NCBI GenBank assembly: GCA_001724025.1 | Contig: MEDJ01000016.1 | Location: forward strand, 1 to 46,353 | DNA from: Acidobacteria bacterium SCN 69-37 | GTDB lineage: Bacteria; Acidobacteriota; Vicinamibacteria; Vicinamibacterales; SCN-69-37 | Length of the DNA: 46,353 nucleotides | Direction: 5' to 3' | In this document: positions 1 to 46,353 of the stretch, one piece after another | How positions within the stretch are numbered: position 1 is the stretch's first letter | Layout: every line of letters begins with the position of its first letter | The notes under the pieces: generated by a model | The model's input: only the letters and a program-made list of their open reading frames with translations | What the model was told of the DNA's origin: nothing | The model's database searches: none | Position numbers and translations under genes: made by a program

Positions 1-2407
1 TCGCCGTCACCGTCCACTCGGGCGTCGCCTCGACCAGCGTCGGCACGGCCGCCGCCAGTTCCGGCGCGGTCCACATCGACGACCGGTTCGCCGTGGCCGC
101 ACGGACGCGCGCCACTTCCTCCGGCGTCACGACCGACCCGGCATTGCCCCAGCTGTTGCGCACGAACGACGCCACGTCCGCAATCCACTGGTCCGTGTTC
201 TGGCCCATCGGGATCATGACCTCGGTGTAGGTCTGGCCCTCGATCGGACCGGTCAGACCGTTCAGCAGCACGCGAATGACGTGATCGCGATGCCCGACGA
301 CACGCGGGTTCCCCTCGAGGCTCGGCGCACGCGTTACGCCGACGCCCGCCCCTTCGAGCCGCGCGCCGCGGCCGTCGTCGCCGTGGCACGAGAAGCAGAG
401 CTCGTTGTAGACCGTCTCGCCGCGCTCGATGGACGCCACGGCTGCAGGCGCGAGGCCCGCACCGGCGCGACCGACAGCGGTCTCGGCACGCTGGACGAGC
501 TGGCCGCCCAGTTCCTTCACGCCCTTGAACGCGCTGGCTTCCACCACGGGCCGGATCGCCGTGATGGCACCCGGCACCTTCAGGACGTTGAGCGTCATCA
601 TCGCCTGGATGATCACGTCGGCGTCGGCATCCTTGAGCGCGGCCCGGTAGTCTTCCTCGAGCGACTTGTCGCCGGCCTTGTAGAGCGTCTCGCTCGCGCG
701 GATCGCCTGGATGCGCATGCGCGGGTTCGGATCCTTCAGCAGCGTGCGGACCAGGCTGGCATCGAGCGCATTCAGCCCCTCGAGCGACCACACCGCGTGG
801 AAGCGCGCGAGCAGATTGTCCGACGTCTGCGCCATCTGCTGTAGCGCCGGCACCACGGACTTGTCCTGCTTCAGGACCACCAGCCGCTGCGCACTGTTGC
901 GCCACCAGCCGTTCGGGTGCGTGAAGTGCGTGATGAGCTGCGCCGCCGTTTCCTGGAGCATCCGCGGCTGCGTGAGGTCGGGGGCGATCGCCGCCGATGC
1001 CGGGGTGTTGGGCCCGCCGGCCGGGTAGCCGTCGTAGCGCAGGCGCCAGATGCGGCCGTACTTGTTGACCTTGTCGAGCTGGTACTGCTCGATCTTCGCG
1101 CGCAGGTACGACCCGCGCGGCGTCCACTGCGATTCCTGGATGATCCCCTGGTACATGTCCGCGATGTAGATCGTGCCGTCGGGCCCCGTCTTGATGTTGA
1201 CCGGCCGGAACAACGGATCGGTCCCGAGCAGGAACTCGGTGCCCGGATACGCGTTGCGGAGCTGCGTGAGCCCCTCGCTCCTGACGATCTTCGCCTGGCG
1301 GATCAGCCGGCCCACCGGCTCGGTGAAGAGCAGGTCGCCCTGCAGATCCTCGGGCATGCGGTGACCGTGGACGATCTCCGGCCCGGTGGCCGCGGTGAAG
1401 TGATTGAGGTTGGCCAGCGGCATGCGAATGCGGCCCATGCCGCCCTGCATGTCGCCGATCCCCGGCGCGGGCCACACCACCTCGAACCCGGGCTCGAACT
1501 GATCCGGCACCGTGAACGCACCGTAGTGGATCGGCACCTGGAAGTTCATCGGGCCGCGCTCGCCGCCGGCGTCAACGAACCACATCTTGCCGTCGGCGTC
1601 CTGCGTCAGGCCCCACTGGCCGCCGTTGGCGCCCGTCGACTCGCGCAGCATGCCCGTCGGCGTCCAGCGGAACCGGAACGCGTTGTAGGTGCTGTAAATC
1701 CAGTTGTCCATGCCCCAGACGAAGCCGGACTGCTGGTGCTCGAGGTTGTTGCCCGGACGACCGACGCCGGTGTACCAGAGCTCGCGCTTGTCGGCGACGC
1801 CGTCACCGTTCGTGTCGGTCCACTTCACGACGTCCTGGGTCTCGGTCTCGTTCGTCAGGATGCTGTCGCCGTCGAGCGGCAGGACCATGCGCGGCAGGAC
1901 CAGATTGTCGACGAAGACCGTGTGCTTGTCGTACGTGCCGTCGCCGTTGGTGTCTTCCCAGCGGCTGATGCGGCTGATGGGCTGGTACTTGTCACGCCCG
2001 TCGGCATCCAGCATGTACGTGCGCATCTCGACGACGTACATGCGGCCGTTGCCGTCCCACTCCATCGCGGTCGGCATGATGATGTCGGGATCGGAGGCCA
2101 CGATCTCCATCCGGTAGCCCGTCGGCAACAGGAAGGTGTTGGCCTCCTGCTCGGGACGCTTCGGCTGGATCGGATCCTTCGGCTCCCAGTCGGCGCCAAG
2201 ATTCCCCGGTCCGCCGCGGCCGCCTGGCCCCATCGGTCCGCCCGGCCCTCCCCCGCGGGGGCCCTGGGCCGCAGGTGCGGGTGGCGGCGGGTTGCTGCCC
2301 GGCCCCTGCGCGAACAGGGAGAGACCGGCCACCCCTACGAACGCCGCGGCCAGCACGGCTCCCACCTGCCTGCTTCGTCGCTTTTGCTCTCGCTTCGACA
2401 TGAGCAT
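1..2407 (-). CDS. Exported PVC-type dehydrogenase with C-terminal cytochrome c (C-terminus cut by window edge)
   Basis: Read on the minus strand from ATG 2407 (a second in-frame ATG is at 2401); the frame stays open to base 2. An N-terminal hydrophobic segment is followed by a Pro/Gly/Arg-rich linker (about residues 36-70). Then comes a beta-propeller-like dehydrogenase region opening with LPTGYRMEIVAS and containing WDGNGRMYVVEMRTYM and an EF-hand-like DTNGDGTYDKH, then a HEAT-like helical part. Near 384-398 lies a haem motif, CFSCH, in the context YNELCFSCHG, followed by VMIPMG, whose Met could be the sixth haem ligand. The family is the putative membrane-bound dehydrogenase type common in Planctomycetes, Verrucomicrobia and Acidobacteria; its substrates are mostly unknown, probably sugars or alcohols oxidised in the periplasm. 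It is a paralogue of the gene at 40682-43297. The stop codon is outside the window. Confidence 0.85.
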   Translation of the reverse strand, partial: MLMSKREQKRRSRQVGAVLAAAFVGVAGLSLFAQGPGSNPPPPAPAAQGPRGGGPGGPMGPGGRGGPGNLGADWEPKDPIQPKRPEQEANTFLLPTGYRMEIVASDPDIIMPTAMEWDGNGRMYVVEMRTYMLDADGRDKYQPISRISRWEDTNGDGTYDKHTVFVDNLVLPRMVLPLDGDSILTNETETQDVVKWTDTNGDGVADKRELWYTGVGRPGNNLEHQQSGFVWGMDNWIYSTYNAFRFRWTPTGMLRESTGANGGQWGLTQDADGKMWFVDAGGERGPMNFQVPIHYGAFTVPDQFEPGFEVVWPAPGIGDMQGGMGRIRMPLANLNHFTAATGPEIVHGHRMPEDLQGDLLFTEPVGRLIRQAKIVRSEGLTQLRNAYPGTEFLLGTDPLFRPVNIKTGPDGTIYIADMYQGIIQESQWTPRGSYLRAKIEQYQLDKVNKYGRIWRLRYDGYPAGGPNTPASAAIAPDLTQPRMLQETAAQLITHFTHPNGWWRNSAQRLVVLKQDKSVVPALQQMAQTSDNLLARFHAVWSLEGLNALDASLVRTLLKDPNPRMRIQAIRASETLYKAGDKSLEEDYRAALKDADADVIIQAMMTLNVLKVPGAITAIRPVVEASAFKGVKELGGQLVQRAETAVGRAGAGLAPAAVASIERGETVYNELCFSCHGDDGRGARLEGAGVGVTRAPSLEGNPRVVGHRDHVIRVLLNGLTGPIEGQTYTEVMIPMGQNTDQWIADVASFVRNSWGNAGSVVTPEEVARVRAATANRSSMWTAPELAAAVPTLVEATPEWTVTA

Positions 2408-2675
2408 CCTTTTCAACTTCAACAGAGCTGACTTCCTGTGCCTCGCACGCTCGCCCATCGTCCGACGGGGTACTATCCCCCTGTGTCGACCGATCCGCGG
2501 CGCCGATTGGATGAAGAAACGCACAGAATGTTACACCTGTTACGGCGCGTCTCCCGGATCAGTTTCTCTCCCGCGACGACGACGCGCGACGGGCACGCGG
2601 CCGGATCCACGCCGTGCGGTATGACAGAATGAGGCGGTCGCCTGGGCGACTGCCATCGCCTCGCCTGCCCGTCCC

Positions 2676-4262
2676 ATGTCACACGCTCCCGTTGCCGACG
2701 ATCTCGCCACGCAGGTGGCCAGCCGACGGACGTTCGCCATCATTTCCCACCCCGACGCGGGCAAGAGCACGCTCACCGAGAAGCTGCTGCTCTACGCCGG
2801 CGCGATCGAACTGGCCGGCGCCGTCCGCGGCGCCAAGACGCGCAAGCACGTCGTCTCGGACTGGATGGCGATGGAGCAGGAGCGCGGGATCTCGCTGACC
2901 TCGACCGCGCTCGAGTTCGATCTGCACGGGCGGCACATGACGCTGCTCGATACGCCGGGCCACAAGGACTTCAGCGAAGACACGTACCGCTCCCTGATCG
3001 CCGCCGACAGCGCCGTGATGGTGATCGACGCGGCCAAGGGCATCGAGGCCCAGACGCGCAAGCTCTACGAGGTCTGCCGCCGCCACCGGCTGCCCATCCT
3101 CACCTTCGTCAACAAGCTCGATCACCCGGGACGCGATCCGCTCGAACTGCTCGACGAAATCGAGAGCGTCCTCGGGATTGCCGCCGCCCCGCTCAACTGG
3201 CCGATCGGCCGCGCCGATCGCTTCCGCGGCGTGTACGACCTGACCGATCGCACGCTGCTGCTCTACGAGAAGCGCGCCCAGGGCCAGCGCCCCGCGCCCG
3301 TCGACGTGGCGCACTACACCGACCCGCGCGTGCGCGACCTGGTCGACGACTACGTGTACGACGAATTCCTCGAAGGCATGGACCTCGTCACGACGGCCGG
3401 CACGACGTTCTCGCACGCGGCGTATCTCGCCGGCCAGCAGACGGGCGTGTTCTTCGGCAGCGCCCTCACGAACTTCGGCCTCGAGCCGTTCCTGCGCGCC
3501 CTGACCGACCTGGCCCCGGCGCCGCGCGCCCGCATCGCCGACGGGGTCGCGATCGAACCGGCGTCCCCGCACTTCAGCGGCTTCGTCTTCAAGATCCAGG
3601 CGAACATGGATCCGCGGCACCGCGACCGCGTCGCGTTCGTGCGCGTCTGCGCCGGCCGGCTCGTCAAGGACATGCTCGTCACCAACGCGCGGCTCGACGC
3701 CCCGATTCGCGTCTCGCGCCCGTACCGCATGTTCGGGCGCGATCGCACCACGGCCGTCGAGGCCTGCGCCGGCGACATCGTCGGCCTGGTCAATCCCGGC
3801 CGGCTGGGCATCGGCGACACGCTGTATGCCGGTCCCCGCGTGGTCTATCCGCCGATCGAACGGTTCCCGGCCGAGCACTTCGGCCGCGTCCGGCTCGAGA
3901 ACACCCGCCACAAGCAGTTCGATGACGGCATCCGGCAACTCGAGGAAGAGGGCCTCATGCAGGTCTACTTCTCCCAGTCCGGCGGACGCGATCCGATCGT
4001 CGGCGTGGCGGGTGTGCTGCAGTTCGACGTCATCGTGGCGCGGCTCAGGAGCGAGTACAACGTGGACAGCCGCGTGGACCCGCTGTCGTTCGTGGCCGCG
4101 CGCTGGCTCGACACCGATCGCGCCACGCTCACCGACGTGCCGTCGAGCGTGATGCTCACGACCGATCGCGCGGGCCGCACGGCCCTGCTCTTCCCCTCGA
4201 CGTGGGCGATCGAGTACACCGAGCGGCAGAACCCCTCGGCCCGCCTGTTGTCGATCGTCTGA
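2676..4262 (+). CDS. prfC: Peptide chain release factor 3
   Basis: 528-aa translational GTPase that recycles RF1/RF2 from the ribosome after peptide release. The G1 loop HPDAGKST (about residues 25-32), the switch region MEQERGIS, G3 DTPGH (92-96) and G4 NKLD (146-149) are all present. The C-terminal half keeps RF3 signatures such as FVFKIQANMDPRHRDRVAF and GVLQFDVIVARLRSEYNV. Length matches the family (about 525-530 aa). The start ATG gives the usual short leader before the RRTFAIISHPDAGK block; no strong Shine-Dalgarno precedes it. It stands alone between two exported-protein genes and shows no operon partner. A possible -10-like CAGAAT lies at 2625-2630, which is weak evidence. EF-G is excluded by the RF3-specific KDFSEDTYR segment and the short C-terminus. 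Confidence 0.97.
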   Translation: MSHAPVADDLATQVASRRTFAIISHPDAGKSTLTEKLLLYAGAIELAGAVRGAKTRKHVVSDWMAMEQERGISLTSTALEFDLHGRHMTLLDTPGHKDFSEDTYRSLIAADSAVMVIDAAKGIEAQTRKLYEVCRRHRLPILTFVNKLDHPGRDPLELLDEIESVLGIAAAPLNWPIGRADRFRGVYDLTDRTLLLYEKRAQGQRPAPVDVAHYTDPRVRDLVDDYVYDEFLEGMDLVTTAGTTFSHAAYLAGQQTGVFFGSALTNFGLEPFLRALTDLAPAPRARIADGVAIEPASPHFSGFVFKIQANMDPRHRDRVAFVRVCAGRLVKDMLVTNARLDAPIRVSRPYRMFGRDRTTAVEACAGDIVGLVNPGRLGIGDTLYAGPRVVYPPIERFPAEHFGRVRLENTRHKQFDDGIRQLEEEGLMQVYFSQSGGRDPIVGVAGVLQFDVIVARLRSEYNVDSRVDPLSFVAARWLDTDRATLTDVPSSVMLTTDRAGRTALLFPSTWAIEYTERQNPSARLLSIV

Positions 4263-4346
4263 AACCCGCACGAACGCCGAGCACGCCGGTCGGATTTCAC
4301 AGGTCGACACGCGCACGTTTTTCCCCAACGTGCCCTGCGGCGTCCG

Positions 4347-4352
4347 TATAAT
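4347..4352 (+). promoter_or_regulatory. Putative -10 box TATAAT upstream of the Gfo/Idh gene
   Basis: A perfect TATAAT followed by GGC lies 82 bases before the chosen start at 4434. Similar TATA(A/C)TG sites precede the genes at 17043, 31774 and 36875. No convincing -35 hexamer is visible at 16-18 bases upstream, so the call rests on the -10 alone. Confidence 0.45.
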
Positions 4353-4433
4353 GGCCGCGTCTCAATCACACACAGGATGACGACGCGCGCGCCTCGGGTC
4401 GAGGCGGTCGTGCCTCGTCCGTCAGGAGGCGAA

Positions 4434-5762
4434 ATGTCGACGACTGGTGTCACCCGGCGCGAGTTCGTGAAGACCACAGGTGGTGCCGCGCTCGGCGCCA
4501 TCGCGATGCCGGCCTTCCAGGGCGGCTCGACCGCCGTGCGTCAGCGACGCTACGCCATCGTCGGCACGGGCGTGCGCGCGGTCGGCATGTGGGGCCGTCC
4601 GGTGGCGCGCGGGTTCCAGGACGCGGCGCAGTTCGTCGGCCTGGCCGACATCAACCCGCTGCGGCTCGATGCCGCGAAGCGGCTGATCGGCGTCGACTGT
4701 CCGACGTTCACGAGCGTCGACGAAATGTTCGACCGTGCGCGGCCCGATCTGCTGATGGTCACCACCGTCGACGCCACGCACACCGAGTTCATCGTCAAGG
4801 CGCTCGATCGCGGCATCGACGTGGCCACCGAGAAGCCGATGGTGATCGACGAGACGCAGTGCCAGGCCGTGCTGGATGCCGAGCGTCGGAACGGCAGGCA
4901 GATCGTGGTGACGTTCAACTATCGGTACGCGCCCAAGCACCAGCGGGTGAAGGAACTGCTGATGGCCGGCGAGATCGGCACGGTCACGTCGGTCGACTTT
5001 TCCTGGTATCTCGACACGAGCCACGGCGCGGACTATTTCCGCCGGTGGCACCGGCTCCGCAATCGCAGCGGATCGTTGTGGGTACACAAGGCCACGCACC
5101 ACTTCGATCTGATCAACTGGTGGCTCGACGCCGACCCCGTGACGGTCACCGCGTCGGCGCACCTGTCGAACTACGGCAGGAACGGCCCGTTCCGGCACAC
5201 GACGTGCCGCGGATGTCCGCACAGCGATCAGTGCGACTACCGCTGGGACGTCACGCGCGATCCGGAGCTCGTCGCGCTGTACGTGAACGCCGAATCGGCC
5301 GACGGCTACACGCGCGACGGCTGCGTCTTCAAGGAAGACATCGACATCTTCGACACGATGAACGCCGTCGTGACCTACTCGAACGGCGTCACCATGAGCT
5401 ATTCGCTGAACGCCTTCATGCCGTTCGAGGGCTTCAGGCTCGCGTTCAACGGCACGAAGGGCCGGCTCGAGGTCCGCGACTACGAGCGGCAGCCGTGGAC
5501 CGTGGACAGTCCCACCGAGATCCATCTCACGCGGAATTTCGGCAGGCGGGCGATCATCGAGGTGCCGGAAGCGACGGGCGGGCACGGCGGCGGCGACGAC
5601 ATCCTGCGGAACATCGTCTTCAGGAACGCCTCGGTTCCCGCCCACCTCGCGCTGCCGGGATCGCGCGCGGGCGCCATGTCGTGCCTGACCGGCATCGCCG
5701 CCCGCCACAGCTCGGACAGGGGCGGGACGCCGGTGCGGATTGGGGAGTTGGTGAAGATCTGA
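4434..5762 (+). CDS. Tat-exported Gfo/Idh/MocA family oxidoreductase
   Basis: 442-aa NAD(P)-dependent sugar-type oxidoreductase. The ATG at 4434 is chosen because GGAGG lies just before it (about 4425) and the protein then opens with a twin-arginine signal, TRREFVKTTGGAALGAIAM. Upstream in-frame ATG 4377 has no ribosome site. The Rossmann domain shows VGTGVRAVG, and the family motif EKPM occurs in VATEKPMV. A C-terminal GFO_IDH_MocA_C-type region follows. A cysteine cluster (TTCRGCPHSDQC) sits in the substrate domain, as in many exported members of this family; it may bind metal. Tat export implies folding with cofactor in the cytoplasm and action in the periplasm. The substrate cannot be read from sequence; glycosides or inositols are typical. 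It converges with the lipoprotein gene at 5916. Confidence 0.9.
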   Translation: MSTTGVTRREFVKTTGGAALGAIAMPAFQGGSTAVRQRRYAIVGTGVRAVGMWGRPVARGFQDAAQFVGLADINPLRLDAAKRLIGVDCPTFTSVDEMFDRARPDLLMVTTVDATHTEFIVKALDRGIDVATEKPMVIDETQCQAVLDAERRNGRQIVVTFNYRYAPKHQRVKELLMAGEIGTVTSVDFSWYLDTSHGADYFRRWHRLRNRSGSLWVHKATHHFDLINWWLDADPVTVTASAHLSNYGRNGPFRHTTCRGCPHSDQCDYRWDVTRDPELVALYVNAESADGYTRDGCVFKEDIDIFDTMNAVVTYSNGVTMSYSLNAFMPFEGFRLAFNGTKGRLEVRDYERQPWTVDSPTEIHLTRNFGRRAIIEVPEATGGHGGGDDILRNIVFRNASVPAHLALPGSRAGAMSCLTGIAARHSSDRGGTPVRIGELVKI

Positions 5763-5782
5763 TCAAGTGAGAAGTTTGAAAT

Positions 5783-5907
5783 CAGAAGTTAGAAAGACGG
5801 AGAACGGAGAACTTCGAAGTCGGAAGTGAGAAGGCGTTCGAAGTTCAAACTTCGAAATTCCAACTTCGTCACACCTCTAACTTCTCACTTCCGACTTCTA
5901 ACTTCTG
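5783..5907. repeat. Nested AGAAGT-type inverted repeat between convergent genes
   Basis: Purine-rich left half and pyrimidine-rich right half form one long imperfect palindrome. Exact arms are CAGAAGTTAGAA (5783-5794) with its complement at 5896-5907, and CGGAAGTGAGAAG (5821-5833) with its complement at 5881-5893. The core at 5837-5856 is a perfect hairpin with a 9-bp stem (TTCGAAGTT) and a 2-nt loop. It fills the gap between two convergent genes and could act as a bidirectional terminator. Related sequence occurs at 23344-23380 and across the stop codon of the gene ending at 34136. Confidence 0.85.
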
Positions 5908-5915
5908 TCTGGCTC

Positions 5916-6905
5916 TTACCTCAGTCTCGCCACCGGCACGCGCAGCAGCGTGAACGGACGCACGGTGTTCTGCTGATCGCGGGTGTTGAACTGCGTGTTG
6001 ACGACCACGAGATCGTCGCCGACGCGCGCGGCCGTGGCGGGCCAGGACAGGCCGTCGGTGTGGCGCGACACCACGGTGGCCGACGTGCGATCGGCGTTCA
6101 GCTGCAGCGTCACGATTTCCTGCGCACCCTGACGGACGACGTAGAGCGTGTCGCCATCGAGCGCCAGGCCGTCGGCCGTCGTCAGATCCGCGTCGCCGGT
6201 GTCGATGGGCGCCACGGCCTTCGTGGCCACGTCAATCGTGAACAACTGCCCCTTGCCCATGTGCACGACGACGAGCGTCTGCCCGTCGGGTGTGACGGCA
6301 ATGCCGTTGAGCTTCGGTCCGTCGCCGGTGTAGTCGATGGCGGTGCCGGTCAGGTCGAGCCACGGCTCGATCTCGCCGAATGCCCCATCGGTCTCCGACA
6401 GGCGCCACAGCGTCGGCACGAGCGTGTCAGTGAAGTACCCGGTCGTCCCGACGATGGCCACGTCGTTGAGCAGGCTCTTCGGGGCGGTCGGCACCGTGAC
6501 GTCCTTCGCGACGCTGCCGTCGGTCGTGTTGACCACCCACGCCTTGCCCGTCAGGCCGCCCGCGATCCACAGGCGACCATTCGCGTCGAGCGCCAGTCCC
6601 AGCGGACCGGGGAACGTCGTCGCGTCCGCGGGGACGAGGGTGCCGCCCGGCACCACGACCTGGGCGTCACCCGTGGCGGCGGCCACGCGCACGACGGCCC
6701 CGTCCTGCGCACTGGCCGTGTAGATCGCGTCGGCCGACGCATCGTACGCAATCCCTTCCGGAAACGCGATCGAGGCCGGCAGCGCGATCGCCGACGAGGC
6801 CGGGACCGCGGGCGCTTCGGCGACCTGATTGGTGGACGGGCTGCCACACGCAACGGTGGAGGCAACAGCGGCAAGGCCGAGGACAGCAGACAAATAGCGT
6901 GACAT
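5916..6905 (-). CDS. Exported beta-propeller lipoprotein (SMP-30/NHL-like)
   Basis: 329-aa protein. The start ATG at 6905 is preceded by GGAGAAGG at good spacing. The N-terminus MSRYLSAVLGLAAVASTVACGS looks like a lipoprotein signal with Cys as the lipidated residue, although the lipobox (TVAC) is not classical. The body consists of repeated propeller-type blades, for example FPEGIAYDASADAIY, GPLGLALDANGRLWIAGG, LNGIAVTPDGQTLVVV and ADGLALDGDTLYVV. This is the arrangement of SMP-30/gluconolactonase and superoxide-dismutase-like surface propellers. No catalytic metal ligands could be assigned confidently, so it may be a binding or structural protein rather than a lactonase. It is monocistronic and convergent with the Gfo/Idh gene. 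Confidence 0.82.
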   Translation of the reverse strand: MSRYLSAVLGLAAVASTVACGSPSTNQVAEAPAVPASSAIALPASIAFPEGIAYDASADAIYTASAQDGAVVRVAAATGDAQVVVPGGTLVPADATTFPGPLGLALDANGRLWIAGGLTGKAWVVNTTDGSVAKDVTVPTAPKSLLNDVAIVGTTGYFTDTLVPTLWRLSETDGAFGEIEPWLDLTGTAIDYTGDGPKLNGIAVTPDGQTLVVVHMGKGQLFTIDVATKAVAPIDTGDADLTTADGLALDGDTLYVVRQGAQEIVTLQLNADRTSATVVSRHTDGLSWPATAARVGDDLVVVNTQFNTRDQQNTVRPFTLLRVPVARLR

Positions 6906-7485
6906 CGTGTTTCCTTCTCCAGGACTGCCACGCGCGCCCGATGCGCGCACGGCGTCCGACAGGCGGTGTCGGGAGCCCTCTCATGTTACCCGCGACCCGC
7001 GCCTTCCCGCGATTCGCGCCCGCCGTGCCCCTCCGGAAGTGCTGATGCGCCATCCCCACTCGTCGTCGGGAGGCCAGATCACGTGAGGAGGGTGAACGAC
7101 GCGCGCAGGATGGTGCGACCGGTCGCCGCCACCACACAAACCGATCGCGCCGACGCTTGGAACGGGTGGCCGCGGTCGGAGACACGGGTCGCGCCGATCA
7201 GGTCCCTCCCCGACTCGTCACCGCTGGTTCGCCACCTGCTCGTCCCTGTCGCCCCGACTCGTCACACTGACCCCCGCAGGTGCTGCCGGCCATCTCCGAG
7301 GGTCGTCGCTGCGGGTTCTGCGACCCGTCGACGTGACCGCCGCACATGCGGGGTGTGACCTCCGCGCAGTGACACCGCGGGTTCGACGACCAGTGGCTGT
7401 GGGTGAAACGGACGCTCGACGTACCCGCCGCGGGTTGCATCGGCGAGTCCGCCGGGAACGCCGGCCATCGGATCGCTGGCGGGTT

Positions 7486-7507
7486 CCCCGAGGCTGAAGC
7501 CTCGGGG
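7486..7507. repeat. REP-like hairpin, GGGGCTGAAGCCCC family
   Basis: CCCCGAGGCT, GA, AGCCTCGGGG: a perfect 10-bp stem with a 2-nt loop. It is the same architecture as the hairpins at 22488, 35523 and 35569, with the shared core GGCT-GA-AGCC. Confidence 0.85.
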
Positions 7508-7573
7508 GGCTCCGCAGGGCTGAAGCTTCGGGCTCCGAAGAGCGGAAGCCGCGGGGCACCGAAGAGGCTGAGA

Positions 7574-7658
7574 GCGCGTTTCAAGACTCTCCGATGGAGC
7601 GCAGGGGCTTCAGCCCTGCGGGACGCCAGGGCGCGAAGGACGGACTCTTGAAACGCGC
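7574..7658. repeat. Composite repeat: outer 13-bp inverted repeat enclosing a REP-like hairpin
   Basis: GCGCGTTTCAAGA at 7574-7586 has its exact complement at 7646-7658. Between them, 7601-7620 forms a hairpin of the GGGGCTTCAGCCC family with one bulge. The 85-bp unit with inverted ends and an inner hairpin resembles a small non-autonomous element, but no target duplication was identified. Confidence 0.7.
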
Positions 7659-7733
7659 GCTGAGCCGCGGGGCGCCGAAGCGCTGCGCGTCGGCGGGCTG
7701 ATGGTACAGTCTTCCCCGCCGGAGGGCAGACGG

Positions 7734-9278
7734 ATGCTGAAGAAGCTGGTGATTGGCGTCGTGGCGCTGGTGATCGTGGCCGGGGCCCTGCTCTCCTGGC
7801 GGGCGCAGGCCATCTTCTCGAGCGATCTCGTCCGCACGACCGTCGCGGCCCAGTTGTCGCGCGCGCTCGGGCAGCCAGTCGAGGTCGGCGCAATCAGCGC
7901 CGCGATCTTCCCGCGCGTCACGATGGTGCTGTCCGACGTCCGCATCGGCGAGCCGGCGGCGATCACGCTCGCACGACTCGATGTGGGCGCCTCGGCCCGC
8001 GCCCTGCTCTCCCGGCGGATCGACGACGCCTCGCTGCGCGTCGACGGGGCGACGATTGCGCTGCCCCTGCCGGCGTTCGCCCTCGGCACCGACACGACAC
8101 CGACGCCGGCGGACGCCGACGAGGCGCCGATCACGCTCGGCTCGATTGACGAGATCGTGCTCGACGACGTGACGGTCACGAGCGGCGGACGCACGCTGCG
8201 CGGCGACGTGCGGATCGTGCCCGAGGGCGCCGGCCTGCGGATCGATCGCATGGCGTTGCGGCTCGACGAGACGCCTGTCGATGTCACCGGCACGATCACG
8301 AACCTCGAGGGCCCCGTCGGCACGCTTGCGTTGCGGGCCGCCTCGATCGACATGCTGGCGCTCCAGGCCTTCGCCACGGATTTCGCGGCGGGCGCGGGAC
8401 TGGGCGATCCCGCCTCTGCCCCCGCACCACAGGCCGCGGCCGGCGACAGCACGATGGACCTGCGCCTCGATCTCACAACCGACCGCGCCACGTTCGGCAC
8501 ACTGACGCTCGAAACGCTGGCCGGCGCCGCGCGCCTCACGAGCGGACGCCTCGCGATCGACACGCTGACCTTCGATCTGTTCGACGGGCACTACGCCGGG
8601 GCGATCGCCCTCGGTCTCGCCGACACGCCGACCTTCCAGCTCGACGGCACGCTGCGCGACATCAGCATGGCGGACCTGATGACGTGGGCCGGCCGTCCGG
8701 GCGCGATGACCGGCCGGCTCTCCGGCGCGGTGGACGTCACGGGAGCCGGCACGACGCCCGACGCCGTCATCGGGAGCACGACAGGCACCGCGCGCGTCGA
8801 CGTCACACAGGGCACGATTACCGGGCTCGCCCTCGTGCGCACCGTCGTCGTGGCGTCCTCGATGCGCGCGGGTGCGACGCCAGCGGCCCCGGACGACGGC
8901 AACGGCGAAGCGTTCTCCCGGATGGGCGCCTCGTTCACGATCGGGCAGGGCCTGGCGCGCACGACCGATCTGCGGTTCGAATCGAACGATGTGTCACTCG
9001 ACGGCGCCGGCCAGCTCGGGCTCGATGGCACGCACGTCGATCTGGCCGGACGCGTGCAGTTGTCCGAGGCCCTGACACAGCAGGCGGGCCGCGACCTCGT
9101 GCGGTACACGCAGCAGGATCGCCGCGTCACGATCCCGGTCACCATCACGGGATCGGCCGGCAACATGGACGTGCGGCTCGAGACGACAGACGTGCTGCGT
9201 CGAGCCATCACGAACAAGGCCGTCGAGGAAGCCGGCAGCGCGATCAGGCGTGGGCTCGGCGGCCTGCTCGGACGGTAG
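7734..9278 (+). CDS. AsmA family protein
   Basis: 514-aa protein. ATG 7734 is chosen over ATG 7701 because GGAGGGCAG lies at 7721-7729 and a possible -10 overlaps the upstream start. It opens with one N-terminal membrane segment (about residues 3-20, KKLVIGVVALVIVAGALLSW), leaving a large periplasmic part rich in short beta strands. The AsmA-type N-terminus reads VRTTVAAQLSRALGQPVEVGAIS, and the C-terminal part has GRLSGAVDVTGAGTTPDAVIGSTTGTARVDV, typical of AsmA/TamB-like proteins of the outer-membrane lipid-transport superfamily. A likely role is in envelope lipid homeostasis. Length is typical of shorter AsmA proteins. It is monocistronic and converges with the DinB-like gene, leaving only 6 bases between the stops. 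Confidence 0.85.
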   Translation: MLKKLVIGVVALVIVAGALLSWRAQAIFSSDLVRTTVAAQLSRALGQPVEVGAISAAIFPRVTMVLSDVRIGEPAAITLARLDVGASARALLSRRIDDASLRVDGATIALPLPAFALGTDTTPTPADADEAPITLGSIDEIVLDDVTVTSGGRTLRGDVRIVPEGAGLRIDRMALRLDETPVDVTGTITNLEGPVGTLALRAASIDMLALQAFATDFAAGAGLGDPASAPAPQAAAGDSTMDLRLDLTTDRATFGTLTLETLAGAARLTSGRLAIDTLTFDLFDGHYAGAIALGLADTPTFQLDGTLRDISMADLMTWAGRPGAMTGRLSGAVDVTGAGTTPDAVIGSTTGTARVDVTQGTITGLALVRTVVVASSMRAGATPAAPDDGNGEAFSRMGASFTIGQGLARTTDLRFESNDVSLDGAGQLGLDGTHVDLAGRVQLSEALTQQAGRDLVRYTQQDRRVTIPVTITGSAGNMDVRLETTDVLRRAITNKAVEEAGSAIRRGLGGLLGR

Positions 9279-9284
9279 GCCGCG

Positions 9285-9779
9285 CTATCCCTGCCAGGAT
9301 TCGTCGGCAGTGGGCCCGTACACCGACGGCACAGGCACGTCGAGCAGGCGGAGGTATACGGTCATCTGGCCGCGATGATGGCTGAGGTGCCCCATGTGCT
9401 GACGCACGACCGCGCGCCGCGGCAGCGTGAATGCCACGTGGCCGTGCACCTTCAGCGACCACGGCACGTCGTACTCCGCGTCGGTCGACGCTGCGATCGC
9501 CTCGCGCGCGCGGCGCACGTTCTCGTCGAACGTCTCGAGCAATGACGTCGTCGGCTGATTGCTGTAGCCGCCACCGGTGCCGAGCTCGAGTTCCGTGCTG
9601 GTGAGCGTCTGTCCGATCCAGCCGGGCATGCGCGCCAGCAGCTGCGCGAGATGCGCAAGCGAGAACGACTTCGGGTGCGGTTTCCAGTCCGGATTCCCGT
9701 CGGGCACGCGCTCGAGCACGCGGCGCGTGCTGGCCATTTCCTGATCGAACTCCGGCAGCAATACGGCGGCCATGCTCAT
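9285..9779 (-). CDS. DinB family (YfiT/DinB-like) metal-dependent protein
   Basis: 164-aa four-helix-bundle protein. ATG 9779 follows GGAGGAATCCCC; a second in-frame ATG is at 9773. The C-terminal motif HMGHLSHHRGQM is the classic DinB metal-binding helix (HxxHHRGQ), and an N-terminal His in SLAHLAQLL provides the other ligand. DinB-fold proteins include bacillithiol- or mycothiol-dependent transferases and many members of unknown function, so no substrate is assigned. It is the last gene of the minus-strand unit starting at hldD, 34 bases after the zinc-ribbon gene. Confidence 0.85.
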   Translation of the reverse strand: MSMAAVLLPEFDQEMASTRRVLERVPDGNPDWKPHPKSFSLAHLAQLLARMPGWIGQTLTSTELELGTGGGYSNQPTTSLLETFDENVRRAREAIAASTDAEYDVPWSLKVHGHVAFTLPRRAVVRQHMGHLSHHRGQMTVYLRLLDVPVPSVYGPTADESWQG

Positions 9780-9813
9780 GGGGATTCCTCCGTGTTCGGG
9801 CCGGGGCCCGCAG

Positions 9814-10056
9814 TTACCACTCGTTGTCGCCGGACTCGATCGCGCGGTCTGGGCCGTGACTGCCGGACGCCGCCAGGGATCTGCCGGCGTCATACCGCGT
9901 CACCGCCGCGACGTCCGGACGACGCGCCTCGGCCGCGCGGCCGTGCGCCGCGATCGCGGCGAGCAGGCTCTGGCCGCAGCCGCATCGCTGCGGATACGGC
10001 TCTTCCTGCTTCTTCCGGCAGTTCGGACAGCGAACGGTCGTCGAGGGCATGGGCAT
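9814..10056 (-). CDS. Small zinc-ribbon protein
   Basis: 80-aa predicted protein starting at ATG 10056 (or ATG 10050). The N-terminus carries CPNC followed after ten residues by CGCG (VRCPNCRKKQEE, then QRCGCGQSL), a probable single zinc ribbon. The remainder is Ala/Arg-rich and probably disordered. No family was recognised beyond the ribbon. It lies 59 bases after the rocD stop and 34 bases before the DinB-like gene, so co-transcription is likely. The ribosome site is weak and codon use is like its neighbours. Confidence 0.6.
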   Translation of the reverse strand: MPMPSTTVRCPNCRKKQEEPYPQRCGCGQSLLAAIAAHGRAAEARRPDVAAVTRYDAGRSLAASGSHGPDRAIESGDNEW

Positions 10057-10115
10057 CCGCTCGACAGAGGATACAACGGCCGGGGCAGGAGCCCGGGCCG
10101 GCACCAGGCCGACGC

Positions 10116-11339
10116 CTACGCGTTCCGAACTGGCGCGGTCAACACCTCGCGGACCTGATCGACCATCCAGAGCAGGTCGGTCTCCTCGATGACCAGCGGC
10201 GGCGCCAGCCGGATCACGCGCTCGTGCGTTTCCTTGCAGAGCACGCCGCGCTCGAGCAGGCGTTCGCAGTAGGCCCGCGCCGGCTCGCGCAGTTCGATGC
10301 CGGCCAGCAGGCCGATTCCGCGAATCGCCTGGATGACGGGACTCTCGATGGTCCGCAGCGCATCGAGCAGGACCTGGCCGAGCTTCGCGCTGCGCTCGAT
10401 CAGCTGTTCGTCGCGCAGGACCTGCAGGGCCGCGCGCGCCACGGCCGCGCCGAGCGGATTGCCGCCGAACGTGCTGCCATGGCTGCCGGGCGTGAACAGT
10501 TCCATCACCTCGCGTCGTCCCACGCAGGCCGACACCGGATAGAAGCCGCCCGACAGGGCCTTGCCGAGGATGTAAAGGTCCGGCTGGACGTCCTCGTGAT
10601 CGCAGGCGAACCACGCGCCGGTCCGGCCCAGCCCCGTCTGGATCTCGTCGGCGACGAGCAGCACGCGACGATCGCGGCACACATCCGCCGCCGCACGCAG
10701 GAACCCGGCCGGCGGCATCAGGATGCCGCCCTCGCACTGAATCGGCTCGAACAGGAACGCGCACGTGTTCGGCGTGATCGCGGCCTCGAGCGCGGCCAGG
10801 TCGCCGTACGGCACGCTGACGAATCCCGGTGTGAACGGCCCGAATCCGCGCTTGTAATCCTCATCGGACGAGAACCCGATGATCGTCGTCGTGCGGCCGT
10901 GGAAGTTGCCGCCGCAGACGATGATCTCCGCGGCCCCGTCCGGGATGCCCTTCCGGGCGTAGCCCCACTGGCGCGCCGCCTTGATGGCCGTCTCCACGGC
11001 TTCGGCGCCCGAGTTCATCGGCAGCACGACGTCGAGCCGGCAGATCGCCGCCAGGTCCTGACAGAAGAGCGGCAGCTGATCGTTGCGGAACGCCCGCGAG
11101 GTCAGCGTGACGCGCGACGCCTGCTCGATGAACACCTTCAGGATGGCCGGATGGACGTGCCCCTGGTTGAGCGCGGAATAGGCGCTGAGGCAGTCGAGAT
11201 AGCGCCGCCCCTCGACGTCGGTCACCCAGGCCCCCTGCGCGTGCGCGACGACGATCGGCAACGGGTGGTAGTTGTGCGCCCCCCACGTATCCTCGATAGC
11301 GAGCAGTTCTGCGGTGCGGGTCTGGGAACTCGTCGTCAT
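10116..11339 (-). CDS. rocD: Ornithine aminotransferase
   Basis: 407-aa class III PLP aminotransferase converting ornithine and 2-oxoglutarate to glutamate-5-semialdehyde and glutamate. Ornithine-aminotransferase hallmarks include the N-terminal NYHPLPIV and YLDCLSAYSALNQGH, the SGAEAVETAIK block (about 110-120), GNFHGRT, ADEIQTGLGRTG and the PLP lysine at residue 260 in ILGKALSGGFYP. Length fits the family. Its ATG overlaps the proC stop by 4 nt (ATGA), so translation is probably coupled. The product cyclises spontaneously to pyrroline-5-carboxylate, the substrate of the adjacent ProC, which makes a direct ornithine-to-proline route. Acetylornithine aminotransferase is less likely given the N-terminal signature. 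Confidence 0.93.
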   Translation of the reverse strand: MTTSSQTRTAELLAIEDTWGAHNYHPLPIVVAHAQGAWVTDVEGRRYLDCLSAYSALNQGHVHPAILKVFIEQASRVTLTSRAFRNDQLPLFCQDLAAICRLDVVLPMNSGAEAVETAIKAARQWGYARKGIPDGAAEIIVCGGNFHGRTTTIIGFSSDEDYKRGFGPFTPGFVSVPYGDLAALEAAITPNTCAFLFEPIQCEGGILMPPAGFLRAAADVCRDRRVLLVADEIQTGLGRTGAWFACDHEDVQPDLYILGKALSGGFYPVSACVGRREVMELFTPGSHGSTFGGNPLGAAVARAALQVLRDEQLIERSAKLGQVLLDALRTIESPVIQAIRGIGLLAGIELREPARAYCERLLERGVLCKETHERVIRLAPPLVIEETDLLWMVDQVREVLTAPVRNA

Positions 11340-12205
11340 GCGCGGTCGCCTGTCTTCCTGGTCGTGGATGCGGAACGGCCGAGATCTTCGACGATGCGCG
11401 TGGCTTCCTCTACCGCGCGAGCGAACACCGATCGGATCTTGCCGTCCTCGAGCATCAGCAACCCGCCAATCGTACACCCGGCCGGCGTCGTGACGTCATC
11501 GCGCAGCGACGCCGGGTGCCGGCCCGTCGCCTGCACCATGCGCGCGGCCCCGAGCATGGTCTGCGCCACGAGGGTCAATGCCAGATCGCGCGGCAGGCCG
11601 ACACGCACGCCGCCGTCGGCCAGCGCCTCCATCACCAGATACATGTACGCCGGTCCGCTGCCGCTCAGCGCGGTGATGGCGTTGCAATAGGTCTCGTCGA
11701 CCACCTCGCACCGGCCCACGGCCGCGAACACCCGCCGCGCCGTCTCGAGGTGATCCGTCGTCGCATCGCGGCCGCGGCAGACCACGGTCATGCCCTCGCC
11801 GACGACAGCCGGCGTGTTCGGCATGGCGCGGACCCACGGATTGGGCAACGCGAGCGCGGCCTCGAGCTGTGCGGTGGTCACCCCGGCCAGGATCGAGATG
11901 AAGAGCGTCGACGAGGCGGGCCCCGACGCGCGCGCCGTGGCCATCGTCGGCACGATCTGCGACGGCTTCACGCACACGAGCACGACGTCGGTCTGCGCCA
12001 GTTCGTGCCGGTAGTCTTCGCTGACCGCCACGCCCAGATCGCGCGCCACGACCTCTCGCGTTTCGGGGCTGCGATCGGCCGCCCAGATTTGATCGCGCGT
12101 CAACAACCCCGCCGACAGCAGCCCCTTCATCAGCGCCTGTCCCATGACGCCCGCGCCAATGACCCCGAGCTTGCGCCCGGCCGGAACCAGTGTGCCCGCT
12201 TCCAT
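11336..12205 (-). CDS. proC: Pyrroline-5-carboxylate reductase
   Basis: 289-aa NAD(P)H-dependent enzyme catalysing the last step of proline synthesis. The Rossmann motif GVIGAGVMG (14-22) is followed by VLVCVKPSQI and AMPNTPAVVGEG. The C-terminal P5CR signature runs from ALSGSGPAYMYL through DDVTTPAGCTIGGL. ATG 12205 follows GGAAGGGG. It starts 14 bases after the dprE2-like stop, and its own stop overlaps the rocD start. The pairing of proC with rocD inside an envelope-sugar operon is unusual. Confidence 0.95.
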   Translation of the reverse strand: MEAGTLVPAGRKLGVIGAGVMGQALMKGLLSAGLLTRDQIWAADRSPETREVVARDLGVAVSEDYRHELAQTDVVLVCVKPSQIVPTMATARASGPASSTLFISILAGVTTAQLEAALALPNPWVRAMPNTPAVVGEGMTVVCRGRDATTDHLETARRVFAAVGRCEVVDETYCNAITALSGSGPAYMYLVMEALADGGVRVGLPRDLALTLVAQTMLGAARMVQATGRHPASLRDDVTTPAGCTIGGLLMLEDGKIRSVFARAVEEATRIVEDLGRSASTTRKTGDRA

Positions 12206-12219
12206 CGATATCCCCTTCC

Positions 12220-12957
12220 TCAGAATCCTATCCGCCGCATGACCGCCCTCGGCAGCCGGCGGATCACGAACATCACGAGTGCCCAGATCGCGGGCGTATA
12301 CACCACGGGCGTGCCGCGATCGATCGCCCGGACGATGTCGCGGGCGACCTGATCGGGCTCGCCGGCGAAGGGCGGCGGACGCAGGCCGGCCGTCATGCCC
12401 GTCTTCACGAATCCCGGCTTCACGCACACCACCCGGAGACCCGCGCCGCGATACTTGTGGTCGAGCCCTTCCAGGTACTGCGAGAGGCCGGCCTTGCTGG
12501 CGCCGTACAGAATGACCGGTGTGCGCCCGCGATCCCCGGCCACGGAACTGACCACGCACAGCGTGCCGCCGCGCGGCAGCAGATACGGTCGCGCGTGCTC
12601 GCAGAAGACGACGGTGTGCGCGAAATTGAGCGTCAGCAGGCGGCGCGTGCGGTCGAGATCGCGCTCGAGCACGTCCTGCGTCGCGAAGTCCGCCGCCGTC
12701 ACGACGACCGTGTCGATGGTGCCCAGCGCCTCGGCCGCCGCGGCCAGCGCGGGGGCGAAGGTGTCGGGATCGGCCAGGTCGCAGACGGCCGTCCCGGCCG
12801 CCACGGCGCGGCCCGCGCGGACGTCGAGATCGGCCGCGCTCCTGGCCAGATCGGCCGCGTCGCGTCCGAGCAGGAACACACGGTCCCCCCGCGCGGCACA
12901 GCGACGCGCCACCGCCCGGCCGATGCCCTTCGTCCCTCCCAGAATCACGACGGTCAC
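12220..12957 (-). CDS. dprE2: DprE2-like short-chain dehydrogenase (decaprenylphosphoryl-2-keto-ribose reductase type)
   Basis: 245-aa SDR starting at GTG 12957, which overlaps the stop of the upstream FAD oxidase gene by 4 nt (GTGA). The nucleotide-binding motif is ILGGTKGIG. The active site has Ser in CVVSSVAGDRGR and Tyr/Lys in YGASKAGL. Compared with mycobacterial DprE2 as I recall it, the shared features go beyond the SDR core: SSxAGxRxR, YGxSKAGLxxYLxGL, a VKPGFVKTGM-type segment, and a hydrophobic C-terminal anchor ending in RRLPRAVMRRI. With DprE1 it epimerises polyprenylphosphoryl-ribose to polyprenylphosphoryl-arabinose, the donor for arabinosylation. The partner gene lies immediately upstream, which supports the assignment. 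The exact lipid carrier is unknown. Confidence 0.87.
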   Translation of the reverse strand: MTVVILGGTKGIGRAVARRCAARGDRVFLLGRDAADLARSAADLDVRAGRAVAAGTAVCDLADPDTFAPALAAAAEALGTIDTVVVTAADFATQDVLERDLDRTRRLLTLNFAHTVVFCEHARPYLLPRGGTLCVVSSVAGDRGRTPVILYGASKAGLSQYLEGLDHKYRGAGLRVVCVKPGFVKTGMTAGLRPPPFAGEPDQVARDIVRAIDRGTPVVYTPAIWALVMFVIRRLPRAVMRRIGF

Positions 12958-14276
12958 GATGGATCTCCGAACAGCCGGATCGACTGCTGACTGCGAATCC
13001 GGCCGTCCGGATCCCACCGGCGCCGGATGGTCTCGAACTCGGACAGCCGCGGCTCCATCGCGCGGAAGTGTTCGGCGCGCGTGTACGCGTCCTTCGCGAG
13101 ATAGACGCGCCCACCGGCCTCCACCACGAACGCGTTGAGCGCATCGACCACCTGCTGCGTGTCGTCGCGCACGGGCAGATCGAGCGCAACCGAGACGCCC
13201 GACAGCGGGAAGGACAGCAGCCCGTCGCCCTGGGGACCGCAATCCTTGATCACGCAGAGAAACGACGCCGCGCCGAAACGGCTCATGAGGACGAGCAGGT
13301 CGTGGACCGCTCGTGCGCCGGCCGACTCGGGCAGGACGCACTGGTACTGCGTGAATCCCGATCGCCCGTAGAGCCGGTTCCAGTGGTGGACCGAGTCGAG
13401 CGGATAGAAGAACGACTCGGGGTGCACGATGCGCGCGCGGGGCGTCGTGCGGTGGACGCGGTAGTAGACCGCGTTGAAGAGACGCCCGATCGTCGTGCCC
13501 ATCACCCACGAGGGACACGACACCGGCACGGAGAGCCGTCGCAGCCGGCGCGGAAAGCGCTGCGGCGCCTCGTCGGCCGTGGCCCAGCGTCCGGAGAACA
13601 GGACGCCGCGTCCCAGGCGCGGTCCCGTCGAGAGGCAGTCGATCCAGCCCATCGTGAACGGCCAGATCGCCGCCGCCGACTTGAGGGCGCCGACGAACGC
13701 GTCGATGTTCGGAATCCGCCGCGTCTCACCGATGATCCAGGGAGACGGCACGCGCACCAGCCGCAGCGTGACCTCGACGATGTGCCCGGTCAGGCCCATG
13801 CCGCCGATGGTCGCGCGGAACAGGTCCGCGTGGGCGGTGCGCGAGCAGCGCACGATCTCGCCGCCGGCCACGCGCAGGACGATCGCCCGCACGTGCGCGC
13901 CGATCGTCCCCGCGCGATGGTGATTCTTGCCGTGGACGTCGGCCGCCACCATGCCGCCCAGCGTCACGAACTGCGTGCCCGGCGAGACGGGCGTGAACCA
14001 GCCGCGCGGCAGGAAGGTATCCCACAAGTCGTAGAGACAATAGCCAGCCTCGGCCGTCAGGTCGCCCGTGGCCTCGTCGAACGCCAGCAGCCTGTCGGCC
14101 AGGACCGTGCTCGCGACAACGGGCTGGCTGGCGGGGGGCAGGGACGAATCGCCGTAGGACCGCCCCAGGCCGCGTGACAGCGGCACGTCGGCCGTCAGCG
14201 CCAGCAGATCCTCCGACCGCTGTTCGGTGCCGTCGACAGAGGTGCCCCCCCATCCCGAGATCCGGGCGACGGACAT
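12954..14276 (-). CDS. dprE1: DprE1-like FAD-linked oxidase (decaprenylphosphoryl-ribose 2'-oxidase type)
   Basis: 440-aa VAO-fold flavoenzyme from ATG 14276; an in-frame TTG at 14297 would overlap the hldD stop by 4 nt and is an alternative start. DprE1 signatures are clear: SRGLGRSYGD, GGMVAADVHGKNHHRAGTIG (FAD pocket), WNRLYGRSGFTQYQCV, and YLAKD carrying the active-site lysine equivalent to Lys418 of M. tuberculosis. The residue equivalent to Cys387, 31 residues before that lysine, is Ala here (codon 13185-13187, in SGVSVALDLPV). It oxidises polyprenylphosphoryl-ribose to the 2-keto form, which DprE2 reduces. No DPPR synthase (UbiA-like) gene is in this window. Confidence 0.9.
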   Translation of the reverse strand: MSVARISGWGGTSVDGTEQRSEDLLALTADVPLSRGLGRSYGDSSLPPASQPVVASTVLADRLLAFDEATGDLTAEAGYCLYDLWDTFLPRGWFTPVSPGTQFVTLGGMVAADVHGKNHHRAGTIGAHVRAIVLRVAGGEIVRCSRTAHADLFRATIGGMGLTGHIVEVTLRLVRVPSPWIIGETRRIPNIDAFVGALKSAAAIWPFTMGWIDCLSTGPRLGRGVLFSGRWATADEAPQRFPRRLRRLSVPVSCPSWVMGTTIGRLFNAVYYRVHRTTPRARIVHPESFFYPLDSVHHWNRLYGRSGFTQYQCVLPESAGARAVHDLLVLMSRFGAASFLCVIKDCGPQGDGLLSFPLSGVSVALDLPVRDDTQQVVDALNAFVVEAGGRVYLAKDAYTRAEHFRAMEPRLSEFETIRRRWDPDGRIRSQQSIRLFGDPS

Positions 14277-14293
14277 CGCCGGTGCCGCGCGCG

Positions 14294-15295
14294 TCAACAG
14301 CCGGGCCCCGCCTCGAGCGCCGTCACGTACTGTCGCACCCCTTCCTCGAGCGAGGTGGTCCGCCGCACGTAGCCGGCCGCCGCCAGCCGCCCCATCGTGG
14401 CCTGGGTGAAGTACTGATAGTGCGCGCGGATGTCGGGCGGCGTGTCGATGAAGTCGATGCGTTCGGGCTCCCCCAGCGCCGTGAACGTGGCCCGCGCGAG
14501 ATCGAGGAAGGTCCGCCCGCGCCCGCTGCCGAGATTGAAGATGCCGCGCGCGGGCGGACGCTCGACCAGCGCCAGCAGCGTATCGACCACGTCGTCGACG
14601 AACACGAAGTCGCGGGCCTGGTGGCCGTCGGCAATCCCGTCGCGGTGACTGCGGAACAGGCGGAGGCGGCCGGCCGCGCGAATCTGATCGAACGCCTGGA
14701 GCACCACGCTAGCCATCGGGCCCTTGTGGCGCTCGCCGTAGCCGTAGACGTTGAAGAACTTGAGACCGCACCAGTGCGCCGGCGCCCGACCCTCGCGCGC
14801 TTCGGCCAGCGCCCACACGTCAAACTGCTGCTTCGAGTCCCCGTAGGCGTTGAGCGGCACCAGACGCGCGATCAGCGTCTCGTCATCGTCGTACCCGAGG
14901 CGGCCATCGCCATAGGTGGCCGCGCTGCTGGCGTAGATGAACGGCACGCCGTGCGTCCGGGCATACTGCCAGAGGCGCTGCGATGCCTCGAGGTTCGTGG
15001 CGGTGAGATACGCCCTGTCGGTCTCGCGCGTATCGGTGCAGGCCCCCAGGTGCACGATGGCGGCCAGCGGCGGCGCGGTGGTGAGCCAGGCGTCGAGCCG
15101 ATCGGTCGCGACGATCCGGTCCGGATCGACAGGCGCGTGTTCGGCGCGTTCCGTGAAGTAGCGCGGCGTGTCGACGGCGATCACCGGCCAGCCTGCTGCC
15201 CGGCACGCCTCGAGGCAGCGGGCGCCGATGAATCCGGCCGCGCCGGTGACGAGGACCGGCTTCAGGGCATCGGCGTCATGAGCGGGATGGGTCAT
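14294..15295 (-). CDS. hldD: ADP-L-glycero-D-manno-heptose 6-epimerase
   Basis: 333-aa extended SDR, starting at ATG 15295. The motif VTGAAGFIG binds NADP. HldD-specific blocks include GACTDTRETD, FIYASSAATYGDG (Ser and Tyr region), FNVYGYGERHKGPMASV, ARDFVFVDDVVD, GIFNLGSGRGRTF and the C-terminal YFTQATMGRLAAAGY. It makes the heptose donor for lipopolysaccharide inner core, so the organism should have a heptose-containing LPS. It is the first gene of the minus-strand unit; the stop at 14294 lies in or next to the start region of dprE1. The frame is open further upstream, but no better start is seen. Confidence 0.93.
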   Translation of the reverse strand: MTHPAHDADALKPVLVTGAAGFIGARCLEACRAAGWPVIAVDTPRYFTERAEHAPVDPDRIVATDRLDAWLTTAPPLAAIVHLGACTDTRETDRAYLTATNLEASQRLWQYARTHGVPFIYASSAATYGDGRLGYDDDETLIARLVPLNAYGDSKQQFDVWALAEAREGRAPAHWCGLKFFNVYGYGERHKGPMASVVLQAFDQIRAAGRLRLFRSHRDGIADGHQARDFVFVDDVVDTLLALVERPPARGIFNLGSGRGRTFLDLARATFTALGEPERIDFIDTPPDIRAHYQYFTQATMGRLAAAGYVRRTTSLEEGVRQYVTALEAGPGC

Positions 15296-15642
15296 ACGTC
15301 GGTCGATCGCCCCGGGCGTCTCCTGCGAGGGCGGCGCAGTCCCGACGACAGTCGGCCCGAGGGACGGGGCCCACAGTGTACCACCGGCTCGCCGCGCGTC
15401 GGGCCCGGGGCCCCCGGAGGCCCCTCGCGCCGGCGACGGCATCCGTTCCCCGGCCGGCCACCCAGTCGATTGGTCTGACCACAGGGCCCCTGAAGAACCG
15501 TCGCCAGACCTCTGCGCGCGCGGGCGGATCGTGCCACGCTCCATCATCGAGAATCGCTGAATCTGGCTGAAAAACCGCGACATCGGACGCCGGACGGCCT
15601 GCCTCACCAGACGTCGCGTCCCGGCATGCGCCCCCCGATCTC
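15296..15642. other. Divergent intergenic region between hldD and the double TetR gene
   Basis: About 350 bases with no recognisable gene. It must hold the promoter of the hldD operon (minus) and of the TetR-like gene (plus). GGTCTGACCACAGG near 15470-15483 and a GC-rich inverted stretch near 15405-15425 are visible, but no clear promoter hexamers or operator could be assigned. Confidence 0.5.
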
Positions 15643-16956
15643 TTGCACGCCGGGAAGGCGCTGCCGCAAGATGCGCCAAGACCCGTGGCCCTCACGACCC
15701 GCACCTCCTCCCCCCACCGCTCACGACTCCTCGCGACGTCAGCCGAGCTCTTCTGGACGCACGGATACCGCGCCACCACCACGCGTCGCATTGCCTCGAC
15801 GCTCGGCCTGCAGCAGGCCACGCTGTATCACCACGTCGCCAGCAAGGAAGATCTGCTCTACGAAATCTGCGCCTCGTCACTCGCCCAGCTGCTGCGGGCC
15901 AGCGAGGCCGCCCTCTCGGGCCTGACGACGCCGCGCGAGCGGCTCGAAGCCCTCATCCGGACCACGATCCGCGAACTGCTCGCCAATCAGCGCGAACACG
16001 CGACGATGATCTTCGAGCTGCGCGGCCTGTCGACGCCGCGGCAGGACGACGTGCTCGGCGCGCTCGATCGCTACAGGCAGCTGATGCGCGGCATCCTCAC
16101 CGATGGCCAGCAGCGCGGCGATCTGCGCACCGACCTCGACGCGAAGTACCTCGAGCAGGGGCTCTTCAACCTGTTCACCTGGATCCTGGTCTGGTACGGG
16201 CCCGCCGAGGACCTGTCCCCCGACGCGCTGAGCGATCTCGTCATCGACCTGTTCCTGCACGGCGCCGCCACCGATCGCCGACGCGTGGCGCCGCCGGCCG
16301 CCTGGCCGCCCGACGCGCCGGCCGTCATCGACGACGGCTCGAAGAGCGAGGCGGTCCGCACCGCGCAGCGCATCTTCACGGTGGCCGCGCAGCTGTTCCG
16401 CGCCCGGGGCTATGACGCCACCACCGCGCGCGAAATTGCCGCGGTGCTCGGCATCCAGAAGGCGTCGCTCTACCATCACACGCGCGGCAAGGCGCACCTG
16501 CTGCACCAGGTCTGCACGATGGCGCTGCGCCAGATCCGGAAGGACGTGCTCGCGGCCACCGAGCACGTGCGCGATCCGCTCGAGCGCGTGCGCCAGCTCG
16601 TCATCGCCCACGTCACGAGCCTGCTCCAGCACCAGGATCAGCACGCGGCGTCGCTGCTCGAGGCCCGGGCCCTGTCGGGCGAGCAGGCCACCGACGTCGC
16701 GCTGCTGCGCGAAGCGCACGAATCGACCGTGCGTCACGTGCTCGATCTCGCGCAGCAGGCCGGCGCGCTGCGTCCCGAGTTGCCGACCCGGTATCTCGGC
16801 CTGCTGCTCTTCAGCCTCACCAACCGGACGATGCTCTGGTACCGCCCGAACGGACCACTGCGGCCCGCGCAGCTCGGGGAGTTGTTCGCCGTGCTGTTCC
16901 TCGCCGGCGCCGCGGCCCCCGACGCGACGCGCCAGCCGCGCGCGGCCGGCCGCTGA
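15643..16956 (+). CDS. Tandem double-TetR transcriptional regulator (two complete TetR units in one chain)
   Basis: 437 aa from TTG 15643; GTG 15685 is an equally possible start, and neither has a clear ribosome site. Two full TetR modules repeat with a period of about 215 residues. HTH 1 spans about residues 28-75 with recognition helix QQATLYHHV (57-65); HTH 2 spans about 240-290 with QKASLYHHT (272-280). Each is followed by a ligand domain ending alike: WYGPAEDLSPDALSDLV (184-200) and WYRPNGPLRPAQLGELF (399-415). The C-terminal style resembles KstR2-type regulators. TetR proteins usually work as dimers of single modules, so one chain could fold as a pseudo-dimer. It precedes NIPSNAP and SDR genes and is divergent from hldD. 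The ligand is unknown. Confidence 0.9.
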   Translation: MHAGKALPQDAPRPVALTTRTSSPHRSRLLATSAELFWTHGYRATTTRRIASTLGLQQATLYHHVASKEDLLYEICASSLAQLLRASEAALSGLTTPRERLEALIRTTIRELLANQREHATMIFELRGLSTPRQDDVLGALDRYRQLMRGILTDGQQRGDLRTDLDAKYLEQGLFNLFTWILVWYGPAEDLSPDALSDLVIDLFLHGAATDRRRVAPPAAWPPDAPAVIDDGSKSEAVRTAQRIFTVAAQLFRARGYDATTAREIAAVLGIQKASLYHHTRGKAHLLHQVCTMALRQIRKDVLAATEHVRDPLERVRQLVIAHVTSLLQHQDQHAASLLEARALSGEQATDVALLREAHESTVRHVLDLAQQAGALRPELPTRYLGLLLFSLTNRTMLWYRPNGPLRPAQLGELFAVLFLAGAAAPDATRQPRAAGR

Positions 16957-17005
16957 GCCGTCCCGGCGATCGCGGACCACACCCGTCGGCCGCCGGGCGT
17001 GCGGG

Positions 17006-17011
17006 TATACT
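17006..17011 (+). promoter_or_regulatory. Putative -10 box TATACT before the NIPSNAP gene
   Basis: TATACT lies 32 bases before the ATG at 17043 and is followed by GACGCG. It matches the form seen at 36848. No -35 was recognised. Confidence 0.4.
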
Positions 17012-17042
17012 GACGCGCACGCTCATCCAAGGAGGCCGTCCT

Positions 17043-17477
17043 ATGTCCGTTCGCGCCCGACTGCTGGCCGCGGTCCTGTCGATCGCTGCCCTGACCGGTA
17101 CCACCACCCTTCCCCTGGCTGCTCAGCAGCCCGCCCCGGCCACCGCGCCGTCAGGCCCGGTCTTCGAGGTCCGGACCTACGTCGCGTCAGCCGGCAGGCT
17201 CGACGATCTGCACGCGCGGTTCCGCGATCACACCATCCGCATCTTCGCGCGGCACGGCATGAAGAGCATCGCGTACTGGATCCCCACCGATCAGCGCAAC
17301 ACGCTGGTCTACATCATCCAGCACGAGAGCCGCGAAGCCGCTGCCGCCAACTGGAAGGCGTTCCAGAGCGATCCCGAGTGGATCAAGGTGGCCGCCGCGT
17401 CGAACGTCAACGGCAACATCGTCTCGCGTACCGAGTCCTACTTCGCGACGCCGACCGACTACTCCCCGATCAAGTAA
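17043..17477 (+). CDS. Exported NIPSNAP family protein
   Basis: 144 aa with a Sec signal peptide ([19 protein letters not shown]...) and probable cleavage after LAAQ. The mature part is one NIPSNAP/dimeric alpha-beta barrel domain: [37 protein letters not shown], and [19 protein letters not shown] 17043 follows AAGGAGG at ideal spacing. NIPSNAP proteins have no settled enzymatic role. Exported copies are frequent in Acidobacteria and Bacteroidetes, often near sugar-oxidising proteins. It lies 104 bases before the SDR gene on the same strand and 86 bases after the TetR gene. Confidence 0.9.
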
Positions 17478-17580
17478 GCTTTTCCGCTGGTGCGTGCCGG
17501 TCGCGCGCGGCGGGTCTCCGGCGAGGCCCGCGCCGCGGCCGGGCGCGCTCGTGTTTCACCCTGTTCCCCTGAAGAGACTC

Positions 17581-18360
17581 ATGGCACATACGAACGTACT
17601 CGACAGTTTCCGCCTCGACGGCAAGATCGCCCTGGTGACGGGCGGCGCACGCGGGCTCGGCCGGACGATGGCCCTGGCGCTGGCCGAAGCGGGCGCCGAC
17701 GTGGCCCTGGCCGGCCGCACCATCGCCAACCTCGAGGAGACCGCCACCGAACTGGCCGCGGCCACGGGCCGCCGCATCCTCCCGTTCGGCGCCGACATCA
17801 CGAAGGAAGCGGACGTCGCCAGGCTGGCGGCCGACGTGACGGCCGCGCTCGGACCGATCGACATCCTGATCAACAACGCGGGCAACAACATCCGCGGGTC
17901 GGTCCACGAACTGAGCGAAGCGGACTGGGATTCGGTGCTTGACACCAACCTGAAGGGCCCGTTCCTCTGCTCGCGGGCGATCGGTCCCGACATGGCGACG
18001 CGCGGCTGGGGCCGCATCATCAACCTCGGCTCGATCCTGTCCTACATCGCGCTGCCCGGGCGGGCGCCGTATGCGTCGGCCAAGGCCGGCGTGACCGCGC
18101 TCACGCGCGTGCTCGCGCTCGAGTGGGCCGGCACGGGCGTCACGGTCAACGCGATCTGCCCCGGCCCGTTCGGCACGGAGATGAATCGTCCGCTGCTGAA
18201 CGATCCGGTCAAGTATCAGGAGTTCGTGCGCAACATCCCCATGGGCCGCTGGGGTGAACTCGACGAGCTCGCCGGCCTCGTCGTCTTCCTCGCCTCCCCC
18301 TCGTCATCGTTCATCACCGGCAGTTCGATGCTGATCGACGGCGGCTGGACGGCGAGGTAG
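17581..18360 (+). CDS. SDR family oxidoreductase (gluconate 5-dehydrogenase-like)
   Basis: 259-aa classical short-chain dehydrogenase. Cofactor motif TGGARGLG (about 21-28), NNAGNN, catalytic Ser in NLGSILSY, Tyr-x3-Lys in YASAKAG, and the C-terminal [10 protein letters not shown] are all present. Overall style is that of 2-deoxy-gluconate or gluconate 5-dehydrogenases, but SDR substrates cannot be read reliably from sequence. ATG 17581 is preceded by GAAGAG. It may be co-transcribed with the NIPSNAP gene and controlled by the double TetR regulator upstream. It converges with the ExoD-like gene. Confidence 0.85.
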
Positions 18361-18383
18361 AGCGCCGGCGATGACGCAGTTGC

Positions 18384-18407
18384 AGGGGCGACGCATGCGT
18401 CGCCCCT
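18384..18407. repeat. Perfect 24-bp palindrome of the GGGGCGACGC/GCGTCGCCCC type
   Basis: AGGGGCGACGCA joined directly to its complement, centred at 18395/18396, in the gap between two convergent genes. It is followed by a short direct repeat, CCCTACCCCATCA, twice. Repeats of this type are scattered in many GC-rich bacterial genomes; here it may act as a bidirectional terminator. Confidence 0.85.
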
Positions 18408-18419
18408 ACCCCATCACCC

Positions 18420-19058
18420 CTACCCCATCAACCCCGCAAGTCCCCGCCCGGCGGCGATGGCGCCGGCGATGAGGATGCCGAAGTAGATGATCGTCGCGAC
18501 GTTCATCAGATGGCCGGCGATCAGCAGCAGGCCGTCGCGCTCGAGCAGGCCCAGCGCCAGCAGCAGGATGGCAATCCCCGGCAGCGTGTTGGAAAACGGC
18601 ACGAACCCGAACGGCATCATCAGCAGGATGCCGCCGAGGACCAGTCCGCCGCCGTGCAGCAGGCGCGCGCCGGCCGTGCCGGCCACGAACTGCAGACGCG
18701 GCCTGACCACGCGCTCGATGCGCGCCACCACGCCGCTGGCTTTCTCGAACGCCTGCCGCAGCGCCGGCGCCGGCAGCTGACGATCGAGAATCTGCCGCGG
18801 CAGCCACGGCATCCGGTTGACCGTCACTCCCACCGAGAACAGGATGATGGCCAGGCCGAAGACCGTGCTGACCCCCGGAATCGAGACGGGGATCAGGAAC
18901 GGCAGCGTCAGCACGGCGCAGACGAGCAGCATCCCCTCTTCCCCGATCAACTCGAGCATCTGCCGCAGCGAAACCGTCGTGCCCGAGAGCGACGTCGACA
19001 CGCTCTGCAGCGTCACCGACAGGCGTCCGCCCCCGGCGTGGCCGTCAGCCGCGCTCAC
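18420..19058 (-). CDS. ExoD family membrane protein
   Basis: 212 aa, GTG start at 19058 after AGGGAGGATC. It has the ExoD (exopolysaccharide synthesis) fold. An amphipathic N-terminus (VSLRQMLELIGEEGMLLVCAVLTLPFLIPVSIPG) is followed by FGLAIILFSVG, the linker MPWLPRQILDRQLP, and several membrane helices to the C-terminus. ExoD proteins influence exopolysaccharide and alkali tolerance in rhizobia, with unknown mechanism. It lies 36 bases after the MFS gene and is probably co-transcribed with it. It converges with the SDR gene. Confidence 0.88.
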   Translation of the reverse strand: MSAADGHAGGGRLSVTLQSVSTSLSGTTVSLRQMLELIGEEGMLLVCAVLTLPFLIPVSIPGVSTVFGLAIILFSVGVTVNRMPWLPRQILDRQLPAPALRQAFEKASGVVARIERVVRPRLQFVAGTAGARLLHGGGLVLGGILLMMPFGFVPFSNTLPGIAILLLALGLLERDGLLLIAGHLMNVATIIYFGILIAGAIAAGRGLAGLMG

Positions 19059-19094
19059 GCGATCCTCCCTGTCCTTCCTGTCCTTGCCCCCATC

Positions 19095-20429
19095 TCAGGC
19101 CTGCGCGCTCGGCGCCGACGCCTCGACGGGTGTGTGGGAATCCAGGAAGAGCCAGCACACGGCCCCGACCATGTAGATGGCCGACGAGATCATGAACGTG
19201 AGCGTCCAGTTGTCGTTCGTCCACGTGAGGATGTAGGCCACGACCGTCACGGAGAACGCGCCGGCGATGCTGCCCATCATGTTCATGGCGCCCGACACCG
19301 TTCCGGCGTAGCGGCCGCCGATGTCCATGGTGCCGGCCCACGCGGCGGGCATGATCACGTCGTTGAAGAAGCCGGCCATGCCGAGCACGAACATCGCGTA
19401 GATCGGGTGCTGGATGCCCGTGAAGATGAAGATGCAGGCCGACGCCCCGACGAACCCGCAGAGCGCCACGATCCGCCGGGCCAGCCGCACGCTGCCCACC
19501 GCCTTCGCGACACGCGGCAGCACCGCGGCCGACACCAGGCAGCCGAATCCGCCGAGCAGCAGCGGCAGGCCGGCCAGCATCGCGGTCACGAACGGCCCGA
19601 GCTGCAGGCCGCCGAACTGCACGCCGCCCTGCTGTTCGCGCAGGTACGTGGGCAGCCAGTTGATGTAGAACCACCAACCATAGGCCAGGCACATGTACTG
19701 AATCGACAACAGCCAGACCGATCGGTTCGTGAAGATCAGTTTCCAGGGGACGCCGCCGTGCGCCACGGCCACTTCGCTGGCCGGCGGGAGCAGCGCGAGT
19801 TCGGCCTTGTTGACCGACGGGTGCGTGGCGGGATCGTCACGGAACCAGCGGAAGAAGAAGAACGCCCAGACCACGCCGATGATGCCGAACAGTTCGAACA
19901 TGCGGGGCCAGGTCAGGTGCGAAATCAGCCAGACGACGATCAGGGGCGTGAACGCGCCGGCCATGCGGGTGGCGAGCCAGATCAGCGACTGCGCCCGTTC
20001 ACGCTCGTTCTTCGGCAGCCACGTCGTCAGCATGCGCGTCATGCCGGGGAAGGCCCCGGCTTCGCCGGCCCCGAACATGCCGCGGACGGCGATGAGTGAC
20101 GTGGCGCTCCACACCCAGCCGGTGGCCGCGGTGAAGAACGACCACCACAGCACGATGCGCATCAGCACGCGGCGCGGACCGACCCGGTCCGCCAGCCAGC
20201 CGCCGGGAATCTCGAAGATCGCGTACGCGTACCCGAAGATCGCCAGCGCCCAGCCCATCTGCACCCGCGTCAGGCCGAGATCCTCGGTGATGAACGGCGC
20301 GGCCTGCGAAATGGCCACGCGATCGATGTAGGTCACCACGGCCAGGATCACGGCAAAGCTCAGCGCAATCGACCGGGCACGAGTGGGAGGAGCGGAAAAG
20401 CCCCCAGGCGGGGAAACAGTAGATGCCAC
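19095..20429 (-). CDS. MFS transporter, anion:cation symporter (sugar acid/phthalate) type
   Basis: 444 aa from GTG 20429, chosen because GAGG lies just upstream; an upstream GTG at 20483 is possible. It has twelve predicted helices. The ACS-family signature VVTYIDRVAISQAAPFI in helix 1 and GYAYAIFEIPGGWLADRVGPRR in helix 2 match GudP/GarP/ExuT-like importers of hexuronates and aldonates. GEAGAFPGMTRMLTTWLPKNERERAQS is the family loop motif. It is divergent from the sugar-acid dehydratase at 20707, so import of the aldonic acid degraded by the 20707-27048 genes is likely (inference from context). Confidence 0.9.
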   Translation of the reverse strand: MASTVSPPGGFSAPPTRARSIALSFAVILAVVTYIDRVAISQAAPFITEDLGLTRVQMGWALAIFGYAYAIFEIPGGWLADRVGPRRVLMRIVLWWSFFTAATGWVWSATSLIAVRGMFGAGEAGAFPGMTRMLTTWLPKNERERAQSLIWLATRMAGAFTPLIVVWLISHLTWPRMFELFGIIGVVWAFFFFRWFRDDPATHPSVNKAELALLPPASEVAVAHGGVPWKLIFTNRSVWLLSIQYMCLAYGWWFYINWLPTYLREQQGGVQFGGLQLGPFVTAMLAGLPLLLGGFGCLVSAAVLPRVAKAVGSVRLARRIVALCGFVGASACIFIFTGIQHPIYAMFVLGMAGFFNDVIMPAAWAGTMDIGGRYAGTVSGAMNMMGSIAGAFSVTVVAYILTWTNDNWTLTFMISSAIYMVGAVCWLFLDSHTPVEASAPSAQA

Positions 20430-20706
20430 AGTTACCTCACGAACGGTTGATAGTGAATGGCGCCTGATGATGTCACAGGTCACCGGTGCGCGCCATGCTG
20501 GCCACCTGTCCGATACCCACCCGGGGCACCTTCATTCCTGCGCGCGCGGATTCGCGATGCACGACGACGACCTTCCGGGTAAACTGGAAGCCTGTTTCGC
20601 AGTGAACGCGCGCCGACCGTTCTGGACTCTCGCACGTCTCCCGCCTCGTGCCAGATGCTGACCGGCCTGATGGCGGCTTGAGCACGAGGTCGGGCACCGC
20701 ACGGTT
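20430..20706. promoter_or_regulatory. Divergent control region of the MFS gene and the sugar-acid cluster
   Basis: 277 bases without a gene. The inverted repeat ATGGCGC (20457-20463) and GCGCCAT (20490-20496) flanks GATGATGTCACAGGTCACC and could be an operator. On the minus strand, GTGACA (20471-20476) is a reasonable -35 for the MFS gene. No ribosome site is obvious directly before 20707. Confidence 0.35.
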
Positions 20707-22446
20707 ATGGGTCATCAGAAGACATCAGACAAAAAAACCTATCGGTCGGCCGCATGGTTCGGAAAAGCCGACAAAGACGGCTTCATCCATCGCAGCTGGA
20801 TGCGCAACCAGGGCTATCCGGAAGACGTGTTCGACGGGCGCCCCGTCATCGGCATCTGCAACACCTTCTCCGAACTGACGCCGTGTAACGCGCACTTCCG
20901 CACCATCGCCGAGTTCGTCAAGCGTGGCGTGTGGGAGGCCGGCGGCCTGCCGGTCGAGTTTCCCGTCACGTCGCTGGGCGAATCGAACATGCGGCCCACG
21001 GCCATGCTGTTCCGCAACCTCGTCGCGATGGACGTCGAGGAATCGATTCGCGCCAATCCCGTCGACGGCGTCGTGCTGCTCTGCGGCTGCGACAAGACGA
21101 CGCCCTCGCTCATCATGGGGACGGCCAGCTGCGACATCCCCGCGCTCGTCGTCTCGGGCGGCCCGATGCTCAACGGCAAGTACCGCGGCCAGGACATCGG
21201 CTCGGGCACCGACGTGTGGCGCTTCAGCGAGGACGTGAAGGCCGGCCGGATGAGCCTGCAGGAGTTCAGCGAGGCCGAAGCGTGCATGTCGCGCTCGGCC
21301 GGTCACTGCATGGTCATGGGCACGGCCTCGACGATGGCGTCGATGGTCGAGGCGCTCGGCCTGGGCCTGCCGCAGAACGCGGCGATTCCCGCCGTCGACT
21401 CGCGGCGCAACGCCCTGGCCCACATTGCCGGCCGGCGCATCGTCGATCTCGTCCGCGACAACGTGACGATCTCGCAGATCCTCACGCGGGCCGCGTTCGA
21501 GAATGCGATTCGCGTCAATGGCGCGATCGGCGGATCCACCAATGCGGTCATCCACCTGATCGCCATCGCGCGCCGTCTCGGCGTCCCGCTGTCGCTCGAG
21601 GACTGGGATGCGTTCGGCCGCGACGTGCCGACGCTCGTCGACCTGAAGCCGTCGGGCCGCTACCTGATGGAAGACCTGTACTACGCAGGCGGCCTGCAGG
21701 GCGTCATGCGCATCCTCGGCGAACACGACCTGCTCAACCGCGACGCGCTGACCGTCAACGGCCGCACGCAGTGGGAGAACGTCAAGGACGCGCCGATCTG
21801 GAACACCGAGGTCATTCGCCCGTTCGACAACCCGGTGGTCGCGCACGGCGGCATTGCCGTGCTCTCGGGCAACCTGGCGCCGAACGGCGCCGTGCTGAAG
21901 CCGTCGGCAGCCTCGCCCGGCCTGATGCAGCACCGCGGCCGCGCCGTGGTCTTCGAGACCATCGAACACTACAAGGCCCGCATCGTCGATCCCGCGCTCG
22001 ACATCGACGCGACCTGCATCCTCGTGCTGAAGAACTGCGGGCCGAAGGGCTATCCGGGCATGGCCGAGGTCGGCAACATGGGCCTGCCGCCCAAGCTGCT
22101 GCAGGCGGGCGTGCAGGACATGGTCCGCATCTCGGACGCACGCATGAGCGGCACGGCGTACGGCACGGTCGTGCTGCACGTCTCGCCGGAGGCGGCCGTT
22201 GGCGGTCCCCTGGCGCTGGTCCAGGACGGCGACATGATCGAACTCGACGTGCCGGGCCGACGCCTGCACCTCGATGTGTCGGACGAGGAACTGGCGCGGC
22301 GACGGGCGGCCTGGCAGGCGGCGCCGGTGCCCGAGAGCGGCTGGGCGAAGCTGTACGTCGAGCACGTGCAGCAGGCCGATCAGGGCGCCGACCTGGATTT
22401 CCTGGTCGGCAAGCGCGGCGTGGAAGTCACGCGGGAATCACACTGA
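20707..22446 (+). CDS. IlvD/Edd family sugar-acid dehydratase (L-arabinonate dehydratase-like)
   Basis: 579-aa dehydratase converting an aldonate to its 2-keto-3-deoxy form. Length and motifs fit the sugar-acid branch: RSWMRNQGYPEDVFDGRPVI, then CNAHF, CGCDKTTP and GHCMVMGTAST. These give Cys60, Cys128 and Cys201 as the probable [2Fe-2S] ligands, the spacing known from Rhizobium L-arabinonate dehydratase. NGAIGGSTNAVIH and RMSGTAYGTVVLHVSPEA complete the active site. Dihydroxyacid dehydratase (IlvD) and phosphogluconate dehydratase (Edd) are less likely because of the N-terminal signature and the neighbours: SDR, FAH-fold hydrolase and GlcD/GlcF follow on the same strand. The exact sugar (arabinonate, xylonate, fuconate or similar) is undetermined. 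Confidence 0.92.
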   Translation: MGHQKTSDKKTYRSAAWFGKADKDGFIHRSWMRNQGYPEDVFDGRPVIGICNTFSELTPCNAHFRTIAEFVKRGVWEAGGLPVEFPVTSLGESNMRPTAMLFRNLVAMDVEESIRANPVDGVVLLCGCDKTTPSLIMGTASCDIPALVVSGGPMLNGKYRGQDIGSGTDVWRFSEDVKAGRMSLQEFSEAEACMSRSAGHCMVMGTASTMASMVEALGLGLPQNAAIPAVDSRRNALAHIAGRRIVDLVRDNVTISQILTRAAFENAIRVNGAIGGSTNAVIHLIAIARRLGVPLSLEDWDAFGRDVPTLVDLKPSGRYLMEDLYYAGGLQGVMRILGEHDLLNRDALTVNGRTQWENVKDAPIWNTEVIRPFDNPVVAHGGIAVLSGNLAPNGAVLKPSAASPGLMQHRGRAVVFETIEHYKARIVDPALDIDATCILVLKNCGPKGYPGMAEVGNMGLPPKLLQAGVQDMVRISDARMSGTAYGTVVLHVSPEAAVGGPLALVQDGDMIELDVPGRRLHLDVSDEELARRRAAWQAAPVPESGWAKLYVEHVQQADQGADLDFLVGKRGVEVTRESH

Positions 22447-22487
22447 GGGGTGAGAGGCGGCCGGCTGCAGACTGCCGGTGTTCGGAG

Positions 22488-22509
22488 CGCCGGGGCTTCA
22501 GCCCCGGCG
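22488..22509. repeat. REP-like hairpin, GGGGCTTCAGCCCC family
   Basis: CGCCGGGGCT, TC, AGCCCCGGCG: a perfect 10-bp stem and 2-nt loop between two co-directional genes of the sugar-acid cluster. It is the same family as 7486, 35523 and 35569. Confidence 0.85.
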
Positions 22510-22556
22510 GGGACAACGACGGAACGTTCGGGAACAGCTAACGAGGAGCGAATATC

Positions 22557-23309
22557 GTGCACACGTTTGATTTGAATGGCCGCGTGGCGGTCGTCACCGG
22601 AGCGGCTCAGGGATTCGGTCGCGCCATCACCGAACGCTTCCTGAAGTCCGGGGCTGCCGTGGCGATGTGGGACTTCGACGCCGCTGAACTCGACAAGACC
22701 GCCAAGGAAGTCTCGAGCCTCGGGCGCGTCCTGCCCGTGCGCGTCGACGTCTCCGATCTGGACGCGGTCAACGCGGCCACCGCCGAGACACTCGGGGCGC
22801 TGAAGCAGATCGACATCCTGGTCGGCAACGCGGGCATCGCGGGACCGAACCACAAGATCTGGGACTACCCCATCGACGAGTGGCGCAAGGTCATCGAGAT
22901 CAACCTCTTCGGCATCTACTACACGAACCGCGCGGTAGTGCCGCACATGATCGAGCGCAACTACGGCCGGATCATCAACATCGCGTCGGTCGCCGGGAAG
23001 GAAGGCAATCCGAACGCCTCGGCCTACAGTGCCTCGAAGGCCGCGGTCATCGCCTTCACCAAGTCGCTCGGCAAGGAACTGGCCGACAAGAACATCGCCG
23101 CCAACGTCGTCACGCCCGCCGCGGCCAAGACGCGCATCTTCGACCAGATGACGCCCGAGTTCCACAAGTTCATGCTGTCGAAGATCCCGCGCGGCCGCTT
23201 CCTGCAGATCGAGGAGCTGGCGTCGATGGTGGCCTGGCTCGCCTCCGAGGAGAACTCGTTCTCCACCGGATCGGTCTTCGACATCAGCGGAGGACGATCG
23301 ACGTATTAG
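22557..23309 (+). CDS. SDR family dehydrogenase, probable 2-keto-3-deoxy-aldonate 4-dehydrogenase
   Basis: 250 aa from GTG 22557, with GAGGAG about 9 bases upstream. Cofactor site TGAAQGFG (about 15-22), NAG in VGNAGIAGPNHK, catalytic Ser in NIASVAGKEG and Tyr/Lys in YSASKAA; the C-terminus ends FDISGGRSTY. Between an aldonate dehydratase and an FAH-fold hydrolase, the expected job is NAD-dependent oxidation of the C4 hydroxyl of the 2-keto-3-deoxy acid to a 2,4-diketo acid, as in the LRA4-type or L-2-keto-3-deoxypentonate 4-dehydrogenase routes. That role is inferred from gene order; the sequence alone says only SDR. Confidence 0.85.
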   Translation: MHTFDLNGRVAVVTGAAQGFGRAITERFLKSGAAVAMWDFDAAELDKTAKEVSSLGRVLPVRVDVSDLDAVNAATAETLGALKQIDILVGNAGIAGPNHKIWDYPIDEWRKVIEINLFGIYYTNRAVVPHMIERNYGRIINIASVAGKEGNPNASAYSASKAAVIAFTKSLGKELADKNIAANVVTPAAAKTRIFDQMTPEFHKFMLSKIPRGRFLQIEELASMVAWLASEENSFSTGSVFDISGGRSTY

Positions 23310-23343
23310 CGGCCGGCGACAGGCACGCCGCCAATACGTCGAC

Positions 23344-23380
23344 GCCAGAAGTTCTGGCTTTCTGTCTTCTGGCTTCTAAC
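23344..23380. repeat. Short AGAAGT-type repeat between SDR and hydrolase genes
   Basis: GCCAGAAG (23344-23351) with its complement CTTCTGGC (23366-23373), an internal palindrome CCAGAAGTTCTGG, and a trailing CTTCTAAC as in the element at 5783-5907. Confidence 0.7.
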
Positions 23381-23398
23381 TTTGTCAAGGGATACACG

Positions 23399-24247
23399 AT
23401 GAGATTGCTGCGTTACGGACAGCCCGGCCAGGAAAAGCCGGGCATCCTCGACAACACGGGTGCGCTGCGTGATTTGAGCGGCGTGGTGCCGGACATTGCC
23501 GGCGAGGTGCTCCTGCCGGACGGCCTGGCCCGCCTGCGGGCGCTCGACCTGACCACGCTGCCGAAGGTCGAGGGGGCGCCGCGTATCGGACCGTGCGTCG
23601 GCCGGGTGGGCAAGTTCATCTGCATCGGCCTGAACTACTCGGATCACGCGGCCGAGTCGAACATGCCGGTCCCGACCGAGCCGATCCTGTTCATGAAGGC
23701 CACGTCGGCGATCTCGGGTCCGAACGACGACATCGTCATCCCGAAGGGATCGCAGAAGACCGACTGGGAAGTCGAGCTCGGCATCGTCATCGGCCAGGAG
23801 GCCCGGTACGTCTCCGAAGCCGACGCGCTCGCACACGTCGCCGGCTACTGCACGGTCCACGACGTGTCGGAACGCGCGTTCCAGCTCGAAATGGGCGGCC
23901 AGTGGGTGAAGGGCAAGAGTGCCGACACGTTCGGCCCCATCGGCCCGTGGCTCGTGACGGCCGACGCCGTGCCGAACTGGAACCAGCTCGGCCTGTGGCT
24001 CGAGATCGACGGCAAGCGCTACCAGAACGGGACGACGAGCACGATGATCTTCGGGGTGCCCTACCTCGTGAGCTACATCAGCCAGTTCATGAGCCTGCAG
24101 CCGGGCGACATCATCACCACGGGCACGCCCCCCGGCGTGGGCATGGGCCAGAAGCCGCCGGTGTATCTGCAGGCGGGCAGCGTCGTGCGCCTCGGGGTCG
24201 AGGGGCTCGGCGAACAGCAGCAGCGCACCGTCGCCTGGCAGGGGTGA
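23399..24247 (+). CDS. Fumarylacetoacetate hydrolase family protein, probable 2,4-diketo-3-deoxy-aldonate hydrolase
   Basis: 282 aa; ATG 23399 with AAGGGA upstream. The FAH fold is clear: FICIGLNYSDHAAESNMPVP, PILFMKATSAISGPNDDIVIP, DWEVELGIVIG (metal-binding Glu residues), HDVSERAFQLE, GKSADTFGPIGPWLV and GDIITTGTPPGVGMG. Members with this signature include 2,4-diketo-3-deoxy-L-fuconate hydrolase, which cleaves to pyruvate and lactate, and 5-hydroxy-2,4-dioxopentanoate hydrolase, which gives pyruvate and glycolate. The SDR and dehydratase upstream and the GlcD/GlcF oxidase downstream favour one of these over fumarylacetoacetase or ureidoglycolate lyase. Confidence 0.9.
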   Translation: MRLLRYGQPGQEKPGILDNTGALRDLSGVVPDIAGEVLLPDGLARLRALDLTTLPKVEGAPRIGPCVGRVGKFICIGLNYSDHAAESNMPVPTEPILFMKATSAISGPNDDIVIPKGSQKTDWEVELGIVIGQEARYVSEADALAHVAGYCTVHDVSERAFQLEMGGQWVKGKSADTFGPIGPWLVTADAVPNWNQLGLWLEIDGKRYQNGTTSTMIFGVPYLVSYISQFMSLQPGDIITTGTPPGVGMGQKPPVYLQAGSVVRLGVEGLGEQQQRTVAWQG

Positions 24248-24278
24248 CGCCGCGCTCGACCGTCGTTTTCCGCATGGA

Positions 24279-24302
24279 CCTCCGGGGCGTGGGCCCCGGA
24301 GG
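24279..24302. repeat. Hairpin after the hydrolase gene
   Basis: CCTCCGGGGC, GTGG, GCCCCGGAGG: a perfect 10-bp stem and 4-nt loop starting 31 bases after the stop codon. No T-tract follows, so it may be a REP-type element or an RNA-stabilising hairpin rather than a full terminator. Confidence 0.65.
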
Positions 24303-24353
24303 ACGCGCCAGAGGGTGAAGCCCCCGGCACGTCCGAACGTCAGAAGTGTTGAT

Positions 24354-25736
24354 GTGGCACTGAACGATTCTCTCCTCACCGCCCTGACGGCCGTCGTCGG
24401 TTCCGATCGATTGCTGACGGCCGCCGACGATCTCATTCCGTACTCGTTCGACGGGACGGCCGCCATCCGGGTGCGGCCCGGCGCCGTGGTGTTCCCGCTG
24501 ACGACCGACGAAGTCGCGGCGTGCGTACGCGCGGCCGCCGAGGCCGGCGTCCCGATCGTCACGCGCGGATCGGGTACGGGCCTGAGCGGCGGCAGCGTCG
24601 CCGCGCCCGAGGCACTCGTGCTCTGCCTCGCGCGGATGAACCGCATCCTCGAGGTCGACGCCGAGAACCTGACGATGCGCGCGCAGGCCGGTGCGGTCAC
24701 GATGAAGATCGACGAGGCCGCGGCACGGCACGGCCTGCTCTACCCACCCGATCCCGGCTCGATGCGCATCAGCACCATCGGCGGGAACGTGGCCGAGAAC
24801 TCCGGCGGCCTGCGCGGCCTGAAGTACGGCGTCACACGCGATTACGTGATGGCCCTCGAGGTCGTCCTGGCCGACGGTCGCATCACGCGGTTCGGTTCGG
24901 CGTGCGTGAAGGACGTGGCCGGCTACTCACTGAAGGATCTGTTCGTCGGCTCCGAGGGCACGCTCGGGATCATCACCGAGGTCCTGATCAAGCTCGTCCC
25001 CAAGCCGGCGGCCCGACGGACGATGCTGGCCCTGTTCGACACGATGGAATCGGCCGCCAGCGCCGTGTCGGCCATCATCGCGGCGAAAATCATTCCCTGC
25101 ACGCTCGAGTTCCTCGACCGCACGACCGCGAGCTGCGTCGAGGACTACGCGAAGGTCGGGCTGCCCACCGACTGCGAGGCCGTCCTGCTGATGGAAACCG
25201 ACGGCCACCCGGCCGCCGTGGCCGACGAGGCCGAACGGATGGCGGCCATTGCCGCCGCGCAGGGCGCCCGCGAGGTGCGCACCGCGAAGGACGACGCCGA
25301 GGCCACGAACCTGGCGTCCGCGCGGCGCAACGCGTTTTCCGCGCTCGCGCGCCGGCGGCCGACGACCATCCTCGAAGACGTCACCGTGCCGCGGAACCGG
25401 CTGGCGGAAATGGTCACGTTCATCGCGGAGACGGCCGCGCGGCACCACCTGCAGGTCGGCACGTTCGGCCACATGGGCGACGGCAACCTGCACCCGACGT
25501 TCCTCACCGACGAGCGCGACGAGGCCGAGATGGCCCGCGTCCACCATGCGCTCGACGAGATCGTCACCAAGACACTGGAAGTGGGCGGCACCATCACCGG
25601 CGAACACGGCGTGGGCCTGGCCAAGAAGCCGTGGCTGCGCCAGCAGATGGGCGACCACAGTTACGAACTGATGCGCGAGGTGAAGCGCGCCCTCGATCCG
25701 AAGGGCCTGCTCAATCCCGGCAAGATTTTCGATTGA
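24354..25736 (+). CDS. glcD: FAD-linked glycolate/lactate oxidase subunit GlcD-like
   Basis: 460 aa from GTG 24354 (GTG 24315 is an alternative start but lies in a repeat). The FAD-binding type 4 domain spans about residues 30-210 with RGSGTGLSGGSV and PPDPGSMRISTIGGNVAENSGG. The C-terminal FAD-oxidase domain has GHMGDGNLHPTF (His and Asp region) and GEHGVGLAKKPWL. GlcD/DLD-type flavoproteins oxidise glycolate or D-lactate and pass electrons through an iron-sulphur partner. The partner glcF-like gene starts 7 bases after this stop. No glcE is present. Context suggests it oxidises the glycolate or lactate released by the upstream hydrolase. Confidence 0.9.
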   Translation: MALNDSLLTALTAVVGSDRLLTAADDLIPYSFDGTAAIRVRPGAVVFPLTTDEVAACVRAAAEAGVPIVTRGSGTGLSGGSVAAPEALVLCLARMNRILEVDAENLTMRAQAGAVTMKIDEAAARHGLLYPPDPGSMRISTIGGNVAENSGGLRGLKYGVTRDYVMALEVVLADGRITRFGSACVKDVAGYSLKDLFVGSEGTLGIITEVLIKLVPKPAARRTMLALFDTMESAASAVSAIIAAKIIPCTLEFLDRTTASCVEDYAKVGLPTDCEAVLLMETDGHPAAVADEAERMAAIAAAQGAREVRTAKDDAEATNLASARRNAFSALARRRPTTILEDVTVPRNRLAEMVTFIAETAARHHLQVGTFGHMGDGNLHPTFLTDERDEAEMARVHHALDEIVTKTLEVGGTITGEHGVGLAKKPWLRQQMGDHSYELMREVKRALDPKGLLNPGKIFD

Positions 25737-25743
25737 GCCTGCC

Positions 25744-27048
25744 ATGGCGAACGTCACACTGAAGACCATCGATTACGCGATCCTCCAGCAGTGCATGCAC
25801 TGCGGGATGTGCCTGCCGACCTGTCCGACGTACGACGAGACCACGCACGAACGCAACAGCCCGCGCGGCCGCATCGCCCTGATGCGCGCGATCGCGGACG
25901 GCGATCTCGAGGTCAATCGCACGTTTGCCGACGAGATGAGCTACTGCCTCGGCTGCCTGGCGTGCGAGACCGCGTGCCCGGCCGGCGTGCAGTACGGCAA
26001 GCTGTTCGAAACGGCGCGCGCCGACATCGAGCGATCCGGCATCAACGACAACCTCTCGCGTGATTTCTGGCGCACGCTCACGCTGAAGATCCTGTTCCAG
26101 CGGCCGTCGCTCCTGCGGGCGGCCGGGGCGGGCCTGCGCGTCTACCAGCGCACGGGACTCGAGTCCCTGGTGCGACGCCTGGGCCTGACGCGCCTGCTGC
26201 CGCCGAGCCTGCGGCGCGTCGAACCACAGTCGCCGCCCATCGCCCCGAAGTTCTCGAACGCCCTGATCCGGCCGACCGAGGTGCCGACGGGGACGCCGCG
26301 ATTCCGCGTGGCACTGCTGACCGGCTGCGTGCAGGACCTCGTCTTCTCGGACATCAACCGCGACACGGCCGACGCCCTGCTCGCCAACGGCTGCGTCGTC
26401 GAAACGCCGCCGGTGCAGCCGTGCTGCGGCTCCCTGCACGCCCACAACGGCGAGACCAAACTGGCGGAAGCTCTCGCACGTCGCATGATCGATCTGTTCC
26501 CGCCCGCGAAGTACGACGCGATCATCTCGAACGCGGGCGGCTGCGGATCGCACCTGCGGCACTACGGCCCGCTGCTCGCCGACGACCCGGCCTACCGCGA
26601 ACGCGCGCAGGCCTGGGACCGGAAGCTGCGCGACGTCCACGAGTGGCTCGTGCAGATCGGCGCGCGCGCGCCCACCGCCAGCCCGTTCGAGTCGCCGGTC
26701 TCGCTCACCTACCACGAGTCGTGTCACCTCGTGCACGGCCAGAAAATCACGAAGCAGCCGCGGCAGCTGCTCCGCATGATTCCCGGCGTGACGCTCACCG
26801 AACTGCCCGAGGCGTCGTGGTGCTGCGGCAGCGCTGGCGTCTACACGATCACGCAGCCCGAGCAGGCGACGAAGCTGCAGGAGCGCAAGACCGCCAACAT
26901 CATCGCGACGAAGGCCTCGTGCGTCGCCACGGCCAACCCGGGCTGCCACCTGCAGGTGCTGCGCGGGCTCGACGCCGCAGGGGCGAAGATCGAAGTAGCG
27001 CACCCGGTTTCACTGCTGGCCCGGGCGTATCGACGCGAGACGAAATAG
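25744..27048 (+). CDS. glcF: Iron-sulphur subunit GlcF-like of glycolate/lactate oxidase
   Basis: 434 aa. Two 4Fe-4S ferredoxin motifs are complete: Cys17, 20, 23 and 27 (CMHCGMCLPTCP) and Cys68, 71, 74 and 78 (CLGCLACETACP). Two CCG (DUF224-type) domains follow, with PCCGSLHAHNGE and WCCGSAGVYTI plus YHESCHLVHGQK. This is the standard GlcF/GlpC/LutA-like layout, carrying electrons from GlcD to the quinone pool at the membrane. It starts 7 bases after glcD and is probably translationally coupled. GlcF is favoured over LutA because of the adjacent FAD oxidase. Confidence 0.93.
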   Translation: MANVTLKTIDYAILQQCMHCGMCLPTCPTYDETTHERNSPRGRIALMRAIADGDLEVNRTFADEMSYCLGCLACETACPAGVQYGKLFETARADIERSGINDNLSRDFWRTLTLKILFQRPSLLRAAGAGLRVYQRTGLESLVRRLGLTRLLPPSLRRVEPQSPPIAPKFSNALIRPTEVPTGTPRFRVALLTGCVQDLVFSDINRDTADALLANGCVVETPPVQPCCGSLHAHNGETKLAEALARRMIDLFPPAKYDAIISNAGGCGSHLRHYGPLLADDPAYRERAQAWDRKLRDVHEWLVQIGARAPTASPFESPVSLTYHESCHLVHGQKITKQPRQLLRMIPGVTLTELPEASWCCGSAGVYTITQPEQATKLQERKTANIIATKASCVATANPGCHLQVLRGLDAAGAKIEVAHPVSLLARAYRRETK

Positions 27049-27079
27049 CGAAACTGCGAGACGATGAGGGGCAGGCGCC

Positions 27080-29200
27080 ATGCTGACGGCCTGCCTTCTC
27101 ATCGGGTTCGACGCGCTCGCTGTCGTCGCCCTGGCGGCCGCGGTGGTGATTGCCATCACGGGCGGCGGCCGCGTCGAGGTCCCGGGCCTCGAGATCCGGG
27201 CGCACTCGACGGGATCCCTGCTGCTGTTCCTGATCGTCTGGGGCCTCGTACGGTACCGCTGCCGGCATCGTCCCCTGCTCGCCCTGTCCGCTGCGCCACT
27301 TGCCAACCTCCCCGACCGCGCCCTGCGGGGCCTGGACGCCATCGGCTCGTTCCTCGATCGCCTGACGCGTCGTCGGGCCTGGACCATCGTCCTCCTGCTG
27401 TCGCTCGGCGTCGTCCTGCTGAAGACAGCGATCGCCGTGGGCCACCCAGGCTTCCTCGGCGGCGACGACGTCGAGGTGCACGAGATGACGCTGGGTGTCC
27501 TGCTCGGCACCGGCTGGCCGGTGTGGGAACTCCGCAGTGCCTTCTATCCGCTGGGCGTCGTCTATCCGGTGCAGTGGCTGGCGCGCGTTGCCGGCTGGTC
27601 GGACGTTGCGCACCTCGTCATCGCGGGCCGGCTGGCTGTCGTCGCGATCTCGACAATCAGCGTTGCGTATCTGTACAGGATCGCGACCCGTCGAGCCGCT
27701 CCGGCGATCGGGATCGTCGCCGCGACGCTGCTGGCGACCAGCAGTCTGTCCGTGGAGTTCGGCGCCACCGAACTGCCGCGACTGATCGCGGCGCTGATCG
27801 TGCTGATCGCGTACGGCATCCTCACGAGCGCGCAGCGAGCAGTCAACGCGATTGCCGCCGGGGCGCTCGTCGGCGTGGCGGCCTGCCTGCGATTCAGCGA
27901 GGTGGTGTTCGTGCTCCCGCTGATCGGGCACCTCGCGGCAGACAGGCGCGTCAGGCACGCGATCTACGCCCGCCTTGCGCTGGCGGCGACCGCCACGACC
28001 ATTCAGTGCGTCAGCGATCTCTGGTACTGGGGCACGCCGTTCGCGAGCGTCCGCGCGATCGTCGCGTTCACGCTCGTCGACCGCCTGTCGTCGCGTGGGT
28101 ACGACGCGTGGTGGTACTACGTGCGCGAGATCCCGAGCTGGTCCGACTACCTGGCTGTCGCCCTTGCGGTCTACGCGACGCCGCGCCATCGCCGGCTGAG
28201 CCTGTGGGTGTGGCTGCCTCTCGCCGCCCTGAGCGTGCTGCCGCACAAGGAGCCGCGGTATCTCGTGCCCGTCGTGCCGCTGCTCTCGCTGCTGGCCGCG
28301 CACGGGCTGATGGCGCTGGTCACCACTGTGCGCGCCAGACTCACCCCCGCGGCGCCGGCCATCGCGCTTGGCCTGCTCGCCGCCGTAGCCCTGAGGACGC
28401 TCGACCAGACGTCGAAGTATCACGTCACCCGCACGGACGGCGAGGTGGCGTTCGCCAGGGCGATGGCGCCGTCGCTGACGTCGGCGCCGGTACTCGCGGA
28501 GCAGGCGTGGCGCTTCGGCGGGCATCTCTATCTCGGGCACGGACGCCGCGTCAACGAACTCGAGCCCGACATCCCGGATCCCACGGCGTTCGAGGCCGCC
28601 ATCGCACGCACCAGGCCGGGCCTGAGCCTGGTATCGAACGGCACGTGCGACAGGACCGCGTGCGCGGCCACGCTGATGTCGCGCGGCTATCACGAGGTGC
28701 TCCCCTCGCCGCTGACAGCCGGGCGCTACCGCCTCTTCCGCCTCCCCGCCTTCCAGTCTTCCAGCCTCCTCCCAGCCTGTAGCCTCCCCGCCTCCCTACA
28801 CCGGCCAGTTTCTCGGCACCTTCACCACCCACGTGCCCGCGAACCTGTCGTGCCACGCCTGCTTCTCCGGATCGACGAGGATCCAGAAGCAGCCGAGGCC
28901 GAGGGCCACGAGCGAGAAGATGCTCGAGAACCCGCGAATCAGCGCGTCCGCGAACGTCAGCGGCGCCCCGTCGGTCCGCACCACGCGCAGGTTGCAGATG
29001 ATGCCGCCCACCGTCGTCGCCTTCAGTCCCCAGAAGACGACGTGATAGGCGAGCAGCAGCGAGAAGAAGGCGCGCTCGCTGCGTGCATCGAGCAGGTTGT
29101 AGGCGATGATCACCAGCAGCACGTCGAGGGCGAAGGCCGCCAGGCGATCGAGGAACGATGCCTTCGGCAGGGCCACGGCGGCGTCGAGTCCGGCGCCTGA
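27080..29200 (+). CDS. GT-C glycosyltransferase, GT22 (ALG9/PIG-B)-like, with read-through 3' end
   Basis: Multi-pass membrane mannosyltransferase-like protein using a polyprenyl-phosphate sugar donor. Acidic motif DDVEVHE at residues 129-135 in the first loop and HKEPRY at 389-394 match the HKE.R motif of GT22. Membrane helices extend to about residue 425, then a soluble tail follows. Recognisable protein ends near residue 554 (28741, GRYRLFRLP). From there the frame runs without a stop through an AGCCT-type repeat and about 400 bases antisense to the real RDD gene, to TGA 29198-29200. The original stop was probably lost when the repeat arose. It starts 31 bases after glcF. The sugar and acceptor are unknown. 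Confidence 0.75.
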   Translation: MLTACLLIGFDALAVVALAAAVVIAITGGGRVEVPGLEIRAHSTGSLLLFLIVWGLVRYRCRHRPLLALSAAPLANLPDRALRGLDAIGSFLDRLTRRRAWTIVLLLSLGVVLLKTAIAVGHPGFLGGDDVEVHEMTLGVLLGTGWPVWELRSAFYPLGVVYPVQWLARVAGWSDVAHLVIAGRLAVVAISTISVAYLYRIATRRAAPAIGIVAATLLATSSLSVEFGATELPRLIAALIVLIAYGILTSAQRAVNAIAAGALVGVAACLRFSEVVFVLPLIGHLAADRRVRHAIYARLALAATATTIQCVSDLWYWGTPFASVRAIVAFTLVDRLSSRGYDAWWYYVREIPSWSDYLAVALAVYATPRHRRLSLWVWLPLAALSVLPHKEPRYLVPVVPLLSLLAAHGLMALVTTVRARLTPAAPAIALGLLAAVALRTLDQTSKYHVTRTDGEVAFARAMAPSLTSAPVLAEQAWRFGGHLYLGHGRRVNELEPDIPDPTAFEAAIARTRPGLSLVSNGTCDRTACAATLMSRGYHEVLPSPLTAGRYRLFRLPAFQSSSLLPACSLPASLHRPVSRHLHHPRAREPVVPRLLLRIDEDPEAAEAEGHEREDAREPANQRVRERQRRPVGPHHAQVADDAAHRRRLQSPEDDVIGEQQREEGALAACIEQVVGDDHQQHVEGEGRQAIEERCLRQGHGGVESGA
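28745..28797. repeat. AGCCT-type simple repeat between convergent genes
   Basis: A degenerate CCAGCCT/GTAGCCT/CCGCCT tract (for example TTCCAGCCTCCTCCCAGCCT) at the junction of the GT22-like and RDD genes. The same style of repeat, longer, lies at 39575-39703. It contributes no stop codon in the frame of the upstream gene. Confidence 0.75.
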
Positions 29201-30604
29201 CGACGGCAGCGGCGGCGCCACAGGGGGAATCGGCGTCACGGGAGGAATCGTGGGATCGACGGGCGATTCGACAGCAGACGCGGTCCACGCTCCGCTCTCC
29301 CACGTGCCCTCGGACGACACGGCCGGCGTAGGCGTCATCGATGCCGCCACCACGGGCGTCGACACCGGCGCAGCGGCCGCCACGCTCCGTCGCGGTCGCG
29401 AGGGATTCTCGCGACGAAGGCCGGACAGCATCGCCAGTGTCGCGGCGCCCAGCCCGAACGTCCCGCCGATCGCCCAGGCCAGCATGCCGAGCACCGGCAC
29501 CATGTAGGTCAGCAGAATCACTCCCGATCCCACGAAGAAGGATCGCAGCCCATGCCCGCGACTCTCCGGTTCCGTTTCCTCGATGATGCCGCTGCCCACC
29601 CAGCGGCTGACGCCGACCTTGCCGACGAGCGTCGCCGCGATCAGCCCGCACACGAGGAACGGCAGCACCGGGATGCCGATCACCGAGACCGCGAGCAGGA
29701 AGGAGGCCGGGCCAATCAGGATGAACACGAGCATGCCGACGATCAGTGCGCTCAGCGGGCGCTCGTTCAGCACCTGGCGGCACGCGCGCACGGGCCGATC
29801 GAACAGCAGCGCGATGATGAGGTAGAGGAAGATGCAGACAGCCGCTGCCACCCAGAGCCACGCGAGTGACGGCACGATCAGGCGCCCCCACAAGAGACCG
29901 TGCATGATCCACGACGCCACGGCGTCGCCGCTCGCGCCGGCGCCCGGCAGACCGATGACCACGGAGTTGCCGCCAGGCCTGAACTGCGGTGGCGTCTCGA
30001 CGACACCGGCGGTCACGACGAAGTCGCGATCCACGCGTGCGCCCTCGGCCACGATCACGCGGCCGCCCACGTTCACGAGCGACCCGTGAATCACCGCGGT
30101 CGGCAGCAGCCGTGCCGATCCGAGGACGACGACGACGTCCCGGTCGACCTCGCCGGCGATCGTGGCGGAGCCGAGCACGATCACGGCCTCGCGGACGCGG
30201 TCGCCAACACGCTGTTCGTAGTCCTGGCCCACGCGGACGACAGGCCGGCTCCATCGGAACGCGGACGGGTCGACCTCGTCCGCGACGACGGGGGCCTCGG
30301 GTGCGGCGGGCGCGGCAGGGACCACTGCCTGCGGTTGCGGCGCGCTGACCGCCGGAGCCGCAGGGGCCGGCTGTGCGGCGGGCGCCGCCGGCACCTCGGC
30401 TTCCTGCGCCCGAGCCAGGCTGCCCAGGGTCAGGCCCACCAGCATCACCACCAGCCACACGGCGACCACGCCGCGCCGCCGCGTCGACGGCCACGCCGCC
30501 CCGCACCTGTGCCACCACCCGGCCATACCGCGCGGCCGTGCCGCCACGTTGGCCCGCTGCCGCACCGCGCCGTCGCTCCCACGCCCCAGACGCATTCCCG
30601 TCAT
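28796..30604 (-). CDS. Bactofilin-like/RDD domain membrane protein
   Basis: 602 aa, ATG 30604 overlapping the upstream stop by 4 nt (ATGA). One N-terminal membrane segment or signal (about residues 45-68) is followed by a Pro/Ala-rich linker. A short beta-helix-like repeat stretch comes next (EAVIVLGSATIAGEVDRDVVVVLGSARL..., then HGSLVNVGGRVIVAEGARV), resembling bactofilin/polymer-forming proteins. A block of about four membrane helices follows, then another Pro/Thr-rich linker. A C-terminal RDD domain runs from FLDRLAAFALDVLL to DPEKQAWHDRFAGTWVVK. RDD domains form membrane modules, some with ion-exchange activity. As the third gene of a sigma/anti-sigma unit it is probably an envelope-stress output or part of its sensing. 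No single named family covers the whole chain. Confidence 0.85.
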   Translation of the reverse strand: MTGMRLGRGSDGAVRQRANVAARPRGMAGWWHRCGAAWPSTRRRGVVAVWLVVMLVGLTLGSLARAQEAEVPAAPAAQPAPAAPAVSAPQPQAVVPAAPAAPEAPVVADEVDPSAFRWSRPVVRVGQDYEQRVGDRVREAVIVLGSATIAGEVDRDVVVVLGSARLLPTAVIHGSLVNVGGRVIVAEGARVDRDFVVTAGVVETPPQFRPGGNSVVIGLPGAGASGDAVASWIMHGLLWGRLIVPSLAWLWVAAAVCIFLYLIIALLFDRPVRACRQVLNERPLSALIVGMLVFILIGPASFLLAVSVIGIPVLPFLVCGLIAATLVGKVGVSRWVGSGIIEETEPESRGHGLRSFFVGSGVILLTYMVPVLGMLAWAIGGTFGLGAATLAMLSGLRRENPSRPRRSVAAAAPVSTPVVAASMTPTPAVSSEGTWESGAWTASAVESPVDPTIPPVTPIPPVAPPLPSSGAGLDAAVALPKASFLDRLAAFALDVLLVIIAYNLLDARSERAFFSLLLAYHVVFWGLKATTVGGIICNLRVVRTDGAPLTFADALIRGFSSIFSLVALGLGCFWILVDPEKQAWHDRFAGTWVVKVPRNWPV

Positions 30605-31074
30605 ACCCCGGTCTCCCCGAATGCCACCCGCCGGATGGCTTCCCCGATCAGCGCGCTGGCCGCGACCATGGCCACCGACAGCCCCAGTACCACGCCGAGG
30701 ATCGACTGTCCGATGACCCGGCCCATCACTTCCACGACGGTCGAGAACGTCCCGACCGCTGCTGCAACATCACGTACCGGCGTCATCACCCACGCGCCCC
30801 ACGCCAGGAGCGGCTCGACCACCGACGGCAGCGCCGGCATCGACGTCATCGACGTCATCGACATCACGCTCACTGCGGCTACGAGCAGCGCCACCGCCGA
30901 TGACGCACGCCACGCCGCCGGCCATGCGGCCCAGGGCCGCGCGTACCAGGGTCGCGCCGCGCCGGCGCGCACGGCCTGCATCACCGACGACCGCAGCGTC
31001 TCCGGCGCCCGGCGACCCGGCAGGGCCTTCAGGCGCGCGTCGATGAATCGCTCGAGTTCCTCGTCCTCATGCAT
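30601..31074 (-). CDS. Probable anti-sigma factor, membrane protein
   Basis: 157 aa. The cytoplasmic N-terminus (MHEDEELERFIDARLKALPGRRAPETL) has the look of a short anti-sigma domain but lacks the zinc-binding HxxxCxxC motif. Two or three membrane segments follow (about 57-75, 110-130 and 118-140). The start ATG lies inside the end of the sigma gene (8-nt overlap), and the stop overlaps the RDD gene start, which is the usual arrangement for an anti-sigma factor. Function is inferred from position and topology only. Confidence 0.65.
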   Translation of the reverse strand: MHEDEELERFIDARLKALPGRRAPETLRSSVMQAVRAGAARPWYARPWAAWPAAWRASSAVALLVAAVSVMSMTSMTSMPALPSVVEPLLAWGAWVMTPVRDVAAAVGTFSTVVEVMGRVIGQSILGVVLGLSVAMVAASALIGEAIRRVAFGETGV

Positions 31075-31600
31075 GGCGTGTCACCGCACGACGCAGGGCC
31101 GCGCGGGCCCGATGGATGTCCGTCTTCACCTTGCCCAGCGACACGCCGAGCAGGGCCGCAATGTCCTGGTAGCTCTTCTCTTCGTAGTGGAACAGCACGA
31201 GCGGCACGCGCTGGTGCGCGGGCAGTGCGGCCAGCGCCGCCTCGAGCGCCGCCTGCGCGTCGGTTTCGTCAATCGTGTCGGTCAGCGGCAGCGCGGCCAG
31301 CGTCGACTCGAATGCCTCGACCTGGCCGTCCTCGTCCGCGCGCCCCATCTCGCTGAACAGCCGCCAGCGCGCGCGATGCCGCGCGAGATGGTTCAGGCAG
31401 AGGTTCGTCGTGACGGTCTTCAGCCATCCCGGCGCCGCCGGGCTCTCGCCCACCTGATCGAATCGCTCGAAGGCCCGGAGGAAGACGGTCTGCGCCACGT
31501 CCTCGGCATCTGCGGGACGGCCGAGCAGCCGGAATGCGGTGGCGTAGACCATGTCCTGGAACCGAAGTACGAACGCCTCAAACCGGTCGACGTCGCTCAT
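31067..31600 (-). CDS. ECF sigma-70 factor (RpoE type)
   Basis: 177 aa from ATG 31600. Region 2 is DMVYATAFRLLGRPADAEDVAQTVFLRAFERF and region 4 is LPAHQRVPLVLFHYEEKSYQDIAALLGVSLGKVKTDIHRARAALRR, both complete. The linker between them (about 85-110) is longer than minimal. It heads a three-gene unit with the probable anti-sigma factor and the RDD protein, so it is likely held inactive at the membrane until an envelope signal. It is divergent from etfB. No autoregulatory promoter was recognised. Confidence 0.93.
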   Translation of the reverse strand: MSDVDRFEAFVLRFQDMVYATAFRLLGRPADAEDVAQTVFLRAFERFDQVGESPAAPGWLKTVTTNLCLNHLARHRARWRLFSEMGRADEDGQVEAFESTLAALPLTDTIDETDAQAALEAALAALPAHQRVPLVLFHYEEKSYQDIAALLGVSLGKVKTDIHRARAALRRAVTRHA

Positions 31601-31740
31601 GCCTGAACTGCCGCGAACCGGAACCCATTGGCAGAGAGAACCCGGGGACGGGGGCGAAGTTTCAGTGACCTGGACGCCGATCGGACGTGGGGCGTGCGCA
31701 TGGCCATGCGGAGGGGCCGCGGTCGCGGCAGTCCGGCCAG

Positions 31741-31746
31741 TATAAT
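31741..31746 (+). promoter_or_regulatory. Putative -10 box TATAAT upstream of etfB
   Basis: TATAATGGC lies 33 bases before the etfB ATG at 31774, predicting a leader of about 20 nt. It matches the site at 4347. No -35 is evident. Confidence 0.5.
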
Positions 31747-31773
31747 GGCGCCCGTCCGTCACGAGCCGCCCGC

Positions 31774-32532
31774 ATGCACATCGTCGTCTGCCTGAAACAG
31801 GTCGTCACCCGCGAAACGCACATCCGCCTCGATCCGTCGGCCGCCTGGATCCGTGACGACGCGGCAAGCTGGGCGCTCAATGAGCCGGACGCGTACGCGC
31901 TGGAGGAAGCGCTGCGGCTGCGCGAAACCCACGGCGGCGAGGTCATCGTCGTCTCGGCCGGCCCGGTGCGCGTGACGCAGATCCTGCGCGAGGCCCTGGC
32001 GCGCGGGGCGGACCGGGCGCTGCACGTCGCGGGCGATCACCTCGCCACGGCCGATGCCGCGGTGACGGCACACGCGCTGGCCACCGCGCTGCGCGACGTA
32101 CCGGCGGATCTGATCCTGACGGGACTCCAGTCCGACGATCAGGGCTTCGGCCAGGTCGGCGTGCGACTTGCCGAATTGCTCGGCACCACGCACGCCACCA
32201 TCGTCGTGGCCGTGGAGCCGCAGGAGGGCGCCGTCCGCGTGAAGCGCGAGCTCGAGGGCGGCTGGTTCCAGTGGGTCACGCTGCCGCTGCCGGCCGTGCT
32301 CACGATCCAGAGCGGCATCAACCAGCTGCGCTACGCCACGCTGAAGGGCATCATGGCCGCGAAGAAGAAGCCGCTGGACGTCGTGGCCGCGCCGACGCCG
32401 CTCCCGGCCACGCAGCACATCGTCGGCGTCCGCATCCCGGAACGGACGAAGCAGACGACGATGCTCACCGGCAGCGCGACCGAGATCGCAGCGCAGCTCG
32501 TGTCGGCCTTGAAGGATACGCGAACCATCTGA
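31774..32532 (+). CDS. etfB: Electron transfer flavoprotein beta subunit
   Basis: 252 aa from ATG 31774. The AMP-binding subunit of ETF: MHIVVCLKQVV at the start, WALNEPDAYALEEALRL, the ETF-beta signature region VKRELEGGWFQWVTLPLPAVLTIQSGINQLRYATLKGIMAAKKKP, and a C-terminal recognition loop. ETF accepts electrons from acyl-CoA and other dehydrogenases and passes them to ETF-quinone oxidoreductase. Its partner etfA is not adjacent but 4.3 kb downstream at 36875, next to the quinone oxidoreductase gene. A GT-C gene follows after 40 bases. Confidence 0.95.
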   Translation: MHIVVCLKQVVTRETHIRLDPSAAWIRDDAASWALNEPDAYALEEALRLRETHGGEVIVVSAGPVRVTQILREALARGADRALHVAGDHLATADAAVTAHALATALRDVPADLILTGLQSDDQGFGQVGVRLAELLGTTHATIVVAVEPQEGAVRVKRELEGGWFQWVTLPLPAVLTIQSGINQLRYATLKGIMAAKKKPLDVVAAPTPLPATQHIVGVRIPERTKQTTMLTGSATEIAAQLVSALKDTRTI

Positions 32533-32572
32533 GAGCCCACTGACATCGCATGTCATGTGACAAGGTCGGCGC

Positions 32573-34114
32573 ATGACGATGAAGCGCGTCACGGCGCTGA
32601 CGTGGACGACGCTCATCCTCGCAACGGACCTGGTCTGGCTGCTGGGCCTCGTCGTGTGTGCACTGGCCGGGCTGCCGATCGCACGTCATCACCTGGAGGC
32701 CGCGAGCATCGCCCTGGCCGTCGGCTTCTGTCTGCATGTCGTGAGTGTGTCGCGCGAGAGCGGCCGTCCGCGTCTGCCCTCGTGGACAACGCCGCCACGG
32801 ACCGTCCTGGTCGTCCCCGCAGCCGTGGCGGTGATCGCCTTCGCGTGGAGCGTGCGCCTGGGCCCGTTGTCGGACGACTTCGTGCTCCGGCAGTGGGCCG
32901 CGTCCGGTGACTGGACGAACGCCGGCTGGGACTTCTTCCGTCCGCTTCCCCTGGCCCTCTGGTCGCTCCTGATCCCGATCGGCGACTGGCCTGCGCTGCA
33001 CGTGGCGAACATCGCGATCCACGCGATCAACAGCGGCCTCGTCGCGGCGCTCGTCCACGGCTGGTATGGCAGGCGCGCGGCCGTGGCCGCCGGCGTGACG
33101 TTCGCCCTTCTCCCGACGAACATCGAAGCTGTCGCCTAGACCGCCGGAATCTTCGATCTCGTGTCGACGCTGTTCGTGCTGCTGGCCTGCCTCGTCTGGC
33201 TGGGACGTCGGCAACAGCGGCTCCACATCATCGCGTTGGCCGCCTGCTGTGTCGCCGGCCTGCTCGCGAAAGAGTCCGCCGTCGCCCTGGTCCCGCTCCT
33301 CGCGATGCTGGCGATCATGGCCTCTCCTGACGATGGTCCCGACGGTCGACGACAGATCGAGACGCTCGCGATCAGCAGCGTCGCCGTCATCGCCGTGCTG
33401 ATCGCCCGCTCGGCGTGGACGTCGTCGCTTGCCGGTCATCTCGCGACGTTCCCCTCGGATCGCCGAGCCGTGAAAGATCTCGTCCTGCGCCCGTTCGCCG
33501 GCCTCGTCACACCTGTCAGCACCGATCGCGGCCTCGGCCCCATCGTGTACGTGATCGGTCTCGTCGCCATCGGCCTGCTCGTGATGATCCTCGTCGAGCA
33601 CTGGCGGAATCGACAGACAGGTCCTCCGGGTCGTCAACCGCGCCTGGCCGGTACGGTGGTGGCCATCGCATGGATCGCGATTGGATCGCTGCCGTTGCTG
33701 GGAACACTCTTCGTGGCGCCCACACTCGAGGGTGGGCGATACCTCTATCTGCCGGCTGTCGGCTTCTCCTTCTTCATCGGCGCGGCCGCGTCACAGACAG
33801 GGCGGACCGGCGCGATCGGCATCGCGGCGGTCGTCGCTCTCTGGCTCCTGTACATGCCGTCCATGCAGGAGCGACGTCACGTCTGGCTCGAAGCCGCCGG
33901 CATGCGCGACGCGCTCCTCACCCAGGCGCGGGCGCTCGTTCTGGCCGATCGCTGCGGCACGCTCCACGTCGACGATGCCCCCGACAGCGTTCGCGGCGCG
34001 TTCGTCTTCCGGGTCGGACTCACTGACGCGCTGTCCGACATGCCGTATACCGCTCGCGGGCCGGACTGCACGGCACGGTGGAGTCAGACGCGGCTCGTGC
34101 CGCGCGCCGAGTGA
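32573..34114 (+). pseudogene. GT-C glycosyltransferase-like membrane protein interrupted by an in-frame amber codon
   Basis: One continuous frame encodes a multi-pass protein of 513 codons broken only by TAG at 33137-33139. Before it come LGPLSDDFVLRQW (acidic loop motif), FFRPLPLALWSLL and HVANIAIHAINSG. After it come TAGIFDLVSTLFVLLACLVWLG and CCVAGLLAKESAVALVPLL. Related GT-C/O-mannosyltransferase-like proteins read EAVAW at this point, so TGG to TAG, a single change, explains the break. Without read-through the first product has 188 residues and the second part would need a new start (GTG 33161). It could be a true pseudogene, a recent mutation or a sequencing error. Confidence 0.85.
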
Positions 34115-34135
34115 ACGAACCGAACGGCGGCCTTC

Positions 34136-35428
34136 TCACTTCTGGCCGGCCTTCACCATCCGCTCCTGCTGACGGCCGATGTACCAGCCGTTGACGAGCC
34201 AGACGATCGAAATGGGCACGGCGGCCCAGGCGATGCCGGCAATGCCCATCCCGAGCGCGGCCATCAGCGTGTAGGACCAGGCGCCCACCTGATCGCCGAG
34301 CCGGTAGACGAAGGTGTCGATCAGGCTTTTCGCCTTGTACTTCTCTTCCTGGCTGACCGTGGTGAACAGGATTTCGCGGGCTGGACGGGCGAGCGCGAAC
34401 TCGCCCGCCCGTCGCAGCACCTGGAACGCGACGATGACGGCGATCGTCGGCATGACGCCGACCAGGATGAACCCGACAATCGTCATGGCCGGCAGGATGG
34501 CGAGCGTCGCGGGAATCCCAGCCCAGCGCACGATGCGGCCCGTGAGCAGCATCTGCACGAACAGCGCGATGACGTTGATGATCAGGTTCAGCTGCGCGAA
34601 GAACTCCGTCCGCGCGACGCGGTCCGTGATCGTCGCATCGACGATCCATGCCTGCTGGAAGTACAGGAACGTCGTCAGCGTCGTGAACAGCAGCATGTAG
34701 GCGCAGATGCCGAGCAGGTAGCGCGACCCGAGCACTTGCGTCACGCCGGCCCACGCGCTGCCGCCCATCGGCCGCTCCGTCTGCATCACGCGCCCGGCCG
34801 CCTCGCCCACCGTGGCCGCATCGGCCAGTCGTCCGAACGCACGGACCGACAGTTCCAGCAGCAGCGCGGAGACGAGCAGCAGGTTGGCGGCCCCGAGCAC
34901 GCCGACCAGCCCGGCCGTCAGGCTCGACCCGAAGATGGCGCCGATGGTCGCCCCGGCCGCGATGAACCCGAACAGCCGCTTGCCCTGCTCGCGCGTGAAG
35001 AGGTCCACGAGCGTCGCCCAGAAAATCGAGACGACGAACATGTTGAAGACCGACACCCACACGAAGAACACGGCGCCAATCCAGAACTGGGCCGAGGCCG
35101 GCGCCCAGCGCGTCACGACGAAGAAGACGATCAGGTTGACCAGGAAGAACCGGTAGGCCACGCCGATGAACCGACGCCGCGGCAGCCGGGACACCAGCGC
35201 CGCAAACGGCGGGTTAAAGAGGATCATCCCGGTCAGCGTGCCGACGAACAGGAACGGCAGGTTCTCGACGCCATTGGCCACGCCAATCTCGTCGCGGATC
35301 GGCCGGAGGACGTAGTACGACGACAGGACGCAGAAGAAATAGAGCCACGCCCAGCCGAGCGCCGCCATCTCCGACGCCTCGACGCGGACGAAAACGAGCA
35401 GGCTGCGGTGGATCAGGCCGGCGGGCAC
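34136..35428 (-). CDS. NTP/NDP exchange transporter-like (MFS-type) membrane protein
   Basis: About 430 aa with roughly twelve membrane helices. GTG 35428 is chosen because the conserved segment LLVFVRVEASE before the first helix belongs to the family; ATG 35368 and TTG 35503 are alternatives. YFFCVLSSYYVLRPIRDEIGV in helix 1, FWATLVDLFTREQGKRLFGFIAAGATIGAIFGS, and AREILFTTVSQEEKYKAKSLIDTFVYRLGDQVG are typical of bacterial ATP/ADP-translocase-like carriers found in free-living species. True nucleotide exchange is not proven for these. The last codons and stop (CAG AAG TGA GAAGG) coincide with an AGAAGT-type repeat motif. Confidence 0.82.
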   Translation of the reverse strand: MPAGLIHRSLLVFVRVEASEMAALGWAWLYFFCVLSSYYVLRPIRDEIGVANGVENLPFLFVGTLTGMILFNPPFAALVSRLPRRRFIGVAYRFFLVNLIVFFVVTRWAPASAQFWIGAVFFVWVSVFNMFVVSIFWATLVDLFTREQGKRLFGFIAAGATIGAIFGSSLTAGLVGVLGAANLLLVSALLLELSVRAFGRLADAATVGEAAGRVMQTERPMGGSAWAGVTQVLGSRYLLGICAYMLLFTTLTTFLYFQQAWIVDATITDRVARTEFFAQLNLIINVIALFVQMLLTGRIVRWAGIPATLAILPAMTIVGFILVGVMPTIAVIVAFQVLRRAGEFALARPAREILFTTVSQEEKYKAKSLIDTFVYRLGDQVGAWSYTLMAALGMGIAGIAWAAVPISIVWLVNGWYIGRQQERMVKAGQK

Positions 35429-35522
35429 GACCGGGGCATCCCGGACGCCTGGGGAGAACGACGACACGTCATCATCGAACCTCAGCCGATGGTCCCGGCA
35501 CAAGTCACGTCGTGCGCAGGGT

Positions 35523-35590
35523 CCCTGGGGCTGAAGCCCCAGGGCTCCGAAGAGATCTCCGAACGGAGCCCCGGGGCTTCAGCCCCGGGG
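35523..35590. repeat. Paired REP-like hairpins in opposite orientation
   Basis: Hairpin 1, CCCTGGGGCT-GA-AGCCCCAGGG (35523-35544), and hairpin 2, CCCCGGGGCT-TC-AGCCCCGGGG (35569-35590), each have 10-bp perfect stems. They are mirror copies, joined by GGCTCCG (35543-35549) and CGGAGCC (35564-35570) around a GAGATCTC centre, so the whole 68 bp can also fold as one long cruciform. It lies between divergently arranged genes, upstream of the AI-2E-type permease. Confidence 0.9.
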
Positions 35591-35622
35591 AGCCAACCTC
35601 CTGTTGACCCGCTCGGCGTTCC

Positions 35623-36807
35623 ATGCGCATGATGGACTCGGTGTCCACGACGCCCATGACCGAACATCGTTTCCGGCGGCTGTTCCTCCTCTGCCTCGTC
35701 GTCGGGATCTCGGTCGCCTTCCTCGTGCTGCTGCAGTCGTTCCTGATGACGATCCTGCTGGCAGCCACCTTCTCGGGTCTCGTCTACCCGCTCTACGCCA
35801 GGCTCGTCAGGCTCCTGCACGGCCGTCGCTACGCCGCCTCGGGCCTGACGCTGCTGATTGTCGTCCTGGTCGTGATTCTGCCGCTCATCGGCATCTTCAC
35901 CGTGGTCATCAACCAGGCCATGCGCGTCACGGGCAGCATCACGCCCGTGGTGGAGCGGTTCATCTCGGAGCCGACGTACCTCGATCAGCAGCTCGAACGC
36001 CTGCCCGGCTTCGAGTACATCGAGCCGTACCGAAACGAGATCGTCACGCGCGCCGGCGACATCGTGAAGGCCGTGGGCACGTTCCTGATCGGATCGCTGT
36101 CGAACACGACGCGCGGCACGGTCACGTTCATCTTCCACTTCTTCATCCTGCTCTACACGATGTTCTTCCTGCTCGTGGACGGCCCGGGCATGCTGCGACG
36201 CGTGCTCGGCTACCTGCCGCTCACGCGCGACGACGGGCAGCGGGTGAAGGACCGGTTCGTGTCGGTGACGCGCGCGACGATCAAGGGCACGGTCGTCATC
36301 GGCGTCATCCAGGGGACGATGGCCGGGCTCGCGTTCTGGCTCGTCGGCATCCCGGACGTCGTGTTCTGGACGGTCGTGATGATCGTCCTGTCAATTCTGC
36401 CGCTCATCGGCGCGGCGCTCGTGTGGGTGCCCGCTGCCGTGATCCTGGCTGCCTCCGGCCAGGTGATGCAGGCCGTCATCCTCGTGCTCTTCTGTTCGCT
36501 CATCGTCGGATCGGTCGACAACGTGCTGCGGCCGCGGCTCGTCGGACGCGACACGAAGATGCACGACCTGATGATCCTGTTCTCCACGCTCGGCGGCCTG
36601 ATCGTGTTCGGCCCCGTGGGCTTCATCGTCGGCCCGATCCTGGCCGGGATGTTCGTGACGTCGTGGGAGATTTTCGGATCGGCATACAGGGACGTGCTGA
36701 ACCCGTCGCCCGACCCGGCCGAGCGGCAGCCGCTGCCGCCCATCACCGACACGCCTGCCACGGGCACGCCCGCGCCAACCGACGACGCAGAGTCCGAACC
36801 GGCCTGA
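35623..36807 (+). CDS. AI-2E family transporter (TqsA/PerM-like permease)
   Basis: 394 aa from ATG 35623; ATG codons at 35629, 35632 and 35656 are possible starts. Eight or so membrane helices with the family pattern: FLMTILLAATFSGLVYPLY at the N-terminus, a soluble segment between helices 3 and 4, TVVIGVIQGTMAGLAFWLVGIPDVVFWTVVMIVLSILPLIGAALVW, and DNVLRPRLVGRDTKMHDLMILFSTLGGL near the C-terminus. The acidic Pro-rich tail is probably cytoplasmic and disordered. Members export AI-2 or exchange Na+/H+; the substrate here is unknown. It is 68 bases before etfA, which has its own -10-like site. Confidence 0.9.
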   Translation: MRMMDSVSTTPMTEHRFRRLFLLCLVVGISVAFLVLLQSFLMTILLAATFSGLVYPLYARLVRLLHGRRYAASGLTLLIVVLVVILPLIGIFTVVINQAMRVTGSITPVVERFISEPTYLDQQLERLPGFEYIEPYRNEIVTRAGDIVKAVGTFLIGSLSNTTRGTVTFIFHFFILLYTMFFLLVDGPGMLRRVLGYLPLTRDDGQRVKDRFVSVTRATIKGTVVIGVIQGTMAGLAFWLVGIPDVVFWTVVMIVLSILPLIGAALVWVPAAVILAASGQVMQAVILVLFCSLIVGSVDNVLRPRLVGRDTKMHDLMILFSTLGGLIVFGPVGFIVGPILAGMFVTSWEIFGSAYRDVLNPSPDPAERQPLPPITDTPATGTPAPTDDAESEPA

Positions 36808-36847
36808 CACACGGGGATTCCCGGCCGGGGGTCTGCCGCCCGATTGG

Positions 36848-36853
36848 TATACT
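36848..36853 (+). promoter_or_regulatory. Putative -10 box TATACT upstream of etfA
   Basis: GGTATACTGCGGC lies 27 bases before the etfA ATG (36875), the same form as at 4347, 17006 and 31741. It suggests etfA is not dependent on read-through from the permease gene. Confidence 0.45.
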
Positions 36854-36874
36854 GCGGCGACAGTCTGAAGCGCC

Positions 36875-37837
36875 ATGATCCTCCTCGTTGCCGACACGTC
36901 CGACGATCTCCCGACTCCCGCGTCCCTCGAAGCCCTTGCCGCCGCCAGGCAGATTGATCCGGCCGTCACGGCCGTCGTCCTCGGCCGCGACACGGCCGCT
37001 GCTGCCGATGCCGCCGCCCGCCTGCCGGTGACCGAGATCATCCGCCTCGAACACCCGGCGCTGGGGACCTATACGCCCGACGGCACCGTGGCCGAACTGG
37101 CGGGCCTGGTCGGCTCACTCGCGCCATCACACGTGGTGCTGCCCCACACGTATCAGGCACGCGATTTCGTGCCGCGCCTGGCCGCCCGGCTGGCGGCACC
37201 GCTGCTGACCGAGTGCACGGGCATCGCGACGGTCGAGGGGCGCGTGACCTTCGCGCGGCCGATCTTCCAGGGCAAGGTCGTGGCCGACATCGTGCTCGAC
37301 GGACCGGCTCCGCACATCGTGACCGTGCAGATCGGCGCGTTCCGGGCCGACGATCTCCCCACGACGACCGCCCCGGCGCCAATCCGCCAGGTGCCGGCCG
37401 CCATAACCGACGCCGACATCCGCCAGGTCGTCGAGCCGCCATTCCGCGACGCGCAGCAGGAGGTCGATCTGTCCACTGCCACGCGCATCGTGGCCGTCGG
37501 GCGCGGCGTGAAGGACGAGACGCAGCTGGCCATGGTGCGGCAGCTCGCCACCGCGCTCGGCGCCGAGATCGCAGCCTCGCGGCCGCTGTGCGACGCCGGC
37601 TGGCTGCCCATGGATCGCCAGATCGGCAGTTCGGGCCAGACCGTGGCGCCGCAGCTCTACATCGCCCTCGGCATCTCGGGCGCCATCCAGCACATCGTGG
37701 GCATGAAGGGCGCGAAGACGATCGTCGCCGTCAACACGGATGCCGACGCCCCGATCTTCGAGATCGCCGACTACGGCATCGTCGGCGATCTGTTCGACGT
37801 GGTCCCTGCGCTCGTCGCAGCGCTCGAGGCGCGCTGA
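36875..37837 (+). CDS. etfA: Electron transfer flavoprotein alpha subunit
   Basis: 320 aa. The N-terminal half has the ETF fold ([31 protein letters not shown]). The C-terminal FAD-binding domain is canonical: [87 protein letters not shown]. It forms the ETF heterodimer with etfB (31774), which is separated from it by three unrelated genes. The stop is only 4 bases before the ETF-quinone oxidoreductase start, so these two are coupled. Confidence 0.96.
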
Positions 37838-37841
37838 CGCG

Positions 37842-39509
37842 GTGCCCGATCGCGAAGTCCTCGACGTCGACATCCTGATCGTCGGTGCCGGTCCGGCCGG
37901 ACTCGCGGCCGCGCTGCGCCTGGCCCAGCTCCAGAAGGCCGCCGGCGGCGAGCCGCTCAGTATCGCCGTCCTCGAGAAGGGTCGCGAACCCGGCGCTCAC
38001 GCGCTCTCGGGCGCCGTGCTCGATCTTTCGGCGCTGCGCGATCTCATCCCCGACTACGCCGATCGCCAGGCGCCAGTGGACACGCGCGTCACGGACGACG
38101 AAGTCCACCTGCTGACGGCCGGCCGGGCCTGGCGGCTGCCGTTCACGCCGCCCCCGCTCGCCAATCACGGCTGCGCACTGATCTCGCTGAGTGCATTCGT
38201 CGCCTGGCTGGCCACGCAAGTCGAAGCCGAAGGGATCGATCTGTTCAGCGGCTTCGGCGGCGCCGAACTCCTGTGGGACGGCCACGTCGTCACAGGCGTG
38301 CGTACGGGCGATCGTGGCCTCGACCGGCAACGCCAGCCCACTGCGGCGTTCGAGCCGGGCGTCGACATCCGCGCGACGCTCACCATCATCTGCGACGGCG
38401 TGCGCGGCAACCTGACCAAGGTCCTGGTGCAGCGCCTCGGACTCGATCGCGATCGGTTGCCGCAGGTCTACGCGCTCGGCATCAAGGAACTGTGGGAAAC
38501 GCCCGACACGCGCCTGGCGCCGGGCCGCGTGATCCACACGATGGGCTACCCGCTGCGCCTGCACGAGTTCGGTGGCGCGTTCCTCTACGGCCTGCCGGGC
38601 AACCAGATCTCGATGGGGCTGGTCACGGGCCTCGACTATCACGACCCGCTGTTCGATCCGCACCAGGCGTTCCAGCGGCTGAAGCAGCACCCGTTCGTGT
38701 CGACGCTGCTCGATGGCGGCTCGCTCGTGAAGTACGGGGCCAAGGCGCTTCCCGAGGGCGGCTGGCACGCGATCCCGCGGCTGGCCTCGGACGGCGTCCT
38801 GATTGCCGGCGATGCCGGCGGGTTCGTGAACTCGCTGCGGCTCAAGGGCATCCACCTCGCCATGCGCAGCGGGATGCTCGCCGCAGAGACGGCCTTCGAG
38901 GCCGTGCGCGCCGGCGACGTCTCGGCCGCGCGACTCGCCCGCTACCAGGACGCGATCGATCGAAGTGCCATCAGGACGGAGCTCTACCCGGTGCGCAACG
39001 TGCACCAGGCCTTCGGCCACGGCCTGGCCGCCGGTGTGGCGTTCGCTGGTCTCTCGATGCTGACGGGTGGCTGGTGGCTGCGCGATCCCATGCCCGCCAC
39101 GGCCGGACACGAGCGGACCGCGACGCTGGCCGATTTCTACGGATCGGCAGCGGAGACGGCCGTCGCGCGACGTTCCGCGCCGAAGTACGACAGGCGCCTC
39201 ACCTTCGATCGCGTCACGGGCGTCCACCACTCGGGCACGCACCATCGCGAGGACGCGCCCTCGCACCTGCTCGTACACGACCTCGAGATCTGCCGCACGC
39301 GCTGCGCCGTCGAATACGCCAACCCGTGCACGCGCTTCTGTCCCGCGCACGTCTACGAGATGGTCGACGACGGGCAGGGGGGGCGACGGCTGCAGATCAA
39401 CGCCTCCAACTGCGTCCACTGCAAGACGTGCGACATCATGGACCCGTACCAGATCATCGACTGGGTCCCGCCCGAAGGCGGCGACGGTCCGCAGTACGAC
39501 GGCATGTAA
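37842..39509 (+). CDS. Electron transfer flavoprotein-ubiquinone oxidoreductase
   Basis: 555 aa from GTG 37842, four bases after etfA. FAD motif GAGPAGLAAALRLAQL, GAHALSGAVLDLSALRDLIPDY, GAFLYGLPGNQISMGLVTGLDYHDPLFDPHQAFQRLKQHP and IAGDAGGFVNSLRLKGIHLAMRSGMLAAE are diagnostic of ETF-QO. The C-terminal 4Fe-4S domain supplies CTRFCPAHVYE and NCVHCKTCDIMDP. The enzyme sits on the inner face of the membrane and passes electrons from ETF to quinone, linking acyl-CoA and amino acid oxidation to respiration. Length matches the bacterial family. A strong hairpin follows the stop. Confidence 0.96.
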   Translation: MPDREVLDVDILIVGAGPAGLAAALRLAQLQKAAGGEPLSIAVLEKGREPGAHALSGAVLDLSALRDLIPDYADRQAPVDTRVTDDEVHLLTAGRAWRLPFTPPPLANHGCALISLSAFVAWLATQVEAEGIDLFSGFGGAELLWDGHVVTGVRTGDRGLDRQRQPTAAFEPGVDIRATLTIICDGVRGNLTKVLVQRLGLDRDRLPQVYALGIKELWETPDTRLAPGRVIHTMGYPLRLHEFGGAFLYGLPGNQISMGLVTGLDYHDPLFDPHQAFQRLKQHPFVSTLLDGGSLVKYGAKALPEGGWHAIPRLASDGVLIAGDAGGFVNSLRLKGIHLAMRSGMLAAETAFEAVRAGDVSAARLARYQDAIDRSAIRTELYPVRNVHQAFGHGLAAGVAFAGLSMLTGGWWLRDPMPATAGHERTATLADFYGSAAETAVARRSAPKYDRRLTFDRVTGVHHSGTHHREDAPSHLLVHDLEICRTRCAVEYANPCTRFCPAHVYEMVDDGQGGRRLQINASNCVHCKTCDIMDPYQIIDWVPPEGGDGPQYDGM

Positions 39510-39524
39510 GCCGTACACACACAA

Positions 39525-39554
39525 CGGGCGGGATGATGTGCATCACCCCGCCCG
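39525..39554 (+). terminator. Hairpin after the etfA/ETF-QO unit
   Basis: CGGGCGGGATGATG, loop TG, CATCACCCCGCCCG: a 14-bp stem with one A-C mismatch, starting 16 bases after the stop. No T-run follows, so termination may be weak or Rho-assisted. Confidence 0.6.
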
Positions 39555-39574
39555 CGTGCGGCCCCTCTTGCGGC

Positions 39575-39703
39575 CCAGTAGCCTCGTAGCCTGGTCGCCC
39601 TGCAGTCAGTAGCCCTGCGGTCTTGTCTTCCCAGGGCCTCGTAGCCTTCCAGCATCCTGGGCCTTCCAGCCTACTCCCAGCCTGCAGCCTCCCAGCCTTC
39701 GTC
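39575..39703. repeat. AGCCT-type simple repeat between convergent genes
   Basis: About 130 bases of degenerate units such as CAGTAGCCTCGTAGCCTGG, GTAGCCTTCCAGC and CCCAGCCTGCAGCCT. It fills the rest of the gap between ETF-QO (plus) and the ThuA gene (minus). It is the same family as 28745-28797, and no coding potential is seen. Confidence 0.85.
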
Positions 39704-39705
39704 CA

Positions 39706-40656
39706 TCAGTTGCCGCCGCCGCGCGCGCCGCCCGGGGCACCGGCCGCGCCGGGACCACCGCCACGACGTCCGCCGCCGCCCATGCGGCCGGCCGGCCGCT
39801 CGTGCATCAGCGAATCGATCGGTCGCTTGGCCGCCCACGCGATCGCGCGCAGCAGCATCGGCTGCACCTGCGGGTGCGAGAAGTTCTCGTACACGTGTCC
39901 CTGCATCCAGACGAATGCGCGGAACGGCTGCTGGCCGCCGAGCGACCGGAAGAACGGCCGTTCATAGGTCCAGATCTGCGGCACCTGGGTCCCGGCAAAG
40001 CCCTTCGCGCTCGGCGTGTCGGCAATCTTCGCCGAGGCGAGGACCGTGACGGCCGGATCGTCGCTGTTCGGCCGCTTCGCCCAGGTCATCTTGAAGAACG
40101 CCTCGTCGGTGATCGTGAAGTTCGTCATGCCCTGCATGATCGGGTCGTTCGGCGCCTCGATCGTGTACGGCACTTCGGCCCGCAGCGTGAAGTTCGTCTC
40201 GCCGTGGCGCTTCGCGCCGCCGAAGATCGTGGACCACCACACCTCGTCATCGGCGCAGATGGCGTCGTGCGCGCCCACCAGCCCGCCGCCGCGCGCGAGG
40301 AAGTCCTCGAGCGCCTGGCGCTCGCGCAGCGTCATGTAGCCGGCGTCGCCCTTGTACATCACGATCACGTCCGTGTCCGCGAGCTGCTCGGCCGACGGGA
40401 AGCTCAGCCCGCCGTCGACGATGGCCCCGCGCGCGGTGAGCAGCTTGCTCCAGTCCGCCAGGAACTGCGGGTAATCGTGCTCGCCGTCTCCATGCGTCTT
40501 CAGCCCGCCACGGATGTAAATCCGAATCGGCGGCGTCTGCGCCTGCACGGCCGCCGCCTGGGCGGGGGCGCCCTGCGGCGGCGCCTGCGCCGCCGCCATC
40601 ATCGGCATCCCCAGCGCCATAGCGAGCGCCGCACACATTACTGTCCGAACCTTCAT
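39706..40656 (-). CDS. Exported ThuA-domain protein
   Basis: 316 aa. ATG 40656 is chosen because AGGAGG lies 6 bases upstream; ATG 40662 would sit directly on it. The Sec signal MKVRTVMCAALAMALGMPMMAAAQA is followed by a ThuA (glutamine-amidotransferase-like) domain: YIRGGLKTHGDGEHDYPQFLADWSKLL, DTDVIVMYKGDAGYMT, FLARGGGLVGAHDA, and PQIWTYERPFFRSLGGQQPFRAFVWMQGHVYENFSHPQVQPMLLRAIAWAAKR. ThuA-like proteins are tied to disaccharide and glycoside oxidation; catalytic function is uncertain. The C-terminal tail is Gly/Arg-rich (GGGGRRGGGPGAAGAPGG). Last gene of a three-gene unit, 25 bases after the dehydrogenase. Confidence 0.9.
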   Translation of the reverse strand: MKVRTVMCAALAMALGMPMMAAAQAPPQGAPAQAAAVQAQTPPIRIYIRGGLKTHGDGEHDYPQFLADWSKLLTARGAIVDGGLSFPSAEQLADTDVIVMYKGDAGYMTLRERQALEDFLARGGGLVGAHDAICADDEVWWSTIFGGAKRHGETNFTLRAEVPYTIEAPNDPIMQGMTNFTITDEAFFKMTWAKRPNSDDPAVTVLASAKIADTPSAKGFAGTQVPQIWTYERPFFRSLGGQQPFRAFVWMQGHVYENFSHPQVQPMLLRAIAWAAKRPIDSLMHERPAGRMGGGGRRGGGPGAAGAPGGARGGGN

Positions 40657-40681
40657 GTCCATCCTCCTGCGTCGTTCCTGG

Positions 40682-43297
40682 CTACTGACCACCGCGGCCG
40701 GCACCGGCGCCACCCGCCCGGCCGGCACCACCGCCGCGCCCGGCCATCCCCATCAATTCCTCGTTCGTCCACGGCTGCTTGCGGGTCTTCGTCAGCCCGC
40801 GAATCTCCTGCACCGACTCGGCCGTGACGGGCGAGGCGGTGTTCCCCCACTCGCGCCGCACGTACGTCAACACGTTCGCCACCTGCTCGTCGTCGAGCGC
40901 CGCCAGCGGCGGCATCAGGCCGATCGAGCCTTCCTTTCCGCCCAGGACGATGCGGATGGGAATCGCGTCCGTACCGGTCAGGAGCGCCGAACCCGCCAGC
41001 GGCGGCGCGATCCGGTCGGCCCCCTGGCCGTTCTCCTGGTGACACGCGATGCAGAGGTTCTTGTAGAGCTCGCCCCCGGCGGCGAATCGCTTCTGCTCTT
41101 CGGGCGTCAGCGGCGCCACCGTCACGACCGGCGCAGGCTTGCCCGCCCAATCGAGCTTGGCGACCACGGCCCTGGCCGCATCGGCCAGCGTGTCCGTGCC
41201 CGAGGCCAAAGCCGTGAGCGCCGTCGGTTCGGCGGCCAGCGAGACGCGAGCCGCGCCCGCCGCCCCGCCACGACCGCCGCGTCCGGCCGCGGGTCCACCG
41301 CCCGCACGACCGCGTCCCGCGCCGGCTGCCGGCAATCCGGCATCGAGCCCCTGGAGCAGCGCCTGGCGGATCGCCTCGGGCGTCGAGGCGTCGCCGACGA
41401 CGGTCAGCATGCTCTGCACCTGCGCCACGTTCCCCGTGCGCGCCACGGTGGCCGCCAGCATCGAGACGCCCTCGGCCGGTGCCACGCGTCCCTGGGCCTG
41501 GAGCAGACGCGAGAGCACCTCGCCCTCGATGCTGCGCAGGCCGCTGATCGCCGCGTCGACGGTCAGCGGGTCGTCGCCGTACCGCTCCAGGATCGTCACG
41601 GCCGGCGGCACACGGGCGGCAATCGGCAACTCGCCGATGGACGCCGCCAGCTGCCGACGGACGATCCAGTTCGGATCGTCGATGAGGCCGAGCACCTTCG
41701 CCGTCAGCGGGTGATTCGGCTGACCGATCCACTTCTCGGCCCACCGGATGCCCCAGGCGCGCACGTCGGGGTGCGCGTCACCGAGCGCGGTCTGCACCGT
41801 CTCCACGTCGAGCGCGCCGAGCCCGTCGAGCACGCCCATCGCGTGGAGCTTCACGCGCCAGTCGGCCGACGTCATCAGGGCCTTCACCGCCGGCACGACC
41901 GACGTATCCTGCCGCTGGACGAGCAACTGCTGCGCCGTGTCGCGCCACCAGCCGTTCGGGTGCGAGAGGTACTGGACGAGTCCGGCCGGCGTTTCCTTCG
42001 ACAGCTGCGGCTTCCGATCGCGCTGCGTCGTGTCGTGGGTCAGCCGCCAGATCCGGCCGCGCCCGATCGGCATCGCGAGCTCGTTGTCGCGGATGTACTC
42101 GGAGAGGAACTCCGTGTGATACGTCAGGTCCTGCACGACGCCGCGGTACATGTCGACGATGTAGATCGTGCCGTCGGGACCGGACGTCAGGCTCACCGGC
42201 CGCAGGCGCTCGTCGGTCGAGGCGAAGATCTCGCCGCGCTCGTACGTGTTCTTCGCAGTCATCCGGCCCGAGCCGTCGTCGACCATCGTCAGGCGGTGCA
42301 CGAGGTTCGTGGCCGAGTCGGTGATGAACACGTCACCCTGCGCGTCCTTCGGCAGGCGATCCCCACGGTAGACGAGCGGCGTGCCCGTGCTCTGGAGGAT
42401 GCGCGACGTGTCGTCCTCGCGGAAGAACTGATCGCGATACCCGCGGTTGACGCCGCGCGTCGGCCGGATCGGCCAGGCCACGGCGTCCTCGAGCGAGATC
42501 ACCGGCTCGTAGAGCCCGCGCGTGCGCGTGATGTTCGGGTTGCGCATGAAATAGCGCGCCAGCGTGAAGTCGACGAACAGCGGCGCGTTGTTGACGTTCC
42601 GGTACAGTCGTCCCGCATCGTCGATCGACCCGCCCCACTGTCCGCGATTGAGCGTGGGGACGATCTCGTACTTGCCGGCGTCGAAGCGCAGGTGCCAGTC
42701 GTGCTCGGACGTGTAGATCCAGTTGTCGAGCCCCCAGATGAGGCTGTTCGCGTTGTGCTCGATGTTGGCTTCGCGGCGGCCGTAGCTGTCGGCGATGAGC
42801 TCCTTCGCGTCCATCTTGAGGTCGCCGTCAGTGTCGCGCATCAGCCACACCATCGGCGGCTCGCCCACGAGCACCCCGCCATCCACCGGCTTGATCGCCC
42901 GCGGCAGCACGAGCCCGTCGGTGAACACCGTCCGCTTGTCCATCACCCCGTCGTCGTTGAGGTCCTCGAGGACGACGAGCCGGCAGATCGGCTCGCGCGA
43001 GTCCTCCATGGCCGGGTTCATGGCAAAGCCCGGCATCTCGAGCACCCACATCCGGCCGTCGGCGTCGAACTCCGCGAGAATCGGATCGATGACCATCGGT
43101 TCCTTGGCCACCAGTTCCACCCGATAGCCGGGCGGCACGGCGATGGTCTTCAGGGACTCCTCGGCCGAGAGCGCCGGGGATCCCGCGTCTTCCGGTACCG
43201 GCGTCGGCGGCCAGGCCTGCTGCCCGTGCACGACGCCGTAGGTCACGGCTGCCACGACGGCCACACCGGCCGCCACTGCCCAGGTTCTTGCGCGCAT
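40682..43297 (-). CDS. Exported PVC-type dehydrogenase with HEAT repeats and cytochrome c
   Basis: 871 aa from ATG 43297 (GTG 43306 and TTG 43315 are alternatives). An N-terminal membrane/signal segment is followed by a propeller dehydrogenase domain (VPPGYRVELVAKEPMV, FDADGRMWVLEMPGFAMN, DLNDDGVMDKR, EHNANSLIWGLDNWIY, SLTSGPDGTIYIVDMYRGV). A HEAT-like helical region comes next (HPNGWWRDTAQQLLVQR, DPNWIVRRQLAASIGEL). A Gly/Arg-rich linker then leads to a cytochrome c domain with haem motif CIACH (near 41045-41060) and GLMPPL for the Met ligand. The C-terminus is again Gly/Arg-rich. Probably a periplasmic sugar or alcohol dehydrogenase delivering electrons to the respiratory chain. Paralogue of the gene at 1-2407; co-directional with the PQQ-type dehydrogenase and ThuA genes. 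Confidence 0.9.
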   Translation of the reverse strand: MRARTWAVAAGVAVVAAVTYGVVHGQQAWPPTPVPEDAGSPALSAEESLKTIAVPPGYRVELVAKEPMVIDPILAEFDADGRMWVLEMPGFAMNPAMEDSREPICRLVVLEDLNDDGVMDKRTVFTDGLVLPRAIKPVDGGVLVGEPPMVWLMRDTDGDLKMDAKELIADSYGRREANIEHNANSLIWGLDNWIYTSEHDWHLRFDAGKYEIVPTLNRGQWGGSIDDAGRLYRNVNNAPLFVDFTLARYFMRNPNITRTRGLYEPVISLEDAVAWPIRPTRGVNRGYRDQFFREDDTSRILQSTGTPLVYRGDRLPKDAQGDVFITDSATNLVHRLTMVDDGSGRMTAKNTYERGEIFASTDERLRPVSLTSGPDGTIYIVDMYRGVVQDLTYHTEFLSEYIRDNELAMPIGRGRIWRLTHDTTQRDRKPQLSKETPAGLVQYLSHPNGWWRDTAQQLLVQRQDTSVVPAVKALMTSADWRVKLHAMGVLDGLGALDVETVQTALGDAHPDVRAWGIRWAEKWIGQPNHPLTAKVLGLIDDPNWIVRRQLAASIGELPIAARVPPAVTILERYGDDPLTVDAAISGLRSIEGEVLSRLLQAQGRVAPAEGVSMLAATVARTGNVAQVQSMLTVVGDASTPEAIRQALLQGLDAGLPAAGAGRGRAGGGPAAGRGGRGGAAGAARVSLAAEPTALTALASGTDTLADAARAVVAKLDWAGKPAPVVTVAPLTPEEQKRFAAGGELYKNLCIACHQENGQGADRIAPPLAGSALLTGTDAIPIRIVLGGKEGSIGLMPPLAALDDEQVANVLTYVRREWGNTASPVTAESVQEIRGLTKTRKQPWTNEELMGMAGRGGGAGRAGGAGAGRGGQ

Positions 43298-43345
43298 ACA
43301 CTTCACTCTCGTCAACGGACACCCATGTGATGGCGGTCAGATACG

Positions 43346-43377
43346 GCAACGCCGGGCCCTGTGCGACCCGGCGTTGC
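43346..43377 (-). terminator. Hairpin between the sugar dehydrogenase and PVC-type dehydrogenase genes
   Basis: GCAACGCCGGG (43346-43356) and CCCGGCGTTGC (43367-43377) form a perfect 11-bp stem with a 10-nt loop, five bases after the stop of the upstream minus-strand gene. With no T-run it may act as a partial terminator or RNA stabiliser that sets unequal expression in the operon. Confidence 0.65.
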
Positions 43378-43382
43378 GGCAG

Positions 43383-44993
43383 TTACGGTTGCGGAACCAG
43401 TCGGATGACCCGACCCGGCGTCGAGGCCGAGAGCGGCACGCCGGGAATCCCCGTGGGATTCTGCAGGGCGATATAGAGCAGGCCATCGGGTCCCTGCGTG
43501 ATGTCACGCACGCGCCCGAGCTGGTCGAAGATGATCTCCTGGTGCGTGACCTTGCCGTCGGCCACCTCGAGACGCTCCATGCGCTGGCCCACCAGCCCGC
43601 CGACGAACAGGCTCGTGTTCTTCCACGCCGGATAGCGATCGCTCGTGACGAACGAGATGCCGGCCGTGGCCATCGACGGCGTGTAGTAGATGATCGGATC
43701 GATCATCCCCGGCGCCGATGACACCATGCCGGCCTGCGAGGCCTTCGTGGCCACGCCCCAGCCGTAGTTGGCGCCCTTCTCGATGATGTTGATCTCGTCG
43801 GCCGAGTTCGGCCCGTGCTCGGACTCCCACAGCTGGCCGGTGACCGGATCCCAGGCCAGGCCCTGCGGATTGCGGTGCCCCAGCGACCAGATCGTCGGCG
43901 GCACGCCTGCCTGTCCGACGAACGGGTTGTCGGCCACGGCCGAGCCGTCCTCGTTGACGCGATGAATCTTGCCGAGCGGACTCTTCATGTCCTGCGCGTT
44001 CGGAATCGATCCCCGCTCGCCGATCGAATAGAAGAGGTGTCCCTCGCGGTCCCAGATGAAACGCAGGCCGTAGTGCGCCCCGCTGCCGGTGTAGAGCGAC
44101 GGATCGGCTCGGAAGATGAACTGCTGATCGGTCCACTCGTTGTTCGCGTTGATCTTGCCGCGTACCACCACGGTCATGGCCGGCACGGCCGGCCCGCGGC
44201 CGCGTCCCTGCGGGGCGCCGGCGTTCCCGGCCGGGGCCGCCTGCGGCGCCGGAGCCACGTAGCCCGGCTGACGCTCGCTGTAGGCGAGATAGATCCAGCC
44301 GTTCTGCGCGTAGTTCGGGTGCGCGATGACGTCGAGCATGCCGCCGTCCTGCACCGCGTGCACCTCGGGCGTGCCCTTCACCGGCTCGGACAGCTTGCCA
44401 TTGGCGAAGATCCGCAGCCGCCCGGGCCGCTCGGTGATCAGCAGCCGGCCGTCGGGCAGGTACGCCAGGCCGAACGGGGTCTCGAGGCCATCGGTCACCA
44501 GTTCGACCTTCACCGTCTGCTTCTCGGTCTTGAGAATCAGCCCGTCCGGGTTCTCGACGAACTCGGGCCGCGGCCGGAGGTTGCCGACCTGCGTCCTGAT
44601 GTAGTTGAGCAGCGACCAGATCTGGTCGCTGCTCAGCATCTGGCCGAACCCTTCCATCTCCGTGTTCGGAATGCCGTCCCGGATCGTCTGGACGATGAAG
44701 TCGTCGCTCGTGCTCTTGAGCCACTGCTCGTCGAACAACGAGACCGCGCGTCCGCCCGCCGCATCGTTCCCATGACACCCGGAACAGTTCTGCGCGTAGA
44801 GCTCCTGCGCGGGATTGCCCCGGCCCCGGCCCGGGGCCACGCCCTGTGCGGCACCGGGACCGCCCGGACGCCCCCCGCCGACCGCCGCGCCCGGCGCCTG
44901 CGGCGCCTGACCGCGCGGCGCCGTCGCCATTACCGTCAGGAGAAACGCACCAAAGACCAATGCCGTGGTGCCGGTTGTCTTGCCTGGAGTCAT
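43383..44993 (-). CDS. Exported PQQ-type soluble sugar dehydrogenase with N-terminal cytochrome c
   Basis: 536 aa from ATG 44993, with GAGAGG upstream. A signal or membrane segment is followed by a Gly/Arg-rich linker and a cytochrome c domain with haem motif CSGCH (ELYAQNCSGCHGNDAAGG). It ends at QMLSSDQIWSLLNYIRTQ. The rest is a six-bladed GSDH-type propeller as in aldose sugar dehydrogenase: LETPFGLAYLPDGRLLITERPGRLRIF, GGMLDVIAHPNYAQNGWIYLAYS, IWSLGHRNPQGLAWDPVTGQLWESEHGPNSADEINIIEKGANYGW. A second Gly/Arg-rich insert (PQGRGRGPAVPA) lies between blades. Having haem on the same chain allows direct electron hand-off. First gene of the unit continuing to 39706. Confidence 0.92.
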   Translation of the reverse strand: MTPGKTTGTTALVFGAFLLTVMATAPRGQAPQAPGAAVGGGRPGGPGAAQGVAPGRGRGNPAQELYAQNCSGCHGNDAAGGRAVSLFDEQWLKSTSDDFIVQTIRDGIPNTEMEGFGQMLSSDQIWSLLNYIRTQVGNLRPRPEFVENPDGLILKTEKQTVKVELVTDGLETPFGLAYLPDGRLLITERPGRLRIFANGKLSEPVKGTPEVHAVQDGGMLDVIAHPNYAQNGWIYLAYSERQPGYVAPAPQAAPAGNAGAPQGRGRGPAVPAMTVVVRGKINANNEWTDQQFIFRADPSLYTGSGAHYGLRFIWDREGHLFYSIGERGSIPNAQDMKSPLGKIHRVNEDGSAVADNPFVGQAGVPPTIWSLGHRNPQGLAWDPVTGQLWESEHGPNSADEINIIEKGANYGWGVATKASQAGMVSSAPGMIDPIIYYTPSMATAGISFVTSDRYPAWKNTSLFVGGLVGQRMERLEVADGKVTHQEIIFDQLGRVRDITQGPDGLLYIALQNPTGIPGVPLSASTPGRVIRLVPQP

Positions 44994-45297
44994 AATGCCT
45001 CTCGCCCTCGTCGCATTCCGCCCGCGCGCATCGGCACACGCCCACACGCCAGCCCTGCCATGACACCCGCGCGGAATTGAAAAAGCTGTCGGTTGGTAAT
45101 GTTACCCGCAGTTGATCCCGTTGGAAACACGCGCTGTACTCCCCCCCTGATGAAAAATGATCCCTTTCGGACAGGTTGGGGTTTCCTGCCTTGCACCGAC
45201 GCGATCCGTGCGGCATCATGAGCACTCCCGAACGCACGGACCCGTCGTGGTGACGGGCACTCCACGAACGAACCCCGCTTCCCGGGGGAGGCTCGAG
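44994..45297. other. Divergent intergenic region with putative promoters
   Basis: About 300 bases, AT-richer than its surroundings at 45080-45170. On the minus strand TTTCCA, 17 bases, TAACAT (around 45108) is a fair promoter for the sugar dehydrogenase unit; GGTAA-TG-TTACC overlaps it. CCCGTC-GTGGT-GACGGG near 45241-45257 is a small hairpin before the plus-strand gene. No gene is seen. Confidence 0.45.
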
Positions 45298-46353
45298 ATG
45301 AAACGGACGGTTATCACCCTGCTCGGCGCGGCGGCCCTGGTCGCCGGCGTCTCTGCCACGCCTGCCCCTGCGCCGGCGCAGGCCGCACGCACGCTCGACA
45401 TCTACATTCCGGACACCGAAGGCGGCACGGCCACGCTGTTCGTCACGCCGACGGGCGAGTCCGTCCTGATCGACACCGGATTTCCCGGCGATCGCGATCA
45501 CGACCGCATCATGGAAGTGATCAAGGCCGCGGGCGTGACCCGGATCGATCACCTGATCAGCACGCACTATCACCTCGACCACATCGGTGGCGTCCAGGCC
45601 CTGGCGGCGGCCATGCCGATCGCGCACTATATCGACCACGGCCCGTCGATCGAAGAGCGCGAGCAGGTGGCGGGCTTCCAGGCGGCCTACGCCGAGCTGT
45701 ACGGCAAGGCGAAGCACACCGTCGTCAAGCCGGGCGACAAGCTTTCGGTGGCCGGACTCGACTGGACCATCGTCTCGGCCGCCAGAGACACCATCGCGTC
45801 GGCGCTGCCCGGTGCCGGCCAGGACAACGCCGCCGCCTGCGCCGCGACCGAGCGCAAGCCGCTGCCGACCACCGATCCGGAGAATGCCGCGTCTGTCGGC
45901 AGCGTCATCCAGTTCGGGAAGTTCCGGACGGTGCACCTGGGCGATCTCTACTGGGCCAAGGAACTCGACTTGGTGTGTCCGCAGAACAAGCTCGGCACGG
46001 TCGACCTGTACCTCGTCACGCACCACGGGCAGAACCAGTCGAACTCGCCCGCGATGGTGCAGGGCCTCCGGCCGCGCGTGGCCGCCATGCAGAACGGCAC
46101 GCGCAAGGGCGGCGCGCCCGAGACGATCCGCACGATTCTCTCGTCCCCCGGTCTCGAGGATCTGTGGCAGCTGCACTGGTCGTACGGCGGGCAGCTCGAG
46201 CTGAACGCGCCCGGGCTGTTCATTGCCAACATCGAGGACAACCAGACGATTGCCAACGTCCTGACCGCGCCGCCGCCCGCGCCGCGCGGCGGCGGCGCGG
46301 GTCGTCAGGGCGCCCCGGCCGGCGCTCGCGGCGCCGGGCCGGCGCCGCAGCCC
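45298..46353 (+). CDS. Exported metallo-beta-lactamase-fold hydrolase (C-terminus cut by window edge)
   Basis: At least 352 codons from ATG 45298 (GGGGGAGG upstream), open to the last base. Sec signal MKRTVITLLGAAALVAGVSA, then the MBL fold: LFVTPTGESVLIDTGFPGDRDHD, metal motif STHYHLDHIGG (HxHxDH type), HLGDLYWAKELDLVCPQNKLGTVDLYLVTHHGQNQSN. The domain style is that of ComEC/competence-like or YhfI-type MBL proteins rather than class B beta-lactamases, so antibiotic hydrolysis is not implied. A C-terminal Gly/Arg/Ala-rich tail (PRGGGAGRQGAPAGARGAG) begins around residue 329. It is divergent from the sugar dehydrogenase unit. The substrate is unknown. Confidence 0.9.
   Translation, partial: MKRTVITLLGAAALVAGVSATPAPAPAQAARTLDIYIPDTEGGTATLFVTPTGESVLIDTGFPGDRDHDRIMEVIKAAGVTRIDHLISTHYHLDHIGGVQALAAAMPIAHYIDHGPSIEEREQVAGFQAAYAELYGKAKHTVVKPGDKLSVAGLDWTIVSAARDTIASALPGAGQDNAAACAATERKPLPTTDPENAASVGSVIQFGKFRTVHLGDLYWAKELDLVCPQNKLGTVDLYLVTHHGQNQSNSPAMVQGLRPRVAAMQNGTRKGGAPETIRTILSSPGLEDLWQLHWSYGGQLELNAPGLFIANIEDNQTIANVLTAPPPAPRGGGAGRQGAPAGARGAGPAPQP

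Follow-up and report, generated by a model that had tools for sequence, protein, structure and literature searches.

Organization of the Locus

The window (the whole 46,353-nucleotide stretch of contig MEDJ01000016.1 from Acidobacteria bacterium SCN 69-37 analysed here) contains a run of five genes, hldD-dprE1-dprE2-proC-rocD, in which neighbors overlap or are separated by tiny gaps (Table 1). The end of dprE1 and the beginning of dprE2 share the tetranucleotide GTGA, as was recorded in a preliminary description of this DNA made from its sequence. That description began dprE1 at a TTG codon (14297), which would overlap the hldD stop; this start is possible, but the ATG at 14276 is likelier because the proteins of relatives begin just ahead of the GWG motif. 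The hldD product scores above the TIGR02197 cut-off (309 versus 275 bits), and proC and rocD belong to proline and ornithine metabolism. A promoter and terminator scan gave nothing informative. A plasmid origin of the locus was rejected; the only similar plasmid DNA was one ornithine aminotransferase gene (73%).

Table 1. Features of the dprE1/dprE2 locus (positions in the window)
Feature	Coordinates	Strand	Remarks
DprE1-type FAD-dependent polyprenylphosphoryl-ribose 2'-oxidase (putative)	12954..14276	-	440 aa counted from ATG 14276
DprE2-type SDR reductase (putative; keto intermediate to arabinose)	12220..12957	-	GTG start at 12957
Ala codon GCG at the site of Mycobacterium tuberculosis DprE1 Cys387 (benzothiazinone adduct site)	13185..13187	-	
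hldD, ADP-glyceromanno-heptose 6-epimerase	14294..15295	-	upstream of dprE1
proC, pyrroline-5-carboxylate reductase	11336..12205	-	same-strand run, downstream of dprE2
rocD, ornithine--oxo-acid transaminase (ornithine aminotransferase)	10116..11339	-	overlaps proC

Two other genes of the window, both on the plus strand, were also noted. One (15685-16956) encodes a 423-aa head-to-tail fusion of two complete TetR repressor units, with a homolog of similar length in a second genome of the same genus (G001); the other (27080-29200), about 13 kb from dprE1, encodes a 706-aa GT-C-like membrane protein (Alg9-like GT22/PMT_2).

Assignment of the Oxidase and the Reductase

The predicted oxidase carries the DprE1 motifs HGKNHHRAG, GFTQYQ, and YLAKD, and the SDR carries the DprE2 motifs SSVAGDRGR and YGASKAGL, as first read from the sequence. 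In phmmer searches of the PDB, the oxidase matches solved DprE1 proteins with E values of 4e-73 to 2e-69, the next family being an FAD-binding protein (2e-6); the best solved match of the reductase is M. tuberculosis DprE2 (2.5e-24), followed by another SDR (1.4e-18). The structural comparison suggested in the preliminary description was carried out with an AlphaFold model of the oxidase (pLDDT 93), which matches M. tuberculosis DprE1 over 405 residues (VIA Z 49.4, 2.2 Å); the best family other than DprE1 reaches Z 35.5, and lactone and alditol oxidases all lie at or below that value. Residues H132, K134, W230, Q334, Q336, K367, and K418 of the M. tuberculosis enzyme are kept in the window protein and in nearly all homologs.

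Both proteins score below the cut-offs of the corresponding NCBIfam models: the oxidase has 346 bits against 500 for NF053785 (DprE1), over almost the full model length, and the reductase 143 against 250 for NF053786 (DprE2). The DprE1 cut-off is passed in 5 of the 297 genomes of the phylum, and full-length matches are present in about 60; with so few of these passing, the threshold delimits an inner group within the DprE1 family. Predicted fold, sequence, and phylogeny (see below) agree in supporting membership of the window oxidase in that family.

Alanine at the Benzothiazinone Site

Alignment with the M. tuberculosis and M. smegmatis enzymes places Lys418 at K402 and Cys387 at A371 (numbered from the TTG start), exactly 31 residues apart, confirming the earlier count back from the active-site lysine. 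The alanine is the usual residue, not the novelty that had been implied: in 100 DprE1 homologs covering the site, a sample skewed toward relatives of the window protein and with few Actinobacteria, there are 92 Ala, 5 Thr, and 3 Cys. The three cysteines belong to M. tuberculosis, M. smegmatis, and an Acidobacteriota metagenome-assembled genome (MAG; L066:5594-6928), the last being a non-actinobacterial DprE1. A natural alanine in M. avium and a serine in M. aurum have been recorded as the cause of benzothiazinone resistance (PMC3206020), and by analogy the window enzyme would form no covalent adduct, as had been proposed. Judged from these sequences, Cys387, missing from 97 of the 100 homologs, is not a defining feature of DprE1. 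The benzothiazinone-reactive cysteine thus appears to be lineage-specific, with alanine the common state, and covalent benzothiazinones are not expected to hit most bacterial DprE1 proteins by the Cys387 route.

Pathway Genes Elsewhere in the Genome

The 4.43-Mb host genome (G000), which belongs to the order Vicinamibacterales of Acidobacteriota, encodes three UbiA proteins. One (contig C3, 71040-71984) passes two decaprenyl-phosphate phosphoribosyltransferase (DPPRS) equivalog models (285 versus 234 and 230 versus 207 bits), has M. tuberculosis DPPRS (8j8j) as its best solved match, and retains the full NDxxDxxxD and RxAE motifs, whose residues were studied in PMC11127046. The search for a DPPR synthase advised in the preliminary description has therefore produced one with both motifs, and the objection that the genome might lack this enzyme falls away. 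The other two UbiA proteins are a quinone-type enzyme and an EboC; the EboC-type gene (contig C24, locus L003) adjoins a dehydroquinate-synthase-like gene in an ebo-type cluster. The DPPRS gene and dprE1/dprE2 sit on separate contigs.

Because a DPPRS with complete motifs is encoded, the capacity for polyprenylphosphoryl-arabinose proposed earlier is supported, and the host likely synthesizes polyprenylphosphoryl-arabinofuranose; the accompanying suggestion that this would be new outside Actinobacteria does not stand (see below). The genome has no Emb-type arabinosyltransferases, and an arabinan of the mycobacterial kind is therefore not expected. A PF04138 search of the genome for a GtrA-type flippase gave no match; no 5'-phosphatase gene is linked to dprE1/dprE2, and the genome encodes two PAP2 phosphatases without a specific assignment. 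There are 19 PMT_2-type GT-C matches, and PF13231 matches are too numerous to single out one GT-C.

Two genomes of family f9 encode a membrane protein with no Pfam match that appears GT-C-like by eye (L039:7622-8947 and L035:14622-16553; 62% identical). It lies beside or near dprE1/dprE2 in both, though their DprE1 proteins fall in different clades, and it is a candidate arabinofuranosyltransferase. It was not found in the other 58 Vicinamibacterales genomes searched, and the host genome has no relative of it.

Distribution and Linkage to DPPRS

A scan of genome contigs confirmed at least 578 relatives; the best 80 come from many phyla, among them Acidobacteriota, Myxococcota, Pseudomonadota, Bacteroidota, Cyanobacteriota, Nitrospirota, and others. 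One locus with dprE1, dprE2, and ubiA is on a contig titled Klebsiella pneumoniae (a MAG; L091); this label may be wrong for the bin, since the DprE1 clusters with that of an uncultured Pseudomonadales.

In the phylogeny, the window protein falls within a clade of 27 rows (SH-aLRT 100%) drawn from Acidobacteriota, Myxococcota, and Binatota; the mycobacterial branch lies elsewhere in the tree. DprE2 adjoins DprE1 in 24 of the 27 clade loci and in 52 of 61 others, whereas a DPPRS-type UbiA is adjacent in only 2 of the 27 compared with 44 of the 61. In those two, L035 and L070, DPPRS, dprE1, and dprE2 form a single run, and the L035 genome has no DPPRS match other than the linked one; this linkage ties the window clade directly to the DPPRS pathway. 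A DPPRS-type UbiA is present in 19 of 20 clade genomes (above cut-off in 12); in an Archangium MAG of the clade, DprE1 is present and a DPPRS was not found. Conserved neighborhood was rejected as a guide to function, since beyond DprE2 the clade loci have neighbors in common only inside genera or closely related groups.

Vicinamibacterales are uninformative for co-occurrence (56 of 60 genomes have a DPPRS match), so Myxococcota relatives, among which presence is more variable, were used (n = 99). DprE1 and DPPRS co-occur there (73/3/9/14 for both, the two single-gene classes, and neither; Fisher p = 1e-8), and window-clade DprE1 goes with standalone DPPRS (16/2/28/53, p = 3e-5); these p-values, from tables parsed by hand, ignore shared descent.

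Proposed Function

The pair is most probably a two-step 2'-epimerase of polyprenylphosphoryl-ribofuranose, a reading to which we give a probability of about 80%. We infer the activity, the lipid, and the direction of epimerization from gene identity, catalytic residues, predicted fold, and co-occurrence with DPPRS. The separately encoded DPPRS would join PRPP to polyprenyl phosphate, and a 5'-phosphatase step would then yield polyprenylphosphoryl-ribofuranose. DprE1, with FAD, would oxidize the 2'-hydroxyl of this lipid (probably an undecaprenyl derivative); DprE2, with NAD(P)H, would reduce the 2'-keto intermediate from the opposite face to give polyprenylphosphoryl-D-arabinofuranose. Presumably, the arabinose donor would then be flipped, and a GT-C glycosyltransferase would use it to modify an envelope glycan or protein.

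It is also conceivable, if improbable, that a DprE1/DprE2-derived redox couple epimerizes some other lipid-linked or free sugar, for example in a local heptose or sugar pathway. The 25 clade loci without DPPRS linkage and the scores below both family cut-offs would fit such a role, as would the replacement of M. tuberculosis Asn385 and Tyr314 by Ser/Thr and Phe, but these replacements occur likewise in nearly all homologs, including UbiA-linked ones. The fully conserved catalytic residues, the two DPPRS-linked clade members, and the near-universal DPPRS of the clade genomes argue instead for polyprenylphosphoryl-ribose.

A special case of the epimerase reading names the acceptor: the pair and hldD would serve the LPS inner core, placing D-arabinofuranose on a heptose-containing core, as the preliminary description suggested in calling the locus an LPS-type operon. 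We regard this as unlikely. The gene for the heptose epimerase does lie immediately upstream of dprE1, on the same strand and with virtually no gap, in both the host and G001, but among the loci compared this adjacency is confined to the genus and is for that reason weak evidence for LPS; moreover, the downstream genes are proC and the ornithine aminotransferase gene, and the run has no glycosyltransferase or flippase gene, so the label of an LPS-type operon is not upheld.

That the oxidase is an aldonolactone or alditol oxidase mistaken for DprE1 is scarcely credible and was rejected: a VAO-type fold is shared with DprE1 and models for ALO and FAD lactone oxidase match weakly, but the DprE1 match is far stronger in PDB sequence and profile comparisons, fold scores are clearly apart, and the tree groups the window protein with DprE1 rows and not, as the preliminary description had considered, with lactone or sugar oxidases, whose rows have very long branches.

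A Probably Older Ribofuranosyl Pathway and Separate Gains of the Pair

The C3-type DPPRS occurs in most of the 60 Vicinamibacterales genomes, 56 of which gave a match, whereas DprE1 proper is found in about 14; DPPRS is present also where DprE1/DprE2 are absent. Beside purD there is a conserved run consisting of a STAS protein, DPPRS, a coiled-coil-like protein of about 280 aa with no Pfam match, and GT4 enzymes (L032:6956-14369, on contig C3 of the host, and L024-L031). The run also occurs in genomes that lack DprE1/DprE2. This synteny is kept in genomes of families f1, f7, and f13, which argues for vertical descent of DPPRS, and the run suggests a ribofuranosyl-containing glycan common to the order. 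Since DPPRS is order-wide even without the pair, synthesis of the ribofuranosyl donor is independent of DprE1/DprE2 and probably predates them in Vicinamibacterales.

Within the window's family, genus g1 (the window and L034) and genus g2 (L036 and L041-L043) occupy separate positions within the clade, g2 grouping with Myxococcota. A single origin in the family was rejected (the constraint costs 89 log-likelihood units; p-AU = 4.6e-5), in a test whose constrained group was chosen after an earlier tree had been seen and in which many rows are MAGs. The neighbors of the pair also differ, with hldD and proC in g1 and a deoxyhypusine-synthase-family gene in g2, where dprE1/dprE2 follow that gene and a second conserved one (L036:11423-13450 and L041-L043). 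On this phylogenetic evidence the pair was gained separately by the two genera, and the window's genus probably acquired it horizontally, as an addition to a pathway already in the order; DprE1/DprE2 look like an add-on that turns an existing ribofuranosyl donor into an arabinofuranosyl one.

A broader proposal, which we hold tentatively and at slightly less than even odds, is that the order-wide DPPRS feeds an undescribed envelope glycan, and that horizontally acquired DprE1/DprE2, gained twice in one family, switch it from ribofuranose to D-arabinofuranose. If so, the pair would be a mobile switch that diversifies glycans, operating on a distant pathway that is inherited vertically.

Comparison with Known Systems

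DprE1/DprE2 pairs outside Actinobacteria are already known from the pilin system of Pseudomonas paraeruginosa and from O-antigen systems (PMC11127046, PMC12369383), and relatives occur in many phyla, so the novelty implied earlier does not hold. For Acidobacteriota and Myxococcota, the present results point to glycans that contain D-arabinofuranose or ribofuranose. The window pair resembles M. tuberculosis DprE1/DprE2 (Rv3790/Rv3791) in fold, catalytic residues, two-enzyme organization, and a genomic DPPRS. In contrast to that system, the window DprE1 is about 35% identical to its counterpart, has alanine for Cys387, and belongs to a distinct clade, in a genome without Emb arabinosyltransferases.

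The D-arabinofuranose cluster of P. paraeruginosa (PSPA7_6245-6251), which serves pilin glycosylation (PMC12369383), is likewise a non-actinobacterial pathway that includes a ubiA gene; its genes are gathered in one genomic island and its pilin target is known, whereas the window pair lies apart from its ubiA. Similar in logic are the three-component pentofuranose systems, in which the arabinofuranose variants contain DprE1/DprE2 (PMC11127046): these share with our proposal a PPPRS-derived donor, an epimerase as an optional add-on, and periplasmic use by a GT-C enzyme. Their genes are clustered and the characterized PPPRS carries a fused HAD phosphatase domain, whereas the host of the window pair has a standalone DPPRS at another place in the genome and lacks a linked GT-C or flippase gene.

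Follow-up and report, generated by a model that had tools for sequence, protein, structure and literature searches.

The question raised by this locus is what is oxidized by a short run of haem-linked proteins encoded near one end of a contig from Acidobacteria bacterium SCN 69-37, and what becomes of the product. The stretch of DNA that was analyzed, hereafter the window, is the entire contig (MEDJ01000016.1; 46,353 nucleotides). The explanation to which we incline, with some reserve, is that these genes provide the initial, periplasmic steps of an aldose pathway of the non-phosphorylative kind (Route III).

The oxidation module and its GSDH protein

Three genes lie side by side on the minus strand, encoding a GSDH propeller with an N-terminal cytochrome c (43383..44993), a PVC-type protein (40682..43297) and a ThuA-domain protein (39706..40656; PF06283, E 5.1e-25; 89.4 bits against a cut-off of 33.4), the first and the last with hydrophobic N-termini. 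Their domain scores are far beyond chance, and the arrangement described in a sequence-only reading of this DNA, including its short gaps and its haem c motifs (CSGCH in the GSDH protein and CIACH in the PVC protein), was borne out. With the start codons preferred from sequence, the gap between the GSDH and PVC genes is 85 nt. The gap between the PVC and ThuA genes is 25 nt if the latter starts at the ATG at 40656, which follows AGGAGG, and 31 nt if it starts two codons later.

The hairpin described in the first of these gaps is real: the two arms of a 13-bp inverted repeat (43346-43358 and 43365-43377) enclose a 6-nt loop, and the 86-nt stretch around it folds at -37.6 kcal/mol (z -2.5). Its candidacy as a terminator was rejected because it has no T tract, because a terminator scan reported nothing at 43346-43377, and because such a stem is absent from the same gap in five relatives (L081, L082, L083, L087 and L091).

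The GSDH protein was matched by PF07995 (E 1.9e-107; 359.8 bits against a gathering score of 25) and by Cytochrome_CBB3 (E 4.4e-12), with CSGCH at residue 70, and was matched to structure 7cdy with an E of 1.4e-67. Residues His307, Arg374, Asn375, Arg494 and Arg496 align with His144, Arg228, Asn229, Arg406 and Arg408 of sGDH, the last two of which we take to be PQQ-contact positions. Among eight module GSDH sequences the first four of these catalytic or PQQ-contact positions do not vary, and seven of the sequences retain the fifth. Catalytic roles for His144, Arg228 and Asn229 of sGDH are described in PMC6881810, and an engineered fusion of Asd with cytochrome b562 is reported to transfer electrons from PQQ to haem (PMC12011955). 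A cytochrome c assembly family is also matched twice in the genome. With five checked positions kept and a haem c motif of its own, the protein would fit the earlier suggestion of periplasmic oxidation with intramolecular electron transfer, and it is proposed to be an aldose C1 dehydrogenase.

The propeller and its catalytic positions are shared with the sGDH/Asd family (Acinetobacter sGDH 1cq1, E. coli Asd 2g8s, 7cdy and the Pyrobaculum-type 3a9g). Unlike those enzymes, the window GSDH has a natural N-terminal cytochrome c fusion, is linked to a cluster for aldonate catabolism in several genomes, and belongs to a genome in which PqqC was not found; the GSDH of one relative, L087, was called without a cytochrome domain. 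The fungal PQQ pyranose dehydrogenases of family AA12 (Coprinopsis, Trichoderma) are likewise sugar-oxidizing PQQ propellers, with a fused cytochrome in Coprinopsis, but they carry haem b instead of haem c, and the descriptions at hand mention no linked catabolic cluster.

Two further parts of the locus had been missed by the sequence-only reading. One, the fourth partner that recurs, is an MBL-fold hydrolase gene at 45298..46353 on the plus strand, divergent from the three module genes, which encodes a hydrophobic N-terminus and runs off the contig end. The other is a cluster at 17043-27048, which lies 12.7 kb from the module with other genes between. The nearest relative of the MBL protein is a ComEC-type MBL domain and not a known lactonase, which rules against assigning it as a lactonase by fold; no recognized lactonase was found among eight cluster proteins scanned. 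The MBL protein is nevertheless carried here as a candidate lactonase.

The PVC-type protein

The same reading had counted two dehydrogenases; the GSDH protein fits that description, and for the PVC protein the assignment is putative. The latter comprises a DUF7133 propeller (E 9.1e-89; 298.9 bits against a cut-off of 27), HEAT_2 repeats and a C-terminal Cytochrom_C domain (E 8.3e-9) with CIACH at residue 749, and it scores 173.3 bits with TIGR02604 (cut-off 122.2). Compared by hhalign, DUF7133 is similar to the propellers of PQQ sugar dehydrogenases (probability 94%, E 1e-7), and the PVC propeller is distantly related to that of GSDH. When the module-type PVC proteins alone were compared with GSDH, the match was local, spanning 67 columns of the final blades (probability 78.5%), and ambiguous in the middle. 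Locating the DUF7133 active site by profile alignment was abandoned, the His and Arg-Asn positions of GSDH not being matchable with confidence. Matching EHxxxxLxWGxDNWIY of DUF7133 by eye to the His144 strand of sGDH offers an idea only. In a low-confidence structure model, the 13 best Foldseek chains were of sGDH/Asd type (11) or AA12 (2), with TM-scores of 0.27-0.45; a search of viral contigs for DUF7133 relatives that might add depth to the structure alignment found none.

It is possible, if the less probable case, that the PVC protein is a glycoside-cleaving enzyme and not a dehydrogenase, freeing the aldose on which GSDH would act, and this would be compatible with the explanation we favor. 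Lac161_ORF7, a TIGR02604 protein with the same DUF7133/TIGR02604, HEAT and cytochrome c architecture, is reported to have released glucose from lactose when produced in E. coli, with a Km of 1.8 mM (PMC5342196), and such chemistry would be compatible with the acidic and aromatic residues that do not vary in DUF7133 (E130, W138, D141 and N142 in A4). Against this, the report was the one biochemical study of PVC-type cytochromes found in the literature, no repeat of it was found, and its printed kcat/Km of 7.3e4 disagrees with 13.2/1.8 mM (about 7.3e3); the resemblance of DUF7133 to sugar dehydrogenases also counts against it. For the module-type members, unlike Lac161_ORF7, the literature search returned no function.

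The aldonate-type cluster and its linkage to the module

The cluster at 17043-27048 encodes, on the plus strand except for the transporter, a NIPSNAP-domain protein (17043..17477), SDR1, which is gluconate-5-dehydrogenase/KduD-like (17581..18360), an MFS transporter (19095..20351, minus strand), an IlvD/Edd dehydratase (20800..22446), SDR2, a candidate 2-keto-3-deoxyaldonate 4-dehydrogenase (22584..23309), an FAH hydrolase (23399..24247), a GlcD-like FAD oxidase subunit (24354..25736) and a GlcF-like Fe-S subunit (25744..27048). The best NCBIfam match of the transporter is the D-galactonate transporter subfamily, at 225 bits and under the cut-off of 395. The dehydratase scores 907 with the subfamily model NF004784 (cut-off 539) and lies near L-arabinonate dehydratase, the model for which gave 843.3, under its cut-off of 882. 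The FAH protein retains His83 and Glu86, and its nearest solved structure is the L-2,4-diketo-3-deoxyrhamnonate hydrolase 8gsr (E 2.7e-100); because it scores 423.2 with the curated equivalog NF053535, below the cut-off of 500, it is classed on sequence as a relative and not a certified member.

This content resembles the Route III pathway described for Herbaspirillum huttiense, in which an aldonate dehydratase, an SDR and an FAH hydrolase lead to pyruvate and glycolate or lactate, the release of the latter by SDR and FAH enzymes being published (PMC6336799). In that account the first enzyme is an aldose 1-dehydrogenase of EC 1.1.1 and the genes often cluster with those of ABC-type transporters, whereas the pathway proposed for the window would have a periplasmic haem-linked first enzyme and an MFS carrier.

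Linkage of the two gene sets was examined among GSDH loci of the class, divided by tblastn identity into 13 module-like loci (at least about 45%), seven less similar cytochrome-fused loci (44% or less) and 40 controls drawn from the weaker matches, a split that was fixed after the neighbourhoods of the first 20 loci had been seen. Around the module-like loci were found PVC (eight loci), ThuA (seven), MBL (six), SDR1 (five), aldose 1-epimerase (four, one a self-hit), FAH, MFS and GlcD (three each), and ILVD, SDR2, GlcF and NIPSNAP (two each); five of the 13 had fewer than two partners. The seven less similar loci had no partner of any kind, and the 40 controls had one PVC and nothing else, so that two partners occurred together in none of these controls, nor in any of 60 further ones. 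The PVC of L084 is 37% identical and looks like another subclade.

Among the matches listed, 80 loci come from named genomes; 75 had no partner, two had one and three had at least two, namely Novosphingobium piscinae (L160), an Opitutales MAG (L173) and L161, which is L095 again. The co-location of GSDH, PVC and ThuA recurs in other genomes, and in several relatives, N. piscinae and the Opitutales MAG the GSDH gene stands beside PVC, ThuA, MBL or aldose 1-epimerase together with homologues of the cluster, in an order that varies from locus to locus. The MFS and GlcD matches of L160 and L173 are just 38-41% identical. FAH at 70% identity was absent from four of the nine module genomes of the class (G042, G043, G191 and G192), and in G092 the FAH gene was found alone, with none of the remaining cluster genes near it.

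In a GSDH tree, the smallest clade with all ten labelled rows has 18 rows (support 77); two wider ones, with 25 and 29 rows (support 87 and 90), hold the same ten, and the label takes five changes over the tree. A label-shuffle test, in which the ten were compared only with the five rows that have one partner, gave no significant result (64 of 500 shuffles were as low), and Fisher values for the linkage serve as description only. L159, L163 and L164 fall within the same GSDH clade with other neighbours. The tree was built without L091 (GSDH too short), L068, and L158, L161 and L166, which were taken as L086, L095 and L131 again.

Most of the recurring partners, namely an epimerase, an aldonate-type dehydratase and FAH, point to a free aldose oxidized at C1, as far as gene content can tell. 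The sequence-only reading had instead proposed that a glycoside is oxidized stepwise in the periplasm, which would mean that the two haem dehydrogenases and ThuA act on it (e.g. at C3) and not mainly on a free aldose. We consider this unlikely as the main function. Sets of 3-keto-disaccharide hydrolase, ThuA and Gfo/Idh genes are keto-glycoside routes. A ThuA gene adjoins the module, and in two related genomes, L095 and L096, the full set comes after the module, with genes for a 3-keto-disaccharide hydrolase (PF06439), a Gfo/Idh protein and a second ThuA. ThuA and PVC recur together, and elsewhere in this genome, which holds 20 DUF7133/PVC-type matches (19 over the cut-off, some genes being split in two), they are fused in a single 1206-aa protein. 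On contig C13, two close paralogues of the PVC protein are encoded beside genes that by sequence are of Gfo/Idh and TIM-barrel type, and Pfam confirms one such pair. Gfo/Idh genes were counted at five of the 13 module-like loci, three of these being search-profile seeds, versus five of the 40 controls.

However, the 3-keto-disaccharide hydrolase occurs at only two of the 13 module-like loci and was found neither in the window, which differs in this from the keto-glycoside sets, nor at 18 loci of its own genome, whereas the partners indicative of C1 oxidation recur over a wider range of loci and in different phyla. Because of the arrangement in L095 and L096, a glycoside step upstream of aldose oxidation is possible.

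Incomplete oxidation is known from acetic acid bacteria, and the module might similarly oxidize sugar outside the cell for energy or acidification, the acid not being imported. L081, L083, L088 and L089 carry front-end genes, or GSDH by itself, and no catabolic cluster in the stretch covered (L081 and L083 being short contigs), yet the repeated linkage to a transporter, a dehydratase, FAH and GlcD/GlcF makes this reading very unlikely.

Cofactor supply and the proposed pathway

The search for PQQ synthesis covered two of the Pqq proteins, PqqC and PqqE. PqqC had no match in this genome, which is rated 100% complete. Across the class, 19 of 193 genomes scored over the cut-off of the PqqC model, and one of the nine module genomes of the class did so (G043). 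Nothing exceeded the PqqE cut-off here, a model that was weak in all 14 control genomes and over its cut-off in none of them. The PqqU signature (aromatic 99, Arg304 and Arg365) was complete in none of eight candidate TonB receptor genes (nine matches, 23-35% identity), which is a weak test. With PqqC not found, the idea that GSDH is the enzyme of a PQQ producer was rejected, and PQQ would therefore have to be scavenged. The sequence-only reading had named missing PQQ synthesis genes together with a lack of sugar activity as counting against it; half of this came out, PqqC not being found, and it is not fatal because many bacteria use imported PQQ, synthesis being encoded by only 23% of PqqU-bearing bacteria according to PMC12124388. 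That GSDH is instead an apo-protein here, or serves in binding or sensing, would accord with these negative results for PqqC, PqqE and PqqU and is about as improbable as oxidation without import, given the catalytic positions kept across module sequences and how common PQQ scavenging is reported to be (PMC12124388).

In the favored Route III explanation, the GSDH propeller, with PQQ acquired by scavenging, would oxidize C1 of a free periplasmic aldose. The likeliest substrates would be pentoses (e.g. L-arabinose) or 6-deoxyhexoses (e.g. L-rhamnose or L-fucose). From PQQ, electrons would move to the fused haem c and then into the respiratory chain. The aldonolactone would open spontaneously or through the MBL-fold protein, and aldose 1-epimerase may supply the right anomer in some relatives. 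The MFS carrier would import the aldonate, to be dehydrated by the IlvD/Edd protein, oxidized by an SDR and cleaved by FAH to pyruvate and glycolate or lactate, which GlcD/GlcF would oxidize; homology places these enzymes in the scheme, and their specificities are predicted. PVC and ThuA may serve the same substrate stream, either by releasing the aldose from a glycoside, perhaps via a keto-glycoside, or in a second oxidation. It is plausible that the outer oxidation genes and the inner aldonate genes form a new combination of known parts, and not a new kind of system.

A more far-reaching version, which we regard as doubtful, is that a quinohaemoprotein front end for Route III exists in at least three phyla, mostly in bacteria that lack PqqC. 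In it, the sGDH-cytochrome c fusion and the DUF7133 haem propeller would work one after the other on a glycoside and on the aldose freed from it. DUF7133 would then be a sugar-active redox or glycoside-cleaving enzyme, possibly working via a keto-glycoside with ThuA. If true, this would provide natural examples of the sGDH-cytochrome c fusions that have been built artificially in biosensor work, and a sugar pathway that begins with a step relying on a cofactor obtained by scavenging. It would also assign to the DUF7133/PVC-type cytochromes, a family without an agreed function, a role and a class of substrates that could be tested.

Module genes and the quinoprotein active site

The three genes recognized in the sequence-only reading are real and lie on the minus strand where it had placed them, and their named Pfam domains all exceed the cut-offs in a profile search. 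The GSDH gene (43383-44993) encodes a protein of 536 aa in which a PF07995 propeller follows a cytochrome c domain (CSGCH at residue 70). In the 871-aa PVC-type protein (40682-43297), DUF7133 is combined with HEAT repeats and with a cytochrome c at the C-terminus (CIACH at residue 749). The ThuA protein (39706-40656; 316 aa) matches PF06283. That observation was thus confirmed, and its interpretation, stepwise periplasmic glycoside oxidation by two fused haem c dehydrogenases and ThuA, is partly supported and is revised below. Two features were new: an MBL-fold gene, divergent from the module, that extends from 45298 past the end of the contig (which is exactly the window), and a cluster at 17043-27048, ~12.7 kb from the module, which encodes NIPSNAP, an SDR, an MFS carrier, an IlvD/Edd dehydratase, a second SDR, an FAH hydrolase, GlcD and GlcF.

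The GSDH, PVC, ThuA and MBL proteins each have a hydrophobic N-terminal stretch (best 12-residue mean 2.2-2.6), whereas two cytosolic comparison proteins have none (1.1 and 0.7 by the same measure); export of all four is therefore likely.

GSDH residues His307, Arg374, Asn375, Arg494 and Arg496 align with His144, Arg228, Asn229, Arg406 and Arg408 of sGDH, the last two of which we take to be PQQ contacts. Among eight module sequences the first four positions are invariant and Arg496 is kept in seven; in a wider set (n = 16) the five are kept in 15, 16, 14, 16 and 15 sequences, respectively. His144 of sGDH is described as the base, and Arg228 and Asn229 as lying on the quinone side (PMC6881810). 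In an engineered Asd-cytochrome b562, the fused haem is reported to receive electrons from PQQ (PMC12011955). The organism's own genome contains two matches to the cytochrome c assembly family PF01578.

Elsewhere in the window, several models of TetR-type regulators hit a 423-aa protein (15685-16956, plus strand) in two distinct regions, which makes it a tandem double TetR; by eye, the N-terminus of a protein at another examined locus (L239, 17229-18497) is very similar. Genes for ETF alpha and ETF-ubiquinone oxidoreductase (36875-39509, plus strand) overlap by ~100 nt as called, and an ETF-beta-like gene was seen by eye at 31774-32532.

Linkage of the module and its partners across genomes

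The GSDH protein, used as a query at E 1e-60, matched in 62 of 193 genomes of the class. Twenty loci around the better matches and 40 control loci around weaker ones were scanned with identical queries for PVC, ThuA, MBL, aldose 1-epimerase and the cluster proteins. Across 13 loci (tblastn identity at least ~45%), PVC was found in 8, ThuA in 7, MBL in 6, SDR1 in 5, epimerase in 4 (one a self-hit), FAH, MFS and GlcD in 3 each, and ILVD, SDR2, GlcF and NIPSNAP in 2 each. At least two partners were present in eight of these module-like loci and fewer in five. The remaining 7 of the 20 had no partner of any kind, and the 40 controls yielded a single PVC and no other partner.

Public named genomes were represented by the best 80 loci of a longer list. 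Within the first 20, at least two partners occurred in L160, L161 and L173, of which L161 is a class locus (L095) seen again; one locus (L158) had only an epimerase, another (L177) only NIPSNAP, and 15 had no partner, as had the other 60. L160, from Novosphingobium piscinae KCTC 42194, carries an epimerase (PF01263, E 6.2e-76) and an IlvD/Edd dehydratase besides its scan matches. L173, from an Opitutales MAG, carries a partial PVC protein, FAH, MFS, IlvD/Edd dehydratase, epimerase, GlcD and GlcF, together with a ThuA-domain protein of another kind. Some partners in both are distant, with MFS and GlcD at 38-41% identity. Since the L173 GSDH groups among acidobacterial rows of the propeller tree, transfer, or contamination of the MAG, possibly lies behind it.

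The partner set is largely kept while gene order varies: GSDH-PVC-epimerase-ThuA (L087), GSDH-MBL-ThuA-PVC (L095 and L096) or GSDH-epimerase-MBL-ThuA (L090). When 136 GSDH propellers were placed in a tree, the ten rows with at least two partners fell inside an 18-row clade and none among the 118 rows outside it, with clade support moderate and the locus grouping partly set after the neighborhoods had been seen. For these reasons, and because shuffling the labels of 15 rows gave no significant result, tree p values were given no weight; the case for linkage relies on the contrast with the 40 and 60 other loci.

FAH homologs of at least 70% identity were found in 6 of the 193 genomes (G000, the organism's own, with G095, G093, G092, G040 and G094), five of which also have a module-like GSDH. 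The two share one contig in G000, G093, G040 and G094; in G095, of the same genus, the cluster is intact on a different contig, with the MFS gene absent from the stretch seen. This distribution agrees in part with a link between GSDH and the cluster; against it, no FAH at this identity was found in four of the nine genomes that carry the module (G042, G043, G191 and G192). An aldose 1-epimerase homolog (44%) lies elsewhere in the organism's own genome, outside the module.

In two alphaproteobacterial MAGs of the same GSDH clade (L163, L164), the cytochrome-fused GSDH gene has a different neighborhood, downstream of a pyridoxal-phosphate aminotransferase-like gene and another shared gene (by eye). 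At L085, an enolase-superfamily gene of mandelate-racemase type (9511-10710), another type of dehydratase for sugar acids, is immediately upstream of the cytochrome-fused GSDH gene. The GSDH gene of G042 (L091, 8122-9505) is in two separate pieces, through breakage or assembly error.

A proposed aldonate route and its supply of PQQ

Oxidation by GSDH would yield an aldonolactone, and the cluster would then provide a carrier, dehydratase, SDR and FAH hydrolase for the resulting aldonate; GlcD/GlcF could burn the glycolate or lactate released. The MFS protein has its top NCBIfam match in the D-galactonate transporter subfamily but scores below the cut-off of that model. The dehydratase resembles L-arabinonate dehydratase, scoring 843 bits where the equivalog cut-off is 882; its solved relatives include 5j83 and 9evv, with the dihydroxyacid dehydratase 8ej0 slightly better. 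The FAH hydrolase is near L-2,4-diketo-3-deoxyrhamnonate hydrolase (8gsr, E 2.7e-100; next structure 2.8e-56; 423 bits against a cut-off of 500), and its His83 and Glu86 have the same numbering as the two catalytic residues of an enzyme from Herbaspirillum. A Herbaspirillum SDR-plus-FAH system is reported to convert 2-keto-3-deoxypentonate to glycolate and 2-keto-3-deoxyfuconate to lactate (PMC6336799). The dehydratase type and the glycolate-oxidase-like pair favor a pentose as the putative substrate, with a 6-deoxyhexose nearly as likely.

Every part of this system belongs to a known family; among the matches listed in the open-access literature, no report was found that connects a cluster for such non-phosphorylative (Route III) aldonate degradation with a haem-linked periplasmic quinoprotein.

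A profile search of the organism's own genome, rated 100% complete, gave no match to PqqC, and its PqqE matches are far under the cut-off (63 bits vs 381). The PqqC model works in this class, as it exceeds its cut-off in 19 of 193 genomes; none of the 14 genomes listed for the family to which the window belongs has PqqC. Among the nine genomes that carry the module (G000, G095, G094, G043, G040, G093, G042, G191 and G192), only G043 has PqqC over the cut-off, and G191 has a weak match. PqqC was not over the cut-off in any of the four genomes behind the named loci L160, L173, L161 and L159, although L159 is not a module locus, L161 is the G191 record again and the L173 genome is only 2.1 Mb. 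A PqqU-type importer was not recognized: none of the eight TonB-receptor genes considered as candidates (nine matches at 23-35% identity) shows the full signature of three residues, which is a weak test.

The sequence-only reading had held that a lack of PQQ synthesis genes together with a lack of sugar activity would count against it. The first half of this was borne out for PqqC, but the idea survives, since only 23% of PqqU-bearing bacteria are reported to encode PQQ synthesis, acidobacterial PqqU is reported only in Vicinamibacteria, and own synthesis or diffusion is suggested for the rest (PMC12124388).

Roles of the PVC-type and ThuA proteins

In a profile comparison, DUF7133 and the GSDH propeller are remotely related (hhalign 94%, E 1e-7, 18 sequences); the module-type PVC proteins alone gave a local match (78.5% over 67 columns) in the last blades. 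For a low-confidence DUF7133 model (pLDDT 55), the 13 best Foldseek chains were eleven of sGDH/Asd type and two of AA12 type, with poor superpositions (TM 0.27-0.45). Yet for Lac161_ORF7, the one assayed DUF7133 family member found, the reported activity is release of glucose from lactose, with a printed kcat/Km inconsistent with its own kcat and Km (PMC5342196); no other DUF7133 function was found among the matches listed in the open-access literature.

The organism's own genome (G000, 4.4 Mb) has an expansion of these families, with 20 DUF7133 and 11 ThuA matches, some from genes split in two. One contig (C7) encodes a ThuA-DUF7133-cytochrome c fusion in a single 1206-aa protein (L102, 7280-10900). 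Another (C13; L104 and L105) has three close PVC paralogs (47-49% identity) with Gfo/Idh, xylose-isomerase-like TIM barrel, UxaC and enolase-superfamily genes in their neighborhood, which suggests a uronate-linked version. A second DUF7133 and cytochrome c gene, of another subclade, lies at the edge of the window (2-2407, minus strand), near a Gfo/Idh-type gene (4434-5762).

At L095 (7839-10899) and L096 (3-2995), genes for a 3-keto-disaccharide hydrolase, a second ThuA and a Gfo/Idh protein directly follow the module PVC gene. The hydrolase occurs in 2 of the 13 module-like loci vs 0 of 40 controls, and was not found in the window or in 18 own-genome loci; Gfo/Idh genes occur in 5 of 13 (three of them profile seeds) vs 5 of 40. 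Taken with the propeller kinship, Lac161_ORF7 and the paralog neighborhoods, the L095 and L096 genes suggest that PVC and ThuA probably act on sugars, and make a keto-glycoside step ahead of GSDH a live possibility; the PVC-type protein is no more than a candidate dehydrogenase. The system is of moderate interest because DUF7133 and the substrate become testable in a cultured strain.
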